Assembly: GCF_015277735.1 (NCBI RefSeq) | Contig: NZ_JADHDA010000003.1 | Span: 62,001 to 126,000, forward strand | Source: Psychrobacter sp. NG254 | Lineage (GTDB): Bacteria; Pseudomonadota; Gammaproteobacteria; Pseudomonadales; Moraxellaceae | Length of the DNA: 64,000 bases | Direction: 5' to 3' | In this document: positions 1-64,000 of the stretch, piece by piece | How positions within the stretch are numbered: position 1 is the stretch's first letter | How the letters are laid out: each line of letters opens with the position of its first letter | Translations under genes and position numbers: made by a program | Notes under the pieces: generated by a model | Database searches by the model: none | What the model was told of the DNA's origin: nothing | Seen by the model: only the letters and a program-made list of their open reading frames with translations

Positions 1-1
1 G

Positions 2-538
2 ACTGATAGTAATCGTATAAGGCTACGCACCGAAGGTAGTGCTCAGACTAAAGATGATAAAGAAATAGATAGCTTGAGCTCGCTTGCTTATTGGAAACCA
101 CTGAGCATTTTTTGGAATGGTGAAGCTGGTGTCGCTTACAATACTGAAAACGATAACGCTGCAATGATGGCAGGTATTGTCGGTACCGCGCCTTATTTCA
201 TCGAAACCGATGCGAGAGCTTACTTATATACTGATGGTCAACTTCGCATTGATTTAGGCGCAGAGTACGAATGGCGTTTGGATCAGCATTGGGTAGTCAT
301 ACCGGAGGTTGGACTGACAGCCTTTAGTAAAGATGACCATGATAATGACATTACCAAGGGCTTTAATGAGATGGAAGCTGAGGTTAGGCTGACTTATGAG
401 ACGTTCAGTCGCCAGCTAGCCCCTTATGTGGGTGTTAGTTATGAGACAGCGCTTGGCAAGGCTCGTGGTCAACGACGTCAAGAAGATGAGTCGGTTGATA
501 GCAGTAGTTTGACTGCGGGAGTTAAATTCTGGTTTTAA
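2..538 (+). CDS. copB: Copper resistance protein B (CopB/PcoB), C-terminal part
   Basis: The reading frame is open from the first bases of the window, so the gene starts upstream and only the last ~178 residues are seen. The protein is an outer-membrane copper-resistance beta-barrel of the CopB/PcoB family. Visible signs are alternating amphipathic strands (SIFWNGEAGVAYNTEN, ARAYLYTDGQLRIDLGAEYEWR, PYVGVSYETALG) and the terminal SLTAGVKFWF, an aromatic-ended last strand typical of outer-membrane barrels. A TTG at 74 could be read as a start but sits inside the barrel and is not the true start. It leads the copper block and is followed 27 bp later by a DUF305 gene. In known clusters CopB follows the Tat-exported multicopper oxidase CopA, which would lie just outside the window. 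Confidence 0.85.
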   Translation, partial: TDSNRIRLRTEGSAQTKDDKEIDSLSSLAYWKPLSIFWNGEAGVAYNTENDNAAMMAGIVGTAPYFIETDARAYLYTDGQLRIDLGAEYEWRLDQHWVVIPEVGLTAFSKDDHDNDITKGFNEMEAEVRLTYETFSRQLAPYVGVSYETALGKARGQRRQEDESVDSSSLTAGVKFWF

Positions 539-565
539 TATTATTAAAATAATAGGGGATATACT

Positions 566-1051
566 ATGAATACTTCAGATCAAAACACCATGAATCATCA
601 ACAGGGCATGAACCCTTATGTAAAGTTCACCCTGATGATTGTGACGTCTACGATTGTGATGTACATCATGATGTATTTCAATACTTATCAATGGGATCAT
701 ATTTACTTTAGTGAGACCCGAGCTTATATGGCGCTTTACATGGGTGCCGGTATGGCAGTGGTCATGTTGGCATTTATGACCAATATGTATAAGAAGACCA
801 AGATCAATTTGATGATCTATGGTCTGAGCGTATTGATGTTTGCTGTTGGTATTTGGGGCGTCAGATCACAAGCAACGGTCGACCAAGTCGATTGGATGCA
901 AGCGATGATACCGCATCACTCGATTGCTATTCTCACCAGTAGTCGTGCTGATATTGAAGATCCGCGTGTACAGCAGCTTGCTGACGATATTATAAAAGCA
1001 CAAAAACGTGAAATCGCTGAGATGAAGCAGTTAATTGATGAGCTTGAATAA
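566..1051 (+). CDS. DUF305 family membrane protein
   Basis: A 161-residue protein. Three hydrophobic segments lie at about residues 18-38, 52-75 and 80-102, followed by a C-terminal helical DUF305-type domain. The domain holds the signature DWMQAMIPHHSIAI and a late helix rich in K/E (IIKAQKREIAEMKQLI). The paired histidines and many methionines fit metal binding; DUF305 proteins are often found in copper and other metal clusters, but no reaction is established for them. The start has an AGGGGA ribosome binding site about 8 bases upstream. It sits between copB and a Met-rich peptide gene on the same strand, so a role in copper handling at the inner membrane/periplasm is inferred from context. 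Confidence 0.82.
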   Translation: MNTSDQNTMNHQQGMNPYVKFTLMIVTSTIVMYIMMYFNTYQWDHIYFSETRAYMALYMGAGMAVVMLAFMTNMYKKTKINLMIYGLSVLMFAVGIWGVRSQATVDQVDWMQAMIPHHSIAILTSSRADIEDPRVQQLADDIIKAQKREIAEMKQLIDELE

Positions 1052-1180
1052 ACAGTCACAAACTTTGAGCACTCTGTATTAGGTAGCATTAAGTAAGCAG
1101 CCTATTGAAAAGTATACGTTCACACGCCAGTACTATATCATTACTTATACTAAGGAAATAACAAGTAAGGAGTACTCATC

Positions 1181-1360
1181 ATGATTGTTATGATGCACGG
1201 TATGATGAGCGGGCCTATGGATGGCCTCATGAATGGATCGATGATGCACGAGATGAGCTGGGGGATGATGGTTGTCTGTTTAATATTTGCCCTACTGTTT
1301 TTGGCCATATTGATATTAATTATTATGTCGCTACTCAAACACCTGCGTAAACCAGATTGA
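1181..1360 (+). CDS. Small Met/His-rich membrane peptide (59 aa)
   Basis: A short gene. It starts at ATG 1181 with an AAGGAG-like site 8 bases upstream and stops at 1358-1360. The first ~30 residues contain 12 methionines and two histidines in runs such as MIVMMHGMMSGPMDG and GSMMHEMSWGMM. A single hydrophobic segment (about residues 31-50) and a basic tail (KHLRKP) follow. This layout suggests a single-pass inner-membrane peptide with a Met-rich periplasmic head, the type of surface that binds Cu(I). It lies between the DUF305 gene and the copper ATPase, all on the same strand, which supports a copper role. I do not recognise a named family; function is inferred from composition and place. 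Confidence 0.72.
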   Translation: MIVMMHGMMSGPMDGLMNGSMMHEMSWGMMVVCLIFALLFLAILILIIMSLLKHLRKPD

Positions 1361-1475
1361 GCCTTATTCTTAGCTAAGTTATTAAGCGTATAAAGTAAGA
1401 GTAGAGACAACGGCTATCAGCGACTGATATGACTGAATCAGAATCTTTACTCATGGTCTTCAAGGAGTAGTTTTT

Positions 1476-4094
1476 ATGAAACATGTGGCCAAGCAAGCGC
1501 ATATCAAAAGCGGTAAATACGACAAAGTGCCAGAGGGTTACAGCGGAACCGTTTATACCTGTCCGATGCATCCCGAAGTCAGAGACGTTACAGATAGCGG
1601 CTGTCCCATATGCAAAATGTCTCTTAAACCTGAAGACACTGTTGCCGAGATGGTAGCAATGAAAGATGACCATGCAAGCTGCCATAGCCCGTCGAATACT
1701 GATGCCCATCCTACTAAAGAAAGTAAGTACGACGAAGTACCGGAAAATAATAGCGGTACCGTTTATATCTGCCCTATGCATCCCGAAGTGAGAGATGTTG
1801 AAAAAAGCGATTGCCCAATATGCGGTATGTTTCTCAGACCTGAGGACGAGGTTGCTGATGAAGACAGTCATGCACACTGTCATGGAAAGAATACTGACCG
1901 TACTAAGGTAAACTCTATAAAAGGCGGCAAGTACGATAAGGTGCCAGCTGGCTACAGCGGAACCGTTTATACTTGTCCCATGCATCCCGAAGTCAGAGAT
2001 GTTGAGAATAGTGGTTGTCCCATATGTGGCATGGCACTTGAATCAGAGACTGCTACTATTGGTGAAGAGGATACCTCGGAGCTCGATGACATGACTCGGC
2101 GTTTTTGGATTTGTACCGTGCTGACCGTCCCTTTGTTTTTGTACGCAATGAGCGATATGGTAGGTATAAATCTGGACAGCTTCATTCAAGGCGGTCAGGG
2201 CGCTATCGCTGGGCAGATTGCGCAGTGGATACAGCTAGCTTTAGCAACCCCAGTTGTTGTATGGGGAGCCGCGCCTTTCTTCGTGCGAGGTTGGCAATCT
2301 ATAAAAAGTCGCAACCTAAATATGTTTACCCTAATTGCGATAGGTGTAGGTACAGCGTTTGGTTTCAGTCTGGTAGCAACCTTTGTTCCGGGCATTTTCC
2401 CAGACAGTTTTAGGGATGCATCCGGTCGAGTCGGTGTTTATTATGAAGCAGCAGCGGTTATCACGACATTGGTATTACTAGGTCAGGTTCTAGAGCTTAA
2501 AGCCCGAAGCCAGACTTCTGGCGCAATTCGTGCTCTTCTTGAATTGGCACCACCAAATGCAAGGCGGGTAGATGAGCAAGGCGTTGAGACAGAAGTCTTC
2601 CTTGACGAAGTTATCAGTGGTGACAAATTACGGGTTAAGCCAGGAGAGAAACTCCCTGTAGATGGTATTGTGCTTGAAGGCAGTAGCAGTATCGATGAGT
2701 CGATGGTAACGGGGGAACCTATTCCGGTTTCTAAAGTAAAAGGCGATACGGTTACTGGTGGCACGGTAAACGGCACTGGAACCTTACTGGTTGAAGCAGT
2801 TGACGTGGGTGATGACACAGTACTGTCCAAGATCGTCAAAATGGTTGCTGAAGCCCAGCGCAGTCGCGCACCAATACAGAAACTGGTGGATAAGGTGGCT
2901 GGGTGGTTTGTGCCAATTGTCCTTATGTGCTCTATCATAACTTTTATCGTCTGGGCTATTTTCGGACCTGCGCCTGCCATGGCCTTTGCACTGGTCAACG
3001 CTATTGCAGTGTTAATCATCGCTTGCCCCTGTGCGTTAGGACTCGCCACGCCTATGTCGATTATGGTCGGTACTGGCAAGGGTGCTCAGAATGGCGTGCT
3101 TATCAAAAACGCTGAAGCATTAGAGAGCATGGAAAAAGTCGATACCATCGTTGTCGATAAAACAGGAACATTAACCGCAGGCAAACCAGAGCTCACTGCT
3201 ATCGAAGCACTTGGTGGCTTAGATGAAAATGAACTGCTTATACTTGTCGCTGCGGTAGAGACTGCCAGCGAGCATCCTTTGGCAGAAGCTATCGTTAAAG
3301 CTGCGCAAGAAAAATCTCTTGATATTGCTAAAGCCAGTAATTTTAGCTCAACCACTGGCGAAGGCGCGCAGGCACTGGTCAATGGCAAACAAGTCGCTGT
3401 AGGCAACTCAAAATTTATGCAACGTCTTGATAGCTTTGACAGTACGCTTTCAGAACGTGCTGATAAGCGTAGAAAAGACGGCGAAACGGTAATGTTTGTA
3501 GCAGTAAACGGCCAAGCTGCTGGTTTAATATCAGTCGCTGATCCGATCAAGCCGAGTACCAGCGAAGCGATATCTTTACTGCATCAGGCTGGACTAAAGG
3601 TGGTCATGCTAACAGGTGACAACGAAATAACCGCTAGAGCCGTTGCCAGTAAGTTAAATATTGATGAGGTACATGCTGACGTCTCTCCAGAAGACAAAAA
3701 CCGTATTATCAAAGAGCTACAAAATAGCGGCAAGGTCGTGGCGATGGCGGGTGACGGTATTAACGATGCTCCCGCTCTTGCACAAGCTAACGTTGGTATC
3801 GCCATGGGCACAGGAACAGATGTGGCTATGGAGAGTGCTGGCATCACGCTAGTGAAGGGTGATCTGATGGGAATCGTCAGAGCCCATAAACTGAGTCATT
3901 CTACGATGCGAAATATCAGACAAAACCTGTTTTTTGCGTTTATCTACAATGCGCTTGGTATACCGCTTGCGGCAGGTGTTCTGTATCCCTTCTTTGGGCT
4001 ATTGCTCAGTCCAATGATAGCGGCCGCTGCGATGAGTCTGTCTTCAGTATCTGTCATTGGCAATGCGCTGCGATTGCGTCGCTTGAAACTGTAG
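1476..4094 (+). CDS. copA: Copper-exporting P1B-type ATPase with three N-terminal HMBD repeats
   Basis: An 872-residue inner-membrane pump that should export Cu+ using ATP. Three heavy-metal-binding repeats of the [11 protein letters not shown]...CPICGM type lie at about residues 14-53, 84-123 and 152-191, with His/Cys-rich linkers between them (HASCH, HAHCHGK). Transmembrane segments follow. The rest is complete: TGEP at 412-415, the CPC ion-binding motif at 517-519, the phosphorylation site DKTGTLT (D561), SEHP (H600), TGDN near 713, and GDGINDAP at 759-766. Late membrane motifs YN (824-825) and MSLSS (853-857) are those of Cu+ pumps. Repeat 1 has CPICKM, the other two CPICGM. There is an AAGGAG ribosome site before the ATG. 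Most relatives have one such repeat, so the triple array is unusual. Confidence 0.95.
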
Positions 4095-4174
4095 TTTTGG
4101 TATGGTGGATCAGTTTCTAAAGCACACATACACATACTGGTCTTATCAAGACTTTAAAATATAAGGATCACGTT

Positions 4175-4459
4175 ATGGGCAGCTTTTCTATTACACATTG
4201 GCTGATTTTATTGGTTGTGGTAGTGGTCGTATTTGGCACTGCTAAGCTTAAAAATGCGGGCAAAGATTTAGGCGGTGCAGTAAAGGGTTTTAAAGAAGCA
4301 GTCAAAGATGAAGAAACCTCGCGTGCTCGCAATAATCGTTCACTTGACCATGAAAGCAGTACGCCAGCTTCAAGTAATGATGTAAATACGCAAGTAGGGA
4401 CTCAGGCTGATGATACAGAAATCAGCCCTGTTACCACTGATGATCAGCACAAAGTATGA
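4175..4459 (+). CDS. tatA: Sec-independent translocase protein TatA/TatE
   Basis: A 94-residue TatA-family protein of the twin-arginine export pathway, which moves folded proteins across the inner membrane. It shows the standard layout: a short N-terminal membrane helix ([20 protein letters not shown], residues 6-25), a glycine hinge, an amphipathic helix ([17 protein letters not shown]) and a polar tail. A ribosome site (AAGGA) lies before the ATG. No tatB follows; next comes only a tatC remnant. Tat genes inside a copper block make sense because CopA-type multicopper oxidases are Tat substrates, so this may be a second, cluster-linked tatA. Whether it works with the main Tat system cannot be told from here. 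Confidence 0.88.
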
Positions 4460-4464
4460 AGCGC

Positions 4465-4483
4465 GCCGCTTATAAATAGCGGC
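4465..4483 (+). terminator. Short hairpin after tatA
   Basis: A perfect 6-bp stem (GCCGCT/AGCGGC) with a 7-base AT loop starts 5 bases after the tatA stop. No T-tract follows, so it is a weak terminator or a transcript-processing hairpin. Confidence 0.4.
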
Positions 4484-4489
4484 ACTCAT

Positions 4490-4732
4490 ATGATTGCCAC
4501 TGACATCACGTCAAATTTTATGGCACCCAATCGCTTAACGATATTCGTCGCCGCATTTTTAGCAATGCCTTATATCCTGTATCAAATTTGGTCATTCATA
4601 GCCCCTGGATTATATAAAAAATTCACTATTCCAGTTCTGATATCTTCAATATTTTTATTCTATACGGGTGTGGCCTTTGCCTACTTACTAGAGTATGTCA
4701 GCGTAAGTACTCTACTTAACGACGAGGTTTAA
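4490..4732 (+). pseudogene. tatC: TatC remnant, truncated at both ends
   Basis: 80 residues matching the early-middle part of TatC: MIATDITSNFMAPNRLTIF, then FLAMPYILYQIWSFIAPGLY and the membrane segment FLFYTGVAFAYLLEYVSV. Full TatC is about 240-260 residues with six membrane helices. Here the N-terminal segment (the EHLxELR region) is absent, because tatA ends only 30 bases upstream, and the protein stops just after the second or third helix. It is therefore a fragment and probably inactive. Its stop codon touches the ATG of the next gene (TAAATG), so the ATP-grasp-like gene appears to have been joined onto it by a deletion or insertion. Confidence 0.8.
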
Positions 4733-6025
4733 ATGGAACACTTAACCAGCAACAATGATGAGACGAATGACGGTCTCGCAAATCGACTGAATCAAGAGTG
4801 CTACTGCATTACCCTCGATCGTAAGGCGCTCAATACAAGCCTGCAAGATCAATTGGCAGAAAATAGAAACAATCCAATAGGAGCGAACGAGCTTAATAAG
4901 CTTTTTTCAGCAACACCAGTGTTCGTCCCCAAAACAGAGATAGTGGCGATGGAGCGGATCGTTGACGCTATCGAGTCGGCTGCCAAGCTGCCATCGTATC
5001 AAGCGCAAGCGATGTCGTGGGCACCCAAAATCGCTGCTTTTGACCCAGGTCCAATAGGGGCTCTGATGGGCTATGACTTTCACTTGGGTCGTGACGGCCC
5101 CCAGCTCATAGAGGTCAATACCAATGCTGGTGGCGCGTTTCTGAATGTGTTGCTCGCTCGCGCACAAAAACGCTGTTGTAACGCCTCACAGCAAAGCGTT
5201 ACAACGACTCAAATGTTAGATGCATTTGAGGAATCGGTGTTTTCTATGTTCAAACAGGAATGGCAGCGACAATCGGCTATTGCCATGCCTAATCGCATAG
5301 CTATTATCGATAATGACCCTAAGAATCAGTTCATGTTTTTGGAGTTCGAGTTAGCACGTCAACTGCTCCAAGCTAGAGGCATTGATACTGTGATACTAGA
5401 TCCCTCTGAACTCGACTATGTCGATGGTGCGCTGACAGCTCATGGACAGAAAATCGATATGGTCTACAATCGGTTGGTCGACTTCACATTTGAAGAGCCT
5501 GACCATGCACTGCTTAAGCGTGCGTATCTAGAAGGTGCTGTGGTGGTGACACCCAATCCCCATGTGCATGCTATGTTAGCCAATAAGCACAACCTGACCT
5601 TGCTATCCGATTCGCAGATCTTGCGCGCTTGGGGACTGAGTAATGCAGCAGCAGAATGTCTCGAAAGGTCTGTGCCAAGGACTAAGCTCGTATCAAAAGA
5701 CGAGGCAGCAGCGTTGTGGCGTACTCGGCGACAGCTGTTTTTTAAGCCAGTTGCGGGTCATGGAAGCAAAGGAGTCTATCGCGGTAGCAAGCTGACTCGA
5801 CGCGTTTTTGAGAACATTCTGGATGAGGATTATATCGCACAGACCTTTGTTCCTGCAGGAGAGCGATCAATAAAAATTGATGACACTGTCACAACGAGAA
5901 AGGTTGATATACGCCTTTATATGTATGATGGAAAAATGCTACTACCTGCGGCGCGTGTTTATCAAGGTCAGACGACCAACTTCCGTACACCAGGAGGTGG
6001 GTTCGCGCCTGTCTTTCAGGTGTAA
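4733..6025 (+). CDS. Circularly permuted ATP-grasp-like protein, unknown substrate
   Basis: A 430-residue soluble protein with ATP-grasp features in permuted order. The acidic metal-binding motif (LIEVNTNAGG, E127 and N129) comes early. The nucleotide-binding lysine and glycine loop (FFKPVAGHGSKGVYRG, about 336-351) and the strand with YIAQTFVPAGER (368-378) come late, followed by VDIRLYMYDG and a glycine-rich end. This order fits circularly permuted ATP-grasp ligases, which couple ATP to amide or thioester formation. I cannot name the substrate. It begins directly after the stop of the tatC remnant with no spacer, so translation may depend on re-initiation. The gene may not belong to the copper cluster by function. 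Confidence 0.65.
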   Translation: MEHLTSNNDETNDGLANRLNQECYCITLDRKALNTSLQDQLAENRNNPIGANELNKLFSATPVFVPKTEIVAMERIVDAIESAAKLPSYQAQAMSWAPKIAAFDPGPIGALMGYDFHLGRDGPQLIEVNTNAGGAFLNVLLARAQKRCCNASQQSVTTTQMLDAFEESVFSMFKQEWQRQSAIAMPNRIAIIDNDPKNQFMFLEFELARQLLQARGIDTVILDPSELDYVDGALTAHGQKIDMVYNRLVDFTFEEPDHALLKRAYLEGAVVVTPNPHVHAMLANKHNLTLLSDSQILRAWGLSNAAAECLERSVPRTKLVSKDEAAALWRTRRQLFFKPVAGHGSKGVYRGSKLTRRVFENILDEDYIAQTFVPAGERSIKIDDTVTTRKVDIRLYMYDGKMLLPAARVYQGQTTNFRTPGGGFAPVFQV

Positions 6026-6065
6026 TGAGCTAAACAACACCAACTGCTTTTAATGTTAGCCTCCA

Positions 6066-6548
6066 TTACTTGGATATCTGCCAACCTAGGAACATCCATT
6101 TGACAGTGTAGATTAACAGTATCGGAATGACCACCCACTGACCGAGCGGCAACGCACCTATGCTCAGTAACGGAACATCAGGCATCAGCCCACTATAATT
6201 CCATCTTTGGCCAGCGCCAGTTGCCCAATATTCAAAGAGTATTGTCACAGTTAGGCCAACGCCAAGGTATATCGATAAAGTCGATAGACGCCACGGCTTT
6301 GCAACCCAGAACCAGTCTTTTACAAGCAATGCCGCAAGCACGTAGGCGCCAAAAGCAATATTGGCATCACCGACGGTCGCACGCGTACAAAGCCAGACTA
6401 CGTCCCAGTGTCTCGCTTCGGCCATACCGGAAAAGAACGGTACCTGTGCCATCTCCCAAAAAAAATGGAGAAAGAAACTTACGCTCCATATCATTAGGGC
6501 AAGCACAGCTGATGTCGATGCTCGGCGGGATTGGCTTACAACAGTCAT
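6066..6548 (-). CDS. Four-helix membrane protein, unknown function
   Basis: A hypothetical inner-membrane protein of about 160 residues with four hydrophobic segments (AVLALMIWSVSFFLHFFWE; ANIAFGAYVLAALLV; TLSIYLGVGLTVTILFEYWA; LGQWVVIPILLIYTVKWMFL). The frame can be opened nine codons earlier at 6575, but GGAGAA lies directly before an ATGATG pair at 6551/6548 and no ribosome site precedes the longer start, so 6548 is preferred. It runs convergent to the ATP-grasp-like gene (40 bp between stops). Conserved-looking WExAQ and FEYWATGAGQRWNYSG motifs suggest a real family, which I do not recognise. Confidence 0.6.
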   Translation of the reverse strand: MTVVSQSRRASTSAVLALMIWSVSFFLHFFWEMAQVPFFSGMAEARHWDVVWLCTRATVGDANIAFGAYVLAALLVKDWFWVAKPWRLSTLSIYLGVGLTVTILFEYWATGAGQRWNYSGLMPDVPLLSIGALPLGQWVVIPILLIYTVKWMFLGWQISK

Positions 6549-6615
6549 CATTTCTCCAAAAATAGCCATAGCCATAAATACAATGTCAGGTTTATTCGAT
6601 CGTCGTTATCAGACC

Positions 6616-6638
6616 GAGACGCCGTTTACTGGCGTCTC
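6616..6638. terminator. GC-rich hairpin
   Basis: A perfect 8-bp stem (GAGACGCC/GGCGTCTC) with a 7-base loop. No T-tract is seen on either strand, so it may be a leftover of a lost gene end or a cruciform rather than an active terminator. Confidence 0.4.
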
Positions 6639-6725
6639 CCACGGCAGATGAGCATTTACATCCCAATCCCGATTGGCTTTGTACTGTGGCGATAGCTGCT
6701 CAGTCGAAATACTGCCTCCAAGGTT

Positions 6726-6872
6726 ATGCTGTTTCCTCAACTAATGCCAGCATTTGGTATAGCAATCTCAGTATTGCTCACAGGAGAGGTAATAATTTGG
6801 TGGAAAATGCTGGCGGTGATGGAGGTGTTATTGACGGGAAAGAAGCGCTTTTCGGTTGATGGGGAGGGTTAA
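6726..6872 (+). pseudogene. HsdS C-terminal tail fossil
   Basis: A 48-codon frame ends in VMEVLLTGKKRFSVDGEG. This is very close to the last residues of the HsdS protein encoded at 60326-61588 (LMQVLLTGKKRVVVDGDN), and the DNA also matches base by base over much of that stretch. The LLTGKKR tail is a known C-terminal repeat of type I specificity subunits. The residues before it do not look like HsdS. It is best read as the scar of a type I RM locus that once occupied this spot or recombined here, and not a functional gene. Confidence 0.55.
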
Positions 6873-6927
6873 AACATCATTTTGTCATCTGGTTTTAGAC
6901 AAGCTGTCTATATCTATTGCATAAAAT

Positions 6928-6951
6928 ATATTCATGGAAAATCATGAATAT
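6928..6951. repeat. Inverted repeat, 9-bp arms
   Basis: ATATTCATG and CATGAATAT arms flank a 6-base AT-rich spacer, about 115 bp upstream of the first small exported-protein gene. The size suits a dimeric regulator site, but no regulator can be named. Confidence 0.4.
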
Positions 6952-6973
6952 TTCTGCTATACCTAGTTATACT

Positions 6974-7008
6974 AATTAATTTGGTTAGTTTTGCTAATCA
7001 AATTAATT
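6974..7008. promoter_or_regulatory. Long AT-rich inverted repeat upstream of exported paralogues
   Basis: Two 15-base arms (AATTAATTTGGTTAG and CTAATCAAATTAATT) with one mismatch and a 5-base spacer lie 60 bp before the ATG at 7068. The position suggests an operator over the promoter or a leader hairpin. Confidence 0.45.
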
Positions 7009-7067
7009 GGCTATATGGATTTTTAATCTCACGTATCGGAGTTAAGCAACCATAAAGGACGATAACT

Positions 7068-7364
7068 ATGAAATTAGCAAAAGCTGTACTCGCCAGCATC
7101 TGTATTTTACCGTTAGCCACCATCGCTTATGCTGAAGACGTTAATACTCAAAACTTACGTATCTCTGAAACCTCAATGATGAGTGTCAATGACGCGGCAC
7201 CAGCAACCATGAAAATGCACAATGATAATGATCATATGGGTGAAAAATCGAACGCCATTCAAGACGGCAGCGATGTAGAAGTGGACAAAGAAAGAACGTG
7301 GCGCTGGCCTTGGCAGAAGAAGAACAAAGAAGTAGCGACACCTGAGCGTCCAAAGTGCTGTTAG
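7068..7364 (+). CDS. Small exported protein, tandem paralogue 1
   Basis: A 98-residue precursor with a clear signal peptide (MKLAKAVLASICILPLATIAYA, cleavage after AYA) and a mature part of about 76 residues. The mature part is polar with a Met-rich stretch (TMKMHNDNDHMG), a VEVDKE motif, a WRWPWQKK tryptophan/basic motif, and a terminal Cys-Cys. A ribosome site AAAGGA precedes the ATG. It is about 60% identical to the next gene over the signal peptide and first 25 mature residues, showing tandem duplication. No known domain is recognised. Two inverted repeats upstream suggest regulated expression, and closeness to the copper block together with Met/His/Cys content hints at metal binding, which is only an inference. 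Confidence 0.68.
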   Translation: MKLAKAVLASICILPLATIAYAEDVNTQNLRISETSMMSVNDAAPATMKMHNDNDHMGEKSNAIQDGSDVEVDKERTWRWPWQKKNKEVATPERPKCC

Positions 7365-7390
7365 TTCATTAACTATAAAGGACTACCACA

Positions 7391-7696
7391 ATGAAACTAT
7401 TTAAAGCCATCTTAGCTAGCACCTGTATTTTACCGTTAGCCACCATCGCCTATGCTGAGGATATCAATACCCAAAACTTACGCATCTCTGAAACCTCAAT
7501 GATGAATGTTAATGAAGCCGCACCCTCAAGTATGCAGAAAAAAGAAAAAGTACCGACAGACAATAAATCCAGTGCCATTAATAATTCAAATGATGTTGAA
7601 GTAGATAAGGAAGAGGGATTTAGATGGCCTTGGCAAAGAAGAAAAGACAAAGCTCTTGAAGCTATCGAAGACTTTAAGAATCAATCAAGACCCTGA
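7391..7696 (+). CDS. Small exported protein, tandem paralogue 2
   Basis: A 101-residue precursor with the same signal peptide pattern (CILPLATIAYA) and the same first mature motif (QNLRISETSMMNVNEAAPSSM) as the gene 26 bp upstream. The central Met/His part differs, and the VEVDKE and RWPWQRRK motifs are kept. It lacks the terminal Cys-Cys of its neighbour and ends with a longer charged tail (KALEAIEDFKNQSRP). The ribosome site AAAGGA is retained. It probably shares a transcript with paralogue 1. No family name can be given. Confidence 0.66.
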   Translation: MKLFKAILASTCILPLATIAYAEDINTQNLRISETSMMNVNEAAPSSMQKKEKVPTDNKSSAINNSNDVEVDKEEGFRWPWQRRKDKALEAIEDFKNQSRP

Positions 7697-7823
7697 AGAG
7701 GCTCAGAGAGAAAATCCATCATGTGGATCATTTGATGGTAAACCTAACGTAGCTTCTGATAGTAGTTTCAGCTATTCAGAGTGGTTTGTTGATATTAAAT
7801 ACTTTTACACAAGGATGTATATT

Positions 7824-8369
7824 ATGAATATTTATAAGCAAATAACGATACTGACACTGAGTATGTCTCTAATAGGGCTCAGCCATGCTGCCGATGATAT
7901 GGCGGGTGCCAAAAGTGGTGTGACTGTCACGGAGAACAGTGCGATTTCGGCGTGGACGCATAATTGGAGCACCACTGGAAAAGAGAAGAAAAAGGGCAAG
8001 GCAAACATGGTGTCCTCAAAGGTGAGCTTACCGTTGGAAGAGGATGCATCGCAAGTAGCTCTAACCGAGTTTGCTGAAAAAAACAACATGACTGAAAAAA
8101 GTTACGGTGATGTCTGTGGCACTTTTATGGAAGGTCAGATGGCGGAAACCAAATCGCAAGGGCATCGTTGGGGCAAGTCTGATTCGCATTGGACCACTAA
8201 GTCATTCAAGATCTTTAAAGCACGTGAATTTACGGGTGGAGAAGAAGAACTGGCGCAAAGCGCAGGTCATCTATTTGGTAAAACTATAAAAAAACATAAT
8301 TGTATTACTACTAAAGTAGGGATCAATGATGAAAACGTTGAGCTTGAGTCTATGAAACTAACAAAATAA
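7824..8369 (+). CDS. Exported protein of unknown function (181 aa)
   Basis: The frame is open from 7656, but a signal peptide (MNIYKQITILTLSMSLIGLSHA) starts at ATG 7824 with AAGGA 8 bases upstream, so this start is preferred. The longer frame would overlap the previous gene. The mature protein (~159 residues) has two cysteines (DVCGTFMEG and KHNCITTK) that could pair, and polar K/E-rich segments. It ends 40 bp before a strong terminator, closing the group of three small secreted-protein genes. I do not recognise a family. Confidence 0.62.
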   Translation: MNIYKQITILTLSMSLIGLSHAADDMAGAKSGVTVTENSAISAWTHNWSTTGKEKKKGKANMVSSKVSLPLEEDASQVALTEFAEKNNMTEKSYGDVCGTFMEGQMAETKSQGHRWGKSDSHWTTKSFKIFKAREFTGGEEELAQSAGHLFGKTIKKHNCITTKVGINDENVELESMKLTK

Positions 8370-8409
8370 TTGAGCAATGCTACATATGCTATCTACGAGT
8401 AGAACAAGG

Positions 8410-8438
8410 TGACAGTTAACATTTAGCTGTCATTTTTT
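8410..8438 (+). terminator. Rho-independent terminator
   Basis: Arms TGACAGTTA and TAGCTGTCA (one G-U pair) with a 5-base loop are followed by six T's. It lies 40 bp after the stop of the 181-residue exported protein gene. Confidence 0.8.
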
Positions 8439-8468
8439 ATGTACTAAGCCACATTTTGGAGAGTATTC

Positions 8469-9446
8469 ATGAAAACCTTTTGTTATCTACTGGTAAGTCT
8501 GCTTTTTTTGTATTCTGCTCAAGCCACTGCCCTAAATACCAATGAGAAAATGATCAATGAACTGTATCAAGATACTGAGCTTGATATTGATAATGTAGAT
8601 GACGTTTTTGCATACGTGCTATCACAGACTGGCGATACCCTCACTATTTACCCTTCAGAAGGCTATTATTACTTTAACTTTTACCATCAGGGCAATTTAA
8701 TAAAAGGCAATATGTTGGTAGGTCATAAGTTAAGACAGCAGGGCAGCTTATCTTTTATATATTTTTATGACATAGCCGGCAAAGAACGGGGGGAGTTTAA
8801 AACGCATCATAAGCTATATAAATCGTCAGATATATTTAGCTTGAAAAGTTATCGACCTAACTTATATCAATTAACTTTCAAAAATATCAAAAAAAATCTT
8901 GAGATTCATCAGATAGAGGCGGATGCTGATTTTGTAAAGACGCTTGAGAGTCAAGGTTTTGAAGTAAATCTACCCATGATGGATGATTCGGGGGTTACGT
9001 TTTATTTGGCATTTCATCCTACTACCAATAACTTCTATTATATTAATCCTTTATCCAGAGATGATGAATTTTATTATCCTTTTGGCGAGGTGCTTAAAGT
9101 GGGTGCTAGGACTCAATTTGTGTACTTGCCTATGGAAAAGTTTGCCATATTAGTAGGCGTTAATGCCAATAATGTTTATAAAAATAACTATTACGATGGT
9201 CCTTTTGATCAGCTCCCTGACGAGGCGTTAGCTAAAATAGACTATAAATCTTATTTATATCGAGTAAATCCGAGTTGGAAAAATGAAATATATGATGATG
9301 GTTATTTTATAAATGACCCCGATGCCCGTGTCGCACTGACCAATTATTTTGAATATCTATCGCTTGATGAACTCAAAAAAATTCAACCTTGTGCGTCTGA
9401 TAAAAATCCGCTGCAATGTTTAGAAGACAGTGGGATGCGTTTTTGA
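8469..9446 (+). CDS. Exported protein of unknown function (325 aa)
   Basis: Residues 1-20 form a signal peptide (MKTFCYLLVSLLFLYSAQATA). The mature protein is rich in Tyr, Phe, Asp and Asn, with repeated aromatic clusters (EGYYYFNFYHQGN, TNNFYYINP, RDDEFYYPFGE) that suggest a beta-rich periplasmic or surface protein. One cysteine pair occurs near the end (QPCASDKNPLQCLEDSG). A GGAG ribosome site precedes the ATG. It stands alone between a terminator and a 317-bp spacer. No known domain is recognised. Confidence 0.6.
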   Translation: MKTFCYLLVSLLFLYSAQATALNTNEKMINELYQDTELDIDNVDDVFAYVLSQTGDTLTIYPSEGYYYFNFYHQGNLIKGNMLVGHKLRQQGSLSFIYFYDIAGKERGEFKTHHKLYKSSDIFSLKSYRPNLYQLTFKNIKKNLEIHQIEADADFVKTLESQGFEVNLPMMDDSGVTFYLAFHPTTNNFYYINPLSRDDEFYYPFGEVLKVGARTQFVYLPMEKFAILVGVNANNVYKNNYYDGPFDQLPDEALAKIDYKSYLYRVNPSWKNEIYDDGYFINDPDARVALTNYFEYLSLDELKKIQPCASDKNPLQCLEDSGMRF

Positions 9447-9763
9447 TTTTGCACGATGCTGTCTCATATAAGAACACTGCTAGTTATCGCCATACATTGC
9501 ATAGCAATTGATGATAGGACATCAGGCGAAAATATAGTCTATAGGATTTCCATAGTAAAAAACGCAATAGGGCTTAACACTTCTTAAAGTTTATCTAAAG
9601 TAAAAATTGATATTATCGTTGTAATACAATGAATTTATTATTTGGTCACTATAATTTTTTGAGTGAATAATGATAAGTAGCCACGACGTTTAGACAGGTG
9701 CGCATAAGTACCTCTGTCTGACTATGACTAACTTTCAAATATCAATCCAAACGAGAGCATGTT
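9447..9763. other. Intergenic spacer upstream of the YHYH gene
   Basis: 317 AT-rich bases. A TATAAT-like hexamer near 9650 could be the -10 element of the next gene, but no convincing -35 is seen. Nothing else is recognisable. Confidence 0.4.
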
Positions 9764-11302
9764 ATGACCCTTACAAAAACAGTTAAAGCTTTCAGCTTGC
9801 TTGCTATTGTCACTGCCATACAAGTTTCATCACTGACCTCTGCCTACGCCCATGACCTTAGTGAACATACCATCGCTGCCAAAGTATGGCAGATCACAGG
9901 CCAGCCTAGTGTCGCTGCTGATTTTATTAAATTAGAAGACGATACTGTTTATTTAACCGACAGTCACCATCAGCTACTCTCTTTTAACTTGTCAGACTTT
10001 TCAGCCAATGATCAAACCTATATTCTGGAAAAAAACGCCCATATTCAAGCGATCAATCAGCTAGCAGTGATTGAAAATCTAGTAAGTAGTAATCAATTAA
10101 CGGCTATCCAAAATCCAAGCGATACTACTGTTATTGCCAATGATAATGGAACGGCACTAAACAAAGCTGATGCGGCAACGTCTGTTATGACGAGTAACAG
10201 TGACACACGCTCTGTTTTATTCTTCTACCTCTTGGGCGGCTTGGTCTTAGCGAGTGGTTTGATTTGCTTTTATGTTTTGAACATACGCCACAAAAAAAAC
10301 CGAACCTCAAAAGTAGCTTATTCAGTTTTTGGTGTATTGGGTTCAGCTGCTTTGCTTGTGGCTTGTAGCAGTACTGAGACGGCCCAAAATATCGGTGCAA
10401 AGACTAAAGAGGCGGTTGCTCATTTGCCAGTACCTGCCAATGATACTGACTTTATGACGTCAGTATTTGGCTCATTCGATAACGTCAGTACTCATCATGA
10501 TGATAAATATCTGTATGTTGAATCAAACGGTATTCCAAGTCACGAGATGATGACGGGTATCACCAGTTGGCAGCAGCAAGTACCTATCGATCATGATTAT
10601 ACTGATGATAACAGTTGGGTCATTCCCTTACAGCCTGAGCTTGCCGATGAGCCTTTAATGGCCAAAGACAATTTTATGAAAGGGGCCATCGCTATTGCAG
10701 CTAATGGCATTCCTATATTCAACCCATTAAACAATCGTGGTGAGGACGCCAAAGCATTCGGAGAGTTAGACAATTGGGGCGGGCATTCTGGACGCGCTGA
10801 TGATTACCACTATCATCTTGCACCAACCCACCTACAGTCACAAGTTGGTGAAGGTAAGCCCATTGCTTATGCGCTAGATGGCTTTCCTGTCTATGGTGAA
10901 ACTGATGATGAGCTGGATGAATATTTAGGCAAATTCAATGAAGACGGTAGCTATGAATACCATGCTACTTCAGAGTTTCCGTATTTAATTGCCGGTTTGC
11001 GCGGTAAGGTCACTGTGAATCCAGATACGACAGCGCCAGAAAATGAGATTGCACCGCAAGCGCATACGCACGGCGTTCGTCCAGCGCTAACGCCTTTGCG
11101 CGGAGCCGAGATCACAGATTACAAAATTATAAGCCCGACTCAATATAGTCTAACGTATACCCATGACGGTCAAGAGCATAAACTTAACTATGGTTGGGGT
11201 GCTACTGAAGCGACTAAAGATACTTATACTTTTGAGTTTATTGATCCAGAGGGTACGACCGTACAGACTTATAAACGCACTGATGATACACAGAAAAAAT
11301 AA
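9764..11302 (+). CDS. YHYH-domain protein with N-terminal SHD1-like and membrane segments
   Basis: A 512-residue envelope protein in three parts. First comes a signal peptide (residues 1-29, ending SAYAHD) and a region resembling the SHD1 fold (FIKLEDDTVYLTD...LLSFNLSDFSANDQTYI, about 54-87). Second is a membrane helix (150-173), a basic patch (RHKKNR), and a second hydrophobic stretch ending in a lipobox-like LLVAC at C201. Third is a YHYH domain (about 228-500) with IAIAANGIPIFNP, DDYHYHLAPTHLQ (YHYH at 348-351) and YALDGFPVYGE. YHYH proteins are usually single-domain exported lipoproteins, so this looks like a fusion of a membrane protein with a YHYH lipoprotein. It is followed 81 bp later by another lipoprotein gene. 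Function unknown. Confidence 0.75.
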   Translation: MTLTKTVKAFSLLAIVTAIQVSSLTSAYAHDLSEHTIAAKVWQITGQPSVAADFIKLEDDTVYLTDSHHQLLSFNLSDFSANDQTYILEKNAHIQAINQLAVIENLVSSNQLTAIQNPSDTTVIANDNGTALNKADAATSVMTSNSDTRSVLFFYLLGGLVLASGLICFYVLNIRHKKNRTSKVAYSVFGVLGSAALLVACSSTETAQNIGAKTKEAVAHLPVPANDTDFMTSVFGSFDNVSTHHDDKYLYVESNGIPSHEMMTGITSWQQQVPIDHDYTDDNSWVIPLQPELADEPLMAKDNFMKGAIAIAANGIPIFNPLNNRGEDAKAFGELDNWGGHSGRADDYHYHLAPTHLQSQVGEGKPIAYALDGFPVYGETDDELDEYLGKFNEDGSYEYHATSEFPYLIAGLRGKVTVNPDTTAPENEIAPQAHTHGVRPALTPLRGAEITDYKIISPTQYSLTYTHDGQEHKLNYGWGATEATKDTYTFEFIDPEGTTVQTYKRTDDTQKK

Positions 11303-11383
11303 TGTGCATCTAATGATAATAATCAGTTATAGAGACAAATAAGCTGAGTTTTAGACCATCTTATATAATGCTAAGGAATCTTA

Positions 11384-12445
11384 ATGAAACCTATTTTAAT
11401 ACCTGCTTTGCTAACCACGACACTATCTGCTGTATTGCTAGCGGCGTGTAGCCAAACTCAAATAGACTCAGCAGCTACCGATGCCAATGAGCAAACGACA
11501 GCATCAATAAGTAGTGCAGATGCCAGCAGCTATACTGGTACCGCTAGCTTAACCCAAGGTGTTGCCCAGACTGACGTGACAAACGCCTATGAATGTGACC
11601 GCGGTCGTCAAACCAACATCGGCAGTATCCAGTCAACTGACGGTAAAACATGGACAGTACCAGCAGCGACCAATTTGCTCAATACAGATTTCCCAGTGGC
11701 ATCTGACTTAAACAACCCTTGTACGGGCAACGACTATCGCACCGCCAGTGAAGCGTTAGCTCAACTCGATGGCTCAGACATCATTGAAATAGATGCAGAT
11801 GGCGGAGTGTATACCGCTTACGTCTTTGCAGATAATTATTTTGAGATGTACGTAAATGGCGTAGCCGTCGGACGTGACAATGTACCATTTACTCAGTTCA
11901 ATTCAAATATAGTGCGTTTCAAAGCAAAAGCACCGTTTACCGTTGCTATGCATTTGGTAGATTGGGAAGAAAACTTAGGTGTTGGTTCAGAGAGTAATAA
12001 TGGCTCAGAATTTCATGCAGGAGATGGTGGTCTAGTCGCTGTGATCAAAGATAAAGATAACAACATCATCGCCAAGACTGATGAAAACTGGAAAGCACAA
12101 ACCTTTTATACCGCACCGATTAGAGACTTATCCTGTGTTAGTGAGTCAGGTAGCGAGCGACTATCTAGTAATTGTGTTACCACAGCTAATGTACAAGACG
12201 GTTCGGCAGATTATGGCTTGCACTGGGAATTGCCTACCAACTGGCAACAAGCAGACTTTGATGACTCTAGTTGGCCGAACGCTACCACTTATAGTAACCA
12301 AACCATTGGGGTAGACAACAAATCAGCTTATACCAATTTCATAGATATTTTTGATAATGAAAAAGCAGATGCTGAATTCATTTGGTCAAACAATGTAGTA
12401 CTCGATAATGAAGTTATCGTACGCTACACAGTAAATGGATCATAA
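11384..12445 (+). CDS. Lipoprotein, beta-rich, possibly carbohydrate-binding-like
   Basis: A 353-residue precursor with a lipoprotein signal peptide (TTTLSAVLLAAC, lipid cysteine C22), followed by a Ser/Thr/Ala-rich linker to about residue 60. The body is beta-rich with motifs typical of jelly-roll domains (YTAYVFADNYFEMYVNGVAVGRDN, ending in NEVIVRYTVNGS) and a WQQADFDDSSWPNATTY motif. Such motifs resemble galactose-binding-like modules. Four cysteines (C72, C112, and two near 250-266) may form disulfides. It lies just after the YHYH gene on the same strand and may share its transcript; a terminator follows at 12527. Confidence 0.62.
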   Translation: MKPILIPALLTTTLSAVLLAACSQTQIDSAATDANEQTTASISSADASSYTGTASLTQGVAQTDVTNAYECDRGRQTNIGSIQSTDGKTWTVPAATNLLNTDFPVASDLNNPCTGNDYRTASEALAQLDGSDIIEIDADGGVYTAYVFADNYFEMYVNGVAVGRDNVPFTQFNSNIVRFKAKAPFTVAMHLVDWEENLGVGSESNNGSEFHAGDGGLVAVIKDKDNNIIAKTDENWKAQTFYTAPIRDLSCVSESGSERLSSNCVTTANVQDGSADYGLHWELPTNWQQADFDDSSWPNATTYSNQTIGVDNKSAYTNFIDIFDNEKADAEFIWSNNVVLDNEVIVRYTVNGS

Positions 12446-12526
12446 AATCTGGAAAAATATTGGTGTTTTTCCAAACGAGCTGACAACACACATATTTAGG
12501 TTGGCGGAAATTATTTTAGAAAAATG

Positions 12527-12556
12527 GAGCAAGCCAATTATATCGTTGGCTTGCTC
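12527..12556. terminator. Bidirectional terminator between convergent lipoprotein genes
   Basis: A perfect 11-bp stem (GAGCAAGCCAA/TTGGCTTGCTC) with an 8-base loop lies in the 309-bp spacer between two convergent genes. On the minus strand it is followed by a T-rich run. The rest of the spacer (12446-12754) shows nothing else. Confidence 0.7.
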
Positions 12557-12754
12557 TAGTCAATCCTCTATAAATTGGGTACGGTGTCAGTCTCGCTTAG
12601 CCTACTACTTGTAGTGCTTTCACTCGGCTTCCTTGTATCCAAATCATATTGAACCGACTATATATAACCTAAAAACAGGTCATACGTTAGAAAAAACCTC
12701 GCTATTTGTATGAGTATCCAATGCTTACTCTACATACAACGATATGTGCATAAA

Positions 12755-13459
12755 CTACTGACTGGTAAATACCACTGTCTTCGTACCATTAGCAGATGGC
12801 TGCCTTAGTGTGACCTTGCTCGCTAAGATATCGCCTTTAGCATTGATTTTGTAGCATTCGGATGAAGTGCCTATAGGATCAGAGCTCAGTAATAAGTTTT
12901 TTGAGTTTTCTATACAGAGCCATGCCGTATTATTGGTGTCTCGCGTAAGAGCCCAGTCTTGCTCATACGACCCTATTTTTTTACGCATACTGCTGTCAGC
13001 ATAGACGGTTTCAGTCATCAACTTATTTGAGTCACCAACGGTAGCCATTTTAGGAATGATGGTTGTCTGGTTTGATAGCGAGTATTTGCCCGTGCTATCT
13101 GTGAAACCATGAAACACTAATGGATTCAGGGTAAAGTAATTAATAGCAACTGACTGATCAGTAATTCGATTATTCACTTTATTGATAGTATTTACTTCGG
13201 CACCTTGCACCGCTTTATTATTGAATTGAAAGCTGCCTTTAGGCGTGATTTGAATGTCTGCTGAGGCACTTTGATTACCTACAATAGCAACCAATTTTTC
13301 ACTCCGTTGTTTGGTATAGATGTTGAGCATCGCAGTCTCAACGGGGTATTGAGTCATTATGTTGTTTGGGTTGGTATTAACCATTGTCCCACCACTTATG
13401 CCACTAGCACAAGCGCTCAATCCCAGTCCTGCTACTACTCCCAGTGCTAAATTTTTCAT
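12755..13459 (-). CDS. Lipoprotein of unknown function (234 aa)
   Basis: A lipoprotein signal peptide (MKNLALGVVAGLGLSAC, lipid cysteine C17) is followed by a beta-rich body without recognised domain. Two cysteines near the end (WLCIENSK and SECYKINAK) may pair. An AAGGATGG ribosome site lies upstream of the ATG. It is convergent with the preceding lipoprotein and separated by a terminator. No family is recognised; a cell-envelope location is the only safe statement. Confidence 0.6.
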   Translation of the reverse strand: MKNLALGVVAGLGLSACASGISGGTMVNTNPNNIMTQYPVETAMLNIYTKQRSEKLVAIVGNQSASADIQITPKGSFQFNNKAVQGAEVNTINKVNNRITDQSVAINYFTLNPLVFHGFTDSTGKYSLSNQTTIIPKMATVGDSNKLMTETVYADSSMRKKIGSYEQDWALTRDTNNTAWLCIENSKNLLLSSDPIGTSSECYKINAKGDILASKVTLRQPSANGTKTVVFTSQ

Positions 13460-13858
13460 AAGACCATCCTTTTATTTGTTTTAATCTATTTAGATTATCA
13501 TGGATTGAATTGAGGAGACGCACTAGTACTTACTATAATTGAATTTTCCGCTACTCGCGTCTGACATTCGTTAATAGCAGTTTTGTGATGGTTATAAATG
13601 CTATAGCGATTGCAGACTTCTATTAGACTGGTTGATGAGAAACGAGAGCTCAGGTATTGAAAGTACAGATTAGAGTAAGCAGCTGTATGCTAATGGTTGA
13701 ACGAAGCCTTTGAAACGTTGGCACAATCATAGAGTTTGCTTCATACAAATAGCGCCCATTGCAGGCGCTATTTTTATGTCACTTTTATGAGGCAAGATTA
13801 AGAGTGCTTAGTGCTAAAGCTAGTAATATGACAGCTAGCTTTTAGTACATAACTATGT
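13460..13858. other. Intergenic spacer between two lipoprotein genes
   Basis: About 400 bp with one clear hairpin (13748-13775). The rest shows no coding signal or motif I can support. Confidence 0.4.
13748..13775. terminator. Terminator-like hairpin
   Basis: Arms AATAGCGCC/GGCGCTATT with a 7-base loop are followed by TTT on the plus strand, and the mirror image is nearly as good on the minus strand. It lies ~85 bp beyond the stop of the minus-strand gene at 13859, whose transcript it probably ends. Confidence 0.65.
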
Positions 13859-14788
13859 CTAATAATTGGCTTTGATTTGTGTTTCTATGAAATCAGCCGC
13901 AACAGTATTGTACAGGTCACAATCGACAACATCGGCCGTAAAGTCTGTATCAGTATCTTCTTTAACGCCTTTTTGATAGAAATCAGAATCATAGACCAAA
14001 CCATTGTACTCAACAGCAGCTACAATATTGCCATACTCATCAGTATATCTAGCAGCTGACAGTTCGTTATTGAGACCAACTTTTTCTTGAACGAGGTTTT
14101 TTACCACGTTGCCTTGTTTTTGTTCGGCGATCCATTCATTAATAGTGATTTTTTCCCTAGAAGCTTGCTGATAAAAATAATAATAGGACTGAGATGGTGT
14201 CTCCTGAAAAATATAACACTGAGAGCCAGTAGGGAAGGCAATACTGTCTGGGAAATAGTCATAGTCTAAGACAGTGCTAATGCCTGTGTCAGCATTATTG
14301 GCTAACTTCTTGATACCGCTAAGGTCTAAAGTTTCGATATCATAAACACTATCAATGGCTGCATTATCGGTCTGAATTCTTGATTCAAAGCTGTCACTAT
14401 CAGTAAATTTTAGCTTGTAGAATCGGTTGTCAAACTCATCACTCACTTTTATGAATACTTTATTGCCAACATAGTAGTTTGAGTTATTTCCCTCATCATC
14501 TCTGCTGTTTTGATAGGCAGTAGCCGAGCTGCCCACAACGGTAGAGATGGTTTCTGTAAAGCCACTATTACTAAATTTGTAGGCAAGCTTGCCCCATCCC
14601 TCTATATACTCATCATTTGACACATCTGTAAAAGCATCGAATACGGTGTAATTCAGCTCATTATTGATGATAGGGCCAGTATTGTCATTGTTGCCTACTA
14701 TATATTCACCGTCATCATCACCGCCGCATCCTGTGAGCAATAAAGCACTGGTCAATGCGATACTGGCATATAGCTTGTTTATTTTCAT
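13859..14788 (-). CDS. Lipoprotein of unknown function (309 aa)
   Basis: A lipoprotein signal peptide (MKINKLYASIALTSALLLTGC, lipid cysteine C21) is followed by an acidic glycine-rich linker (GGDDDGEYIVGNNDN). Asp at +2 after GG leaves sorting open. The body is rich in Asp, Tyr and Asn with no recognised domain. Two cysteines occur later (SQCYIFQE and DCDLYNTVA). It is a single gene on the minus strand, with spacers of 400 and 700 bp around it. Envelope-located; function not known. Confidence 0.6.
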   Translation of the reverse strand: MKINKLYASIALTSALLLTGCGGDDDGEYIVGNNDNTGPIINNELNYTVFDAFTDVSNDEYIEGWGKLAYKFSNSGFTETISTVVGSSATAYQNSRDDEGNNSNYYVGNKVFIKVSDEFDNRFYKLKFTDSDSFESRIQTDNAAIDSVYDIETLDLSGIKKLANNADTGISTVLDYDYFPDSIAFPTGSQCYIFQETPSQSYYYFYQQASREKITINEWIAEQKQGNVVKNLVQEKVGLNNELSAARYTDEYGNIVAAVEYNGLVYDSDFYQKGVKEDTDTDFTADVVDCDLYNTVAADFIETQIKANY

Positions 14789-15497
14789 ATTGTTACCTAT
14801 CGTTAGTTTCCCGTAAGAAAGTAATCATAGTAAAAGGTATGCTAAATTGCAAAACAAAGTTTCAGTTTTAACACTGTCGCTACAAAGATCGCTCGTCTCG
14901 CACTTTTGAAAGGTAAGGAAACTAAAAACAGTGAGAGGGGCAGTAGAGAATGACTGAGAATGGTGCGCTTTATTATGATCGAGATAAGATTAATGATGGG
15001 CTGGCTAAGATGTATTTGAACAAGTGATGCATGATATCTTTATCGTAATTATCATAGAACAGTAGTTAAAAAGGATCAGTTGTCTGCTAACTAAAATGAC
15101 CCACGTCAGGCGGGTCATTTTAGGTTAGGTTTTGAAAAGATGATCAACTCTGGCGTACCTGCATGCCCCATCTCAACTTGCAAGCCGTATTATGCTGAAA
15201 AAACTATAAAGCCAAACTTGGCAAACTAAGCATATTAACAGTAGTTCAAAACCGCCAACTTTCACGGTTGGCTCATCCGTAAGTTTTCGCATCTAAGCCC
15301 TCCCAATAGGACTATTATTAATGGCTTAAGCTAGAAATAGATCTGGGGAATCAGTCATACTTAGAGTTATTTTTATCAGTCATGAATACAAGTCTAAGTT
15401 ACATAAAGAAAACATTTGTTTAACATTATTTAAATTGGAATCCAGTGGAGAATAATATACATTCCGTATGAATTTTTAACGATGGGAGAATCAGTTC
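14789..15497. other. Intergenic region with a strong hairpin
   Basis: About 710 bp. It contains a 12-bp-stem hairpin (15091-15123), a weaker hairpin near 15253-15272 (GCCAAC/GTTGGC), and a 25-codon frame at 14950 without a good ribosome site that may be gene debris. The 100 bases before 15498 are AT-rich and may hold the promoter of the next gene. Confidence 0.45.
15091..15123. terminator. Strong hairpin in spacer
   Basis: A perfect 12-bp stem (CTAAAATGACCC/GGGTCATTTTAG) with a 9-base loop. It is followed by only moderately T-rich sequence, but A/T-rich stem bases make it act-able in both directions. No adjacent intact gene ends here, so it may mark the end of a lost gene. Confidence 0.55.
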
Positions 15498-15722
15498 ATG
15501 GTACGCTCTGGTGATAAATTGGTATGTACGGATGGGAATCCGTTTTTTAAAGCAGGATCGACATATACTGTTGGCAACATCGTAACGAGTAAACTCTTTG
15601 AAGTAAAAGTAGGCGCGAATGATGAGTTTTGGTATGCTACGGAAGATAGTGAGGGCATATCTGTTCGCTTTAATTCAAAAGAAACGGCAATTAATGATGC
15701 TTGGTTTAGTTTAGCAAAATAA
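15498..15722 (+). CDS. Small hypothetical protein (74 aa)
   Basis: A 74-residue protein (begins MVRSGDKLVCTDGNPFFKAG) with a GGGAG ribosome site 10 bases upstream. The sequence is beta-strand-like (STYTVGNIVTSKLFEVKVG, WYATEDSEGISVRFNSKETA) and lacks a signal peptide. It resembles small SH3-like or phage-type accessory proteins in size and style only. It is a single gene, with 370 bp free downstream. No family recognised. Confidence 0.5.
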   Translation: MVRSGDKLVCTDGNPFFKAGSTYTVGNIVTSKLFEVKVGANDEFWYATEDSEGISVRFNSKETAINDAWFSLAK

Positions 15723-16096
15723 ACTAAACCCGTTTTTTGGCAGATAGGCCCTCTGCAAGATTGATGTTCGCTTGTCTTAACGACAGATAAGATAATATTC
15801 AAACCGACTAATTTTTAAAATCTTGTTATTATATTAGCAGCGGGATTACGCTTAATATTGCATCAGAAGTAAGCATGACAACTATGACATTCACTCTATA
15901 AACCATTAATTGATTATCGTCGCATTCAATCAATTTACTTGAAATAATATGGTTTGCTTATCTGTGCGCCTGTACTGACATTTCAACTGGTTATAGTATC
16001 TATGATCAAAAACTATCCATCAGGTTGTGAGCGTAAATCTGTGAGCACATACTACTTGTTTTTGGTAGGTAAAGTATTTACGGTATTTCTGATTAT
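15723..16096. other. Intergenic spacer, nothing recognised
   Basis: About 370 AT-rich bases between a plus-strand and a minus-strand small gene. I see no coding frame, strong hairpin or known motif. Confidence 0.4.
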
Positions 16097-16360
16097 TTAT
16101 TGGTCTCTATGCCGACCACAAGCACAATAATCATTTTTTATTTCCTCTATCTTAATTGGTACAGCATATAACCATTGCATACCGCCATCACTATGAAAAT
16201 AGCCATTTTCAAATGCTACGATATAAGCGGTAAAGTCATTACCGTCATTATCCATCATTGCTTGTTCATCGCTCTCGTCATCGACAGCACACCATATGTT
16301 TTTATAACCACTTTTTAACATTGCACGCGCTAAATCACTACCTCTTAGCTCTTTATCCAT
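16097..16360 (-). CDS. GSDL-family small protein, copy 1
   Basis: An 87-residue cytosolic protein. It shares a pattern with two more genes in this window (36611-36868 and 37162-37398): an N-terminal GSDL..AML segment, a WCAV.D.SD..AM segment, a central DFTAYIV..ENG.F stretch, and a WLYAVPIKI end. It ends with Cys/His residues (CACGRH). A GGAGGTG ribosome site precedes the ATG. The family looks like one compact alpha/beta domain; no function is known to me. Three diverged copies, each standing alone and in the same orientation, suggest a dispersed lineage-specific family. Confidence 0.6.
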   Translation of the reverse strand: MDKELRGSDLARAMLKSGYKNIWCAVDDESDEQAMMDNDGNDFTAYIVAFENGYFHSDGGMQWLYAVPIKIEEIKNDYCACGRHRDQ

Positions 16361-16540
16361 AACACCTCCAAACCGATAGACAATAAGGCTATCTCTTTTA
16401 ACTTAGCAGAAAGAGGTTAGGTTTTATATTAATTTCGGATGAACGGAGGCCTAGCTTGTGCCTACCTTTGGTTAAAAAGTTGAATGTTCAACAGGCCTTG
16501 CTCACCGATACATCGCAGACCAAAATAATAGCTTACATAC

Positions 16541-16576
16541 AAAACCGCCCGGATTGTTATAAATTGGGGCGGTTTT
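16541..16576 (-). terminator. Terminator of the VOC gene
   Basis: Arms AAAACCGCCC/GGGCGGTTTT with a 16-base loop lie 44 bp beyond the stop of the minus-strand VOC gene. On the minus strand the stem ends in TTTT. Confidence 0.7.
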
Positions 16577-16619
16577 AGTTTATCTAACACTAGCTGAGCA
16601 GTAGCGTTAAATGCCTAAT

Positions 16620-17111
16620 TTATAGGCTATAAGTCAGCTCATAGCTATGACTATATATCTCAACGATATTGCCAAATGGATCTTCCATATAGATCATACG
16701 ATAAGGTTTTTCACCTGGGTAGTAATAACGGGGTTTTTCCATACGCTTTTTGCCGCCAGCTGCGATGATGCTCTCTACAAGCTCTTCAAGATTCGGATCT
16801 TGGACACAGAAGTGAAAAATACCTGTTTTCCAGTATTCAAAATTATCTTCAGGATCTTCCTGATTCTTAAATTGGAAAAGCTCTATACCCACTCGGTCCG
16901 CAGTGGATAGATGCGCTATGTGTAAATGACTCCATCCTTTACCAAATATTTCTGTACACATTTGACCTACAGGGCTATCGTCTTCGACGATTTTGGTAGG
17001 TGCTACGATAGTATACCAACCCATTACCTCAGTATAAAATTTGACGGCCTTGTCTATATCAGGCACTGACAGACCAACATGCGAAAAGCTTCTGGGATAA
17101 ACATTACTCAT
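16620..17111 (-). CDS. VOC/glyoxalase-bleomycin resistance family protein
   Basis: A 163-residue soluble metalloenzyme of the vicinal oxygen chelate superfamily. Two beta-alpha-beta-beta-beta halves are visible. Likely metal ligands are H12 in FSHVGLSVPDIDKA, a Glu in RVGIELFQF, a His in GIFHFCVQDPN, and a Glu in FGNIVEIYS. The PRYYYPGEKPYRMIYMEDPFGN stretch is typical of the C-terminal half of lactoylglutathione-lyase-like and dioxygenase-like members. The substrate cannot be told. It is a single gene with its own terminator. Confidence 0.8.
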   Translation of the reverse strand: MSNVYPRSFSHVGLSVPDIDKAVKFYTEVMGWYTIVAPTKIVEDDSPVGQMCTEIFGKGWSHLHIAHLSTADRVGIELFQFKNQEDPEDNFEYWKTGIFHFCVQDPNLEELVESIIAAGGKKRMEKPRYYYPGEKPYRMIYMEDPFGNIVEIYSHSYELTYSL

Positions 17112-17440
17112 TGCTTGTGCTCCTGTTTGGATATGACTCAGTGGGCAAACGTCCTTTTGCTATTTAAAAATAGCACTATGAGAAATGAAGCTGTGTTGTA
17201 CAAGCACATGGATAATGAAGTGAATTGTAAAATAGCTGTCTGTTAATAAAATATATTATTTTTCAATGAGATATGTTCGTTTAAAGGTACAGGTCCTAAG
17301 CATTATCTTTTTTATCGGTATCAAGTGGTTTAATGCAAGGACTTATTGAGGATTGAATAGCGATGTATGCACGCTACTTCTAGAAGTTACTGAAAAGACG
17401 ATCTATAAGAGAAACATAAAGGGATGTAGTCACCGCCGCC
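17112..17440. other. Intergenic spacer, nothing recognised
   Basis: About 330 bp between two minus-strand genes. It contains the upstream region of the VOC gene, and I see no further feature. Confidence 0.4.
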
Positions 17441-17830
17441 TCAAGACTTAACGGCTTTGGCCAACCATTCTATAATCTTACGGGCAGGAGCTTCGACCAA
17501 ACACTGGGGACAATTAAGGTAGGTCATCACACAATCATTTAAATCAGTTAGCATGTGAAGTAATAATCCCAAACCAATTATTTTATAAGGCTTCGGTAAA
17601 AATAACATAACCACATATCCTGCCATCGCATAATAAGTGTGTAGTGGATGAAAGTTAATACTGCAACGATTAGGTGAAAAGATAGGAGTGGCCAGCAGAT
17701 GATCTAAATCCACCAGCATGGTTGCTAATAAGATTAAATATACCCGTTTATAGTCATTACGGAAAAAAAGATAGGCGATAATCAAGGGCATGCCAAGATG
17801 TAAAAAATAATGAATAGCGGTTTGAACCAT
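17441..17830 (-). CDS. DUF6122-like small membrane protein
   Basis: The frame opens at 18013, but the recognisable family begins at MVQTAIHYFLHLGMPLIIAY (start 17830, GGAA about 7 bases upstream), so that start is preferred; 129 residues. Features are hydrophobic helices with embedded polar motifs: IHYFLHLGMP, TMLVDLDHLLA, PNRCSINFHPLHTYY and LLLHMLTDLNDCVMTYL. The conserved H and D residues look like a membrane metal-dependent hydrolase site, similar to YdjM/DUF457-type proteins, and the sequence fits the DUF6122 family as I remember it. Function is not established. It precedes a GC-rich foreign-looking gene. Confidence 0.6.
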   Translation of the reverse strand: MVQTAIHYFLHLGMPLIIAYLFFRNDYKRVYLILLATMLVDLDHLLATPIFSPNRCSINFHPLHTYYAMAGYVVMLFLPKPYKIIGLGLLLHMLTDLNDCVMTYLNCPQCLVEAPARKIIEWLAKAVKS

Positions 17831-18105
17831 CGCTTTTTCCAATTTGAGGTAGTTTGTTGAAACAATGAAAAGAGTCGTTATTCCAAAAATTTTCTTCGAA
17901 TTACTCGTATGTAGTAGATCTTGGACTTGCTTATTCTTGGACACACAACATGGCATGCCTACCGTACCCTTGATTAGTTGAACGCAGACCTTGTTATGTA
18001 GGGCGAAGAGCACGAAACCGATTAAGCAAGACCACTGCCGCCTACCTTCTGTTATGGCGGCGGTCAGTGTCTTAATCGCAGGCCTGCATACCTAGGGTCA
18101 GGATC

Positions 18106-18885
18106 CTAAGCTTGTCTGGTCACGGATACCGATTGGTTGACAAATTCTATGGAGCCGAAAGCGGTTAAGAACGCGACGCCAGACGCATCGGATCCAACAC
18201 CGATGCGGGCCATCGTGTTGGCATCTGCCATGCCGGTCGGATCAATGAGGTGCCAGCTTCCCCCGAGATAGACCTCGGCCACGGCATGAAAGTCCTGTGG
18301 CGTCACATCGGGCGCATAAACGCTCGCGAACCTAGCAGGTATCGACGACGCACGTGCTAGTGTCACAAGAACATGCGCGAAGTCACGGCAGACGCCCTGA
18401 CGTTGAACAAAGCTGTCGAGCGCGGTGGTTTGTGCGTGGCTGGATCCAGGCACATAGCTAAACGCCGACTCGATCCAATCACGCATCGCGGCAATCCGTG
18501 CGCCGCCAGCGAGATTGCCAAACTCGGCGTCCACGAAAGCTTGGAACTCGTCTGACGGGCAATAGCGAGACGGCATCAAATGTTTGATCGTCTCTCCGGG
18601 CAAAAGATGGAGTGGCGTTTGGGGCAGTGCCGATATGTCCAAGATAGGACGGTCAACGGCAATTTCTGCGAGGTAAGTGCAGCTAAAATCCCCTTCGGCG
18701 CGGATCCAAATCCGCTCTCCTATGCCATCATCGGCGGTAACCCGTGAAAAATGCGCAACGTCTGATGTCCAAATCTCGGCCGAACGCACCCGCTGATCCG
18801 CAAGATCGGCGGCTTCGATCTGAAGTAAAAGGTCCATCGGCGCGGAGAGTCGATAATGGAGTTTGACGTTAATTTTCAGGATCAT
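18106..18885 (-). CDS. Transglutaminase-like cysteine protease-fold protein, GC-rich
   Basis: A 259-residue protein with an N-terminal beta domain (about 1-105) and a transglutaminase-like core. The catalytic triad is visible as C166 in RQGVCRDFAHV, H200 in DFHAVAEVYL and D215 in HLIDPTGMA. Such proteins act as peptidases or cross-linking enzymes in many alpha-proteobacteria. Base composition differs sharply from neighbours: one line (18241-18300) is 35 of 60 G+C, against roughly 40% nearby. It lies against an IS3 remnant. Both facts indicate recent horizontal transfer. No lipoprotein or secretion signal is seen, so it is probably cytosolic. Confidence 0.85.
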   Translation of the reverse strand: MILKINVKLHYRLSAPMDLLLQIEAADLADQRVRSAEIWTSDVAHFSRVTADDGIGERIWIRAEGDFSCTYLAEIAVDRPILDISALPQTPLHLLPGETIKHLMPSRYCPSDEFQAFVDAEFGNLAGGARIAAMRDWIESAFSYVPGSSHAQTTALDSFVQRQGVCRDFAHVLVTLARASSIPARFASVYAPDVTPQDFHAVAEVYLGGSWHLIDPTGMADANTMARIGVGSDASGVAFLTAFGSIEFVNQSVSVTRQA

Positions 18886-18969
18886 GTTTGAGCTCTCTAA
18901 GGGTATTGATCGGGCAGGCTATATCAGAGACTGGTTTACTTGAGTCAGGTAGCAATGCCTGACAGGGTT

Positions 18970-19331
18970 AAATTATCATAATACCGCTTTTCAAACACAA
19001 AAGGCGAGACATAATCAACTGCATGATGCAGTCGGGCTTTATTAAACTATTTCACCCATTCAAGGGTTGCCAGCTCAACATCGTTTACCCCGTGCTACTG
19101 CTTCTTTATATACTCAATCACCTCAGACTTATATAGCCCGTTGACGGTTTCAACCAAGGCGTTATCGTATGAATCGCCTGTCGTGCCAACGGAAGCAATC
19201 ACGCCGAAATCAGGCATACTAGAAGTATTACGAATGGATAGATACTGAACACCGTGATCACTATGATGAATCACATCTTTGGGCTTGTTTATGCCTGCTA
19301 GCGCTTGATTTAACGCTACCATTGCTCCCAT
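18970..19331 (-). mobile_element. IS3-family transposase (OrfB) remnant
   Basis: The minus strand encodes the end of an IS3 OrfB integrase core: DVIHHSDHGVQYLSIRNTSS, then VGTTGDSYDNALVETVNGLY and EVIEYIKKQ. After a TAG stop the same frame continues with recognisable family sequence (HGVNDVELATLEWV, a second stop, then FNKARLHHAVDYVSPF...FEKRYY) to about 18970. The N-terminal two thirds, including the first catalytic Asp region, are missing, since the frame begins abruptly at 19331. It is therefore a dead fragment with two in-frame stops. It adjoins the GC-rich transglutaminase gene and may have taken part in its arrival. Confidence 0.85.
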
Positions 19332-19572
19332 ATTTTTGAATATGTAAAAGAGGATAAAGAGAAAAATACTGAGAAATAGGTTCTAGCTTAGAATTTGAAG
19401 TAGAGGTCAAAAAGAGGGTTTTAATTTTAATGGTTTTTGAGGGTTGGTCACGTTTTGGTCACCATTTGCTCACCTTCGCTTTTTCAATTGATTTGAAGCT
19501 GATTAAATAATCATAACTATGAGTTGATGCAAGCAAGAATTTTCCTCTACAGCCCATATATTACAGACAAAA

Positions 19573-19600
19573 AAAGCCCCAATCGTGAGATTGGGGCTTT
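19573..19600 (-). terminator. Terminator of the tRNA-Val remnant
   Basis: An 11-bp perfect stem (AAAGCCCCAAT/ATTGGGGCTTT) with a 6-base loop. On the minus strand it ends in seven T's and follows the tRNA 3' half by ten bases, as expected for a tRNA transcript end. Confidence 0.8.
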
Positions 19601-19609
19601 CTAAATATT

Positions 19610-19659
19610 TGGTAGGCATAAGCAGACTCGAACTGCTGACCTCTACCATGTCAAAGTAG
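19610..19659 (-). pseudogene. 3' half of tRNA-Val(GAC), likely attachment-site scar
   Basis: On the minus strand, 50 bases match a tRNA from the anticodon arm to CCA: anticodon stem CTACT/GGTAG around loop TTGACAT (anticodon GAC, Val), variable bases AGGTC, T-arm AGCAG-TTCGAGT-CTGCT, and acceptor TATGCCTA-CCA. The D-arm and 5' acceptor strand are absent, as sequence upstream of the anticodon stem is unrelated AT-rich DNA. A fragment from the anticodon loop to the 3' end is the classic product of integration at a tRNA gene. An intact copy should exist elsewhere. Confidence 0.75.
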
Positions 19660-20248
19660 GTCGACCAAAATAAATATTATGACGATATCCTACATGTACC
19701 TATTTTATTGGACTACAGATATTATATGATTGAATAATTGTGATGTAAATTGTAATCTAATAAAATTTAACTCGTATTTGGGCACTGTGTTTTTATAGTA
19801 TTTTTACCTCTACTCTATTGTTGGATTAGACCAAAAATATTGAAAGTGAATCCCTAAATGATAAGTAAGTAGAGCCTTCTCTTGCTTGATATTCAGAGAA
19901 AGGTGACAGGAGGGCTAGCTGCTGCTTTTGAGATTGATACAGTAATGGAGACTATTCAGTCGGGGATAGTGTTAAATATCTATAGTTTGAAGACCAAAAA
20001 ATAGACTATGGTCCAGCCTATTTTCTACAGTGATGAAAGGATTAGTTACTACAAGATTTAATGATTTGATAGAGAAGGACATGATGCAAAAATCTGAGGC
20101 TTCAGGACGTAATACGAGCTATGAGTTAACTCTGGAGAGGTTTTATAATGGGTTCAAGTCTATCGTGTTAAGACAAGGTATATGAACAAACTCTTGTTAA
20201 TACGTTTAGCTTACCAAGTTTAGGTGTACGGTTGCTTCAGCATAGCTC
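19660..20248. other. Degraded intergenic DNA upstream of the tRNA scar
   Basis: About 590 bp with only short frames: a 33-codon frame near 19907 (ending in IYSLKTKK) and a 34-codon frame near 20082 (NTSYELTLERFYNGF). Both look like protein fragments without recognisable family, which fits the decayed end of an integrated element. The stretch 19332-19572 on the other side of the scar is also non-coding. Confidence 0.35.
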
Positions 20249-20284
20249 AAACATCCTTTGAATCTCAGACTCAAAGGATGTTTT
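20249..20284 (-). terminator. Terminator of the nirBD operon
   Basis: A perfect 13-bp stem (AAACATCCTTTGA/TCAAAGGATGTTT) with a 9-base loop lies 54 bp beyond the nirD stop, ending in TTT on the minus strand. Confidence 0.8.
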
Positions 20285-20337
20285 AGATTAATACAGCAAT
20301 TATTAATGGCATATCAAATTAGAGACAACGTCGCTTA

Positions 20338-20688
20338 TTATTCGTAGTTTGCCACCACATTATTTCCATCAAGTTTGAATTTATAAGTATTGAGCACAAT
20401 ACTCTCATCATCTAAACACTGACCAGTAGCTAGGTTAAAGCGTTGCTTATAGATGGGCGAGGCCACATAAAGGACTTCTTTTGCTGTTCCTGTATCATCT
20501 GTAATCGTGGTTCCACCAATCAACCCCCGTGACAGTACATTGGCTTGACTGAATGGATCGTAGTTATCAAGAGCGAATAAATCGTTCTGTTTGGTACGAA
20601 AAATAGCAATTTGTTTGCCATCTATCAGGGCGCAGACACCGGTTTCAGGAATGATATCGTCAAGTGTACAAATAGTCTGTTGGTTCAT
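20338..20688 (-). CDS. nirD: Nitrite reductase (NADH) small subunit NirD
   Basis: A 116-residue protein with a Rieske-like beta fold but without the Cys/His cluster ligands of true Rieske proteins, as is normal for NirD. Motifs include CALIDGKQIAIFR, LFALDNYDPFSQANVLSRGL and VLYVASPIYKQRFNLATGQCLDD. It supports NirB in cytosolic reduction of nitrite to ammonium. It follows nirB by 164 bp on the same strand and is closed by a terminator. An AGGATACC region precedes the ATG. Confidence 0.93.
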   Translation of the reverse strand: MNQQTICTLDDIIPETGVCALIDGKQIAIFRTKQNDLFALDNYDPFSQANVLSRGLIGGTTITDDTGTAKEVLYVASPIYKQRFNLATGQCLDDESIVLNTYKFKLDGNNVVANYE

Positions 20689-20852
20689 GAGGCGGTATCC
20701 TTAGTGATGATAATATTGCTCTGTATGAGTGATAAATCGTGAGTGACAAGCTGCAATTTGCAAAACATGATTTGAGAAAAATGAGTCAAAAAACATGAGT
20801 CAAAAAATAGCGCCTTGCTTTTTGCGATAACTAACAAGGCACTCCTCCTTGG

Positions 20853-23453
20853 CTAGGCCAATTCAACCAGGTTGATGGTTGCTTTTTCCGCATCAGTCGC
20901 TGGGCGAATCTGCTCACGATCAGTCACGAAAACGACATTATCATCGCCTTTCTCACTGTTTACAAAATGACGGAAACGTTTGAGTTTTTCGGTGTCATTA
21001 ATCGTCGCCGCCCACTCGCACACGTAATTGTCGACCAATAATTGCATTTGTGCTTCGAGCTCCTCAGCGATACCTAAACTGTCCTCAATAATGACTGCCT
21101 GTAGGTACTCAAGTCCTCCTTCAAGGCTTTCGCGCCATTTGGAGGTGCGCTGTAGCTTGTCCGCTGTTTTGATATAAAACATAATGATGCGGTCGATATA
21201 TTTGACCATGGTTTCGGTATCCAGATCGGTGGCGAACAGCTCGCCATGACGCGGGGTAATACCACCATTACCGCAGACAAATAGATTCCAGCCATTTTCA
21301 GTCGCAATCATGCCAAAGTCTTTACTTTGCGCCTCAGCACATTCGCGCATACAGCCTGACACACCCATCTTGATTTTGTGCGGTGAGCGTACGCCTTTAT
21401 AACGATCCTCTAATCTCAAGGCGAGGCCAATACTGTCATCGACGCCGTAGCGACACCAGTTATTACCGATACAAGATTTTACGGTACGTAAAGATTTACC
21501 ATAGGCATGGCCAGTCTCAAAGCCTGCTTGTACCAGTTGCGTCCAAATATCAGGCAATTGCTCCATGCGTGCGCCAAACAGATCGACCCGCATCCCACCA
21601 GTGATTTTGGTGTACAAATTAAACTGTTTCGCCACTTGACCCAGTACGATGAGCTTGTCTGCAGTGATTTCACCACCCGGCACACGCGGTACGACGGAAT
21701 AAGTGCCGTCTTTTTGGATATTACCTAAGTAGTAATCGTTACTGTCCTGTAGCGGTGTCAGCTCGGTTTTGAGTACGTAGTCATTCCAGCACGATGCCAA
21801 AATAGAGGCGACCGTTGGTTTACATATCTCACAACCGTGACCGCTACCATGTTCAGTTAGTAATTCATCAAAGGTTTTGATACCGTGCACGCGAATCAGG
21901 CTATATAAATCTTGACGAGAATAAGCAAAGTGCTCACACAAGTCATTGTTTATTTCAAAGCCCATGGCGGTGAGTTGATAGCTGACCGTATCTTTGACCA
22001 TAGGGGCGCAGCCACCACAGCCACTACCGGCACTGGTCATAGTTTTTACATCGCTGACGGAGTATGCGCCGTTTTCGACGGCCGAGCAGATAGCACCTTT
22101 GGTCACGTTATAACAAGAACAAATCGTGGCGGTATCTGGCAGATTGTCGATGCCCATCACGGGTTTTTCGACATTAGGTAGTATCAGACTTTCGGGATGT
22201 GCGGGTAGATCAATGTCATTTAAATACAATTGCAGTAAGTTGTTATAGTCTTCGGTATCGCCGACCAATACAGCACCAAGCAAGCGTTTGTTATCAGGTG
22301 TGGTGACCAGTTTTTTGTAGATGCCTTCAGCAGGATTTTGATACAGATAGCTTAAACTGCCGTCACTCGTGCCATGTGCATCGCCAATACTGCCCACATC
22401 CACACCCATCAGTTTTAACTTGGTGCTCATGTCGGCACCCGTAAATGTCTGCTTGCTATCACCAGCAATTTGCGCGGCACAGATACTGGCCATGTTATAA
22501 CCGGGAGCCACCAGGCCAAATACTTTGTTGTCCCATACTGCGCATTCGCCTACGGCATAAACATGATCGGCATTGGTGCGACATTGCTCATTAATCAAGA
22601 TGCCACCGCGCCCGCCCATTTCGATACCGCATTCGGGGTTGTTTTTGATGAGGCCATCTTGCGGTCTAATACCGGCGCTAAATACAATCATATCGGTTGT
22701 TAGAGAGGTGCCATCTGTAAACTCCATGGTTAAATGTTGTTCATCACCGCTGGTGTCATCAGAGTTGGGTGCAGTATTAGACAGAATCTCTTTGGTGTTT
22801 TTGCCTGTCAGTACTTTGACACCCAGTGCTTCTATTTTTCGCTTTAAAATCTCACCGCCAGCGGCATCGAGCTGAACGCCCATCAATTGCGGCGCAAACT
22901 CGACCACATAGGTATCCAGCCCTAGCGTCACGAGCGCTTTTGCGGCCTCGAGTCCCAGTAGACCACCACCAACCACTACGCCTTTTTTGACAGTGGGCAG
23001 CTCAGCAATCGCTAAAATCTCATCTAAATCCGCAATGGTTCGGTATACGTGGCAATGCGGATGCTCGCGGCCTGGGATGGGTGGCACAAAAGGGTATGAG
23101 CCCGTCGCTAGCACCAACTCAGAGTACTCAATAATCTCGCCTGCCTCAGTAGTAATACGCTGACTGGCCGAATCGATATCTACAATGCACTGATTCAAAT
23201 GCAAATTAACTTTTGATAATTCATAGGCTGTTAAATCTACTAGGTTCAGCTTACTGGCATCTTTATGTTCAAAATAGCTCGACAAATAAACACGGTCATA
23301 AGCAGGGCGGTCTTCTTCAGCAAATACATGAATGTCAAATTGCTGGTGTAGTCCTTGCTCAATTGCTCGTTCAATAAAGTGATGACCGACCATACCGTTG
23401 CCAATCACCACCAAATTGCCTTTACTTTCTGTGCTCAATGCAGTGCTACTCAT
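20853..23453 (-). CDS. nirB: Assimilatory nitrite reductase (NADH) large subunit NirB
   Basis: An 866-residue cytosolic enzyme that reduces nitrite to ammonium with NADH. Domains in order: FAD-binding (VVIGNGMVGHHF, ~15-27), NAD-binding (VVVGGGLLGLEA, ~159-170), a BFD-like [2Fe-2S] domain with C445, C447, C479 and C482, and then the nitrite/sulfite reductase repeat. Ligands for the siroheme-coupled [4Fe-4S] cluster are C661, C667, C701 and C705 (SCIGNNWCRYG and SGCMRECAEAQ). Length is normal for the family. It is divergent from the nitrate transporter gene, with 640 bp of shared upstream DNA holding a likely NtrC site. A downstream uroporphyrinogen methyltransferase supplies siroheme. Confidence 0.96.
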   Translation of the reverse strand: MSSTALSTESKGNLVVIGNGMVGHHFIERAIEQGLHQQFDIHVFAEEDRPAYDRVYLSSYFEHKDASKLNLVDLTAYELSKVNLHLNQCIVDIDSASQRITTEAGEIIEYSELVLATGSYPFVPPIPGREHPHCHVYRTIADLDEILAIAELPTVKKGVVVGGGLLGLEAAKALVTLGLDTYVVEFAPQLMGVQLDAAGGEILKRKIEALGVKVLTGKNTKEILSNTAPNSDDTSGDEQHLTMEFTDGTSLTTDMIVFSAGIRPQDGLIKNNPECGIEMGGRGGILINEQCRTNADHVYAVGECAVWDNKVFGLVAPGYNMASICAAQIAGDSKQTFTGADMSTKLKLMGVDVGSIGDAHGTSDGSLSYLYQNPAEGIYKKLVTTPDNKRLLGAVLVGDTEDYNNLLQLYLNDIDLPAHPESLILPNVEKPVMGIDNLPDTATICSCYNVTKGAICSAVENGAYSVSDVKTMTSAGSGCGGCAPMVKDTVSYQLTAMGFEINNDLCEHFAYSRQDLYSLIRVHGIKTFDELLTEHGSGHGCEICKPTVASILASCWNDYVLKTELTPLQDSNDYYLGNIQKDGTYSVVPRVPGGEITADKLIVLGQVAKQFNLYTKITGGMRVDLFGARMEQLPDIWTQLVQAGFETGHAYGKSLRTVKSCIGNNWCRYGVDDSIGLALRLEDRYKGVRSPHKIKMGVSGCMRECAEAQSKDFGMIATENGWNLFVCGNGGITPRHGELFATDLDTETMVKYIDRIIMFYIKTADKLQRTSKWRESLEGGLEYLQAVIIEDSLGIAEELEAQMQLLVDNYVCEWAATINDTEKLKRFRHFVNSEKGDDNVVFVTDREQIRPATDAEKATINLVELA

Positions 23454-23763
23454 GCGTCTGTCCTTAGTAATGGGGCTGGTTGAGTACGGTCATCGTTTAT
23501 TTTTTTATCACGCTATAAACGGCTCCGTCCCTCAACAACAGCTGATAAACAGCATTTAATACCTACCATTACAGAGCATTCAATAATCATGCCATGGCAC
23601 TTTGATTAGCTAGGTTTTTGCGCGTTGCTATTAGACATAAAGGTATGCCGTATCGGGAGCAGTCGCTTATGTACAAAGGTTTTTGCGTGAGCATGATTAG
23701 CGCTACTATTTGCCAAAAATCAGGGTGAACATGATTATTAACGATAGCGATATCAAAAATTAA

Positions 23764-23780
23764 TGCACCAAAATAGACAC
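23764..23780. promoter_or_regulatory. Possible NtrC binding site
   Basis: TGCACCAAAATAGACAC keeps a good left half of the NtrC consensus (TGCACCA...TGGTGCA); the right half is poor. About 190 bp upstream of the -24/-12 element, it is at enhancer distance. Confidence 0.35.
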
Positions 23781-23969
23781 TGCATTGCCCCAAGTTGGAT
23801 GTTATTGCTGTTTATAAGGGAGGCTGATGGAGTGTTTTAAACCTGCTGTGTTAATGCTTTATTAGCATAAGCGTCAGGTGTGGCGATGGTTATAGACCCG
23901 CCAGTAAAGGCGCTTGGATAATTAACGAGTGCTGACCTTTATACAGATTTGGCAGCGTACACAAATAAC

Positions 23970-23985
23970 TGGCATAACCATTGCA
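23970..23985 (+). promoter_or_regulatory. Sigma-54 (-24/-12) promoter of the nitrate transporter gene
   Basis: TGGCATAACCATTGCA has TGGCA(T), a 5-base spacer and TTGCA, matching the consensus with one change. It would start transcription near 23997, about 100 bases before the ATG at 24095. Nitrogen-assimilation genes of gamma-proteobacteria commonly use sigma-54 with NtrC. Confidence 0.7.
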
Positions 23986-24094
23986 CCGCCTGAAACATTG
24001 CTACTTATCATATTTGAACACTGCATTTTTTGAACACTTAGTACCTTTAGTACGTTGTCAGAACCCTGAAGTTAATCATTTGAGGAAGTTGCCT

Positions 24095-25603
24095 ATGTCA
24101 TCATCAGCCCCCGTTGCGCCTAGTAAAGACAAGCTTAATGTTTTGTCATTTACGGGTAAAAATAAAATCCTTCATTTAGGTTGGATGGCATTTTTCCTTA
24201 CCTTTTTTGTATGGTTCAACCATGCACCATTTCTATCAGCGATTGGAGAAACACTCAATCTGAGTAAAGATCAAATCAAAACGTTACTCATTTTAAACGT
24301 GGCATTGACCATTCCTGCCCGTGTGATTATCGGGATGCTGACAGACCGTTTTGGCCCTCGTATTGTTTATACCGCCATTTTAGCCATTGGTGCTATTCCT
24401 TGTTTTACCTTTGCGTTCGCTCAGGATTACAATACCTTGGCGCTGTCTCGGTTTTTACTGGGTTTTGTGGGTGCAGGTTTTGTGGTGGGTATTCGTTTGA
24501 TGAGTGATTGGTTTCCAACCAATGAATTGGGAACGGCTGAGGGTATTTATGGAGGGTGGGGTAATTTTGGCTCGGCAGCAGCGGCACTGTTATTACCGAC
24601 TATAGCGATTGGTGCAGCAGCAGTGTTCGGTGGTGATGAAGGTTGGCGCTATGCAACAGCTACATCAGGGGTCGTGATGGCGCTTTATAGCATCATTTTT
24701 TATAAGATGGCGCGTAATACACCCAAAGGGGCTACTTATTTTAAACCCAAAAAATCAGGTGCCATGATGGTGACGTCATCAGGTGATTTTTGGTTAATGA
24801 TGGTTTTTAAACTGCCTATGTATTTGGCATTGGCATTATTGGCATGGAAACTATCACCTGATGGTGTGAGCTTGCTGAGCCAGTCTAGTGTCACTATGGT
24901 CTATATTGGCCTTGCGATACTGTATGTTTACGAGTTCATCAGTAGCTACCGCTTTAATAAAGAGGTTTTCACCACGCCTGTACCAGTGGCGCATCGTTAT
25001 GATTTTAAGCAAGTAGGTATCTTAAATATTTTGTATTTTGCTACGTTCGGCTCAGAGCTTGCCGTCGTGTCGATGCTACCTTTGTTTTATCAAGAAACTT
25101 TTAGTTTATCGATTGTGATGGCAGGGGTATTGGCATCGAGCTATGCCTTTATGAACCTTATGTCACGTCCAGGCGGCGGTTGGCTCAGTGATAAGTTTGG
25201 TCGCAAAATAACTTTGTTGATTTTGACAGCTGGTTTGGCCATCGGGTATCTGTTGATGGGCTTCCTTGACTCAACGTGGCCATTGGCATTGGCACTATTA
25301 ATTACGATGTTTTGCTCATTCTTTGTACAGGCAGGTGAGGGTGCTGTTTTTGCGGTAATTCCTTTGATCAAACGCAGTATGACAGGGCAGTTTGCAGGGA
25401 TGACAGGCGCGTATGGCAATGTTGGGTCAGTGGTGTATTTAACGGTGCTGAGTCTGGTGTCTTATCAGGTGTTTTTCTTTGTGATTGCCGCCACAGCAGT
25501 GGCTGGATTCTTTGCATTGTTTTTCTTAAAAGAGCCAGAAGGCATCATTATTGAAGAGATGCCAGATGGCACATTTGCCGAAATACAAGTGAGTCATAGA
25601 TAG
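24095..25603 (+). CDS. narK: NarK/NasA-family nitrate/nitrite transporter (MFS)
   Basis: The frame opens at 23981, but the sigma-54 element would put the transcript start inside that extension, and GAGGAAG lies 6 bases before ATG 24095, so this start is preferred (502 residues). It is an inner-membrane MFS protein with about twelve helices. Nitrate-porter signatures are visible: FFLTFFVWFNHAPFL, GMLTDRFGPRIVY, the glycine-rich helix GIYGGWGNFGSAAAALLLP and later VQAGEGAVFAVIPL with GQFAGMTGAYGNVG. It takes up nitrate for assimilation. A phosphatase/kinase gene starts 16 bp downstream, so they form an operon. The symbol is the general family name; nasA is used for the same role in some species. 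Confidence 0.92.
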   Translation: MSSSAPVAPSKDKLNVLSFTGKNKILHLGWMAFFLTFFVWFNHAPFLSAIGETLNLSKDQIKTLLILNVALTIPARVIIGMLTDRFGPRIVYTAILAIGAIPCFTFAFAQDYNTLALSRFLLGFVGAGFVVGIRLMSDWFPTNELGTAEGIYGGWGNFGSAAAALLLPTIAIGAAAVFGGDEGWRYATATSGVVMALYSIIFYKMARNTPKGATYFKPKKSGAMMVTSSGDFWLMMVFKLPMYLALALLAWKLSPDGVSLLSQSSVTMVYIGLAILYVYEFISSYRFNKEVFTTPVPVAHRYDFKQVGILNILYFATFGSELAVVSMLPLFYQETFSLSIVMAGVLASSYAFMNLMSRPGGGWLSDKFGRKITLLILTAGLAIGYLLMGFLDSTWPLALALLITMFCSFFVQAGEGAVFAVIPLIKRSMTGQFAGMTGAYGNVGSVVYLTVLSLVSYQVFFFVIAATAVAGFFALFFLKEPEGIIIEEMPDGTFAEIQVSHR

Positions 25604-25619
25604 TACGAGGTGAAGACAG

Positions 25620-27809
25620 ATGACGATAGCACACGCCAATAGAAACAATAGTCAAAATGCGGATGGTGATATGTACCAAAACGCTGATGAGATGGCGGTT
25701 CATTTTAATACAGGCAATCCGTCATCTCTAATAGGCTCAGGTCAGTTTGTTGCCAATGATGTCAGCCAGAGTATTGATAGCCACGCTATTGATGAAACTG
25801 GTCACAGTAAGGATGTTGATGATGCTAGCGCTGCATTATGGTGGCTTGATTTTTTCACTATGGCAGGTCGCAAGACGGAAAACCAAGACAGTTTACTTAT
25901 CACCACCTGTCTACCATATCAATGTTCAGGTACAGAATCATCTAGTGCAAATCGCTCAATATCTCAAGCAAGATCCTACCCACCCTCATCAGCACCGTTA
26001 TTGGTGCTCATGGCAGATGGGGTCAGTGCTTGCCAGTTTCCAAAACAGGCAAGTAGGCTGGTGGTGAATACTATTGCTCACAAAATAACCTTGGGATTGA
26101 CCGAATTGGCACACTCACAAGATGAGTCGCCATCCATCAGTTTTGACGATGATCAAGTCGCTAGTCTCATCAAAACGGCAGTCAACAAAGCCAACGACAT
26201 CTTATATTTTCCTCAAGCTTATCAACGAGTGCCGCCGTTGTTGTCTACGTTATCAGGCTTGCTCTGTATCGGTGACCGTATTCACCTGTTTCATACAGGC
26301 GACTCTCGAATATACCGCGTTGGGGTAGATTGCCTGACAGTATTGAGCAAAGATCACCGCGTGCACCGCGGCCAAGACAAAGGGGCGCTTGCTGCAGCTA
26401 TCGGCGCAGATAGCCAGTTAGAGCTACAACAATCGGTATTTACCCTCCATCAAAACGAGTGTTTGGCCATCATGACGGATGGGGTGTATGAGCATATAGA
26501 GCCCACAGAGTTGCAATTTGAGCTGTGCAGCAGTGCGACTGATATATTTCAGTTGATGGCTACTACACACAAATTACCGCTAGGGTTTAACACCAGTCAA
26601 GCCGTGTGCGAGCAAGCCTTTAGTGCAGGTAGTCATGACAATCTAAGTATGGTTATGCTGAGTATGAACACACGGTCAGCCCATTTTACTTCTATCAATG
26701 GTTCTAAAGGTATTGGTCATTTTGATGGTATTGACTTTGATAATCTGGATACAGTCATACATGATGTGAATCGCTACCAGCTTCCAACTGGTTTACAGAT
26801 AGGCGACCATATTGATGGCTTTACTGTGATTGGTATTATCGCTCGTACGGCTCGCAGTCACGTGTACTGGGTGCAAGATGAATACAATAATGACTTTGTT
26901 CTAAAATCACCCAGTTTAGATTCGGTCGCCGATGGTCACTATCTGCGTGATTTTTTAAAAGAACGTAAAATTGGTTTGAGCCTATCAAAACATCGCCGCG
27001 CGGGCGAGTCGGCTTACAATCAAGCTGATCCCAATCGATTGTCTGTCAATCCTGCATCCAACAATATTGGTCATAACATGGGTTCTGGACTTAGTGAATC
27101 GGGGCTGCTGCGTTACTATCCAGTACCAGCAAGTACCACATACTTATATCATTTGACTGAATATATCGCCGGTGAGAGTTTACGGGACTTTATGGATCGT
27201 CATGCGCCTTGTGATGTGTGGCAAACCTTTGATTTACTCACCAAAATTGGCATGGCGGTTCGGGTCATGCATCGCAACTATCTGCTGCATCAAGACATCA
27301 AACCCGAAAACATTCTTTTAACCAAATCAGGCGCGGTCAAACTCATTGATTTTGGTTCCGCCAGTTCCTCTATCTTAAAAGACAGCACCCGACCACCAAA
27401 TGGTGATTTGCACTATGCTGCACCAGAATATTACACCGATGCACCAAAAGGCGTGCATTCTGACTTGTTCTCGATTGCAGTGATTGGCTATGAACTGCTG
27501 ACGGGGCAATTGCCATTTAATACCCAGACACTAATGATGCCAAACCAAACATTACTGATGCCCGCGCAGCCGCTAAGGCAGCAGAACGTACCTGACGCCA
27601 GCCAACAGGCACTCATGCGTGCGCTGCATGTCAATACTAACGCGCGCTATCAAGCCATTGGTGAGTTTTTACAGGATTTTAACCCCGATAATAAGGCGCA
27701 CAGCCGCGACCCAGAACCTCTCATTAAGCGTAACCCTCTACTGGTATGGCATGGCATTTGCTTCATAGAGTTTGTCATCATTTTATTGTTGTTGGCATAC
27801 TTTTCATGA
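25620..27809 (+). CDS. Bifunctional PP2C-type phosphatase / Ser-Thr kinase with C-terminal membrane anchor
   Basis: A 729-residue fusion. Residues ~72-350 form a PP2C phosphatase: GRKTENQDS, the metal-binding LMADGVS (D133), FHTGDSRIYR, AIMTDGVYEH and GSHDNLSMV. Residues ~395-680 form a protein kinase: HQDIKPEN (D559, N564; the usual HRD is HQD), IDFGS (D577) and APEYY, with the lysine in DFVLKSPSL. The end (LLVWHGICFIEFVIILLLLAYF) is a membrane anchor, so both domains face the cytosol. Similar fusions occur in nitrate assimilation clusters of Pseudomonas, which suggests it regulates nitrate uptake or reduction by phosphorylation. Targets are unknown. It lies in the transporter operon, 16 bp after it. 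Confidence 0.9.
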   Translation: MTIAHANRNNSQNADGDMYQNADEMAVHFNTGNPSSLIGSGQFVANDVSQSIDSHAIDETGHSKDVDDASAALWWLDFFTMAGRKTENQDSLLITTCLPYQCSGTESSSANRSISQARSYPPSSAPLLVLMADGVSACQFPKQASRLVVNTIAHKITLGLTELAHSQDESPSISFDDDQVASLIKTAVNKANDILYFPQAYQRVPPLLSTLSGLLCIGDRIHLFHTGDSRIYRVGVDCLTVLSKDHRVHRGQDKGALAAAIGADSQLELQQSVFTLHQNECLAIMTDGVYEHIEPTELQFELCSSATDIFQLMATTHKLPLGFNTSQAVCEQAFSAGSHDNLSMVMLSMNTRSAHFTSINGSKGIGHFDGIDFDNLDTVIHDVNRYQLPTGLQIGDHIDGFTVIGIIARTARSHVYWVQDEYNNDFVLKSPSLDSVADGHYLRDFLKERKIGLSLSKHRRAGESAYNQADPNRLSVNPASNNIGHNMGSGLSESGLLRYYPVPASTTYLYHLTEYIAGESLRDFMDRHAPCDVWQTFDLLTKIGMAVRVMHRNYLLHQDIKPENILLTKSGAVKLIDFGSASSSILKDSTRPPNGDLHYAAPEYYTDAPKGVHSDLFSIAVIGYELLTGQLPFNTQTLMMPNQTLLMPAQPLRQQNVPDASQQALMRALHVNTNARYQAIGEFLQDFNPDNKAHSRDPEPLIKRNPLLVWHGICFIEFVIILLLLAYFS

Positions 27810-27861
27810 CACGCTGTTTTGCATTCAATGCTGCTCCGCGCGGCTAAGGAATTTTCTGTTT

Positions 27862-29304
27862 ATGTCGCTATCTATGTCGCAAGCCGCCACTACGGTAGAT
27901 ACTCATACCAACAATCACGCCTTAGTACCGGGTCATCAAAAAAACGCTGGCATCGTTATTATCGGGGCGGGCATGGCAGGCAGTCGTTTTGCCATTGAGC
28001 TTGCTCGCACGCAATCAAATGATGACACCGCCCGTTTGCCAATTACGTTAATCAGTAAAGAGCCGCACGTGGGCTATAACCGTATCATGTTATCACCCGT
28101 ACTCTCAGGAGAGTCGGTTTTTGAAGAGACATATTTATACGAGTTAGCAGAATATGAGCAATTGGGTATCACGGTATTGGCTGGCACGTCGGTAGATGCA
28201 ATCGAAACCAATCAGCAGTGTGTCAAATTGAGTGATGGACAAACCCTAGATTATACCGAGCTGGTGCTGGCTACTGGCTCACAAGCTCGCGTCATCCCTT
28301 TTGCCAATCATGATGCTAAGGGGGTTCATGTATTTCGAGATATTGCTGATGTGCAGGTATTGACGGAGTACGCGCTCCAAGAAAAAAAGGGTCTCGTCAT
28401 TGGTGGCGGGGTGTTGGGGCTAGAGGCCGCCTGCGCTTTGGCGTCTCAAGGGGCAGATATGACAGTTGTTCATGTCGATAGTCATGTTCTTAACCGACAG
28501 CTTGATATGCCTGCCGCTCATCTGCTACAAGCAGAGCTCTTGCGTCGAAGTGTCAGACTGGAGGTATCAGCCAACACAGAATGCATTACGGTCAATGATC
28601 AACACGAGGTCAATGGTCTGTTGTTAAAGGATGGCCGCACACTGCCAGCAGACTTTATTGTCATGGCAGTTGGCGTCATCCCCAATATGACACTGGCGCA
28701 GCAAAGTGGTCTTGAGGTTAACCGAGGTATCCTTGTAGATAACTTTATGCATACAAGCTGCCCTCATGTCTATGCGATCGGTGAATGTATAGAGCTAGAT
28801 GGTGAGCTGTTCGGTATGGTAGCCCCTGTCAACCAACAGGTCGATACTTTGGTTTCTGTTTTAAAAGCGCCACGCGTCTCAAGTCGCAAGACAGCCAATA
28901 GTGACTCACAACTAAACAAATCTAAAAACCACTGGCGTCCCTTTATCAGTAAGCCTTTATCTTTAAAATTAAAAGTATCTGGCATCGCGGCTTTTTCAGC
29001 AGGTCAGATCGCTTTTGATGACAGTGAAATGGCACAGATAGAGCGGGTGGTCTATCAGCAAACGAGCCTCAATCATTATCTTTGTCTCTATATTAAAGCA
29101 AGCAAACTTATCGGTACAGTACTATACGGGGATGTGAGCGAAGGGGGGTTTTATAGTCAGCTGATTACTGATGGCAGTGATATATCATCGATGAAAGAAG
29201 ACCTGGTCTTTGGCGAAGCCTATTGCGATTTAGAGAAAATAGAAGCAGCTGAGCCCGAATCCGCCTTGCCAAGTGTCGCAAACCTAATAGGAGAGGCATC
29301 ATGA
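27862..29304 (+). CDS. nasB: FAD-dependent NAD(P)H oxidoreductase, nitrate reductase electron-transfer subunit
   Basis: The frame opens at 27772 inside the previous gene. ATG 27862, with AAGGA 11 bases upstream, gives a sensible N-terminus (481 residues), and a second ATG lies at 27874. It has an FAD Rossmann motif (IVIIGAGMAGSRFAIELA), an NAD motif (LVIGGGVLGLEAACALAS), and the VYAIGECIELDGELFG motif of the NirB-type reductase family. It resembles the N-terminal half of NirB and lacks the siroheme part. Its stop overlaps the nasA start (ATGA), so the two are translationally coupled; it should pass electrons from NADH to NasA. The symbol follows Klebsiella/Bacillus usage and is tentative. Confidence 0.82.
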   Translation: MSLSMSQAATTVDTHTNNHALVPGHQKNAGIVIIGAGMAGSRFAIELARTQSNDDTARLPITLISKEPHVGYNRIMLSPVLSGESVFEETYLYELAEYEQLGITVLAGTSVDAIETNQQCVKLSDGQTLDYTELVLATGSQARVIPFANHDAKGVHVFRDIADVQVLTEYALQEKKGLVIGGGVLGLEAACALASQGADMTVVHVDSHVLNRQLDMPAAHLLQAELLRRSVRLEVSANTECITVNDQHEVNGLLLKDGRTLPADFIVMAVGVIPNMTLAQQSGLEVNRGILVDNFMHTSCPHVYAIGECIELDGELFGMVAPVNQQVDTLVSVLKAPRVSSRKTANSDSQLNKSKNHWRPFISKPLSLKLKVSGIAAFSAGQIAFDDSEMAQIERVVYQQTSLNHYLCLYIKASKLIGTVLYGDVSEGGFYSQLITDGSDISSMKEDLVFGEAYCDLEKIEAAEPESALPSVANLIGEAS

Positions 29305-32300
29305 GCAGCGCCATCTTAAATGACGATCAAGACCTCAGTGTTGTACCGCCCTCTCGCATTACGACTTACACTGAGGATTTGATCAGACCTATTCGTACCA
29401 CTTGTCCTTACTGCGGTGTTGGCTGCGGCGTACTAGCAAACATTGATGAGACAGGGACCATCAGCGTGACTGGTGATCCTGATCATCCAGCAAACTTCGG
29501 TAAACTCTGCTCAAAAGGCAGTGCATTGGCACAAACACTGGGTACTGAGCGCAGGTTAACTCAGCCTTATTATCAAGATAAACAGCGATCGATGGCAAAG
29601 GATCAACCTACCCATACTCAGCCTGCCGAGTGGGAGTCGGTGTTGGACGATATTGCCAGTCGATTGAATAACACCATTGTGGCACACGGGCGTGATAGCG
29701 TGATGTTTTATGTGTCAGGACAGCTGCTTACCGAGGATTATTACGTTGCCAATAAGTTCATTAAAGGCTTTATTGGCAATAATAATATCGATTCCAATTC
29801 ACGTCTATGCATGTCCTCAGCGGTTGCAGGGCATAAGCGTGCTTTTGGTGCAGACTTAGTCCCTAGTAATTATGAAGATTTAGAGTCCTGTGATTTATTG
29901 GTGTTGGTGGGCTCCAATATGGCGTGGTGTCATCCTATTTTATTCGGGCGGTTTTTATCAGCCAAAAAAAGTGATGCCAATAAAAAACTGATTGTGATTG
30001 ATCCGCGTCGTACTGATTCTTGTGAGTTCGCCGATTTGCATTTACCCATTGCTGTTGGCACCGATACTCACTTATATAACGGACTGCTGCATTATCTTGA
30101 GCAAAAAGGCTGTAGTGATAAGGACTATCTTCAGCAGTGTCAGGATGTCACGCCCGCCTTAGAGGCCGCAAAAACGTGGACGATTGATAAAGTGGCGACG
30201 GCATGCGGTATCAGTGAGGATCTTGTACGGGAGTTTTATGAGCTGGTCGCTGCAAACGATAAAACAATCACAGCATTTAGCATGGGCGTCAACCAGTCTG
30301 CGAGTGGTACTGACAAGGTCAATGCTATTATCAATACTCATTTGTATACTGGGCGAGTAGGTAGGGTAGGTGCAAGTCCGTTTTCACTCACTGGTCAGCC
30401 AAATGCGATGGGAGGGCGCGAAGTTGGTGCATTATCTAACCTGCTTGCAGCGCATTTAGATTTAGATAACGAGCAGCATCGTCACTTGGTGGCTGATTTT
30501 TGGCAAGCACCGCAGCCAATTGCTGCAGAGGTTGGGGTAAAAGCTTGTGATGCCGCTGATGCCATACTAGATGGTCGTATAAAAGCCATTTGGATTATGG
30601 CGACCAACCCTGTCGTTAGCTTGCCTGAAGCCGATAAGTTTCGCCGAGCATTGGCTACCTGTGAGTTGGTGATTGTATCTGACTGCTCCGTAGACAGCGA
30701 TACGGTTAAGTGTGCAGATATTGTTTTACCGGCACAGGGTTGGGGGGAGAAATCAGGCACAGTGACCAATTCGGAGCGCCGCATCTCTCGCCAACGGGCG
30801 TTAATGCCCGCGCTCGGGCAAGCAAAGCCTGACTGGTGGATACTGTCGCAAGTCGCTAAACGTATGGGATTAGCAGGTTTTGATTACCACCATCCTAGTG
30901 AGATATTTAATGAACATATTGCCCTAACTGCTTATGGAAATGATACCAGCCAAGATTTATCAGAAACTAATCAACCGCGCTATCTTAATTTAGCAAAAGA
31001 TCTTTCGCTAAGGTCGATAGCATCGATAGAGGTAAAGCCAGACCATCTTGAGCAGCAAGATAAAGATGTATTTTCTTTCAGCCATGATACATATAATGTC
31101 ATGACACCGTTTCAGTGGGGCGGCGCACGTATCGCACCAATAAAAACACGTTTCATTGCCATTACGCCTCCCAGTCACGCCAGCTTACCCAATAGGCATC
31201 CGCAACGATTGAGCTCGAAAAGCACTGATAGTAAAAAAAATGATAGCAGTCATATGTTGCATAAGGATAGCTCAGGGGCATTAAATCTACGGCTTATTAC
31301 AGGTAGGCTTCGCGATCAATGGCACACGATGACGCGCACAGGACTTGCACCGCAGCTCAACCAACACGAATCTGTACCAACGCTCACCGTGCATCCAAAT
31401 GATGCCAAGCAGCTCGGTGTTGACCAAGGCGATTATGTGCAGCTACGTCCTTGCTATGATAAAAGCTATGAGCCAAACTTATCAATACAGAGCCAGCCGC
31501 AGCGCATGGTTGCCAGCAATACAACTACAGACAGTCAGGTGCTCGCACAAGTTGCCATCAGCGACAGTATGAGCGCTGGCGATGCCTTTATGCCGATGCA
31601 TTGGAGCAATGCCTTTGCTCGTTTTGCGCGCGTAGGCACGCTTATTCCAACGGTCGTTGATCCGCATTCAGGACAACCTGAATTGAAAAATTCCGCAATC
31701 AGCGTGATGCCTGTGCCGATGAAAACTTATGGCAAGATTCTGGTGCATCCTGATCTACAAGACACCATTATAGTGCATCTGCGTGAGACCTTATTGAACT
31801 TTGAAAAAGAGTCTGAGGATAAAGGTACGCTGACATCTTCCTCTGATACAAATGCAGCTTCTGAAAGAACAAACTCATTGCCTGCACTGACCTGGAGTTT
31901 AAGTCGTCAAACCAATAGCGTCTTGATTACTTTAGCCAGTCCCATAGATAGCGTCGTCAGTAAATTGCTTGATTCTGATTATTGGCAGCACTTTATCAAC
32001 ACCTATCAAACATCTCTCGCCAATAAACCCATCAATAGCGCCTTTACTGCTAGCAAACAGGGGAGGCAGCTTCGCTTCATCTCGACCCAGCTAAAGGTTG
32101 ATGATACAGCGATAGATTGTACATCGCTTGGCGCATCAGGGTCTGACATACCATGCGATCAGCTACTACTAAGCGTTTGTTTTGCGCCGCAAATTACGCA
32201 ACTGCCCAGTATTCATTGGCTTAACAGTTGCTTTGCTAGTACTGATGCGATACCAGAGAATCAGCGTTATAAGTGGTTACTAGCAGGTCGTCCAGCGACA

Positions 32301-32486
32301 GGTTATATTGATCCAGGTGCATTGGTATGTTCATGTATGGCAGTTGGAGAGAATATTATTATTGAGACGATTACAAAGCAGCAGTGTATGAGTGCCCATG
32401 CGGTCGGAAAGGCATGCCGAGCAGGGACTAACTGCGGTTCATGTGTGAGTCAAATCAATGCCTTGATCGATAGGTATGCGTCTTAA
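29301..32486 (+). CDS. nasA: Assimilatory nitrate reductase catalytic subunit NasA
   Basis: A 1061-residue cytosolic molybdoenzyme reducing nitrate to nitrite. The N-terminal [4Fe-4S] ligands are C35, C38, C42 and C70 (TTCPYCGVGCGV...KLCSKG). Then come the bis-MGD molybdopterin domains (SNSRLCMSSAVAGHKRAFG with the probable Mo-ligand Cys, GVNQSASGTDKVNAI, GQPNAMGGREVG) and the MGD-binding C-terminal domain (ITGRLRDQWHTMTRTG). A BFD-like [2Fe-2S] domain ends the protein (C1010, C1012, C1045, C1048). This layout is that of NADH-linked NasA, longer than periplasmic NapA. It overlaps the FAD subunit gene by four bases. Confidence 0.96.
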   Translation: MSSAILNDDQDLSVVPPSRITTYTEDLIRPIRTTCPYCGVGCGVLANIDETGTISVTGDPDHPANFGKLCSKGSALAQTLGTERRLTQPYYQDKQRSMAKDQPTHTQPAEWESVLDDIASRLNNTIVAHGRDSVMFYVSGQLLTEDYYVANKFIKGFIGNNNIDSNSRLCMSSAVAGHKRAFGADLVPSNYEDLESCDLLVLVGSNMAWCHPILFGRFLSAKKSDANKKLIVIDPRRTDSCEFADLHLPIAVGTDTHLYNGLLHYLEQKGCSDKDYLQQCQDVTPALEAAKTWTIDKVATACGISEDLVREFYELVAANDKTITAFSMGVNQSASGTDKVNAIINTHLYTGRVGRVGASPFSLTGQPNAMGGREVGALSNLLAAHLDLDNEQHRHLVADFWQAPQPIAAEVGVKACDAADAILDGRIKAIWIMATNPVVSLPEADKFRRALATCELVIVSDCSVDSDTVKCADIVLPAQGWGEKSGTVTNSERRISRQRALMPALGQAKPDWWILSQVAKRMGLAGFDYHHPSEIFNEHIALTAYGNDTSQDLSETNQPRYLNLAKDLSLRSIASIEVKPDHLEQQDKDVFSFSHDTYNVMTPFQWGGARIAPIKTRFIAITPPSHASLPNRHPQRLSSKSTDSKKNDSSHMLHKDSSGALNLRLITGRLRDQWHTMTRTGLAPQLNQHESVPTLTVHPNDAKQLGVDQGDYVQLRPCYDKSYEPNLSIQSQPQRMVASNTTTDSQVLAQVAISDSMSAGDAFMPMHWSNAFARFARVGTLIPTVVDPHSGQPELKNSAISVMPVPMKTYGKILVHPDLQDTIIVHLRETLLNFEKESEDKGTLTSSSDTNAASERTNSLPALTWSLSRQTNSVLITLASPIDSVVSKLLDSDYWQHFINTYQTSLANKPINSAFTASKQGRQLRFISTQLKVDDTAIDCTSLGASGSDIPCDQLLLSVCFAPQITQLPSIHWLNSCFASTDAIPENQRYKWLLAGRPATGYIDPGALVCSCMAVGENIIIETITKQQCMSAHAVGKACRAGTNCGSCVSQINALIDRYAS

Positions 32487-32518
32487 GTATTTTCTGTCAC
32501 GAGGATTAATCACTGATA

Positions 32519-32534
32519 TGGCATAGGGCTTGCA
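32519..32534 (+). promoter_or_regulatory. Sigma-54 (-24/-12) promoter of the siroheme methyltransferase gene
   Basis: TGGCATAGGGCTTGCA has the same -24 half (TGGCAT), a 5-base spacer and TTGCA as the element at 23970. It would give a start near 32546, about 80 bases before the ATG at 32624. Confidence 0.68.
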
Positions 32535-32623
32535 TTGTATCTTGTATGCTCTTCTTTTCTTATGCATGTCATTGTTAGATGCAGGACTGCGCGTCATTAA
32601 CAGTGTTATTAGGAGTTATTACC

Positions 32624-33556
32624 ATGACTGATTCATCTACCTTTATTGCTGCATTAACTTCACAGAATTTACCCAATATAAATTGTCATATTAGAGTCAG
32701 TAATGAGCCATTAGGTATAGAAAAAAGCGTGAAAACGGGCACGGTACATTTGGTTGGTGCAGGTTCTGGCGATCCTGAACTACTCACGTTAAAAGCACTG
32801 CGAGTGATGCAAAAAGCAGATATCGTGCTCTATGATAGTTTGGTCTCAGAGGACATTTTAGATATGTGTGCGCTGACAGCAGAGAAGATATTCGTCGGTA
32901 AGCGCCGTGCCAATCACGCGCTACCACAAGAAGGTATCAATGAGCTACTGGTCAAACATGCGCTAGCAGGTAAAACGGTCGTTAGGCTCAAAGGGGGCGA
33001 CCCCTTTATTTTTGGACGAGGTGGTGAAGAGCTGCAAGAAGTGGTGCGTCATGGTATTCATTTTGAATCTATTCCTGGTATTACCGCTGCTAGTGCGGCT
33101 GCAAGCAGAGCAGGTATTCCGTTGACACACCGTGATTATGCACAAGCCGTAAAGTTTGTGACAGCATGCAAAAAATCAGGTGCACCTAATAATGACTATG
33201 ATGAACTTTTGGACAGTACGCAAACCGTCGTCTTTTATATGGGATTGAATCGACTAGATGAAATGACCCAAGGGTTAATTGCGGCAGGGCGCGACAGTAA
33301 TACACCTTTTGCTGTAATCAGTCATGCCAGTTTACCAACTCAGCAGCTACTCATCGGTACGCTTGGTAATATCGCCGAGCAGCAAGCTGAGGCAAAATTA
33401 CCAACACCGGCACTACTAATTATGGGTGATGTGGTTACTTTGTATCATGAGTTTGCAAGCTACAATCTTGGCGCTTTGGGTAAAAGTGCATGTGTTAACG
33501 TCGACAACGTTGTCACGAGTGTAGACCTAATAACCAATTTGGAAAGTATCACGTAG
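32624..33556 (+). CDS. cobA: Uroporphyrinogen-III C-methyltransferase
   Basis: AGGAG lies 8 bases before ATG 32624, so the longer frame from 32579 is not used (310 residues). It is a SAM-dependent enzyme that methylates uroporphyrinogen III to precorrin-2, the first step to siroheme. Motifs: TVHLVGAGSGDPELLTLKAL, DIVLYDSLVSEDIL, VVRLKGGDPFIFGRGGEE, IPGITAASAAASRAGIPLTH and QTVVFYMGLNRL. The N-terminal ~35 residues are an extra extension. It lacks the CysG dehydrogenase/chelatase half, so another enzyme must finish siroheme. Its place directly after nasA and its own sigma-54-like promoter tie it to nitrite reduction by NirB. Confidence 0.93.
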   Translation: MTDSSTFIAALTSQNLPNINCHIRVSNEPLGIEKSVKTGTVHLVGAGSGDPELLTLKALRVMQKADIVLYDSLVSEDILDMCALTAEKIFVGKRRANHALPQEGINELLVKHALAGKTVVRLKGGDPFIFGRGGEELQEVVRHGIHFESIPGITAASAAASRAGIPLTHRDYAQAVKFVTACKKSGAPNNDYDELLDSTQTVVFYMGLNRLDEMTQGLIAAGRDSNTPFAVISHASLPTQQLLIGTLGNIAEQQAEAKLPTPALLIMGDVVTLYHEFASYNLGALGKSACVNVDNVVTSVDLITNLESIT

Positions 33557-33938
33557 GGCAAATGAATGCTCACGTAAAGCGTCAATCAGCCCCAGCAATT
33601 TTGTAATATGTCAGCGCAAACTCTTAAATAGCGTATGACTACTACAAAATACTAAAACGCATGCAAAAAATAGACGATGTAATAAAAAAGGCACGATGCA
33701 AAGATCCATGGCTTCGGGGCAGTACAAGCTAGTTCAGTAGTCTGCTATGAGTAGTCTATTAATTGATTAATGAGCCTTTTTAGATGGTTCCGCTGGGATA
33801 TATCCAAAACAGATCCTAATTTTCTCAACAATGAACAACCTGAGTTAGGAACGCTCCTGAATGGGTGCAATTACATATTCCTATTGCACCTTTTCCTCAT
33901 AATGTGCATGGATACTTATTGCTTTAAATTCTTATTTT
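33557..33938. other. Intergenic region with repeat copy
   Basis: About 380 bp between convergent genes. It holds the first copy of a 53-bp repeat (33750-33802) and a 69-codon frame that begins inside it (MSLFRWFRWDI...). That frame runs into the LysR gene end and is probably not a gene. Confidence 0.45.
33750..33802 (+). repeat. 53-bp direct repeat, copy 1
   Basis: 52 of 53 bases match 42152-42204 in the same orientation. The shared part includes an ATG followed by a conserved reading MSLFRW(F/L)RWDI. The two copies bracket 8.4 kb of mosaic accessory genes. Confidence 0.8.
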
Positions 33939-34874
33939 CTAATTCAGTTGCCAATAAAGAGGACGACCATAAACTTTAGCAAAATAATCAATTAATGCTC
34001 TAACATTTAGAGAGACATGACGAGTATGAGGATAAATAGCTGCGACATGTTGAGGGGTGGTTTTGACGGCCGTACTATAATTAGGCAGTAGTTTGATGAG
34101 CTCACCACTCTTTAAATGCTCACCGATGAGCCAATCTGGAAAAAGCACAATCCCCATACCTTTGAGTGCAGATACCAATAAAGATTCTGCATTATTGGAC
34201 ATCAATAAAGCGGGTGCTAAAAATGGCGTCCAATCCTCACTTTCTGTTCTAAAAAGCCAACGATTGGGTCCTGTTGAGCCTTTATATAGTAAACATTTAT
34301 GATGTTTCAGATCTGCTGGCACTTGCAATTTACCATGCGTGCTTATGTACGATGGAGAGGCGGCAAGATGATAGGTTTGCTCGCCAAAAATACGCGCATG
34401 AAAGGCAGAATCATTTAAAGTACCAATTCTAAAAATAACGTCTGTTGCATAATGATGAGGATCAATAAAGTCATCCGTTAAACTCAAATCTATCTGTAAT
34501 TTAGGATACTGAGCACTAAGCTGTGGCAGCCAAGGTGTGATATGTCGTTGTCCAAAAAATACGGGAGCGTTGATTCTAATTAAACCACCCGGTTCTAGTG
34601 TCCTGTCTTGAAGCTCCTGCTGTGCTGCACTCATGCTCTCGGTCATGGATTTTGCATAGCGCATGAATACGCGACCTGCCTCAGTAGGAGTAACAGCGCG
34701 TGTATTACGGTAAAAAAGCTGCTGTCCCAGTGAGTCCTCTAACTGTTTGATAATACGTGACACTTTAGAAGCCGAAACGCCTTCTTTTCGAGCCACTACA
34801 GAAAAACTCTGAGCGTCAAAAACCTCTATAAAAAATAATAGTGTTTGTATGTTGATGGTATCTACTGTACTCAT
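33939..34874 (-). CDS. LysR-family transcriptional regulator
   Basis: A 311-residue LysR regulator. The N-terminal winged helix-turn-helix is visible (FDAQSFSVVARKEGVSASKVSRIIKQLEDSLGQQLFYRNTRAVTPTEAG). A substrate-binding domain follows with PGGLIRINAPVFFGQRHITPWLP and VIFRIGTLNDSAFHAR. It is divergent from the YdcZ-type transporter pair starting at 34973, with a 98-bp shared region, so that pair is its likely target. Inducer unknown. Confidence 0.88.
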   Translation of the reverse strand: MSTVDTINIQTLLFFIEVFDAQSFSVVARKEGVSASKVSRIIKQLEDSLGQQLFYRNTRAVTPTEAGRVFMRYAKSMTESMSAAQQELQDRTLEPGGLIRINAPVFFGQRHITPWLPQLSAQYPKLQIDLSLTDDFIDPHHYATDVIFRIGTLNDSAFHARIFGEQTYHLAASPSYISTHGKLQVPADLKHHKCLLYKGSTGPNRWLFRTESEDWTPFLAPALLMSNNAESLLVSALKGMGIVLFPDWLIGEHLKSGELIKLLPNYSTAVKTTPQHVAAIYPHTRHVSLNVRALIDYFAKVYGRPLYWQLN

Positions 34875-34972
34875 TTGTGCAACTTATGCAAAGGTCATTT
34901 TCGTATTATAGCGTTTTTTAATGGGTATACATTGCTGTAAGCTGCAGCGTATTGCTCATTAAGGATTTTTTC

Positions 34973-35407
34973 ATGCAAATTTTATTGATACTCATTGTTG
35001 TGTTAGGCGGCATGGGGTTGTCTGTTGAAGCAGGATTACTTGGGCCTTTAGGGAGTCAAGTAGGCGAGCTGTGGGCAACATTGAGCATTTTTGGTGTTGG
35101 CGCTGCTTTAACATTCTTTTTGATGCTGTTTTTTAGTCCACGGAATAGCCCTTCCTTTTTCTCACAGCCCCCTTTACTACTGGTTGGTGGTATTTTAGGG
35201 CCTGTTTATGTTGTGGTATTAACCGTGGTGACGCCTGTTATTGGCATTGCGCTGACGATGATTGGGATATTGGCTGGGCAAGTATTTCAGAGTTTAATCA
35301 TAGATCATTATGGTTTATTCGAAACCATGGAACGAAAAATAGACAGCAAACGAATTATCGCTTTATTTTTCATAATTGCCGCACTTGTTTTTATGGCAAA
35401 AGGATAA
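34973..35407 (+). CDS. YdcZ/DUF606 DMT-family transporter, first half-subunit
   Basis: AAGGA lies 7 bases before ATG 34973, so the longer frame from 34952 is not used (144 residues). A small membrane protein with five hydrophobic helices of the DUF606/YdcZ branch of the drug/metabolite transporter superfamily. It shows LSVEAGLLGPLGSQVGELWAT and the second-half LLVGGILGPVYVVVLTVVTP. A homologous gene starts 5 bp after its stop; such paired small DMT proteins usually form heterodimers of opposite topology. Substrate unknown; control by the divergent LysR is likely. Confidence 0.85.
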   Translation: MQILLILIVVLGGMGLSVEAGLLGPLGSQVGELWATLSIFGVGAALTFFLMLFFSPRNSPSFFSQPPLLLVGGILGPVYVVVLTVVTPVIGIALTMIGILAGQVFQSLIIDHYGLFETMERKIDSKRIIALFFIIAALVFMAKG

Positions 35408-35412
35408 CCTAA

Positions 35413-35868
35413 ATGATGCTTATTTTAATGATTTTATTAGCAATAATTGGCGGTGCGGCTTTAAGTATCCAGGCAGCATTAAATGGTCGCCTTGGCAGCA
35501 ACGTTGGGGTGTTTAAAAGTGCCTTTTTAACCTTTTCTGTGGGTGCGGTTGTGACCGCTTTGCTTATTTTCTTTTTTGAGCCAAATCATACCATTACTTT
35601 GATGGATGTCCCTAAATGGCAACTGCTTGGTGCCTTATGCGGTGTGCCTTACATTGTCATTATGGTGGTTGCGGTCCAGCGTATTGGGACTGCTGTAGCA
35701 ACGGTAGCGGTTATTTTCGGTCAGCTGAGTATGAGTGTATTAATTGATAACTTTGGTTGGTTAGGTAATGAGGCGATTAGCCTTTCAGGCAGTCGAATAG
35801 GTGCTTTGGTTTGTTTGGCAATTGCGCTTTATTTTATTTATGCTAGCAGCAAGACTGAGCCTAAATAG
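35413..35868 (+). CDS. YdcZ/DUF606 DMT-family transporter, second half-subunit
   Basis: A 151-residue membrane protein homologous to its neighbour, with the better-conserved family motif ALSIQAALNGRLGSNVGVFKSAFLTF and QLLGALCGVPYIVIMVVAVQRIG. Five helices are predicted. AAAGGA lies before the ATG, overlapping the end of the upstream gene. It is translated together with that gene as a pair. A short palindrome (CTGAGCCTA/TAGGCTCAG) spans the stop codon at 35856-35874 and may help end the transcript. Confidence 0.86.
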   Translation: MMLILMILLAIIGGAALSIQAALNGRLGSNVGVFKSAFLTFSVGAVVTALLIFFFEPNHTITLMDVPKWQLLGALCGVPYIVIMVVAVQRIGTAVATVAVIFGQLSMSVLIDNFGWLGNEAISLSGSRIGALVCLAIALYFIYASSKTEPK

Positions 35869-36610
35869 GCTCAGTAGTGAGCTATGTTGAAGAAATTGTA
35901 GAAACTAATATGGGAGGTTTTAATCAGACAGCTCAATCATAATGACACATGCTGTTGATTTTATAGTTATTAAGTTCATATCTAACACTAGCAGTTCGAT
36001 GCTTGTATATGCATTGATCACGAATAGAATATGTATGGTAGATACACTGTGACTTTTCCAGTGTATCAAAACCTTAATATCATTAGCCTATAGCCTAGTG
36101 TTGAAAGCCTCATTAGGAGATCGAACCAGTGAAAGCGCCTGATTGGTTCGACATAAACATACTCAAAAGAGTGGGATCAACCAACCAACTGACTGAGTGA
36201 AAGGATAATTTAAATAATGTTTTTACATTTAGGTAGTTTTGCAGATGACATTACTGAATAAGAAAGGATAAAGCATATTAATTTTGATCATAGGAGTATT
36301 AGTAAATTGTAGAGCTGCTATGGAAAATTCCATAAATGGATCCAAGAAATTAATGACGAGTTTATTCGTCAAAAACTGGTGTGGTTGCAAGATAAAGTAT
36401 TGGCGTTGATAGAGAGTAATTAGCAACGCAATGGTTCACTCTTATCTAAATCCAAAAGAAACTCAGTTTTTTAGACTCTGTTTTCGAGCCATTCTAACTT
36501 AAAGGATAATCACAACTCACTCTATCAAATATGTTGGACAGTGTCCTCAGTGAGTGGAATATCGAAAGATTAAGATTCAAGCCAACCACATTAATGGTAG
36601 CTTAACAAAG
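35869..36610. other. Intergenic region with degenerate repeat
   Basis: About 740 bp. It holds a palindrome at the upstream stop, a 52-bp repeat copy (36101-36152), and a short plus-strand frame near 36340-36423 (KWIQEINDEFIRQKLVWLQDK) that looks like the tail of an unknown lost gene. The 65-codon minus-strand frame is not convincing. Confidence 0.4.
36101..36152 (+). repeat. Degenerate 52-bp inverted repeat, copy A
   Basis: Matches the reverse complement of 40158-40209 at 40 of 52 bases. The right part can fold (TCGAACCA/TGGTTCGA). The two copies face each other around 4 kb containing small-family genes, a diiron protein, TetR and a broken OYE gene. Confidence 0.55.
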
Positions 36611-36868
36611 CTATTTAATTTTTTTTAAATCTGATTCGGCGTATGTCATCTCAACGATTTTAATCGGTACGGCAAATAACCACTTTGTGCCACTGGTGCA
36701 GAAAAAATTTCCATTATTATAGGATACAATACGAGCCGTAAAATCATTAGTATCTTGAGCTTCCATAGCCTCTTTATCGCTGGTGTCAGCCACGGCACAC
36801 CATATCTCCTTGTCACCACGCGCTAACATTGCACAGGTTAAATCACTACCAGTTAATTTATTGCTCAT
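36611..36868 (-). CDS. GSDL-family small protein, copy 2
   Basis: An 85-residue cytosolic protein closely related to the protein at 16097-16360: GSDLTCAMLARGDKEIWCAV, DFTARIVSYNNGNFF and WLFAVPIKIVEM. An AAGGAGTC ribosome site precedes the ATG. A third, shorter member follows 290 bp upstream in the same orientation (37162-37398). No function is known to me; the family may be lineage-specific. Confidence 0.6.
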   Translation of the reverse strand: MSNKLTGSDLTCAMLARGDKEIWCAVADTSDKEAMEAQDTNDFTARIVSYNNGNFFCTSGTKWLFAVPIKIVEMTYAESDLKKIK

Positions 36869-37161
36869 ACTAATGACTCCTTATTATTTTATTGGCTATG
36901 ATCAGAAAACTATAAGAAGATTCAATAATAAAGTCTACTTTGATTATTACTAGTTGACCCTCTCTGAAAGGTTATTTTCAATGACAATCTCGTTAAAAAG
37001 TATGGCAGAGAATATAGCCCTACATAATACAAGGATCTGTTATACCTATATCATTAGTATGAAATATTTTTTTTGGATAAAAGGTAAAAAAATATGTATC
37101 GAATAATATTATATCAAAAAATAACATATGTCGAATAATATTCTATTAAGAGATAGTTTAT

Positions 37162-37398
37162 CTAAAGACCGACCTCAGTTTGTGTGAGTGCAATTTTTTT
37201 GACAGGTACTGCATATTTCCATAAATCACCATTTTTACAAACAAAACGACCATTATTGAAAGATGCTATACAAAGTAAGCAGGGCTGGTCAGCTATAGCC
37301 TGATTATCGCTATTATTACTTACTGCACACAATACCTCTTTATTATTATGCTCTAATATTGCACGGGTTAAGTCACTACCAGATAATATATCACTCAT
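37162..37398 (-). CDS. GSDL-family small protein, copy 3 (diverged)
   Basis: A 78-residue member of the same family with GSDLTRAILEHNNKEVLCAV and WKYAVPVKKIAL. It is shorter in the middle, where the DFTA strand is replaced by PCLLCIASFNNG, adding two cysteines. A GGAGTT ribosome site precedes the ATG. It is probably a diverged tandem relative of copy 2 and may be decaying. Confidence 0.55.
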   Translation of the reverse strand: MSDILSGSDLTRAILEHNNKEVLCAVSNNSDNQAIADQPCLLCIASFNNGRFVCKNGDLWKYAVPVKKIALTQTEVGL

Positions 37399-37724
37399 AT
37401 CTTAAACTCCATTTATTAGCCTTGGCTATTTAGTTTTAAACTATATTTTTTAGGCTCTCATAATATAAGGCATTGTTTGAAGAAATATACAGACCTATCT
37501 GTCTACTTTTAAAAATTAGCATTTCGCTCTGTATAAGTCAATTAAAATGGTTTGTATTTGAGAGGTCAGAATATAGTGGAAAACAAAGGCATTGAAAAGT
37601 GCTTAAATATTTTCTAATAAAGTAACGCCCGACTTTTCTTAAAGAGCTAGTACTCTACCTTTTTGATTCATCAGCCATGTTCAAAGCAGAAGCAGTCAAA
37701 AAGGTAGTAGATAACAAGATTATG
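37399..37724. other. Intergenic region with possible IS3 OrfA scrap
   Basis: About 325 bp. Near 37657-37716 the plus strand reads YLFDSSAMFKAEAVKKVVDNK, like the start of IS3-type OrfA helix-turn-helix proteins (FKAEAVKKVV), then loses similarity. It is a very short remnant and not a gene. The rest shows nothing. Confidence 0.35.
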
Positions 37725-38558
37725 CTAGATTCTTGTATTATCATTTTCAATATTGGACATTTTCGACCAAAAACTATCCCAATAATTACAATAATCAAGA
37801 GCAGCTTGCTTTAGGTCGGGCACAGAAGATAAATGTAATGAGTGAGTTAATAATAGCCACAGATCATTTTCATGAAGATCATCAGATGCACTCTTTGTGT
37901 CTTCTTCTGTCGTTCCGTGGACATAGTAATAACCATCCTTAATATCTACACCTAAATGTTCCACAGCATTTTTAAGAGCTGAGGAAAAGGCGATTACTTG
38001 CTGTTCAGCAACAGCCAATAATAATATTAGCATTGGGTAGCTCTCATAAGCGCTTTCTAGATAATTTCGTAGATTTTGGGACTCATCAGTATATTGATGA
38101 TTCAGCTCATCTTGTGGACTAATACCTAGGTCTACCAATACTTTTTTATATAAGCAGAAATGAGCGTTAAGAGAGGTGATATTACCTTGCTTTCCTTGGG
38201 ATAAACCAAACTCGTCTATGATATTCAAAGACAGTAAAAACCGAGATTGCATCTTTATAGAAGATACTATCTTTTCATCTAATTGTTTGGCTTGGAACTG
38301 AGCCATAAGTAAAGCGTCTGTGAATATCTCAACAATACTATGTTGGTACTCTAGATGTATAAATTGAACGTGAGGTAAAGAGAGCTCACCTTGATTAAGC
38401 TTTTCTATAATACTATGATTAAAAAGCTGATGTTGCTCTATCTTATTTTTGATAGACTCTACTTCTTTTGAGTTTCCTAGCCAGTCTTTATGAGATATGC
38501 TCTGGCGAAGTAAATGGGTTGTGTCTTGCCGTAATAGGTTATGATGAGAAAGATACAA
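37725..38558 (-). CDS. Heme-oxygenase-like diiron (iron-containing redox) protein
   Basis: A 277-residue all-helical protein starting at TTG 38558 with AGGAG 11 bases upstream. Spaced acidic and His residues fit the heme-oxygenase-like diiron oxidase/TENA-PqqC fold: FIHLEYQHSIVEIFTDALLMAQ, NIIDEFGLSQGKQGNITSLNAHF, LLAVAEQQVIAF and YYYVHGTTEEDTKSASDDL. Members of this superfamily carry out N-oxygenation, C-C cleavage or desaturation of small molecules. The substrate cannot be told. The gene stands alone; a TetR gene lies divergently 205 bp away and may control it. Confidence 0.72.
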   Translation of the reverse strand: MYLSHHNLLRQDTTHLLRQSISHKDWLGNSKEVESIKNKIEQHQLFNHSIIEKLNQGELSLPHVQFIHLEYQHSIVEIFTDALLMAQFQAKQLDEKIVSSIKMQSRFLLSLNIIDEFGLSQGKQGNITSLNAHFCLYKKVLVDLGISPQDELNHQYTDESQNLRNYLESAYESYPMLILLLAVAEQQVIAFSSALKNAVEHLGVDIKDGYYYVHGTTEEDTKSASDDLHENDLWLLLTHSLHLSSVPDLKQAALDYCNYWDSFWSKMSNIENDNTRI

Positions 38559-38763
38559 ACTACTAGCACTCCTGTTAATAAATGAAAAATCAGACTTGTC
38601 TGTATAATACCTGAATAAATATGAGATTCACATCTTAACCAGCTTTACCTGTAATTTATTTAGTTATGATATGATGATAGTATGTTTTATTTATCTAACT
38701 ATAATTATATGTATATGAAAAAATTCAATTTTTATTGTAAATATAAAATTTAATAGGCTCTCT

Positions 38764-39312
38764 ATGTCAGAAAAAAAACAAGACATATTAACTGCGGCAG
38801 GCAAACTATTTAATGAATATGGTTTTGTAAACGTAGGTGTGGACAAAATAATATCTGAATCTCAAGTTGCAAAAATGACATTTTATAAGTACTTCCCGTC
38901 TAAGAGTGATCTTATAGAAGCGTGCTTAATTGAGCGTGATAAACTAGTTAGAGATGGAGTTTTAAGATCAATAAATACAAGCAAGGAAGACGGTCTATCC
39001 GAACTAAAGTGTATATTTAATTGGTATAGTGCATGGTTTAAACAGGAAGAGTTTTTCGGCTGTATGTTTGTCAAAGCACTTGACGAACTGCTTCCTGACA
39101 GCTCTTTAGAACGAATAATATTTGAACATAAAAACTGGTTATTAGAAACAATAAAGTCTATTTTAAACAATATGGGTGTAAAAAACGAAGAGCTTATAGC
39201 AAGACAAATTAGATTGTTTTTAGATGGAGCAATCATTAATGAAAAGGTATTTAAGGATGATAATGCTATATCAGACGCATGGTTAGCTGTTTTAAAAATA
39301 CTAGATTTATAA
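38764..39312 (+). CDS. TetR/AcrR-family transcriptional regulator
   Basis: A 182-residue regulator with the TetR DNA-binding domain (ILTAAGKLFNEYGFVNVGVDKIISESQVAKMTFYKYFPSKSDLIEACL, residues 8-55) and a helical ligand domain. Its sequence is close to YxaF/LmrA-type members. It is divergent from the diiron-protein gene and immediately precedes a broken Old Yellow Enzyme gene, which TetR regulators often control in response to electrophiles. Codon use is more A/T-rich than the flanks. Confidence 0.88.
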   Translation: MSEKKQDILTAAGKLFNEYGFVNVGVDKIISESQVAKMTFYKYFPSKSDLIEACLIERDKLVRDGVLRSINTSKEDGLSELKCIFNWYSAWFKQEEFFGCMFVKALDELLPDSSLERIIFEHKNWLLETIKSILNNMGVKNEELIARQIRLFLDGAIINEKVFKDDNAISDAWLAVLKILDL

Positions 39313-39351
39313 TGATTATAAAAAATTTACTCTGCTAGTCAATGCGAGGGG

Positions 39352-40146
39352 ATGAGCATAGAAGATATCGAGGCGTTACCAGCTATGTATGCAAACGCAG
39401 CCATGATTGCTAAAGATGCAGGCTTTGGTGGTGTTCAAATACATGCAGGACATGGGTTTCTTCTAAGTCAGTTTTTATCTCCATTGTTCAATCGACGCAC
39501 CGATAGTTACGGTGGATCTATAGAAGGAAGATTCCGTGTCGTATATGAGGTGATATAAGCCGTTAGAGAGGCTGTGGGCGATGCATTTCCCATTGGTATT
39601 AAGATAAACTCAACCGATCAATTAGAAGGCGCCCTAACAGAAGAGGATGCTATGGAGATGATTGGTATCATTGATCAGACTTCTATCGATCTGATTGATA
39701 TCAGCGGTGGTACTTATTTTCCAGGAGCGCCTGCAAGCTTAGACAGTAGCTCTGGTAGTGGGCCTTACTTCGTTAGTTTTGCACAACGTGCAAAGCAGAT
39801 AACCACTATTCCTATTATGGCGACAGGCGGTTTTAAAACGCGTCAGCAAGCTGTTGATGCTATTGCAAGTGGCGCGGTCGATATGGTCAGTATAGGTCGT
39901 GGTATGGCATTAAATCCAAATCTAGCCAATGACTGGTTAAATATTGAAGGTGGTGACTCAAAGTTTCCAAGATTCGCTACCAACCCTCTAGGCGGCGTCA
40001 CTGCTTGGTACTCCATGCGACTAACAGCATTAGCAGAAGATAATGAGGATGCCTTCGATTTAGATCTAGAATCTGCTATGAGTACTTATTATGCAAGAGA
40101 TGAGGCTCGTTGTGATGAATGGCGTCAAGTATTTGGCGATGTTTAA
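39352..40146 (+). pseudogene. Old Yellow Enzyme-family NADH:flavin oxidoreductase, broken
   Basis: Two reading frames in the same phase make up the C-terminal ~260 residues of an NADH:flavin oxidoreductase. The first part has FGGVQIHAGHGFLLSQFLSP and NRRTDSYGGSIEGR, both OYE signatures for FMN/substrate binding. It ends at a TAA within VYEVI(stop)AVREAVGD, where relatives have Gln, so a single C-to-T change would explain it. The second part runs from PIGIKINSTDQ through PIMATGGFKTRQQA and MVSIGRGMALNP. The first ~120-150 residues are absent, since the TetR gene ends 39 bp upstream. It therefore has both a 5' deletion and a nonsense mutation and cannot make a full enzyme. Confidence 0.85.
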
Positions 40147-40605
40147 ACGATACGTATGACGAACCAATCAGGTGTTTTCGCCGGTTCGGTACCCTAGTGA
40201 GGACTTGAATATGGAGCTGTGGGCTAATAATATCAACGTTTTAACTCGCTGAAATAGTCACAGTGTACTTCGCGGTGTACTTAACATATATATTCTACTA
40301 TTGATCAGTGCGTTATAAGTTATTGAGAATGGCTACTTAATAACAGTCTGATAGACTTAAAATACGCATTTATCCTATATTTAAGAATATTGAATGGTTC
40401 TTATTTCAATTACCATCCAAATGCTCAATTTGCCCCTTTTATCTCTTACATCCTTCTTGCCTTAGAGATAGCCGTTTGATTATTGGAACCAAATTTAATT
40501 GAGATATTAATCAAGGGGAACAATAAGCTATTAGGCATAGCTTCAAAAGAGCCTGATTAGACACCTTCTTATTGACTTGTAACATATGCATGTTAATCTG
40601 AGTGT
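40147..40605. other. Intergenic region upstream of the mntP riboswitch
   Basis: About 460 bp holding the second copy of a degenerate inverted repeat (40158-40209). The riboswitch promoter probably lies in the AT-rich part around 40560-40600. Nothing else is seen. Confidence 0.4.
40158..40209 (-). repeat. Degenerate 52-bp inverted repeat, copy B
   Basis: Its reverse complement matches 36101-36152 at 40 of 52 bases, with CGAACC/GGTTCG arms able to form a hairpin. It starts 12 bp after the broken OYE gene. Confidence 0.55.
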
Positions 40606-40765
40606 TCTTTGGGGAGTAGCCTGCTTTCGTTTTGCGAAAGAGTTCGTGTCAACATGCTTGGCCATATGCCATGGTACGAACACCTCTCGGTTGGCGAGAC
40701 CATCGATATATCCACACTGCAGGTCGAGAGTGTGCGTATGTCGTTGACTCTATACTCGGCCTGAG
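40606..40765 (+). ncRNA. yybP-ykoY manganese riboswitch upstream of mntP
   Basis: The leader directly before mntP contains the conserved elements of this class in order: CTTTGGGGAGTAGCC near 40607, TCAACATGCTTGGCC near 40648, and CGGTTGGCGAGACCATCGAT near 40688. A C-rich/G-rich stem (CACACTGC/GTGTGCG) that may form the expression platform follows. This class senses Mn2+ and turns on Mn exporters such as mntP. The match to E. coli-type mntP leaders is strong. The exact end of the aptamer is approximate. Confidence 0.88.
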
Positions 40766-40773
40766 AAAATCAC

Positions 40774-41346
40774 ATGAACCCTATTGCACTTTTATTACTT
40801 GCTTTTTCTATGTCTACTGATGCTTTTTCTGTGGCTATTAGTAAAGGAGCAAGTCTTAAAAATCCCCGTTTTACCGAAGCGTTAAGAATGGGCGTCATCT
40901 TTGGCTCCATTGAAGCGATTACTCCTATCATTGGCTGGTTAATTGGCCGTTCTGCTACCTCTTTTATCGATGCCTCTTTTATTGAAGCATGGGACCATTG
41001 GGTCGCATTCGTCATTCTGGTAGGCTTAGGGCTGCACATGCTGTATGCAGGGCTAAAACCGGATAATGAAGAGCAAGAAGCCCCCTCAAGACATTCTTTT
41101 TTCAAACTTGCTGTTGCTGCTTTTGGTACTAGTATCGATGCGATGGCTGTCGGTATTAGTCTTGCATTTATAGAAGTTAATATTCTACTAGCAGCAGGCT
41201 TGATTGGGTTGGCCACGACCATCATGGTCACGCTTGGCGTGATGCTTGGAAAATTACTGGGATCACTCATCGGTCATAAAGCGGAAATGTTCGGTGGCTT
41301 AATGCTAGTCGCCATTGGTGGCTGGATTCTATCGAGCCATCTTTAA
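40774..41346 (+). CDS. mntP: Manganese efflux pump MntP
   Basis: A 190-residue inner-membrane protein with six helices in two similar halves. Conserved acidic motifs are present: [20 protein letters not shown] in the first half (D of STDAF) and [18 protein letters not shown] in the second, with [15 protein letters not shown]. It exports Mn2+. No Shine-Dalgarno is obvious just upstream because the riboswitch platform occupies that stretch. Expression is expected to rise with manganese through that riboswitch. It is a single gene with its own terminator at 41415. Confidence 0.95.
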
Positions 41347-41414
41347 TCGCAAAAACTTATACGTGACTTGATATCTTAGCCCTCTTTATTGTTTTCTTAT
41401 CAGCTGCATCCATC

Positions 41415-41455
41415 AAGTCAGCCGCCTGAAAAGCGACTGGCTTAACGATTTTTTT
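41415..41455 (+). terminator. Terminator of mntP
   Basis: Arms AAGTCAGCCGC/GCGACTGGCTT (11 bp, two G-U pairs) with a 7-base loop are followed by AACGA and seven T's. Confidence 0.75.
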
Positions 41456-41529
41456 ACTTTGTTTGTAGCGTTTTCATTTGGGTATACCCTAGCGGAACCA
41501 GTGATTTCGTTCTTCAAACCTATTAACAG

Positions 41530-41574
41530 ACCACTTATAACAGACTGGTATAATGGAACCACTTATAACAGACT
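41530..41574 (+). repeat. Two 17-bp direct repeats upstream of the recombinase remnant
   Basis: ACCACTTATAACAGACT occurs at 41530-41546 and 41558-41574, 28 bp apart start to start, just before the serine recombinase start. This may be a res-type recombination site, an operator, or both; a TATAAT-like GGTATAATGG lies between them. Confidence 0.6.
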
Positions 41575-41587
41575 ATTTTAGGTGTCT

Positions 41588-42138
41588 ATGTTTATTAGAG
41601 CGTATCTACGAGCGTCTACCAAAGAACAAGACGCTAAGCGTGCCAAAAGCGAACTCATAGTATTTGCCAAAGATCATGGCCACAAAGTTGCCGCCTTCTA
41701 TGTCGAAAATGAATCAGGAGCTACCTTGGTACGACCCAAGCTCATTGGGATACGCTTAAAAGAATGCTATCAGAGAAAAAGCTATCTATCGTATCAAAAG
41801 AGCTGCCGACCTCATATATGGCACTTCAACCTGAAAGCAGCACTGAATTTATGAGCAGTGTATTGCAGGCCATTAACTCGATGATGCTGGATATGCTTGC
41901 AGCCAGTGCTCGAAAAGATTATGAGGATCGCCGTAACCGTCAAATGCAAGGTATTGCTCGAGCTAAGGCAGAAGGTAAGTATTCAGGACGTAGAAAAGAT
42001 ACCGAAAAGCGCAAGATCATTGCTAGTCTACTCAAATCAGGCCATAGCTATTCTGAGATACAAGGTATGACCAAGTACTCACGGCATCTGATTGCTGATG
42101 TAGCCAAGGAAAGACCGAAGATGCTCAGTACTCATTAA
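41588..42138 (+). pseudogene. Serine recombinase (resolvase/invertase family), internal deletion and frameshift
   Basis: The first part (MFIRAYLRASTKEQDAKRAK to ESGATLVRPKL) is the start of a serine recombinase, with the catalytic Ser in RASTKEQDA. After RPKL the sequence jumps in another frame to WDTLKRMLSEKKLSIV and continues to the C-terminus (MLAASARKDYEDRRNRQMQGIARAKAEGKYSGRRKD, then a C-terminal helix-turn-helix). The missing part would be about 20-30 residues, including the loop with Asp and Arg catalytic residues. It is therefore broken by a deletion plus frame change at about 41740-41760. It lies between 17-bp direct repeats and the second copy of the 53-bp repeat, so it may once have served a transposon that shaped this region. 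Confidence 0.82.
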
Positions 42139-42151
42139 GTGATTCCAATAT

Positions 42152-42204
42152 AGTAGTCTATTAATTGATTAATGAGCCTTTTTAGATGGTTGCGCTGGGA
42201 TATA
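42152..42204 (+). repeat. 53-bp direct repeat, copy 2
   Basis: 52 of 53 bases match copy 1 at 33750-33802 in the same orientation; it begins 13 bp after the recombinase remnant. The following 296 bp to the next gene hold only a 41-codon frame at 42243 (MIISQVNIYELDGRVQVNNA) of unclear status. Confidence 0.8.
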
Positions 42205-42500
42205 CCTAAATAAAAATAAATAGAAACCTAAACTTTTTCAAAATGATAATCTCTCAAGTTAATATTTACGAACTTGACGGCAGAGTTCAGGTTAACAATG
42301 CAAGACGAACACCGATTTTTTTGAAGCCAATCAAACTAACAACTTCATTCAAGAAGGGCAGGTTATAAAGACAGCCTTTACTGAATAAAAACAATAAATG
42401 CCGATATACGTCGCCTGATAGAAGACCTTCTAGTTTATAGGGTTTCTCCGATCAGACTTGTATACCGGCTCTTAAGCTCTTTTTAATAGCCCAAGTTTGT

Positions 42501-43301
42501 CTAATCATCCCACTTAGGCGCCAGCCCATCAGGATCTACTTCTCTACCATTTCTTTCTAGCTGATCTATTTTAGCGATATCTGCATCGCTTAGCGCTAAT
42601 TGTAATGCTTTTAGATTACTCGCTAGATTATCTCGCTTGGTCGAAGAGGGGATCACTGAATACCCTTTAGATAACGCCCATGCTAGAGTGACTTGCGCTG
42701 GTGTAGCATCATAGTTATTTGCAATTTCTGAGATAACTGGCTCTTTAAGCACCTTACCGTAAGCCAAGGTCATATACGATGTCACTTGAATGTCGTTAGC
42801 CTGCATAAATGCAACAAGCTTACGGTTTTGAAGATATGGGCTTAGCTCGATCTGGTTAGTCGCAATATTTTCTTTACCAACAGCATCCATAGCTTGCTGT
42901 AGCAAGTCGATATTAAAATTAGACACACCTATCTCTTTGGCTAGCCCTAATGTTTTGGCTTCTAGTAATTCGGACATATATTTTTTGAGATTAGTGTCGC
43001 TGCCAGGCCAATGGATTAAGACCAAATCAATATAATCAGTATTCAGCTTTTTCAGACTCTCTTTTAAGCTTGGAATTAGCCGCTCCGCGTTTATATTCTC
43101 AACCCAGATCTTGGTAGTAATAAATAGTTCATCTCGCGATATCTCAGCTTGACTGAGCACTTCTCCAATGTCAGCTTCGTTGGCATATATTTGTGCAGTG
43201 TCAATAACTCGGTAGCCAACCTCTAATGCGTTTCTGACTGAGTTTTTTACTACTTCACCTTCCAAACGGAATGTGCCGACGCCAAATGATGGTACTTTCA
43301 T
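42501..43301 (-). CDS. Aldo/keto reductase (2,5-diketo-gluconate reductase-like)
   Basis: A 266-residue NADPH-dependent reductase of the AKR superfamily. The catalytic tetrad is complete: D34 and Y39 ([12 protein letters not shown]), K64 (ITTKIW) and H97 (LIHWPG). NADPH-binding motifs IGVSNFN and [16 protein letters not shown] are present. The sequence is close to DkgB-like proteins that reduce methylglyoxal and other small aldehydes. It is divergent from a LysR gene (124 bp between starts), which is its likely regulator. Confidence 0.88.
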
Positions 43302-43425
43302 ACTGTCTCCTTGAGTTTTTCTAACTATTTTTAGTTAGTCATACGAATGATGAGACAACTTTACGCGCCATTGCTTTTTCTGTAAAGTTAACAAAAATCA
43401 AATATAATTTGAGAAATGATCAATA

Positions 43426-44331
43426 ATGAAAGCAACTCTTGATGAAATGAAAACCTTCATGGCAGTGATCGATAGCGGTTCAATAAGCGCAGCTGCCCAA
43501 TTGTTATCCATCACAGTTTCCGCGGTGAGTCGATCTGTTTCACGGCTAGAATCAAAACTGGAAACAACCCTTATTAACCGTACCACTCGTAAACTTGATG
43601 TGACCAATGAGGGAGCGGTTTATCTCGAAAAAGTCCGACAAATACTTGAAGCAGTAGAAAGTGCCGAAGAACAGTTGCAATGTCAGAAGTACAAGCCCTC
43701 TGGGTTACTGAGAATTAACGCAGCGACGCCATTCTTACTGCACGTGCTCACTCCACATATTGCTAAATTTCAAAATCAGTATCCTGATGTTGAAATTATT
43801 CTGAGCTCAAGTGAAGATAATATTGATCTTTTAGGAACAAAAACTGACATCGCATTCCGCATTGGCGAACTACAAAATTCGACATTACGCGCTACTTTTA
43901 TCGGTAGTAGTAGGATAAGGATTATCGCTAGCCCAGCATATCTTGCCGAGAATGGAACCCCAACTTCAATTGAACAACTACTCAATCACAAATTACTTGG
44001 TTTTAGTAAACATGACTCCCTTAGGGAATGGCCAATTATGGATGAAAAAAATAAGCTACTACGGATAATGAGTAGTCTCAAATCGGATAATGGAGAAACG
44101 ATACGTTGTCTGGCACTTCATGGTGCAGGTATCGCCTGTTTGTCTGACTTCATGACTTACTCCGATAGAAAACAGGGCCGCCTTATCGAGGTGCTGAGCG
44201 AGCATTCACACAGTATTAAACAACCGGTTCATGCGGTTTATTATAAAAACGCCAGTACTTCAAGAAGAATTAGCTCATTTCTCGATTTTATAAAAAAGGA
44301 GATACTGGTAGAAGATTTAAACTTCATCTAG
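43426..44331 (+). CDS. LysR-family transcriptional regulator
   Basis: A 301-residue LysR protein with N-terminal DNA-binding domain (FMAVIDSGSISAAAQLLSITVSAVSRSVSRLESKL, NRTTRKLDVTNEG) and a substrate-binding domain (SGLLRINAATPFLLHVLTPHI, DIAFRIGELQNSTLRA). It is similar in pattern to the LysR at 46532-47431 (both have NRTTR, RIG.LNDSTL-type segments), so the two are paralogues. It is divergent from the aldo/keto reductase and followed 138 bp later by an LLM oxidoreductase; both are plausible targets. Confidence 0.88.
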   Translation: MKATLDEMKTFMAVIDSGSISAAAQLLSITVSAVSRSVSRLESKLETTLINRTTRKLDVTNEGAVYLEKVRQILEAVESAEEQLQCQKYKPSGLLRINAATPFLLHVLTPHIAKFQNQYPDVEIILSSSEDNIDLLGTKTDIAFRIGELQNSTLRATFIGSSRIRIIASPAYLAENGTPTSIEQLLNHKLLGFSKHDSLREWPIMDEKNKLLRIMSSLKSDNGETIRCLALHGAGIACLSDFMTYSDRKQGRLIEVLSEHSHSIKQPVHAVYYKNASTSRRISSFLDFIKKEILVEDLNFI

Positions 44332-44469
44332 CTACTTCAACTATTTTGTACAAAACAGTTTTGTGGTTTTTCCGCTTTTTCTTGCTTTCTAAATCTCATA
44401 ACATCCTAAGTACAGTATTAACAATGTCGTCATTGCTGAAGATACACATACTTAACATCAGGATTTATT

Positions 44470-45375
44470 ATGCACAAAGATTTAAGCAATACCTTTACCA
44501 TCGGAGTTGAACTTCCTTTAGACAACGATTGGACACGAGAAGGACAAGCAAAACGTTTGCACGAACATAAGCCCTTTGGTGTACCAGATATGAGCGCACA
44601 TAAAGAACGTATCATGCTTGCTGATCAGTTAGGCTTCAAAGTTGCATGGGTTCGTGACGTACCATTATATGATCCTAATTTTGGAGATGCTGCTCAGCTT
44701 TATGAACCATTCTCATATCTGGGGTATTTGTCAGCTTGTACAAACAACATTTTGCTAGGTACAGCGGCAATTGTTCTTCCTTTGAGAGAACCCTGGCTTG
44801 TAAAAAAAGCGGCTGCCACTATTAACGAGCTTAGTAATAACCGATTAATTTTAGGCGTTGCTAGTGGTGATAGGCCAATTGAATATCCAGTCTTTAATAT
44901 CGATTTTGATAAACGAGCACAATTATTCAGAGAGAGCATGGAGATATTAAAAGACGAAAATAATAATAAGTTGAGTGAAGGTCTACAACTTCTCCCTGAG
45001 TTTAAAGATATCCCAATATATGCAGCAGGTTTGGCTCAACAAACCCCTGACTGGATTGGCGCACATATGGATGGATGGCTTGCTTATCCCGGCACTACGG
45101 AGGATCACGAACATCGCGTCAAACTGTGGCGATCAGTGGCAGGAGATAAGCCTTACGTGAGCTTTATCCATCTCGATTTGGTCAACGACCCAGATGCACC
45201 AATCGTACGACATCGTTTCGGTTTACAAACGGGAGTGAAGGGGTTGATATCAGAGCTTGATCAGATGAAACAAGCAGGTGTTAACCATATCGGCTTGCAC
45301 TTTCGACGAAATACACAACCTATCGAAGATTCACTAGAACAAATTGCCCGTGACGTACTTCCTCATTTTCAGTAG
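44470..45375 (+). CDS. Luciferase-like (LLM class) flavin oxidoreductase
   Basis: A 301-residue flavin-dependent oxidoreductase with the bacterial luciferase-like TIM-barrel pattern: IMLADQLGFKVAWVRDVPLYDPNFGD, ILLGTAAIVLPLREPWLVKKAAATIN and RLILGVASGDRPIEYPVFNID. It matches the small LLM branch often annotated from Bacillus/Psychrobacter as TIGR03571-like, from memory. The substrate is unknown. A strong terminator follows, so it forms a single-gene unit downstream of the LysR gene. Confidence 0.85.
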   Translation: MHKDLSNTFTIGVELPLDNDWTREGQAKRLHEHKPFGVPDMSAHKERIMLADQLGFKVAWVRDVPLYDPNFGDAAQLYEPFSYLGYLSACTNNILLGTAAIVLPLREPWLVKKAAATINELSNNRLILGVASGDRPIEYPVFNIDFDKRAQLFRESMEILKDENNNKLSEGLQLLPEFKDIPIYAAGLAQQTPDWIGAHMDGWLAYPGTTEDHEHRVKLWRSVAGDKPYVSFIHLDLVNDPDAPIVRHRFGLQTGVKGLISELDQMKQAGVNHIGLHFRRNTQPIEDSLEQIARDVLPHFQ

Positions 45376-45394
45376 TAGCAAACCAATACCTAAT

Positions 45395-45428
45395 AAAAAT
45401 GCCGCCTTCATTACGAGGCGGCATTTTT
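45395..45428. terminator. Bidirectional terminator
   Basis: A perfect 13-bp stem (AAAAATGCCGCCT/AGGCGGCATTTTT) with an 8-base loop lies between the convergent LLM and MDR genes; A- and T-runs make it work on both strands. Confidence 0.9.
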
Positions 45429-45451
45429 AGTTCTAAGCATGATGGATAATA

Positions 45452-46399
45452 TTAAGAAACTTTCACCACTGTTTTACGTTTTGTCTGTTCACTATGTTGA
45501 AGTGCTTGAGGTAAATGATCAAAGGAGAAAACCACAGGTTCATCGATTATCAGTTGATTGGAGTTAATGAGCTCCATTAGTAATTCACCGTCTTTCATCA
45601 AATCATTCCAGTCTTCATTGTCTCCGTAATCATGTAATGCCCCTAGCGCAATCTCATGATAGGAGATGGTACGGGTAAAAGGAGGGTCAAGCGGCTTATC
45701 AATGCGATCTTGGATAGAAATGACATGACCATTTGCCTTCAAATGCTTGACGAAATGACTGGCGCTGTCTTGGCCAACAGCATCAAAAAGGGCATAGTAG
45801 ACATCGGTTACGTTTTTAGAGGATCTCAAGACGTGACGGACACCAAGCGCTTCGGACGCTTCCACTGAAAGGCTTTTGGAAAGAACATCGACATTAAAAC
45901 CTTCTTTCGATAATAACTGAATGAGAATTTTGTTGACTGCACCAACTCCGACGATTAGGACATTGCGACCTGCCTTAACAGGTATTTTGCAAAAAGCTTG
46001 CCAGGCTGTCAGTATAGGACAAGGTAATGATCCTGCTAAAGCAGAGGACATATTTTTTGGCACCTTCATCACTCTTTCGGAGTTTAAAACGGTAAAGCGT
46101 GCAAAACTGCCTTGTTTTTTTAATGATTGATGAAAGGCAACTCTCTGGTCAAGTAAGCTTTCACTCACATCTTTGCCGACTTTTACAACTTTACCAACGC
46201 CATCGACTCCTGGCGTATGCCCATCTTTCCAGTTAAGCGGATTTGATTGAATGAATTTCCAATCAACAGGGTTTATACCTGCGATCTCGTTTTCAACCAA
46301 GATTTCGTTTGAATTGATTTCACAGTGACTGACGCTTGTTGCCAAAAGTGATTGTGTGGAAGTTTCATACGACCATGCGGATATGCTTTTCCTTTTCAT
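45452..46399 (-). CDS. Zinc-independent alcohol dehydrogenase/quinone oxidoreductase (MDR family)
   Basis: A 315-residue medium-chain dehydrogenase/reductase. It has the GroES-like N-terminal part (EILVENEIAGINPVDWKFIQ, HTPGVDGVGKVVKVG) and a Rossmann domain with the NADPH loop VLIVGVGAVNKILIQLL, where the usual AxGGVG is VGVGAV. Zinc ligands are absent, as in quinone oxidoreductases. It probably reduces quinones or enones. Upstream of it, on the same strand, lies a LysR gene, 132 bp away. Confidence 0.83.
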   Translation of the reverse strand: MKRKSISAWSYETSTQSLLATSVSHCEINSNEILVENEIAGINPVDWKFIQSNPLNWKDGHTPGVDGVGKVVKVGKDVSESLLDQRVAFHQSLKKQGSFARFTVLNSERVMKVPKNMSSALAGSLPCPILTAWQAFCKIPVKAGRNVLIVGVGAVNKILIQLLSKEGFNVDVLSKSLSVEASEALGVRHVLRSSKNVTDVYYALFDAVGQDSASHFVKHLKANGHVISIQDRIDKPLDPPFTRTISYHEIALGALHDYGDNEDWNDLMKDGELLMELINSNQLIIDEPVVFSFDHLPQALQHSEQTKRKTVVKVS

Positions 46400-46531
46400 A
46401 GTAACAGATGCCTATCATTAGTGAATTTACAGTCATATTAGGTGACGTTAAAACCACTATTGTATGTATGTTCTGGCTAAAAGACAGTGCGATAGGCACA
46501 AAACTCTTTTGCAAAAAATACAACAATAACA

Positions 46532-47431
46532 TCAATTGAGAGTGAGTCTGGGTTGTATAAAATCAATAAAAGCCGAGATTCGCCGTGCAACAGAAGAAGA
46601 CTTATAAAAAACGGCACTGATCTGCTCGCGGTCCGTATTAGTGAGCTTTCCTTGCTCTAAAACAGCAATAAGTCTACCTGCTGCAATATCTTCACTGATC
46701 ATAAAGCCAGATAAACATGCAATGCCATTTCCAGTAAGGGCCAGTTGACGCACGGTTTCCCCACTGCTGGCGGTCATGTTCGGTTCAATATAATCAATGC
46801 CGGCTAGGGGCCAACGGTTTAATATTTTTGAACCTGTAAAACCAAGCAGGTCATGGCCAGATAAGTCGCTCACTTTTCTTGGCACACCTCTTGTAGCCAG
46901 ATACTCAGGGGATGCCACCATATACAGTAAACTTTTTCCTAACGAGCGGGCGTGTAACGTGGAATCGTTTAATTTGCCGATACGAATCGCCAGATCGGTT
47001 CTTTTCTCTAATAGATCAACAAAACCTTCATTTGAGGTGATCTCTAGTTGAATATCAGGGAAGCTTTTTTTAAAAGAATGAATCAATGGCACAAGCTGAT
47101 GCAATACAAAAGGGCTTGCCGCGTCAATACGCAGTTTGCCAGCCGGTAGCTCACCGCGAAAAACAAGCTCTTCTTCTGCTTGCTGAATCTTGGACAACCC
47201 CACGCGTACAGATTCAACGAACTGGCGCCCTTCATCTGTCAATTTGATTCGCCTTGTAGTGCGGTTCAAAATGGTGACACCCAGCTGTTTTTCGACTTTA
47301 CTCACTGCGCGAGATACCTTAGCGACCTGGATATCTAAACTATCAGCAGCAGCGGAAAAGCCACCGCTGTCGATCACCATCAGTAAGATTTCTAAATCAT
47401 CAGAACGAGTCAGCACGTTTTCTTCCTCCAT
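46532..47431 (-). CDS. LysR-family transcriptional regulator
   Basis: A 299-residue LysR protein: MVIDSGGFSAAADSLDIQVAKVSRAVSKVEKQLGVTILNRTTRRIKLTDEG, then GKLRIDAASPFVLHQLVPLI and DLAIRIGKLNDSTLHARSLG. It is the paralogue of the regulator at 43426. It is divergent from the MFS transporter gene (141 bp) and upstream of the MDR oxidoreductase, so it may control both. A GGAGG ribosome site lies within GGAGGAAG just at the start. Confidence 0.88.
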   Translation of the reverse strand: MEEENVLTRSDDLEILLMVIDSGGFSAAADSLDIQVAKVSRAVSKVEKQLGVTILNRTTRRIKLTDEGRQFVESVRVGLSKIQQAEEELVFRGELPAGKLRIDAASPFVLHQLVPLIHSFKKSFPDIQLEITSNEGFVDLLEKRTDLAIRIGKLNDSTLHARSLGKSLLYMVASPEYLATRGVPRKVSDLSGHDLLGFTGSKILNRWPLAGIDYIEPNMTASSGETVRQLALTGNGIACLSGFMISEDIAAGRLIAVLEQGKLTNTDREQISAVFYKSSSVARRISAFIDFIQPRLTLN

Positions 47432-47572
47432 TTAAAAATTTATTGTTGCAATACTAACAAAAGTAATTTGTTAGTAACACGGTTTTTTATAAGTTAAAAA
47501 TCAATAATAATACGTCTAACAAATGAAAACACATACATTATTTATTTTTAAACCTGAAAAGGGGAGAATATT

Positions 47573-48763
47573 ATGCCTTTAGCACTACTTGCATTGACGC
47601 TCAGCGCCTTTGCCATCGGAACAACCGAATTCGTCATTGTTGGATTGCTCCCAACAATGGCGATGGATCTAAACGTTTCATTGCCTTCTGCTGGACTGCT
47701 AGTCAGTCTTTATGCGTTGGGTGTTGCCATTGGCGCACCGGTATTAACCGCATTGACAGGAAGATGGAATAGAAAGCACGTTTTACTGGCAGTTATGACA
47801 CTTTTTGTTGCCGGCAACCTATTGGCATGGCAAGCACCAGGTTATGAAACGCTGATTGCTGCTCGTATATTAACCGGTTTGGCTCATGGGGTGTTCTTCT
47901 CAATAGGCACCACTATCGCGACAGGTTTAGTCTCAAAAGAAAAGGCTGCGAGTGCGATTGCCATCATGTTTACAGGTCTAACCGTTGCACTTGTGACAGG
48001 GGTTCCACTAGGGACTTATATTGGCCAAACGTTCGGTTGGCAGTCAACCTTTTTAGTCGTAGCACTGTTAGGCTTAATTGCACTTATCGGTAGCGCATTT
48101 TTAGTGCCAAATAACTTAAAGCAGGCAGCAGCGACTAAGATTTCAACGCAGTTGAAAGTACTCTCGGAGCCTCGCTTATTATTGGTGTACGCAATTACAG
48201 CAATTGGTTACGGCGGATCATTCATTGCATTTACTTACTTAGCACCTATTCTGGAAGAGATTTCTGGTTTCGATTCAAGCGCTATCGGTCTAATTATGCT
48301 GGTTTACGGAGTATCTGTTGCGATAGGTAATATCTGGGGCGGAAAAATGGCAGATAAAATGGGGCCAATTAAAGCGCTAAGTATTATTTTTACAGGTCTT
48401 GCTGCGGTGCTACTGGTGTTCAACTTTACTGCAGTTAACCCTATTGCAGCGGTAGCGACTATCTTAGTTTGGGGTGCCTTTGCATTCGGTAATGTCCCAG
48501 GTCTACAAGTTTATGTCGTAAAACTGGCTGAAAAATATACACCTGATGCCATTGATGTTGCATCAGGCCTGAATATTGCTGCATTTAACGTTGGGATTGC
48601 ATTGGGAGCCTGGGGCGGCGGCTTAATTGTTGAAAACGTAGGACTCATGAATACACCTTGGATTGGTGCGATTGTAGTATTAATTGCTCTTGTATTGACT
48701 CGCTTTAGCGGTGCATTAGACAAGAAAGCACAACAACAAGCACCGATGACGCAAACGTCTTAA
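47573..48763 (+). CDS. MFS efflux transporter (DHA1, YdhP/AraJ-like)
   Basis: A 396-residue inner-membrane protein with twelve helices. Signatures are the first helix pattern LTLSAFAIGTTEFVIVGLLPTMAMDL, the loop TGRWNRKHVLLAVM, and ARILTGLAHGVFFSIGTTIATGLV. This branch contains drug and sugar effluxers such as YdhP, AraJ and Cml-like proteins. GGGGAG lies 8 bases before the ATG. Its divergent LysR neighbour is a likely regulator; it is closed by a terminator at 48792. Confidence 0.9.
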   Translation: MPLALLALTLSAFAIGTTEFVIVGLLPTMAMDLNVSLPSAGLLVSLYALGVAIGAPVLTALTGRWNRKHVLLAVMTLFVAGNLLAWQAPGYETLIAARILTGLAHGVFFSIGTTIATGLVSKEKAASAIAIMFTGLTVALVTGVPLGTYIGQTFGWQSTFLVVALLGLIALIGSAFLVPNNLKQAAATKISTQLKVLSEPRLLLVYAITAIGYGGSFIAFTYLAPILEEISGFDSSAIGLIMLVYGVSVAIGNIWGGKMADKMGPIKALSIIFTGLAAVLLVFNFTAVNPIAAVATILVWGAFAFGNVPGLQVYVVKLAEKYTPDAIDVASGLNIAAFNVGIALGAWGGGLIVENVGLMNTPWIGAIVVLIALVLTRFSGALDKKAQQQAPMTQTS

Positions 48764-48791
48764 TTCTTAGTAGAATCTAACCGCATTATCA

Positions 48792-48829
48792 AAAGAAGCG
48801 ATAAGAGTAAAAATATCGCTTCTTTTTTT
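48792..48829 (+). terminator. Terminator of the MFS gene
   Basis: A perfect 12-bp stem (AAAGAAGCGATA/TATCGCTTCTTT) with a 10-base loop is followed by more T's. Confidence 0.85.
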
Positions 48830-48863
48830 CGCGTTTTTTTCATATTTTAATAGAGAGATAACA

Positions 48864-49556
48864 ATGGCAACTGTTTTTATTACCGGTGCAAACCGTGGAT
48901 TAGGTCTTGAATTCGTAAAGCAATATGCGCAGCAAGGTCACAATGTCATTGCCTGTGCTCGTAACTTTTCGCAGGCAACAGAACTATCTCAGTTAGCGAC
49001 ACTTCATACCAACATTCAACTTCATGAACTGAATGTGATGGATGAAGATCAGATCACTGAGTTAACAACCGTATTTAAAGATCGACCGATAGATGTGCTT
49101 ATTCATAACGCTGGCGTGGGTGGGTTTCAGTGTGAATCTTTAGGTGCTATGGATCAAAAGGGATGGCTAGACGTATTAACCGTTAACACCGTTTCCCCAA
49201 TGTTAATTACCCAAGCGCTATTAGCAAATATTCTTGCAGGCAAAGCGAAAACCATTATTGGACTTACCTCAATTCTGGCCAGTATCGATGATAATAAATC
49301 TGGTGGCCGCTATAGTTATCGCGCATCTAAAGCTGCCCTAAATCAAGTCATCAAATCGCTTGCCTGTGAGCTCTCGAAAGATGGCGTAAAAGCAGCAGTT
49401 ATACACCCCGGTTGGGTAAAAACAGAAATGGGCGGAGTCGATGGCAAAATAACGCCAGCGCAAAGCATTACCGGCATGATTGATGTGATTGAAAATCTGC
49501 AAATAAAACATTCTGGTTCTTTCTTTGTCTACGATGGAACGCAGCTACCGTGGTAA
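48864..49556 (+). CDS. Short-chain dehydrogenase/reductase (C-factor-like)
   Basis: A 230-residue SDR enzyme. The NAD(P) motif is FITGANRGLGLEFV (residues 5-18), HNAG lies at 81-84, and the catalytic Ser and YxxxK are S136 and Y152-K156 (GRYSYRASKAALN). The pattern HPGWVKTEMGG is typical. It is most like the C-factor/sniffer-type carbonyl reductases. It sits 34 bp after the MFS terminator and may be read by leak-through or its own promoter. Substrate unknown. Confidence 0.9.
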   Translation: MATVFITGANRGLGLEFVKQYAQQGHNVIACARNFSQATELSQLATLHTNIQLHELNVMDEDQITELTTVFKDRPIDVLIHNAGVGGFQCESLGAMDQKGWLDVLTVNTVSPMLITQALLANILAGKAKTIIGLTSILASIDDNKSGGRYSYRASKAALNQVIKSLACELSKDGVKAAVIHPGWVKTEMGGVDGKITPAQSITGMIDVIENLQIKHSGSFFVYDGTQLPW

Positions 49557-49627
49557 TTGCTGTAGCTAGATTAAGGTAGTAACGTTTTATAAGAGCTCTT
49601 AGGGTAAATGGATTTGAAACAAAAAAC

Positions 49628-52600
49628 TTAATTCGCAATAGGTAATTTCTCGTCTGTAATCAGCATCATATGCACAAAAAACCGTAGTAGGGGCGTGTAT
49701 TGCCATTTATTCGTCCGTTCTCTATGGTCTTGACTAGCAATACCGATATGGAAAGCATTTTTTGAATCATTAGATTGTTGCCTAATGTCTTGATAGTCAG
49801 TAGATGACATAGTTTTCATCAATAAAGCTTCGTTGCTATTCACCAGCCAATGTTTTAGAGGCAGCAGTTTCTTAGCAATATCAATGAAACGTTGCAACTC
49901 TTTCTCATCTCCTTTTCTAAATGGTAGGTATGCTCTGCTACTAGACAGTTTTTGACTACATATCTCAATAAACCAAGTCCAGTCAGCCTCTGACTTTTCT
50001 CGTAGACGATAGGCATTACTTAACAAAGGTGACAGCAATCTTAAATCACTTTGGTATTGAATGTTCAGTGGACTTAAGACAGTAGTTTCTGAGTCTATGA
50101 GCTTTACAAAACGAGGTTTACCGTGTTTGGTAGTGATAGCGGCAACCTCGCTCGCACGTTCTATTAGAACCTTTGCATCGTCAATGGAAATATTTGCTAA
50201 CTGGGCTGCTTTACTTAAAGGTGTCTTTTTATCATAGGTCTGTAGTAGCAGCTGTACTCGGTTTAGACCATAACGACCAAACAATTCATCAGTGGCTGGC
50301 GTATTGGTACTCAAGAGAAGTTGCTTATCACGGCTTTCAATCGTGAATTTCGGTGACTTGCGTTTGCCTTCTATGATATTTTTAAATAACAGCTTACGTA
50401 TACTAGGCATATTGATCATACCGTTATTAGCATTATCATTGATCTTTCTTTCGCTAATCTTAGTAGATTTGCTAAGGTTAAGTAGTGTGTGTTTAGGCAG
50501 TTTTATATTAGAGACGCTTAACGCATAAGTAGCCATCAGAGTAGCAAAGTGATTGTAATACTCAAAGCTACGCTCAGGCGATAAGTGCCCCATAATACCT
50601 GATAGAGCGTACCAGCGATCTTGTGCATCTGTAGGCTCTCCGAGTAGGCCTTCTTTTATACGCAGTACGTCGCTTTCGTCATAATCGGTGAGAGCTTCTA
50701 CGAGATCCAAATGGCCTACTAGCGCTAAAGATAGGTTGCTCACTGCCGTATGCCTAAACCCATGAAAGGTATGCTCTGCTACATTATCATCTACCGATAT
50801 ATCTTTTAAGACTCGTTTGAGTAACTGCAACGGAACATGGTCATCAATAGGGCGCTGATCTGATGATAAGGTAAAGATAAATTTGTTTGAACTGTCGCCA
50901 ATATTACTCTGCACAAAGTTAATAAAAAAATTCAGCTCATTAGGTTTGAGGAGGGCAAATAAGGGAACGCGGCGAACGCTACTCTGAGTCTTAGTTGGAC
51001 GATAGCTATTGGGCCTTATTACCACTGATGGTACAGCTGTTTTTAAGCCTTCGATGTCATTATACTTAAGTCCCAACAGTTCTTTTTTGCGCATGCCAGT
51101 ACGATAGACTAAGATAAATAGAAGCGCGAACATCTCCTGCTCCAATATATCTACAGAACCCAGTATCTGCGTAATAATGGCGTGATATGCTTGCGGTGAT
51201 ATCAGCTCCGCACGTACACGTCGGCCATTTTTGGACTGTTGGAAGTTCACGGAGGGTAGGTTGTATTTGCTCTTGGCAAAGTTGTGCATACTCTTCAATA
51301 AATTGGCAGAGTATCCAATGTCAGTATTGTTCCGTACGACAGCTTTGTACTCTAAAATATCTTCATAAAGTTCCTCAAACTCTTCCTCTGACCAAATATC
51401 AAGCGGCTGAGCCGTTGTGAAATACAACCACTCATAGCCTATGGTTCTAATATATTTCAAAATAGACTCATTACTAAGTGATTTTGACTCTTTTCGATTG
51501 AGTAAACTTAGCACCCAATCTAATAAAATTTTTTCACTTAAGTCATCGTATTGCTCATAGCGTTTTTGTACTCTTTCGATAAGGGTATACGTCGTTTGAC
51601 TGAGTTTTTTCTTCTTCTGTTTTTTATCCATTTTGAAGTCTTTAGTCAGATTCATAATTAAATCAGACTTTCTAACCTCTATCTTTTTGGTAGAACTACT
51701 ACTAGATGTCTCGCTTTGATTAACAGAGTTTTTGCTGATAGACAGCGTTAAAATATGTTCTAGATCATACGGCTCCTCTTTATACTGATATTTTTGGTTC
51801 AAAAACCGACCAAAGTCCTGCGTGCTCAGTCCAGCCGTGTTATGCATACCTCGCAGCACCCCAACTGAAGCATGATCAATATCAGCGCCCTCCAGCTCCT
51901 CCCAGTAATAACTGGCGTAATATAAAAACCTTGAAAAGGGAAGTGGCTTAATACCCAAAGGCTTGATTACGTCAGATAAAGCCACGGTCAAATATTGTTT
52001 TATCTTATCTTCTGACAGCTTGGCAATGATAGGTGTGGTCTCTGCTTGACTGCTGCTTTTATGGTAATGCATCAGCCAACACTGACTGACCATATCTACA
52101 ACGATTTGCTTGGTGTTATAAAGCTGGTCACTTTCTTCTTCTCGCTCGTTACCAAAGCGCTTTTGCACAAAACGCGGTGAGATTACTATCCTTTCTTTGA
52201 TGAATGGCTGATACTCTTTGGTGAGCAATGAGATAAGCCACCCTTGAAGCATTTGTACCTCGTTGATGCCACCATATACAATTCCTGAGAATATCAGCCA
52301 GCCTATAATCTGATCTTGGCTATAATCGGCTGTTTGCTCCCAATTATGCTCTACTGCGCGAATAATTTTGATCAGTGCTTTACCGTCTTTTAACCAAGCT
52401 GTATTTATAATTAGTGGATTGATTTTAGTAGGTTGTGGCGAAATTATCTTAGGATAGTGATGCTCAGCAAGCATATAGTGCTTATTTTGATAGTCAACGA
52501 ACTTAACGACGATTTGCCAGACATGTTTGAGTGTTCTAGATGACTCGTAAGCTTTTGCAATTTTGCTTTCAATGATTGACTGAAACTCATCAAATCCCTC

Positions 52601-52966
52601 TTGAGACAATGGTTTCAATTGCTTATAAAGCGCTCCCTGAAACTGGCTTAAAGATTGACTCCAAGATAGCCATGACAAATCAAAATAATCGCTAGAGCTT
52701 GGCAAAAATGAAAAGATGCGCTCATCGGGCCAAAGCGCTTGTTGGTAATATTTATCAAAAGACTTTATGAATCCGATACTTCCAGGATGAATCCTTTTCA
52801 ACGACTCCCATTCGGTTTGTAAATCGGAGAGTAGGTGTATCTCACGTGTCCTTACCGTGTCACTGTCTTTGAGTATAGATGGGTAAGGCACGTAGCGCTT
52901 TTTTCTACCATCAAACTTTGCTAAGTCATCAATAATTTTTGGCAGCTGTATTTCATTTATTAGCAT
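49628..52966 (-). CDS. Very large tyrosine site-specific recombinase (1112 aa)
   Basis: The frame is open from 53146, but GAGG lies 7 bases before ATG 52966, giving a 14-bp overlap with the upstream gene, so that start is used. Residues ~560-830 hold an integrase catalytic domain with the full set: R626 (YRTGMRKKELLG), H735 and R738 (HGFRHTA), H794 (IMGHLSPERS) and the nucleophile Y803 (FEYYNHF). The ~550 residues before it and ~300 after have no recognised domain; integrases are usually 300-450 residues. It is the last gene of a minus-strand module with a second recombinase and a repeat protein. This layout resembles Gamma-Mobile-Trio elements (GmtZ-like), an assignment from memory. Confidence 0.8.
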   Translation of the reverse strand: MLINEIQLPKIIDDLAKFDGRKKRYVPYPSILKDSDTVRTREIHLLSDLQTEWESLKRIHPGSIGFIKSFDKYYQQALWPDERIFSFLPSSSDYFDLSWLSWSQSLSQFQGALYKQLKPLSQEGFDEFQSIIESKIAKAYESSRTLKHVWQIVVKFVDYQNKHYMLAEHHYPKIISPQPTKINPLIINTAWLKDGKALIKIIRAVEHNWEQTADYSQDQIIGWLIFSGIVYGGINEVQMLQGWLISLLTKEYQPFIKERIVISPRFVQKRFGNEREEESDQLYNTKQIVVDMVSQCWLMHYHKSSSQAETTPIIAKLSEDKIKQYLTVALSDVIKPLGIKPLPFSRFLYYASYYWEELEGADIDHASVGVLRGMHNTAGLSTQDFGRFLNQKYQYKEEPYDLEHILTLSISKNSVNQSETSSSSSTKKIEVRKSDLIMNLTKDFKMDKKQKKKKLSQTTYTLIERVQKRYEQYDDLSEKILLDWVLSLLNRKESKSLSNESILKYIRTIGYEWLYFTTAQPLDIWSEEEFEELYEDILEYKAVVRNNTDIGYSANLLKSMHNFAKSKYNLPSVNFQQSKNGRRVRAELISPQAYHAIITQILGSVDILEQEMFALLFILVYRTGMRKKELLGLKYNDIEGLKTAVPSVVIRPNSYRPTKTQSSVRRVPLFALLKPNELNFFINFVQSNIGDSSNKFIFTLSSDQRPIDDHVPLQLLKRVLKDISVDDNVAEHTFHGFRHTAVSNLSLALVGHLDLVEALTDYDESDVLRIKEGLLGEPTDAQDRWYALSGIMGHLSPERSFEYYNHFATLMATYALSVSNIKLPKHTLLNLSKSTKISERKINDNANNGMINMPSIRKLLFKNIIEGKRKSPKFTIESRDKQLLLSTNTPATDELFGRYGLNRVQLLLQTYDKKTPLSKAAQLANISIDDAKVLIERASEVAAITTKHGKPRFVKLIDSETTVLSPLNIQYQSDLRLLSPLLSNAYRLREKSEADWTWFIEICSQKLSSSRAYLPFRKGDEKELQRFIDIAKKLLPLKHWLVNSNEALLMKTMSSTDYQDIRQQSNDSKNAFHIGIASQDHRERTNKWQYTPLLRFFVHMMLITDEKLPIAN

Positions 52967-54392
52967 GGTCAACCTCTGCAGTGTTTGTGCCAACATGATT
53001 TGAATTAGGGTAATGGTTGATTGTGATATCTGATAACCCAAGCTGTGCTGCGATCTGTTCAAACACGGACGCCACACGCTTAATATCTGCTTTACTACTT
53101 GATGAGAAGCGCCCCAATACTTCTTGACGAGCTTTCTCATGACCAATAACCGTGTTAATCAGCGATAAGGAAACGCCAAGCTTTTCAAGCTGCGTACGAA
53201 CAAAGTGGCGTGTCCAGTAGGGATTGGCGTCAATGATGTGCTTGGTCATATGATAAGCATCGCCACGCTTAATGTCTTTAAGAGTAGGGGAGTTAGCAGT
53301 AGGAGCTCGCTCATAAAACAGCTTTAATAGTGCTTCATCATTACCTAAACGGATATTATCAATGATAGCGCTGACTTCATGATGACCTTGGTGTTTTGCC
53401 TGATAATTAATCAAATACGCTCTATAGTCTGTTAGATGGCGTATAAGTGTAGGGCATAGTGGAATGAGACGATCACTCTTAACTTTCTTAACTGGCTTGT
53501 CATTGATGAGCAGCCAACCCATATCAAGATCGATATCGTACATCTTGCCAAGACCATTATTTGGTCGCACGCCCGTTAAAAGGCAAAAGACAAACCATAC
53601 AAAAATACTGGTTCTATTAAAGTGCTCCTCATCGTTTGAACTTTGATCAGTCCAGTACTTTATCTCATTTACGATGTCGCAAACTGTTTCAATCTTTAGC
53701 GAAAACCTTGACCCTACTGTATATTTGCGCCAAGCGGTGATATAAGTCAGGTCAAAATTGCTATTGCTATTAAATATGTTCAGTGCTGATTTATAGTGAG
53801 CCATAAGTGCTTCGCTAGTGTGGCTACTATAGTACATTGCAGGAGCATGGGACGCAGGCGTGCGACAGATGATATCGGCGATATGTGCATGACAATCAGG
53901 TGTATAACGAGAGAGCACGACATGTAGTGCAGTCTCTATACGATTGACGGACAGGTACGGCAATCCAAGGCTGCTACGTAAGGTGGCAAGATAAGCCGTA
54001 AAATCTTCTTTTAATGGCAACTCGCAAGCAAATAAATCATCTATCAGCCACACCGGCAGTGGAACTTTGATGGTATCAGAAGTATTTTCATAATCATTTT
54101 CGAGCAATGTTTGGCTTGTGGACTTTTCGGTAATACCTAAGCTGTGTTCGATGTAATACTTTTTACCTTTAATTTTGAAAATATCAGGATGACCGATATA
54201 GCCGGGTATTAGTAAGGATTTAACTGGCAGTCCAGTAATCATAGATAACAGTAAAATACCCGCACAGGTTTTATCAGTCTCTGTTTCTGGTAAGGTGCTG
54301 GCGTCTTGGTTGAGCGCAGCAAATAACGCTTGATAGCCGGCAAGGGAGAGTAAGCGCGTGTTAGAGTTAAGCGCAAGATTGCGCTGAGACAT
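52953..54392 (-). CDS. Tyrosine-recombinase-like protein lacking the catalytic tyrosine
   Basis: A 479-residue protein whose C-terminal half matches the integrase fold: R276 (LLTGVRPNNGLG), a basic strand KKVKSDRLIPL, H396 and R399 (WTRHFVRTQLEKLG) and H418 (VIGHEKARQEVLGRFSSS). The tyrosine expected nine residues after H418 is replaced by Gly (427), with Phe at 429, so strand cleavage is unlikely. It may act as a non-catalytic partner of the large recombinase, whose gene overlaps it by 14 bp. In tripartite elements such a recombinase partner is conserved (GmtY-like, tentative). It follows the repeat-protein gene by 6 bp. Confidence 0.72.
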   Translation of the reverse strand: MSQRNLALNSNTRLLSLAGYQALFAALNQDASTLPETETDKTCAGILLLSMITGLPVKSLLIPGYIGHPDIFKIKGKKYYIEHSLGITEKSTSQTLLENDYENTSDTIKVPLPVWLIDDLFACELPLKEDFTAYLATLRSSLGLPYLSVNRIETALHVVLSRYTPDCHAHIADIICRTPASHAPAMYYSSHTSEALMAHYKSALNIFNSNSNFDLTYITAWRKYTVGSRFSLKIETVCDIVNEIKYWTDQSSNDEEHFNRTSIFVWFVFCLLTGVRPNNGLGKMYDIDLDMGWLLINDKPVKKVKSDRLIPLCPTLIRHLTDYRAYLINYQAKHQGHHEVSAIIDNIRLGNDEALLKLFYERAPTANSPTLKDIKRGDAYHMTKHIIDANPYWTRHFVRTQLEKLGVSLSLINTVIGHEKARQEVLGRFSSSSKADIKRVASVFEQIAAQLGLSDITINHYPNSNHVGTNTAEVDHANK

Positions 54393-54398
54393 GTAGTT

Positions 54399-55568
54399 TT
54401 ACTGTAGTGATAAATCTATAGTTTGGAGCGGTATAGAGTGTTTGATTAACGGGTCTGGATATTCGCCATAGCTGACATAGGGTGCTTCATAGTGGTCAAT
54501 ACGCTCTTCAAAGCTGGTGGTTAACCCTTCATGGCTTTCAGTATTAGCATCTAAAAATGCAAGATCTATGGCGATATCGCTGTGTTCTATATCATCACGT
54601 GTGTAACCCCATGCATTATTGCTGAGTGTAGTAGTGTTCCAGTTGTGACTCGTTGCAGTAGAGTCTAAGGGCAATCTCGATGTGTTATCTGCTAAGTTGA
54701 TAGCTGTAATTTTAATATGTTTAGGGGGTTTCTTATACTTGGGTTTAGGCTTGCGTAACGTATGCGCATTTTTGTAGGCGGTCGTTATTTTTTCTATTTG
54801 GCTCAGTTTATCTTTTGCCACTTTCTTTTCTTCGGCATGAGTAGCTTGCTTATCATTTAACAATTCATATGCACTTTTTTGCTGCTCTAATAGAACAGTG
54901 AAAATGGTGTATATGCTTTCCACATTCATGGTCATTTGAGGTAGATCGGGTAGTTCACGCCAAATCCATGTTCGTCTGGAAGATCCTGAAAACTGAGCCT
55001 GTTTGAATTGCATCAGTATATTTTTGGTTTGCTGTTTTGGCCAGTGCTGCGTCAGCAGTACGCTTGTGTGCATTGCTATGGCTAGCCAAATTAACCGTTT
55101 CTGTAGGTAGTCATGCTGATGTTCATTGATAGAATGTTGCATGAGAATGAGCAATTGCATGATGAGTGGTTTTTTTGCTAATTCTGATCTACTAATAGTC
55201 ATAGAAAGCTGAGGGACTGGCCTTCTTTGTAATACCTGTAATATTAATCTTAGTAGATTTTGGGGATTATCATCTGGTTGGCTATAGCTATTGTGTACTG
55301 CTAAAGTGATCTCAGATATGGCAGTCGATACCGCTTCTGGATATATAAAATTTTGGTCATTATCAATTTTTTTAATAATTTCTGTTAATGCTTTCAGATT
55401 AAGCCCACGCTCTTCATGATTATTCTCAGTATTCTCAGTATTCTCAGTATTCTCAGTATTCTCAGTATTCTCAGTATTCTCAGTATTCTCAGTATTCTCA
55501 GTATTCTCAGTATTCTCAGTATTCTCAGTATTCTCAGTGTTCTCAGTATTCTCAGCATTCTCAGTCAT
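54399..55568 (-). CDS. Module protein with N-terminal Glu-Asn-Thr tandem repeat
   Basis: A 389-residue protein. Residues ~3-49 are an EN(T) tripeptide repeated 16 times, encoded by a 9-bp DNA repeat; because the unit is a multiple of three, changes in copy number keep the frame. After this come helical, Leu/Gln-rich segments and a basic stretch (LRKPKPKYKKPPKHIKI, near 275-292). No known domain is recognised. It overlaps the upstream small gene by four bases (ATGA) and ends 6 bp before the recombinase-like gene, so it is part of one operon. By position it would be the third partner (GmtX-like) of the element, which is inferred. Confidence 0.7.
   Translation of the reverse strand: MTENAENTENTENTENTENTENTENTENTENTENTENTENTENTENTENNHEERGLNLKALTEIIKKIDNDQNFIYPEAVSTAISEITLAVHNSYSQPDDNPQNLLRLILQVLQRRPVPQLSMTISRSELAKKPLIMQLLILMQHSINEHQHDYLQKRLIWLAIAMHTSVLLTQHWPKQQTKNILMQFKQAQFSGSSRRTWIWRELPDLPQMTMNVESIYTIFTVLLEQQKSAYELLNDKQATHAEEKKVAKDKLSQIEKITTAYKNAHTLRKPKPKYKKPPKHIKITAINLADNTSRLPLDSTATSHNWNTTTLSNNAWGYTRDDIEHSDIAIDLAFLDANTESHEGLTTSFEERIDHYEAPYVSYGEYPDPLIKHSIPLQTIDLSLQ
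55423..55564 (-). repeat. 9-bp tandem repeat, 16 units, within a gene
   Basis: On the plus strand the unit TTCTCAGTA recurs every 9 bases from 55423, with TTCTCAG present at 16 steps up to 55558. Two units carry a base change (one silent, one giving Ala). It encodes the Glu-Asn-Thr repeats at the start of the 389-residue module protein. Confidence 0.95.
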
Positions 55569-55888
55569 AAAACACCCTCAGAAGGTCGCTTGTAATAAGT
55601 TTGTTCATTTATCTTTATAAGCCGACAAAATGTAGTAATAGCAAAAATATTTTTGCCAAATAATTTTTGATTTATTTCTTGATCCAAGACCTCGTTTAGC
55701 TGCGTGTAAATGAGCTTGATATCTATTTTTTTATTGTATTTTGCGATAAGACCAATAAGCTCGTAAAAACTGATGTCAAAATTAAACTGATTCTTTGATA
55801 TATATTTCACGGCTACTTCTTTTCTTAATACATCAAAATCAATATAAGGGCTTTTTGCTATATGAAATAGCTCAAAGTTATTGAGCAA
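55565..55888 (-). CDS. Small protein of the recombinase module (107 aa)
   Basis: A 107-residue protein (LNNFELFHIAKSPYIDFDVL...), rich in Ile, Lys and Phe and probably helical, starting at TTG 55888. A strong AGGAGG lies 12 bases upstream, inside the end of the preceding frame. Its stop overlaps the ATG of the repeat protein (ATGA), so they are translationally coupled. It is in the same phase as the 90-residue frame upstream, separated from it only by a TAG and one codon, so the two might be one gene cut by a nonsense change. No family recognised. Confidence 0.5.
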   Translation of the reverse strand: MLNNFELFHIAKSPYIDFDVLRKEVAVKYISKNQFNFDISFYELIGLIAKYNKKIDIKLIYTQLNEVLDQEINQKLFGKNIFAITTFCRLIKINEQTYYKRPSEGVL

Positions 55889-55891
55889 GAA

Positions 55892-56164
55892 CTACTTTTC
55901 CTCCTCTTTTATAAAGCAGGTAAGTTTTGAGCAAGCATTACTTTGCTCAAGTTCGATAGCCTGGCTATTCAGAAGTGGTCTGATATGGCAGGTATAAATA
56001 TCAAACAGACTAATGATTTTTGGATATACAAGCACGTTGAGTGTTTGTAGCTTAGCGATCGATAGTGATTTCATATCTTTCCCACTAAGATATCGAGTTG
56101 ATGACTTGGTCGTTATATCCCGTGTATTGACCTCCACTAATAATTTACGAGTATTAGCAAACAA
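55892..56164 (-). CDS. Small ORF upstream in the module, possibly a fragment (90 aa)
   Basis: A frame of 90 residues from TTG 56164 (FANTRKLLVEVNTRDITTKSS...) ending at TAG. The frame is open for about 30 more codons upstream without an ATG, with sensible protein-like sequence (LSFCLKTSQIGFQLF), which suggests a 5'-truncated gene. No ribosome site supports the TTG. Two cysteines lie near the end (NACSKLTCF). Function not recognised. Confidence 0.35.
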   Translation of the reverse strand: MFANTRKLLVEVNTRDITTKSSTRYLSGKDMKSLSIAKLQTLNVLVYPKIISLFDIYTCHIRPLLNSQAIELEQSNACSKLTCFIKEEEK

Positions 56165-56544
56165 TTGAAAGCCAATTTGTGAGGTTTTGAGGCAAAAACT
56201 TAAATTAAGCGACAGCTGATGACGTCTTACTACGCTTATGAGCTTTTGTAGACAAAACTGATGACAATTCTATTCATAGACCGAAAATCTCAATGTTAAG
56301 AATTTAGAGGGTATTTATGATGAGATAAGAAAACTAGGAGACTTTACTAAACTGGTAAGAAAAGTGTTTTATATGGCTTTGAGACACCATGTTGCTTTGA
56401 TTTTTGTGATGCTATTTGCCAGCTATCAAGTGATAGTGCGTGCTATTCATTAGTACTTATTGATAGAGCTTTATCGGAAAGAGTAGTTGTAGCTAAGACG
56501 TATGGCAAACGTCCATAGCTACATAGACAGGAAATCGCATCTTT
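56165..56544. other. Intergenic region, possible element boundary
   Basis: About 380 bp between two minus-strand genes. The first ~95 bp continue the open frame of the small ORF without a start. The remainder shows no gene. One boundary of the recombinase element may lie here, but no repeat was spotted. Confidence 0.35.
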
Positions 56545-57933
56545 CTAAAAAGATCCGAATAGGGTACCGAGTATGATGACTAGAGTGAGAGCAATTAATG
56601 GAATGACCACAGCAGTCGCAAATATATCTTTATAAGACTCTCTATGAGTCAAACCACAAATAGTTAGCATTGTTATTATTGCCCCATTATGTGGTAATGA
56701 ATCCAAACCGCCGGAAGCCAAAGAAGCAATACGATGCATTAATTCGGGGTCAATATTATATTGTTCTGCCAATTGCATATAGCTTGCACCCATAATTTCT
56801 AATGCTATACCCAAACCACCTGAAGCTGACCCAGTAATACCTGCTAAAACGTTAACCATAATTGCTTCTGATATGAGAGGGTTTCCAGGCGCAATTCCCA
56901 TGAGAGACTGTTTGATAATAGCGAAACCTGCAAGAGTTGCAATCACGGAGCCATAGCCTACTTCTGAAGCTGTATTAAAAATAGGCAGTAAAGATCCGGT
57001 AGCACCTTTGTTTAAACTTTCTGCCACACTATCTATTCTTTTGAAACTCGAAGCAATAACAAACACACAAGCTAAAAACAACGATAAAATAATGGCCCAT
57101 ATACCAATAACTGAGCTCAAGGCTACGCCACCAAACTTTTCGTCAGCTAAGTAACTGTTGTTCCATAACGGTATTATAATTTTTGAAAAAGCATAGTTGC
57201 CTATTATCACAATGAGAATAGGCGATAATGCGAGCCAAAAATTGGGTATGTCGATACCTGAGTAAGGCTCTTTTTCATTTAACGTATGATTTCCATAACC
57301 TTCATTATTTGCACTTGCAATACGCGTTTGGCGATTCATCCACAACATACCTCCGCCTAGCATGACTATCGAGGCAATAATGCCTAAACCAGGAGCTGCA
57401 AATGCATCGGTCTCAAAATAAGGCATCGGTATAACATTATGAATGGCAGGTGAACCTGGCAATGCTGTCATGGTCAAGGTTAGAGCGCCAATACAAATGG
57501 CTCCAGGTATTAATCTTTTAGGTATGTTCGTCTGCTTAAATAAGGCGGCAGCAATGGGATATATTGCGAAAGTAACGACAAAGGCTGATACACCTCCATA
57601 AGTCAAGATTGAACATGCTAAGACGACGGCTAACAAAGCATGTTTGTCTCCCAGTTTATCCACTATATTGCGTGCGATGCTATAGGCGTAACCAGAGTCT
57701 TCCATCAACTTGCCAAAAATCGCACCTAAGATAAATAGCGGGAAATATTTCACAGCAAAGCCGCCAAGCCCCTGCATAAATACTTCAGTATAAATCCCCA
57801 TGGTTTGACTGCTATCACCACTTAAAACAACAGCTAAGATAGCGAGTAGGGGCGCTAAAACTAATACGCTAACCCCTCTATAAGCAAAATATATTAAGAG
57901 TGACAAAGACAAAAAAATTGCAAAAATACTCAT
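56545..57933 (-). CDS. GntP-family permease (gluconate/organic acid)
   Basis: A 462-residue inner-membrane protein with 12-14 helices. GntP/CitMHS-type motifs are visible: FPLFILGAIFGKLMEDSGYAYSIAR, ILTYGGVSAFVVTFAIYPIA, and the C-terminal ASGGLDSLPHNGAIITMLTICGLTHRESY, which is typical of the GntP branch that includes organic-acid permeases. Proteins of this branch import gluconate, hydroxybutyrate or related acids with protons. No metabolic genes adjoin, so the substrate is open. A GGGAA ribosome site precedes the ATG. Confidence 0.85.
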   Translation of the reverse strand: MSIFAIFLSLSLLIYFAYRGVSVLVLAPLLAILAVVLSGDSSQTMGIYTEVFMQGLGGFAVKYFPLFILGAIFGKLMEDSGYAYSIARNIVDKLGDKHALLAVVLACSILTYGGVSAFVVTFAIYPIAAALFKQTNIPKRLIPGAICIGALTLTMTALPGSPAIHNVIPMPYFETDAFAAPGLGIIASIVMLGGGMLWMNRQTRIASANNEGYGNHTLNEKEPYSGIDIPNFWLALSPILIVIIGNYAFSKIIIPLWNNSYLADEKFGGVALSSVIGIWAIILSLFLACVFVIASSFKRIDSVAESLNKGATGSLLPIFNTASEVGYGSVIATLAGFAIIKQSLMGIAPGNPLISEAIMVNVLAGITGSASGGLGIALEIMGASYMQLAEQYNIDPELMHRIASLASGGLDSLPHNGAIITMLTICGLTHRESYKDIFATAVVIPLIALTLVIILGTLFGSF

Positions 57934-58788
57934 AGTTTAAATTCCCTTCCATGGAAAAATACGCTGTAAAATTATACTGTATGCATCAGATAATGCTTCT
58001 TATAAACAAAACTTAGTCTAGTTATTATTAAATAATACTTTCTAGAGTCTTCTCAGTAGTTGATATTTAGACGATGAAATATCGTCATGAATGTCGAATA
58101 AATAAAAGCACCTTATGCCATAGCGTAAAGGATCACTGATAGCTAACCATTTCGTAGATAGAGCATTAGAGTTAATGCCTAGCGTATTCACAGCGATATA
58201 TACGACTCGACTTATTCTCGATATCAAAACGTACTCATAGCATCAAATACACATAACTATGGCTTATAGCTCAAGTTAATACTATTTGATCGGTACCTGA
58301 AGAGTTTTGGCTTATAAGAGTGAACTGACTGAATGGTTGTTCATAATAGCTATCCTTAGCATGAATGAAATATGACAAATACAACTGCTATAACAATATG
58401 ATGTGTGAACACCGTGGGGTTAGCAATTGCTTAAATACAGTTTTATATAAAACGATACATAATGTATCGAGTTAAAATCTAACAGAGATATAAACAAATA
58501 TCAACTATTAAACTTAACAGTCATTAGATGATCTCAGTGGTTTACTCTGAAAAATAAGACAGTATTATACTGAAACGATCATAGAGACAAATTTGATAAA
58601 CTGATGATGCAGTGATGAGTGTGCTATGAGTAAGAACAAGCAAAGCGGTAGCTTGGTATTTCCAGTACCGCTACTTTGATAAAGTCTAATAATTAAAAGC
58701 CCATCATTTTAAGATATCAACTATATACCCTGCTATCATTACACCACTATAATAACCAGCAATTTTCCAGCGCGTTAAGGAATAACAA
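57934..58788. other. Intergenic region upstream of the type I RM operon
   Basis: About 850 bp between divergent genes. It contains a hairpin near 58648-58674 (AGCGGTA/TACCGCT) and a 61-codon minus-strand frame that I do not trust. No insertion sequence or known motif is seen. The hsdM promoter probably lies in the AT-rich last 100 bases. Confidence 0.4.
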
Positions 58789-60336
58789 ATGCCCGACAGT
58801 ACCGCTAGCCATATTACCCAAATCAATCAAGACGATATCAATAAAGCCGTATGGAACGCCTGCGATACCTTTCGCGGGGTCATCAGCGCCGATACCTATA
58901 AAGACTTTATCTTGACCATGCTATTTTTAAAGTATTTATCTGATGTTTACCGCGATGAGTACAACAAGCTGGTCGAGCAGTTTGGCGGTTCTGGTAACGA
59001 GAATCCAGAACTGATCCATGCCATGATGTCCAAGCAGCGTTTTGTTTTGCCTAAGGGCGCAAGCTTTTGGGATCTATATGAGCAGCGTCATCAGCCGGGC
59101 AATGGTCAACGTATTGACGAGGCGCTACACGCGATTGAAGAAGCCAACGGTACTAAGCTCAAAAACGTTTTCCAAGATATCAGCTTTAATACTGATAAAC
59201 TCGGTCAAGAAAAGCAAAAGAACGAGCTACTCCGCCACTTGTTAGAAGATTTTGGCAAAGACATCCTTAATCTAAGCGTTGAGCGTGTTGGTAGCCTCGA
59301 TGTGATTGGTAATGCGTATGAGTTCTTAATCAAGCATTTTGCTGCTAGTAGTGGGGCGACGGCTGGCGAGTTCTATACGCCGCCTGAAGTGTCCAATTTG
59401 CTAGCGACTATCCTTGAGCCTGTTGAGGGCGATCAAATCTGTGACCCTGCGTGTGGTTCGGGTTCGCTACTCATCAAGTGCGGGGCTATGGTACGCAAAA
59501 ACTCAAATTCCAAGAAGTATGCGCTATACGGTCAAGAAGCCATTGGCTCGACATGGGCACTGGCCAAGATGAATATGTTCCTACACGGTGAGGACAACCA
59601 CCGTATCGAGTGGGGCGATACCATCCGTAATCCGCTGCTACTCGATAAGGACGGCAAGCACTTATTACAGTTCGATGTGGTGACTGCCAATCCGCCGTTT
59701 TCACTGGATAAATGGGGTCATGAAGATGCCAGCAGCGATCCCTATGGTCGCTTCCATCGCGGTGTACCGCCCAAGACCAAGGGCGACTATGCCTTTATCA
59801 GTCATATGATTGAAACGCTTAAGAACGACACTGGTCGTATGGGTGTGGTCGTACCGCATGGCGTGCTATTCCGTAGCTCTAGTGAAGGCAAAATCCGTCA
59901 GCAGCTCATCGAAGAAAACCTGCTCGACACGGTGATTGGTTTACCCGAAAAGCTGTTCTTTGGGACAGGGATTCCTGCTGCTATTTTGCTGTTTAAAAAG
60001 AATAAAACCGATGACACGGTGTTATTCATCGATGCTAGCAATGAGTTCAAGTCAGGTAAAAATCAAAACCAGCTCACTGAAGATAATATTAATAAAATCA
60101 TTGAGACGTATAAGGCGCGGGAAAGCGTCGATAAATACGCTTACCTTGCAACCTTCGATGAGATAGCCGAAAACGACTTTAACCTAAACATTCCGCGCTA
60201 TGTCGATACCTTTGAAGAAGAGGCGGAGATTGATTTGGATGCGGTGCGTGCTGAGCGTCTTGAATTAAAGGCTGAATTCGATGCACTAGAAACTGAGATG
60301 ACAGGGTTTTTAAAGGAGCTGGGTTATGGTGCCTAA
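58789..60336 (+). CDS. hsdM: Type I restriction-modification methyltransferase subunit HsdM
   Basis: A 515-residue N6-adenine methyltransferase subunit. The N-terminal HsdM domain (about 14-160) is followed by the catalytic domain with EFYTPPEV (194-201), SAM motif I DPACGSGSLL (219-228), and the catalytic motif IV NPPF (301-304). A C-terminal coiled-coil-like stretch (AVRAERLELKAEFDALETEM) follows. It modifies host DNA at the site set by HsdS. AAGGAA lies before the ATG. It overlaps hsdS by 11 bp, so the two are co-translated. Normal length. Confidence 0.97.
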   Translation: MPDSTASHITQINQDDINKAVWNACDTFRGVISADTYKDFILTMLFLKYLSDVYRDEYNKLVEQFGGSGNENPELIHAMMSKQRFVLPKGASFWDLYEQRHQPGNGQRIDEALHAIEEANGTKLKNVFQDISFNTDKLGQEKQKNELLRHLLEDFGKDILNLSVERVGSLDVIGNAYEFLIKHFAASSGATAGEFYTPPEVSNLLATILEPVEGDQICDPACGSGSLLIKCGAMVRKNSNSKKYALYGQEAIGSTWALAKMNMFLHGEDNHRIEWGDTIRNPLLLDKDGKHLLQFDVVTANPPFSLDKWGHEDASSDPYGRFHRGVPPKTKGDYAFISHMIETLKNDTGRMGVVVPHGVLFRSSSEGKIRQQLIEENLLDTVIGLPEKLFFGTGIPAAILLFKKNKTDDTVLFIDASNEFKSGKNQNQLTEDNINKIIETYKARESVDKYAYLATFDEIAENDFNLNIPRYVDTFEEEAEIDLDAVRAERLELKAEFDALETEMTGFLKELGYGA

Positions 60337-61588
60337 TGGGTGGGAGGTAAAAAAGCTAGAGGATGTTGTATCTAAGACGAGAAAAATAACATACGGAATA
60401 GTTGTGCCAGGTCCTTATGAACCTAACGGGAATTTAATGATTCGTGCGAAAGACTATTCTTTTGGATGGCAGCCTATAGAGAGCATCTATCGTGTTTCCG
60501 ACAAAATGCACCAGTCTTATAAAAGATCTCAAGTTCGAAAAGGAGATGTACTACTAACTATAGTTGGTAGTATTGGAAATACAGCTATAGTGCCTGAAGA
60601 TTTAGAAGGTGCAAATATAACGCAACAGACAGCTAGACTCTCTTTTGATGAACACGATGCTAATTTTTTCTACTCGGTAATGAGCTCAGAAACTGGTAAA
60701 AAAGAAATTTATCGTTATGCAAAATCTGGTGTACAACCTTCTTTAAATTTGGCTGATATTGCTAAATTCAAAGTACCAGTTCCACCCTTTCCAGAGCAAC
60801 AAAAAATCGCCAAAATTTTATCGACTTGGGATAAAGCGATTAGCATCACCGAGCGTTTAATTGACAATAGTACCCAGCAGAAAAAAGCCTTAATGCAGCA
60901 ACTTCTGACGGGTAAAAAGCGGTTGCTTGATGAGTCGGGCAAATGGTTTGAGGGTGAGTGGGAAGTGGTAAAATTGCAGTCTGTTCTAGATCTAATGAGA
61001 AGTGGACTTTCACGTAAATTAGAAAACGATAATGTAGGGATTGCTGTAATTAGATCAAATAATATGGGTTCAAAATACACTAGTAACGTAGATTTAAAAT
61101 ATTGGTATTTAGATGATCCTCAAGGTGCCAATGTATCTAACTACATACTTGATGATGGCGATCTTTTAGTAAACTTTATCAACAGTTTAAGTCAAATTGG
61201 TAAAGCTTGTATATACAGAAAAAATCTAGACGTAGATGCGATTTACACTACAAACATTTTACGTATTAAACCCAATACTGATAAAGTTGATCCTATCTAC
61301 CTATATCTGCTTACTCAAACTGCTAATTATGATTCATACATTACTTCAATCACCAAACCTGCTGTCAATCAGGCAAGCTTTACTACTAAAGAGTTTGGGA
61401 ATCTAGAATTTAATTTACCACCACTCAAAGAACAACAAAAAATCGCCACCGTGTTAACCAATGCCGATAAAGAAATCGAGTTGCTTGAGCAGCAATTGGC
61501 TGATTTGCAGCAAGAAAAAAAAGCGTTGATGCAAGTGTTGTTAACGGGTAAGAAGCGGGTAGTGGTTGATGGGGATAATTTAGCATGA
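60326..61588 (+). CDS. hsdS: Type I restriction-modification specificity subunit HsdS
   Basis: A 420-residue DNA-recognition subunit with two target recognition domains (about 1-155 and 208-365). Each is followed by a conserved helix region: PPFPEQQKIAKILSTWDKAI with LMQQLLTGKKR (ending 199), and PPLKEQQKIATVLTNADKEI with LMQVLLTGKKR (ending 411). These near-identical tails are typical sites of domain exchange by recombination. It overlaps hsdM by 11 bp and the next gene by 4 bp. The tail is related to a fossil at 6726-6872. Confidence 0.96.
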   Translation: MVPNGWEVKKLEDVVSKTRKITYGIVVPGPYEPNGNLMIRAKDYSFGWQPIESIYRVSDKMHQSYKRSQVRKGDVLLTIVGSIGNTAIVPEDLEGANITQQTARLSFDEHDANFFYSVMSSETGKKEIYRYAKSGVQPSLNLADIAKFKVPVPPFPEQQKIAKILSTWDKAISITERLIDNSTQQKKALMQQLLTGKKRLLDESGKWFEGEWEVVKLQSVLDLMRSGLSRKLENDNVGIAVIRSNNMGSKYTSNVDLKYWYLDDPQGANVSNYILDDGDLLVNFINSLSQIGKACIYRKNLDVDAIYTTNILRIKPNTDKVDPIYLYLLTQTANYDSYITSITKPAVNQASFTTKEFGNLEFNLPPLKEQQKIATVLTNADKEIELLEQQLADLQQEKKALMQVLLTGKKRVVVDGDNLA

Positions 61589-62715
61589 TTCGAACGTTCC
61601 ATCCTGTTGGACAAGGTGCTTTCTATTCAGAACGCCATATCAACTTTAATATTGTGTATGACTGTGGAACCACTTCTCCAAGGAGGGCAAGACGTGTAGT
61701 TGAAAAAGCATTTAAAGATGAAGTAGTAGACATTCTTTTTATATCACATTTTGACAGCGACCATATTTCATCCATACCTGATTTAAAAAAATCAGTAAAA
61801 CAGATCAGAATTGTTGTTCTACCACTATTAAACAACCAACAAAAGAATTTGTTATTAAACTTCTATAACGAGTTCTCAGCAGATTTAAAAAGTATAATTA
61901 ATAACCCTGAATCTTATTTTGGCTCTAATACTACTGTCATTAGAGTTCTACCAGCAGCTGTTGCTTACGACATAGAAAGACGGTTTGAACCTCTTGACTT
62001 AAGAGAGCTAATAAATAACGATCCAAACGAATCAATTGAAATTGAAAGTGGCACTCCTTTAACTATTCCATGTACTGTTAACGGGCAAACAATAAAATGG
62101 GCTTTTATTCCTTATAATTATGAAGATAAAGTACGCAGGATTGTGATAGATAGAGAGCTAAATAAAGCAGGAATTAGTACTAGTATATTGATGAGTAATC
62201 CGAACTATGCTCTTAGCAATTTGGAAGACCTTGTCATTCGCAAGCAAAAGACAATGCATACCATCTACGATAAATTAAAAGGAAAAATTAATCAGAATTC
62301 TATGTTGTTGTATTCTGGTCCAGATTTACCTAATGATCTGAACGACTGTAAACCTTATCATACCTGTCATTATAGAAGCTTCTCCTCTAATTTAAACTAT
62401 TACCATACTTGTCTTTGTATGTCTGGTTGTATATATACAGGTGATAGCGACTTCAAATGTTTTAAATTGAAAGATATCTATAAAGGGTATGTCAATAATG
62501 TCGATATCGTTCAAGTACCTCATCATGGGTCAAAGCACAATTTCGATTTGCAAGCACTTGAAGGTTTCAGTAACGCGATTTGTCCCATTTCTCATAGCAC
62601 TAATAATCGTGATAAACATCCTCATGCAGAAGTTGTGAAGAAACTAACTATAAACGGCTTTCATGTCATTTCCGTTAATGAGAATAGAAATTCTGAATTT
62701 AGACAATTTATTTAG
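61585..62715 (+). CDS. Metallo-beta-lactamase-fold hydrolase inside the type I RM operon
   Basis: A 376-residue protein. It begins FHPVGQGAFYSE and FNIVYDCGT, like ComEC-type MBL domains. The metal motif is ISHFDSDHISS (H55, D57, D59, H60; the common form is HxHxDH, and SHFDxDH is a known variant). Later come IYTGDSDF (metal-bridging Asp) and VQVPHHGSKHN. The insert between 150 and 290 includes a Cys/His-rich stretch (CKPYHTCHY...YYHTCLCMSGC) that could bind a further metal. Its ATG overlaps the hsdS stop (ATGA), so it is translated together with hsdS; hsdR follows 146 bp later. The nuclease or phosphodiesterase activity suggested by the fold is unproven. A defence role is inferred from context. 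Confidence 0.85.
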   Translation: MIRTFHPVGQGAFYSERHINFNIVYDCGTTSPRRARRVVEKAFKDEVVDILFISHFDSDHISSIPDLKKSVKQIRIVVLPLLNNQQKNLLLNFYNEFSADLKSIINNPESYFGSNTTVIRVLPAAVAYDIERRFEPLDLRELINNDPNESIEIESGTPLTIPCTVNGQTIKWAFIPYNYEDKVRRIVIDRELNKAGISTSILMSNPNYALSNLEDLVIRKQKTMHTIYDKLKGKINQNSMLLYSGPDLPNDLNDCKPYHTCHYRSFSSNLNYYHTCLCMSGCIYTGDSDFKCFKLKDIYKGYVNNVDIVQVPHHGSKHNFDLQALEGFSNAICPISHSTNNRDKHPHAEVVKKLTINGFHVISVNENRNSEFRQFI

Positions 62716-62861
62716 TTGGTCACTCTACTTGTCTAGTGGAGTAACAAGAGATCTGCCCAAAATTGCTTGCTCTGAAGATAAACAAGCAGATACAGCGTAG
62801 TATTAGATTTGCTACTCTGATGACACAATATTAAATACTCAATTGCTTACCCTATTACTCA

Positions 62862-64000
62862 ATGAGTTCGGCTATGAATATTAACTCCAGCATCAACTTT
62901 GCAGAAGAGTTCAGCTCAAAAATCCCTGCTTTAACTTTACTCACCACGCTGGGCTACGAATTTATTCCACCCAGTCAATGCAATGCCATGCGCTCAAAAA
63001 CAGTGTCTAATAAAGCCACTAATCAAGTGGTGCTATTGCCAATCATGCGTGCATTTTTAGCCGAGCAAACTTTTACGTTTGAAGGTAAGGCGCATCATTT
63101 ATCAGACAGTGCTATTGATAAAATCATGCACGAGCTAAATCCTGCCATGAACTTAGGGATGCAGGCTGCAAATGAAGCGCTATATAACGCCATGCTGTAT
63201 GGCGTGACCGTAACAGAGTTTATCGACGGCAAAAAAACTTCCCAAACTATCGCTCTGATAGATTGGAATAATATCGATAATAATAGCTTTCACGTTACTG
63301 AAGAGTTGGTCGTGCTCAATAGCGAGGGTACGAGTAGTCGTAGGCCTGATATCGTCTGCTTTGTAAATGGGCTGCCGCTAGCAGTGATCGAAGCCAAACG
63401 CCCTGACTCCAGTAGAGAGTGGCAATCGACCAATGCTCAAGCAGTGTCCCAGCATATTCGCAATCAAAAGCCGAAAGAAATCCCGCATCTATTTGCCTAT
63501 AGCCAGTTATTACTGGCGGTCAATGGTAATGATGGGTTGTATGCCACCTGCGGTACGCCTGAGAAGTTTTGGGCAAAATGGGTCGAAGAAGAGATCTCTG
63601 AGCCTGAGTTTCATCGTTTAAAGAACCAAGCGCTCAGGCCTAAGCAAATTGAGAATTTGTTTGCTCATCGTCCTACCTCTATCAAAGGTGAATATAAATC
63701 ATTGATTGCTGGCGGTGATCTAGCCGTCACCGACCAAGACCGCTTAATCATCAGTCTTTTGCAGCCCCAGCGTCTGCTTGAGATGACGCGCATGTTTACT
63801 TTGTTTGATAAAAAGGCTGGCAAAATTGTTGCTCGTTATCAGCAAGTCTTTGGTATCAAAGCCTTGATTGAACGTATCAGCACTTTTGACGGCTCTGATG
63901 GTAAGTCGGGTAGTCGGCAAGGCGGTGTCATTTGGCATACCACAGGTAGTGGTAAGTCCTTTACGATGGTTTTCTTCTCCAAAGCACTTATTTGGTTAGA
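62862..64000 (+). CDS. hsdR: Type I restriction endonuclease subunit HsdR, N-terminal part
   Basis: A reading frame starts at ATG 62862 (or ATG 62874) and continues open to the window end, about 379 residues seen. The N-terminal PD-(D/E)xK nuclease domain is visible: RRPDIVCFVNGLPLAVIEAKRP gives D163, E177 and K179. The start of the helicase/translocase domain follows with Walker A TTGSGKS (360-366). HsdR proteins are about 1000 residues, so roughly 60% lies beyond the window. No strong ribosome site is seen at either start. It cuts unmodified DNA together with HsdM and HsdS. Confidence 0.92.
   Translation, partial: MSSAMNINSSINFAEEFSSKIPALTLLTTLGYEFIPPSQCNAMRSKTVSNKATNQVVLLPIMRAFLAEQTFTFEGKAHHLSDSAIDKIMHELNPAMNLGMQAANEALYNAMLYGVTVTEFIDGKKTSQTIALIDWNNIDNNSFHVTEELVVLNSEGTSSRRPDIVCFVNGLPLAVIEAKRPDSSREWQSTNAQAVSQHIRNQKPKEIPHLFAYSQLLLAVNGNDGLYATCGTPEKFWAKWVEEEISEPEFHRLKNQALRPKQIENLFAHRPTSIKGEYKSLIAGGDLAVTDQDRLIISLLQPQRLLEMTRMFTLFDKKAGKIVARYQQVFGIKALIERISTFDGSDGKSGSRQGGVIWHTTGSGKSFTMVFFSKALIWL

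Follow-up and report, generated by a model that had tools for sequence, protein, structure and literature searches.

A tyrosine-recombinase trio at one end of Psychrobacter defence islands: a candidate recombination module opposite a tRNA integrase

The window (the whole 64,000-nucleotide stretch analysed) carries a damaged copy of a three-gene locus which in relatives forms an operon encoding, in this order, a small protein that looks ParB-like (F2, ~170–205 aa), a partner with a predicted tyrosine-recombinase fold (F0, ~750–845 aa) and a giant tyrosine recombinase (F1, ~1045–1150 aa). On balance, we think that F2-F0-F1 would be a three-protein site-specific recombination module marking one end of defence islands, with a separate integrase inserting at a tRNA and the trio recombining the distal end. 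In layout the trio resembles Gamma-Mobile-Trio (GMT) elements, without detectable sequence relation to them. In the window copy F1 is intact, while F0 and F2 each contain one in-frame stop (Table 1).

Table 1. Features of the trio locus and its island (window coordinates; window-equivalent positions lie beyond the window)
Feature	Position	Strand	Description or basis
F1 ORF	49628..52966	minus	1112 aa from internal ATG; 1172 aa from upstream TTG
F0 (split)	52953..55568	minus	Tyr-less tyrosine-recombinase-fold partner (predicted); 389-aa and 479-aa ORFs
F0 C-terminal half ORF	52953-54392	minus	479 aa
F0 N-terminal half ORF	54399-55568	minus	389 aa
In-frame stop codon within F0	54399..54401	minus	sequence; frame and homology from relatives
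9-bp tandem repeat, 16.1 copies	55421..55565	minus	codes TEN repeats at F0 N terminus
F2 (split)	55565..56074	minus	169-aa form; 199-aa form if start is TTG at 56164
F2 half ORF	55565-55888	minus	107 aa
F2 half ORF	55892-56164	minus	90 aa
In-frame stop codon within F2	55892..55894	minus	sequence; residue 61 of 169-aa homologue
Putative F1-side boundary	49586..49606	minus	by-eye alignment with CATAA-N6-TTATG of relatives
Type I RM cargo	58789..64000	plus	Pfam, PADLOC, ORFs
hsdM	58789-60336	plus	type I RM operon
hsdS	60326-61588	plus	type I RM operon
MBL-fold gene	61585-62715	plus	within RM operon
hsdR	62862 onward, past window edge to 66197	plus	named from operon position
tRNA-Val(GAC) copy, 113 nt	19547..19659	minus	far end of 56-kb island; anticodon arm through terminator
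Canonical integrase, ~400 aa	73542-74744 (window-equivalent)		adjoins tRNA; phrog_1 2.7e-60

The initial annotation described a tightly packed set of minus-strand genes headed by an active-looking 1112-residue recombinase, and both the packing (overlaps of 14 and 4 bp and a gap of 6 bp, all present in the ORF list) and the recombinase stand, F1 being intact with a complete active-site set. It also took the 479- and 389-aa ORFs as two genes, a recombinase-like partner without Tyr and a third protein with repeats. They are instead the two halves of one F0: in the window sequence they share one frame with a single in-frame stop between them, and the 844-aa uninterrupted gene of P. fozii (L032) matches them end to end. 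The repeat array at the F0 N terminus is shorter in L032 and missing in L043. Comparison with relatives shows that the 107- and 90-aa ORFs are likewise one ~169–199-aa gene cut by an in-frame stop. The F0 stop maps to residue 363 of the unbroken protein, in a low-confidence model stretch preceding the C-terminal domain; the F2 stop falls inside the folded domain of the L116 homologue model. With one stop each in F0 and F2, the window copy probably lacks activity, unless both halves of F0 function as separate polypeptides and F2 is supplied by a second, unbroken trio that is found elsewhere in the same genome.

F1 matches PF00589 (E 7e-9) and the phrog_1 integrase family (1.2e-17), and its solved relatives are 3nkh (9e-7) and 4a8e (2.6e-5). 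R626, K659, H735, R738, H794 and Y804 are invariant in a 38-sequence alignment and are presumably the catalytic residues, as assigned from the superfamily R-K-H-R-H-Y motif. With the integrase domain and this residue set both recognisable in its sequence, F1 can be placed in the tyrosine recombinase superfamily. F0 gave no match in a PDB sequence search; in a model of the unbroken 844-aa L125 homologue the C-terminal region aligns with an archaeal Xer over 170 residues (Z 16.4, rmsd 2.1), so that the C-terminal half of F0 is, as modelled, a tyrosine-recombinase fold without the usual tyrosine. That tyrosine is absent at alignment positions 784–800 in 33 of 37 F0 sequences, including the L125 homologue, and a Tyr is present at position 794 in 4. 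The L116 homologue of F2 was modelled with a pLDDT of 94, and the top 18 structural matches by Z are all ParB, KorB, Noc, Spo0J or sulfiredoxin entries. The best of them is moderate (Z 6.5, rmsd 3.4 over 88 residues) and the best Foldseek E is 0.15; F2 looks ParB-like in its model.

One scan kept 80 loci: F0 immediately precedes F1 in 74 of them, and 59 have an F2-family match. Distant sets are found on Acinetobacter and Vibrio plasmids; the plasmid search returned 259 records, all at <60% identity and none covering 80% of the query. No publication on the trio was recognised among the listings and opening lines of abstracts searched in the open literature, which is a weak negative.

Gamma-Mobile-Trio islands, with the proteins GmtX, GmtY and GmtZ, were reportedly described by Mahata et al. 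in 2024, and the window genes had been compared with them at the outset. The likeness in layout holds: GMT elements (see also PMC12039261) share with our trio three proteins, two of recombinase type plus a ~200-aa third, together with anti-phage cargo, and here too a three-protein tyrosine-recombinase set sits at the end of defence islands. Membership of the GmtX/Y/Z family, for which this architecture and the defence cargo (in 17/19 close copies, on islands that also contain an integrase) are the arguments, is nevertheless very improbable. Neither the window ORFs nor 19 F0 proteins matched the models of GmtX (NF040692), GmtY (NF040693) or GmtZ (NF047926) at E<=1, the GmtX scan covering the F2 halves of the window, whereas a true GMT locus used as control, G216, matched all three at 1.5e-62 to 6.7e-230 (GmtY 508.9, GmtZ 765.1 and GmtX 210.9 bits, against cut-offs of 340, 600 and 40 bits). 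A search of the window's own genome is weak evidence, as it gave no signal in any control genome. F2 profiles against the control GmtX were blank, and profile comparisons of the trio with Gmt proteins gave at most 2%, although these are insensitive, F1 reaching only 19.7% against a 400-aa integrase of the same superfamily. The order and sizes of the control (Y441-Z908-X200) also differ from the small – Tyr-less – large catalytic order of the trio, with F1 at 1112 aa compared with 441 aa for GmtY. These sequence comparisons largely refute GMT membership. The initial annotation had tied a fixed chromosomal locus to two observations together, the absence of Gmt similarity and an identical gene order in all related genomes; the first is true and the second false.

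Other multi-recombinase systems offer partial parallels. GInt islands, as described in PMC5385486, carry a ginABCD recombinase operon at one end and extend up to 70 kb or more; they share with the trio one recombinase whose active site is incomplete, a small protein encoded closest to the cargo, and RM cargo. In gene organisation they differ in having four genes and three recombinases, where the trio has three genes and two proteins of predicted recombinase fold, so the trio does not show the ginABCD composition; their operon reads from the end towards the cargo and the trio towards the end, and trio islands carry an additional integrase at their opposite end. The strand-biased circularizing integrative elements (SE; intA-tfp-intB-srap), as portrayed in PMC10214605, have in Tfp a recombinase-fold protein without catalytic residues, along with a small essential helper. 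The SE elements, however, contain four genes and two catalytic recombinases, and Srap is described there with a coiled coil whereas F2 is modelled as ParB-like. Profiles of F1, F0 and F2 gave no hmmsearch match to pAQU1 IntA, Tfp, IntB or Srap and at most 7% in hhalign, which is insensitive with such single-sequence templates. Tn554 (TnpA, TnpB, TnpC) and RIT elements, compared here by description, likewise encode several recombinases together, Tn554 with the small helper TnpC; RIT elements have three recombinases.

The trio and the type I RM operon, which begins ~2.6 kb away as first reported, lie inside a 56-kb tRNA-Val island, whose far end is supported by comparison with G018. The 113-nt copy there matches the complete tRNA-Val (window-equivalent 75589-75665) with 99% identity. 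What then moves these islands? One possibility, which we take seriously but lean against, is that the ~400-aa tRNA-side integrase does so alone, the trio being conserved cargo or a distal-end accessory. This integrase, with its strong phrog_1 match, adjoins the tRNA in 13/13 tRNA-Val trio islands checked (88–100% identity) and is present in 4/4 tRNA-Gly islands with the far end covered (G000, G029, G013 and G099; 57–60% identity), compared with 2/20 trio-less loci plus one fragment. Repeats of 111–113 nt starting in the anticodon arm are found at both tRNA sites, as expected of a tRNA integrase, and tRNA-Val repeats occur also in the trio-less loci L211 and L205. Because the integrase is present in every island with the tRNA end covered, our confidence in the trio as the mover is lowered and that in the integrase raised. 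For the same reason the tRNA-Gly junctions are equally attributable to the integrase: we no longer credit them to the trio, and the canonical enzyme may have produced the clean tRNA junctions. The tRNA-Gly core did not turn up in three other 33–41% copies searched (L055, L062 and L065). An earlier reading, in which the junctions of G000, G029 and G099 arose by insertion into LysR, CitE and further genes, finds no support in the G048/G015 allele and was dropped in favour of later deletion beside tRNA-Gly, the simpler account. Against the integrase acting alone stand the complete F1 active site kept in 38/38 aligned sequences, the DNA after F1, which in most close copies is not the tRNA-Val copy expected from it, and the distant trios, none of which (0/48) has such an integrase within the ~20 kb covered.

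The close copies are 19 fetched loci, the window among them, whose F1 is >=70% identical; fragmentary copies at >=70% identity (G061:C24, G049:C53, G004:C11, G042:C104, G079:C6:55733, G060:C43, G023:C14:36714 and G069:C23:3553) were set apart, and several of these contain stops. Upstream of F2, 17/19 carry RM or CRISPR-Cas (8 with RM families, 5 with CRISPR I-F genes or arrays and 4 with I-C; PADLOC confirmation is for representatives only), compared with RM/CRISPR families in 2/20 GST-anchored loci chosen without a close full-length trio (L210 and L222). Type I RM recurs among trio-island cargo, and we read the window RM operon likewise as cargo. The trio-less L209 has only a SprT gene of the kind that follows hsdR and was not counted as defence. 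After F1 the neighbouring DNA falls into 13 kinds among the 19, by our own grouping. In G064, G099, G094, G069 and G015 the long stretch of similarity to the window breaks off no more than 20 bp from the F1 stop, and parts of the window RM block are found in G099, G094 and G069, flanked by tRNA-Val and the trio.

Accretion at a hotspot, in which conserved flanks let homologous recombination spread a fossil trio, would account for some of this: most close copies with a same-contig GST anchor lie 10–30 kb from it, the shared tRNA-Val location allows spread by homologous exchange, and 4/19 copies have a broken gene, with further fragments known. We regard it as improbable, since all three genes are uninterrupted in 15/19, the F1 active site is intact and distant sets reside on plasmids.

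The putative F1-side boundary lies where the long similarity among close copies stops; its motif is a candidate only, aligned by eye. The cargo-side end was not located by searches for a second copy of this motif within the window, for CATAA-N6-TTATG-NGAAMAGTCGG in six genomes or for an inverted end upstream of F2, and none of the occupied/empty pairs isolates the trio alone. The window flank (MFS/SDR genes) was discarded as an empty-site probe, as it finds mostly MFS paralogues at 67–69% identity.

The model that we favour builds on what is observed of the genes and their breaks, the active-site residues, the modelled F0 fold, the cargo pattern, the island bounds and the places of both recombination modules, while all steps of the trio reaction are inferred from these. 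Islands of the window subfamily and of its tRNA-Gly sister have two unlike ends, one with the integrase adjoining a rebuilt tRNA and the distal one with the trio, F1 3' side outward, with type I RM or CRISPR-Cas cargo between them. The integrase would insert into the tRNA, and the trio would recombine the distal end, either moving its own element or swapping the DNA beyond F1. F1 would be the catalytic recombinase, F0 an architectural DNA-binding partner of the same fold with no nucleophile, and F2 an accessory DNA binder, probably aiding assembly or orientation of the complex. A more specific version is tentative and, in our opinion, rather unlikely as it stands: two engines, the integrase anchoring the island at the tRNA anticodon arm and the trio, with F2 as a ParB-like clamp, opening and resealing the distal end, which would allow exchange of RM and CRISPR-Cas cargo, and of the outer neighbours, without re-integration.

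If the proposal is correct, Psychrobacter defence islands hold a recombination module that has no sequence relation to GMT, opposite a tRNA integrase. The genes between the trio and the integrase would then be worth searching for unknown defence systems, and with two engines paired on one island, the one that moves it can be told by experiment from the one that reshapes it.

The minus-strand ORFs of the initial annotation are present at the coordinates it gave, and several that it took for separate genes proved to be pieces of larger ones. The 479-aa and 389-aa ORFs share a frame with one stop between them, as do the 107-aa and 90-aa ORFs, and in P. fozii (L032), whose F1 is 94% identical, the two pairs are single unbroken genes of 844 aa and 199 aa. 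The module is thus the trio F2-F0-F1, with one in-frame stop in F0 and another in F2. Since the F0 stop (equivalent to residue 363) lies in a low-confidence stretch of the model ahead of the C-terminal domain and adjoins a possible restart ATG, it is conceivable that the window F0 works as two pieces. The F2 stop, at residue 61 of 169, falls within the folded domain of the model. The tandem repeat of F0 is shorter in L032 and missing in another locus (L043), so its length varies without a frame shift.

Features of the trio, its islands and related loci (window numbering, carried on past 64000; other positions by genome and contig or by fetched locus)
Feature	Position	Strand	Remarks
Copy of tRNA-Val 3' part	19547-19659		113 nt
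Large ORFs	20853-32486		resemble nitrate assimilation cluster by eye
F1 ORF	49628-52966	minus	1112 aa from ATG; largest ORF; tyrosine recombinase by PF00589
9-bp tandem repeat	55421-55565		start of F0; 16.1 copies, 97% match; codes TEN repeats
MBL-fold gene	61585-62715		weakly LmuA-like (PADLOC 4e-14)
614-aa ORF	67157-69001 (L070:3158-5002)		PADLOC NsnA 5.3e-15, HEC-05 5.6e-14
400-aa integrase	73542-74744 (L070:9543-10745)		beside tRNA-Val
Complete tRNA-Val(GAC)	75589-75665
Second trio of own genome	G000:C13:435700-438696 (L060)		38% identity; all three genes uninterrupted
CRISPR array	L038:3654-8365		upstream of trio
CRISPR array	L039:14409-19990		upstream of trio
Inverted F1-side end motif	L124:17883-17909		P. 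sp. TAE2020; 4.5 kb past F1

All 38 aligned F1 sequences have R626, K659, H735, R738, H794 and Y804. F0 keeps R641, K664, H761 and H783 in all 37 sequences aligned, while positions 784-800 are without tyrosine in 33 of them, the other four having one at 794; the C-terminal region of its model resembles archaeal Xer (Z 16.4 over 170 residues, rmsd 2.1), as well as other recombinases. Pfam gave only single weak matches (E 0.044 or worse) for 16 F2 proteins. The F2 model (pLDDT 94) has ParB, KorB, Noc, Spo0J or sulfiredoxin in its top 18 structural matches, the best of them, a moderate match, reaching Z 6.5 (88 residues, rmsd 3.4).

The resemblance to Gamma-Mobile-Trio (GMT) elements proposed initially does not extend to sequence: the window ORFs match no NCBIfam model of GmtX, GmtY or GmtZ at E ≤ 1, whereas the positive control, a genuine GMT locus in G216, matches all three (210.9, 508.9 and 765.1 bits, respectively). 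Nor did 19 F0 sequences match at this threshold. Profile comparisons of the trio with Gmt proteins were blank, in a test where even F1 and another tyrosine recombinase reached no more than 19.7%, and the SE proteins of pAQU1 were equally unlike the trio. Judged by sequence, the window trio is not GMT.

F1 has a match at E ≤ 0.001 in 73 of 105 Psychrobacter genomes, the weakest of which may be generic recombinases. Of 116 relatives, 80 were retained in a contig scan; they come from Psychrobacter, Acinetobacter, Denitrificimonas and one gammaproteobacterial MAG. In 74 of these F0 immediately precedes F1, and an F2-family match, adjacent or not, is present in 59. Acinetobacter and Vibrio plasmids carry distant sets (20-25% identity) with a recombinase-fold ORF ahead of F1; that of an Acinetobacter johnsonii plasmid (L074) has an hsdR gene, an IS5 element and another site-specific integrase as neighbours. 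In the operon upstream of the second trio, a large ORF matches HerA/mad8 models (PADLOC).

Cargo was sampled in 19 fetched copies with F1 identity of at least 70%, over up to about 9 kb upstream of F2 (2.4 kb in L048). RM families occur in eight copies, CRISPR I-F genes or arrays in five and I-C genes or arrays in four, RM or CRISPR families together being found in 17/19. These assignments come from clustering, with PADLOC and TRF confirmation for representatives: HsdM and HsdS in the window, Cas6f (L038), Cas7c (L045), Cas1c (L037) and the arrays of L038 and L039; Cas7f was likewise confirmed in L049, outside the 19 copies. The two arrays were judged types I-F and I-C from repeats and neighbouring cas families; in L038 the F0 gene is split. 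The window shares parts of its RM block with G099, G094 and G069. The RM and CRISPR families occur in two (L210, L222) of 20 GST-anchored loci selected for having no close full-length trio, a control that detects those families only, over stretches of 8-20 kb, and includes four loci without a tRNA-Val match, one that stops at an SprT gene (L209) and an F1 remnant in G004. Within the type I RM operon, the MBL-fold gene separates hsdS from hsdR and is a possible embedded defence gene; the 614-aa ORF lies beside this operon.

In G018, tRNA-Val is followed directly by the gene that in the window comes after the second tRNA-Val copy. Therefore 56 kb are extra relative to G018, a stretch that takes in the trio, the RM operon and the nitrate-like ORFs; G018 has another tRNA-Val remnant further on and is not a pristine site. 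The 400-aa integrase beside tRNA-Val is a rival candidate for moving this island: it is found in all 13 trio-bearing tRNA-Val islands (the window contig and 12 other assembled loci, 88-98% identity), and in two of the 20 loci without a close full-length trio (L209, L210), with a fragment in one more (L211).

The subfamily of the second trio occupies tRNA-Gly islands. Along 2.5 kb, up to the anticodon loop of tRNA-Gly(GCC), G013 and G018 have 95% identity. Past this loop G018 has the whole tRNA and G013 runs on into the trio island, whose far end, 71 kb off, is formed by a complete tRNA-Gly, the repeat there spanning 111 alignment columns. The F1-side junction of G013 recurs in G041 and G021, so that the tRNA-Gly remnant is kept in three of six islands; in G000, G029 and G099 about 14 nt of it are left, fused to other DNA. 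All four islands with the far end covered (G000, G029, G013, G099) have a ~414-aa integrase some 1 kb from the complete tRNA-Gly, 57-60% identical to its counterpart near tRNA-Val, and G041 and G021 have a homologue outside the remnant. Given this integrase, the junctions establish a tRNA island whose distal end bears the trio, and could be the work of either enzyme.

At the F1 side, the long block that G064, G099, G094, G069 and G015 share with the window stops no more than 20 bp from the F1 stop codon, G094 having short scattered matches further on. By our grouping, the 19 copies have 13 kinds of right-hand neighbour after F1, an IS being one kind, and a tRNA-Val remnant a few kb past F1 was seen only in G094, G093 and G004. 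The ORF adjoining the inverted end motif of L124 is serine recombinase-like by eye. The distal boundary is variable and the tRNA end constant, which is the chief argument for the view that the trio, rather than the integrase, would act at the F1-side boundary.
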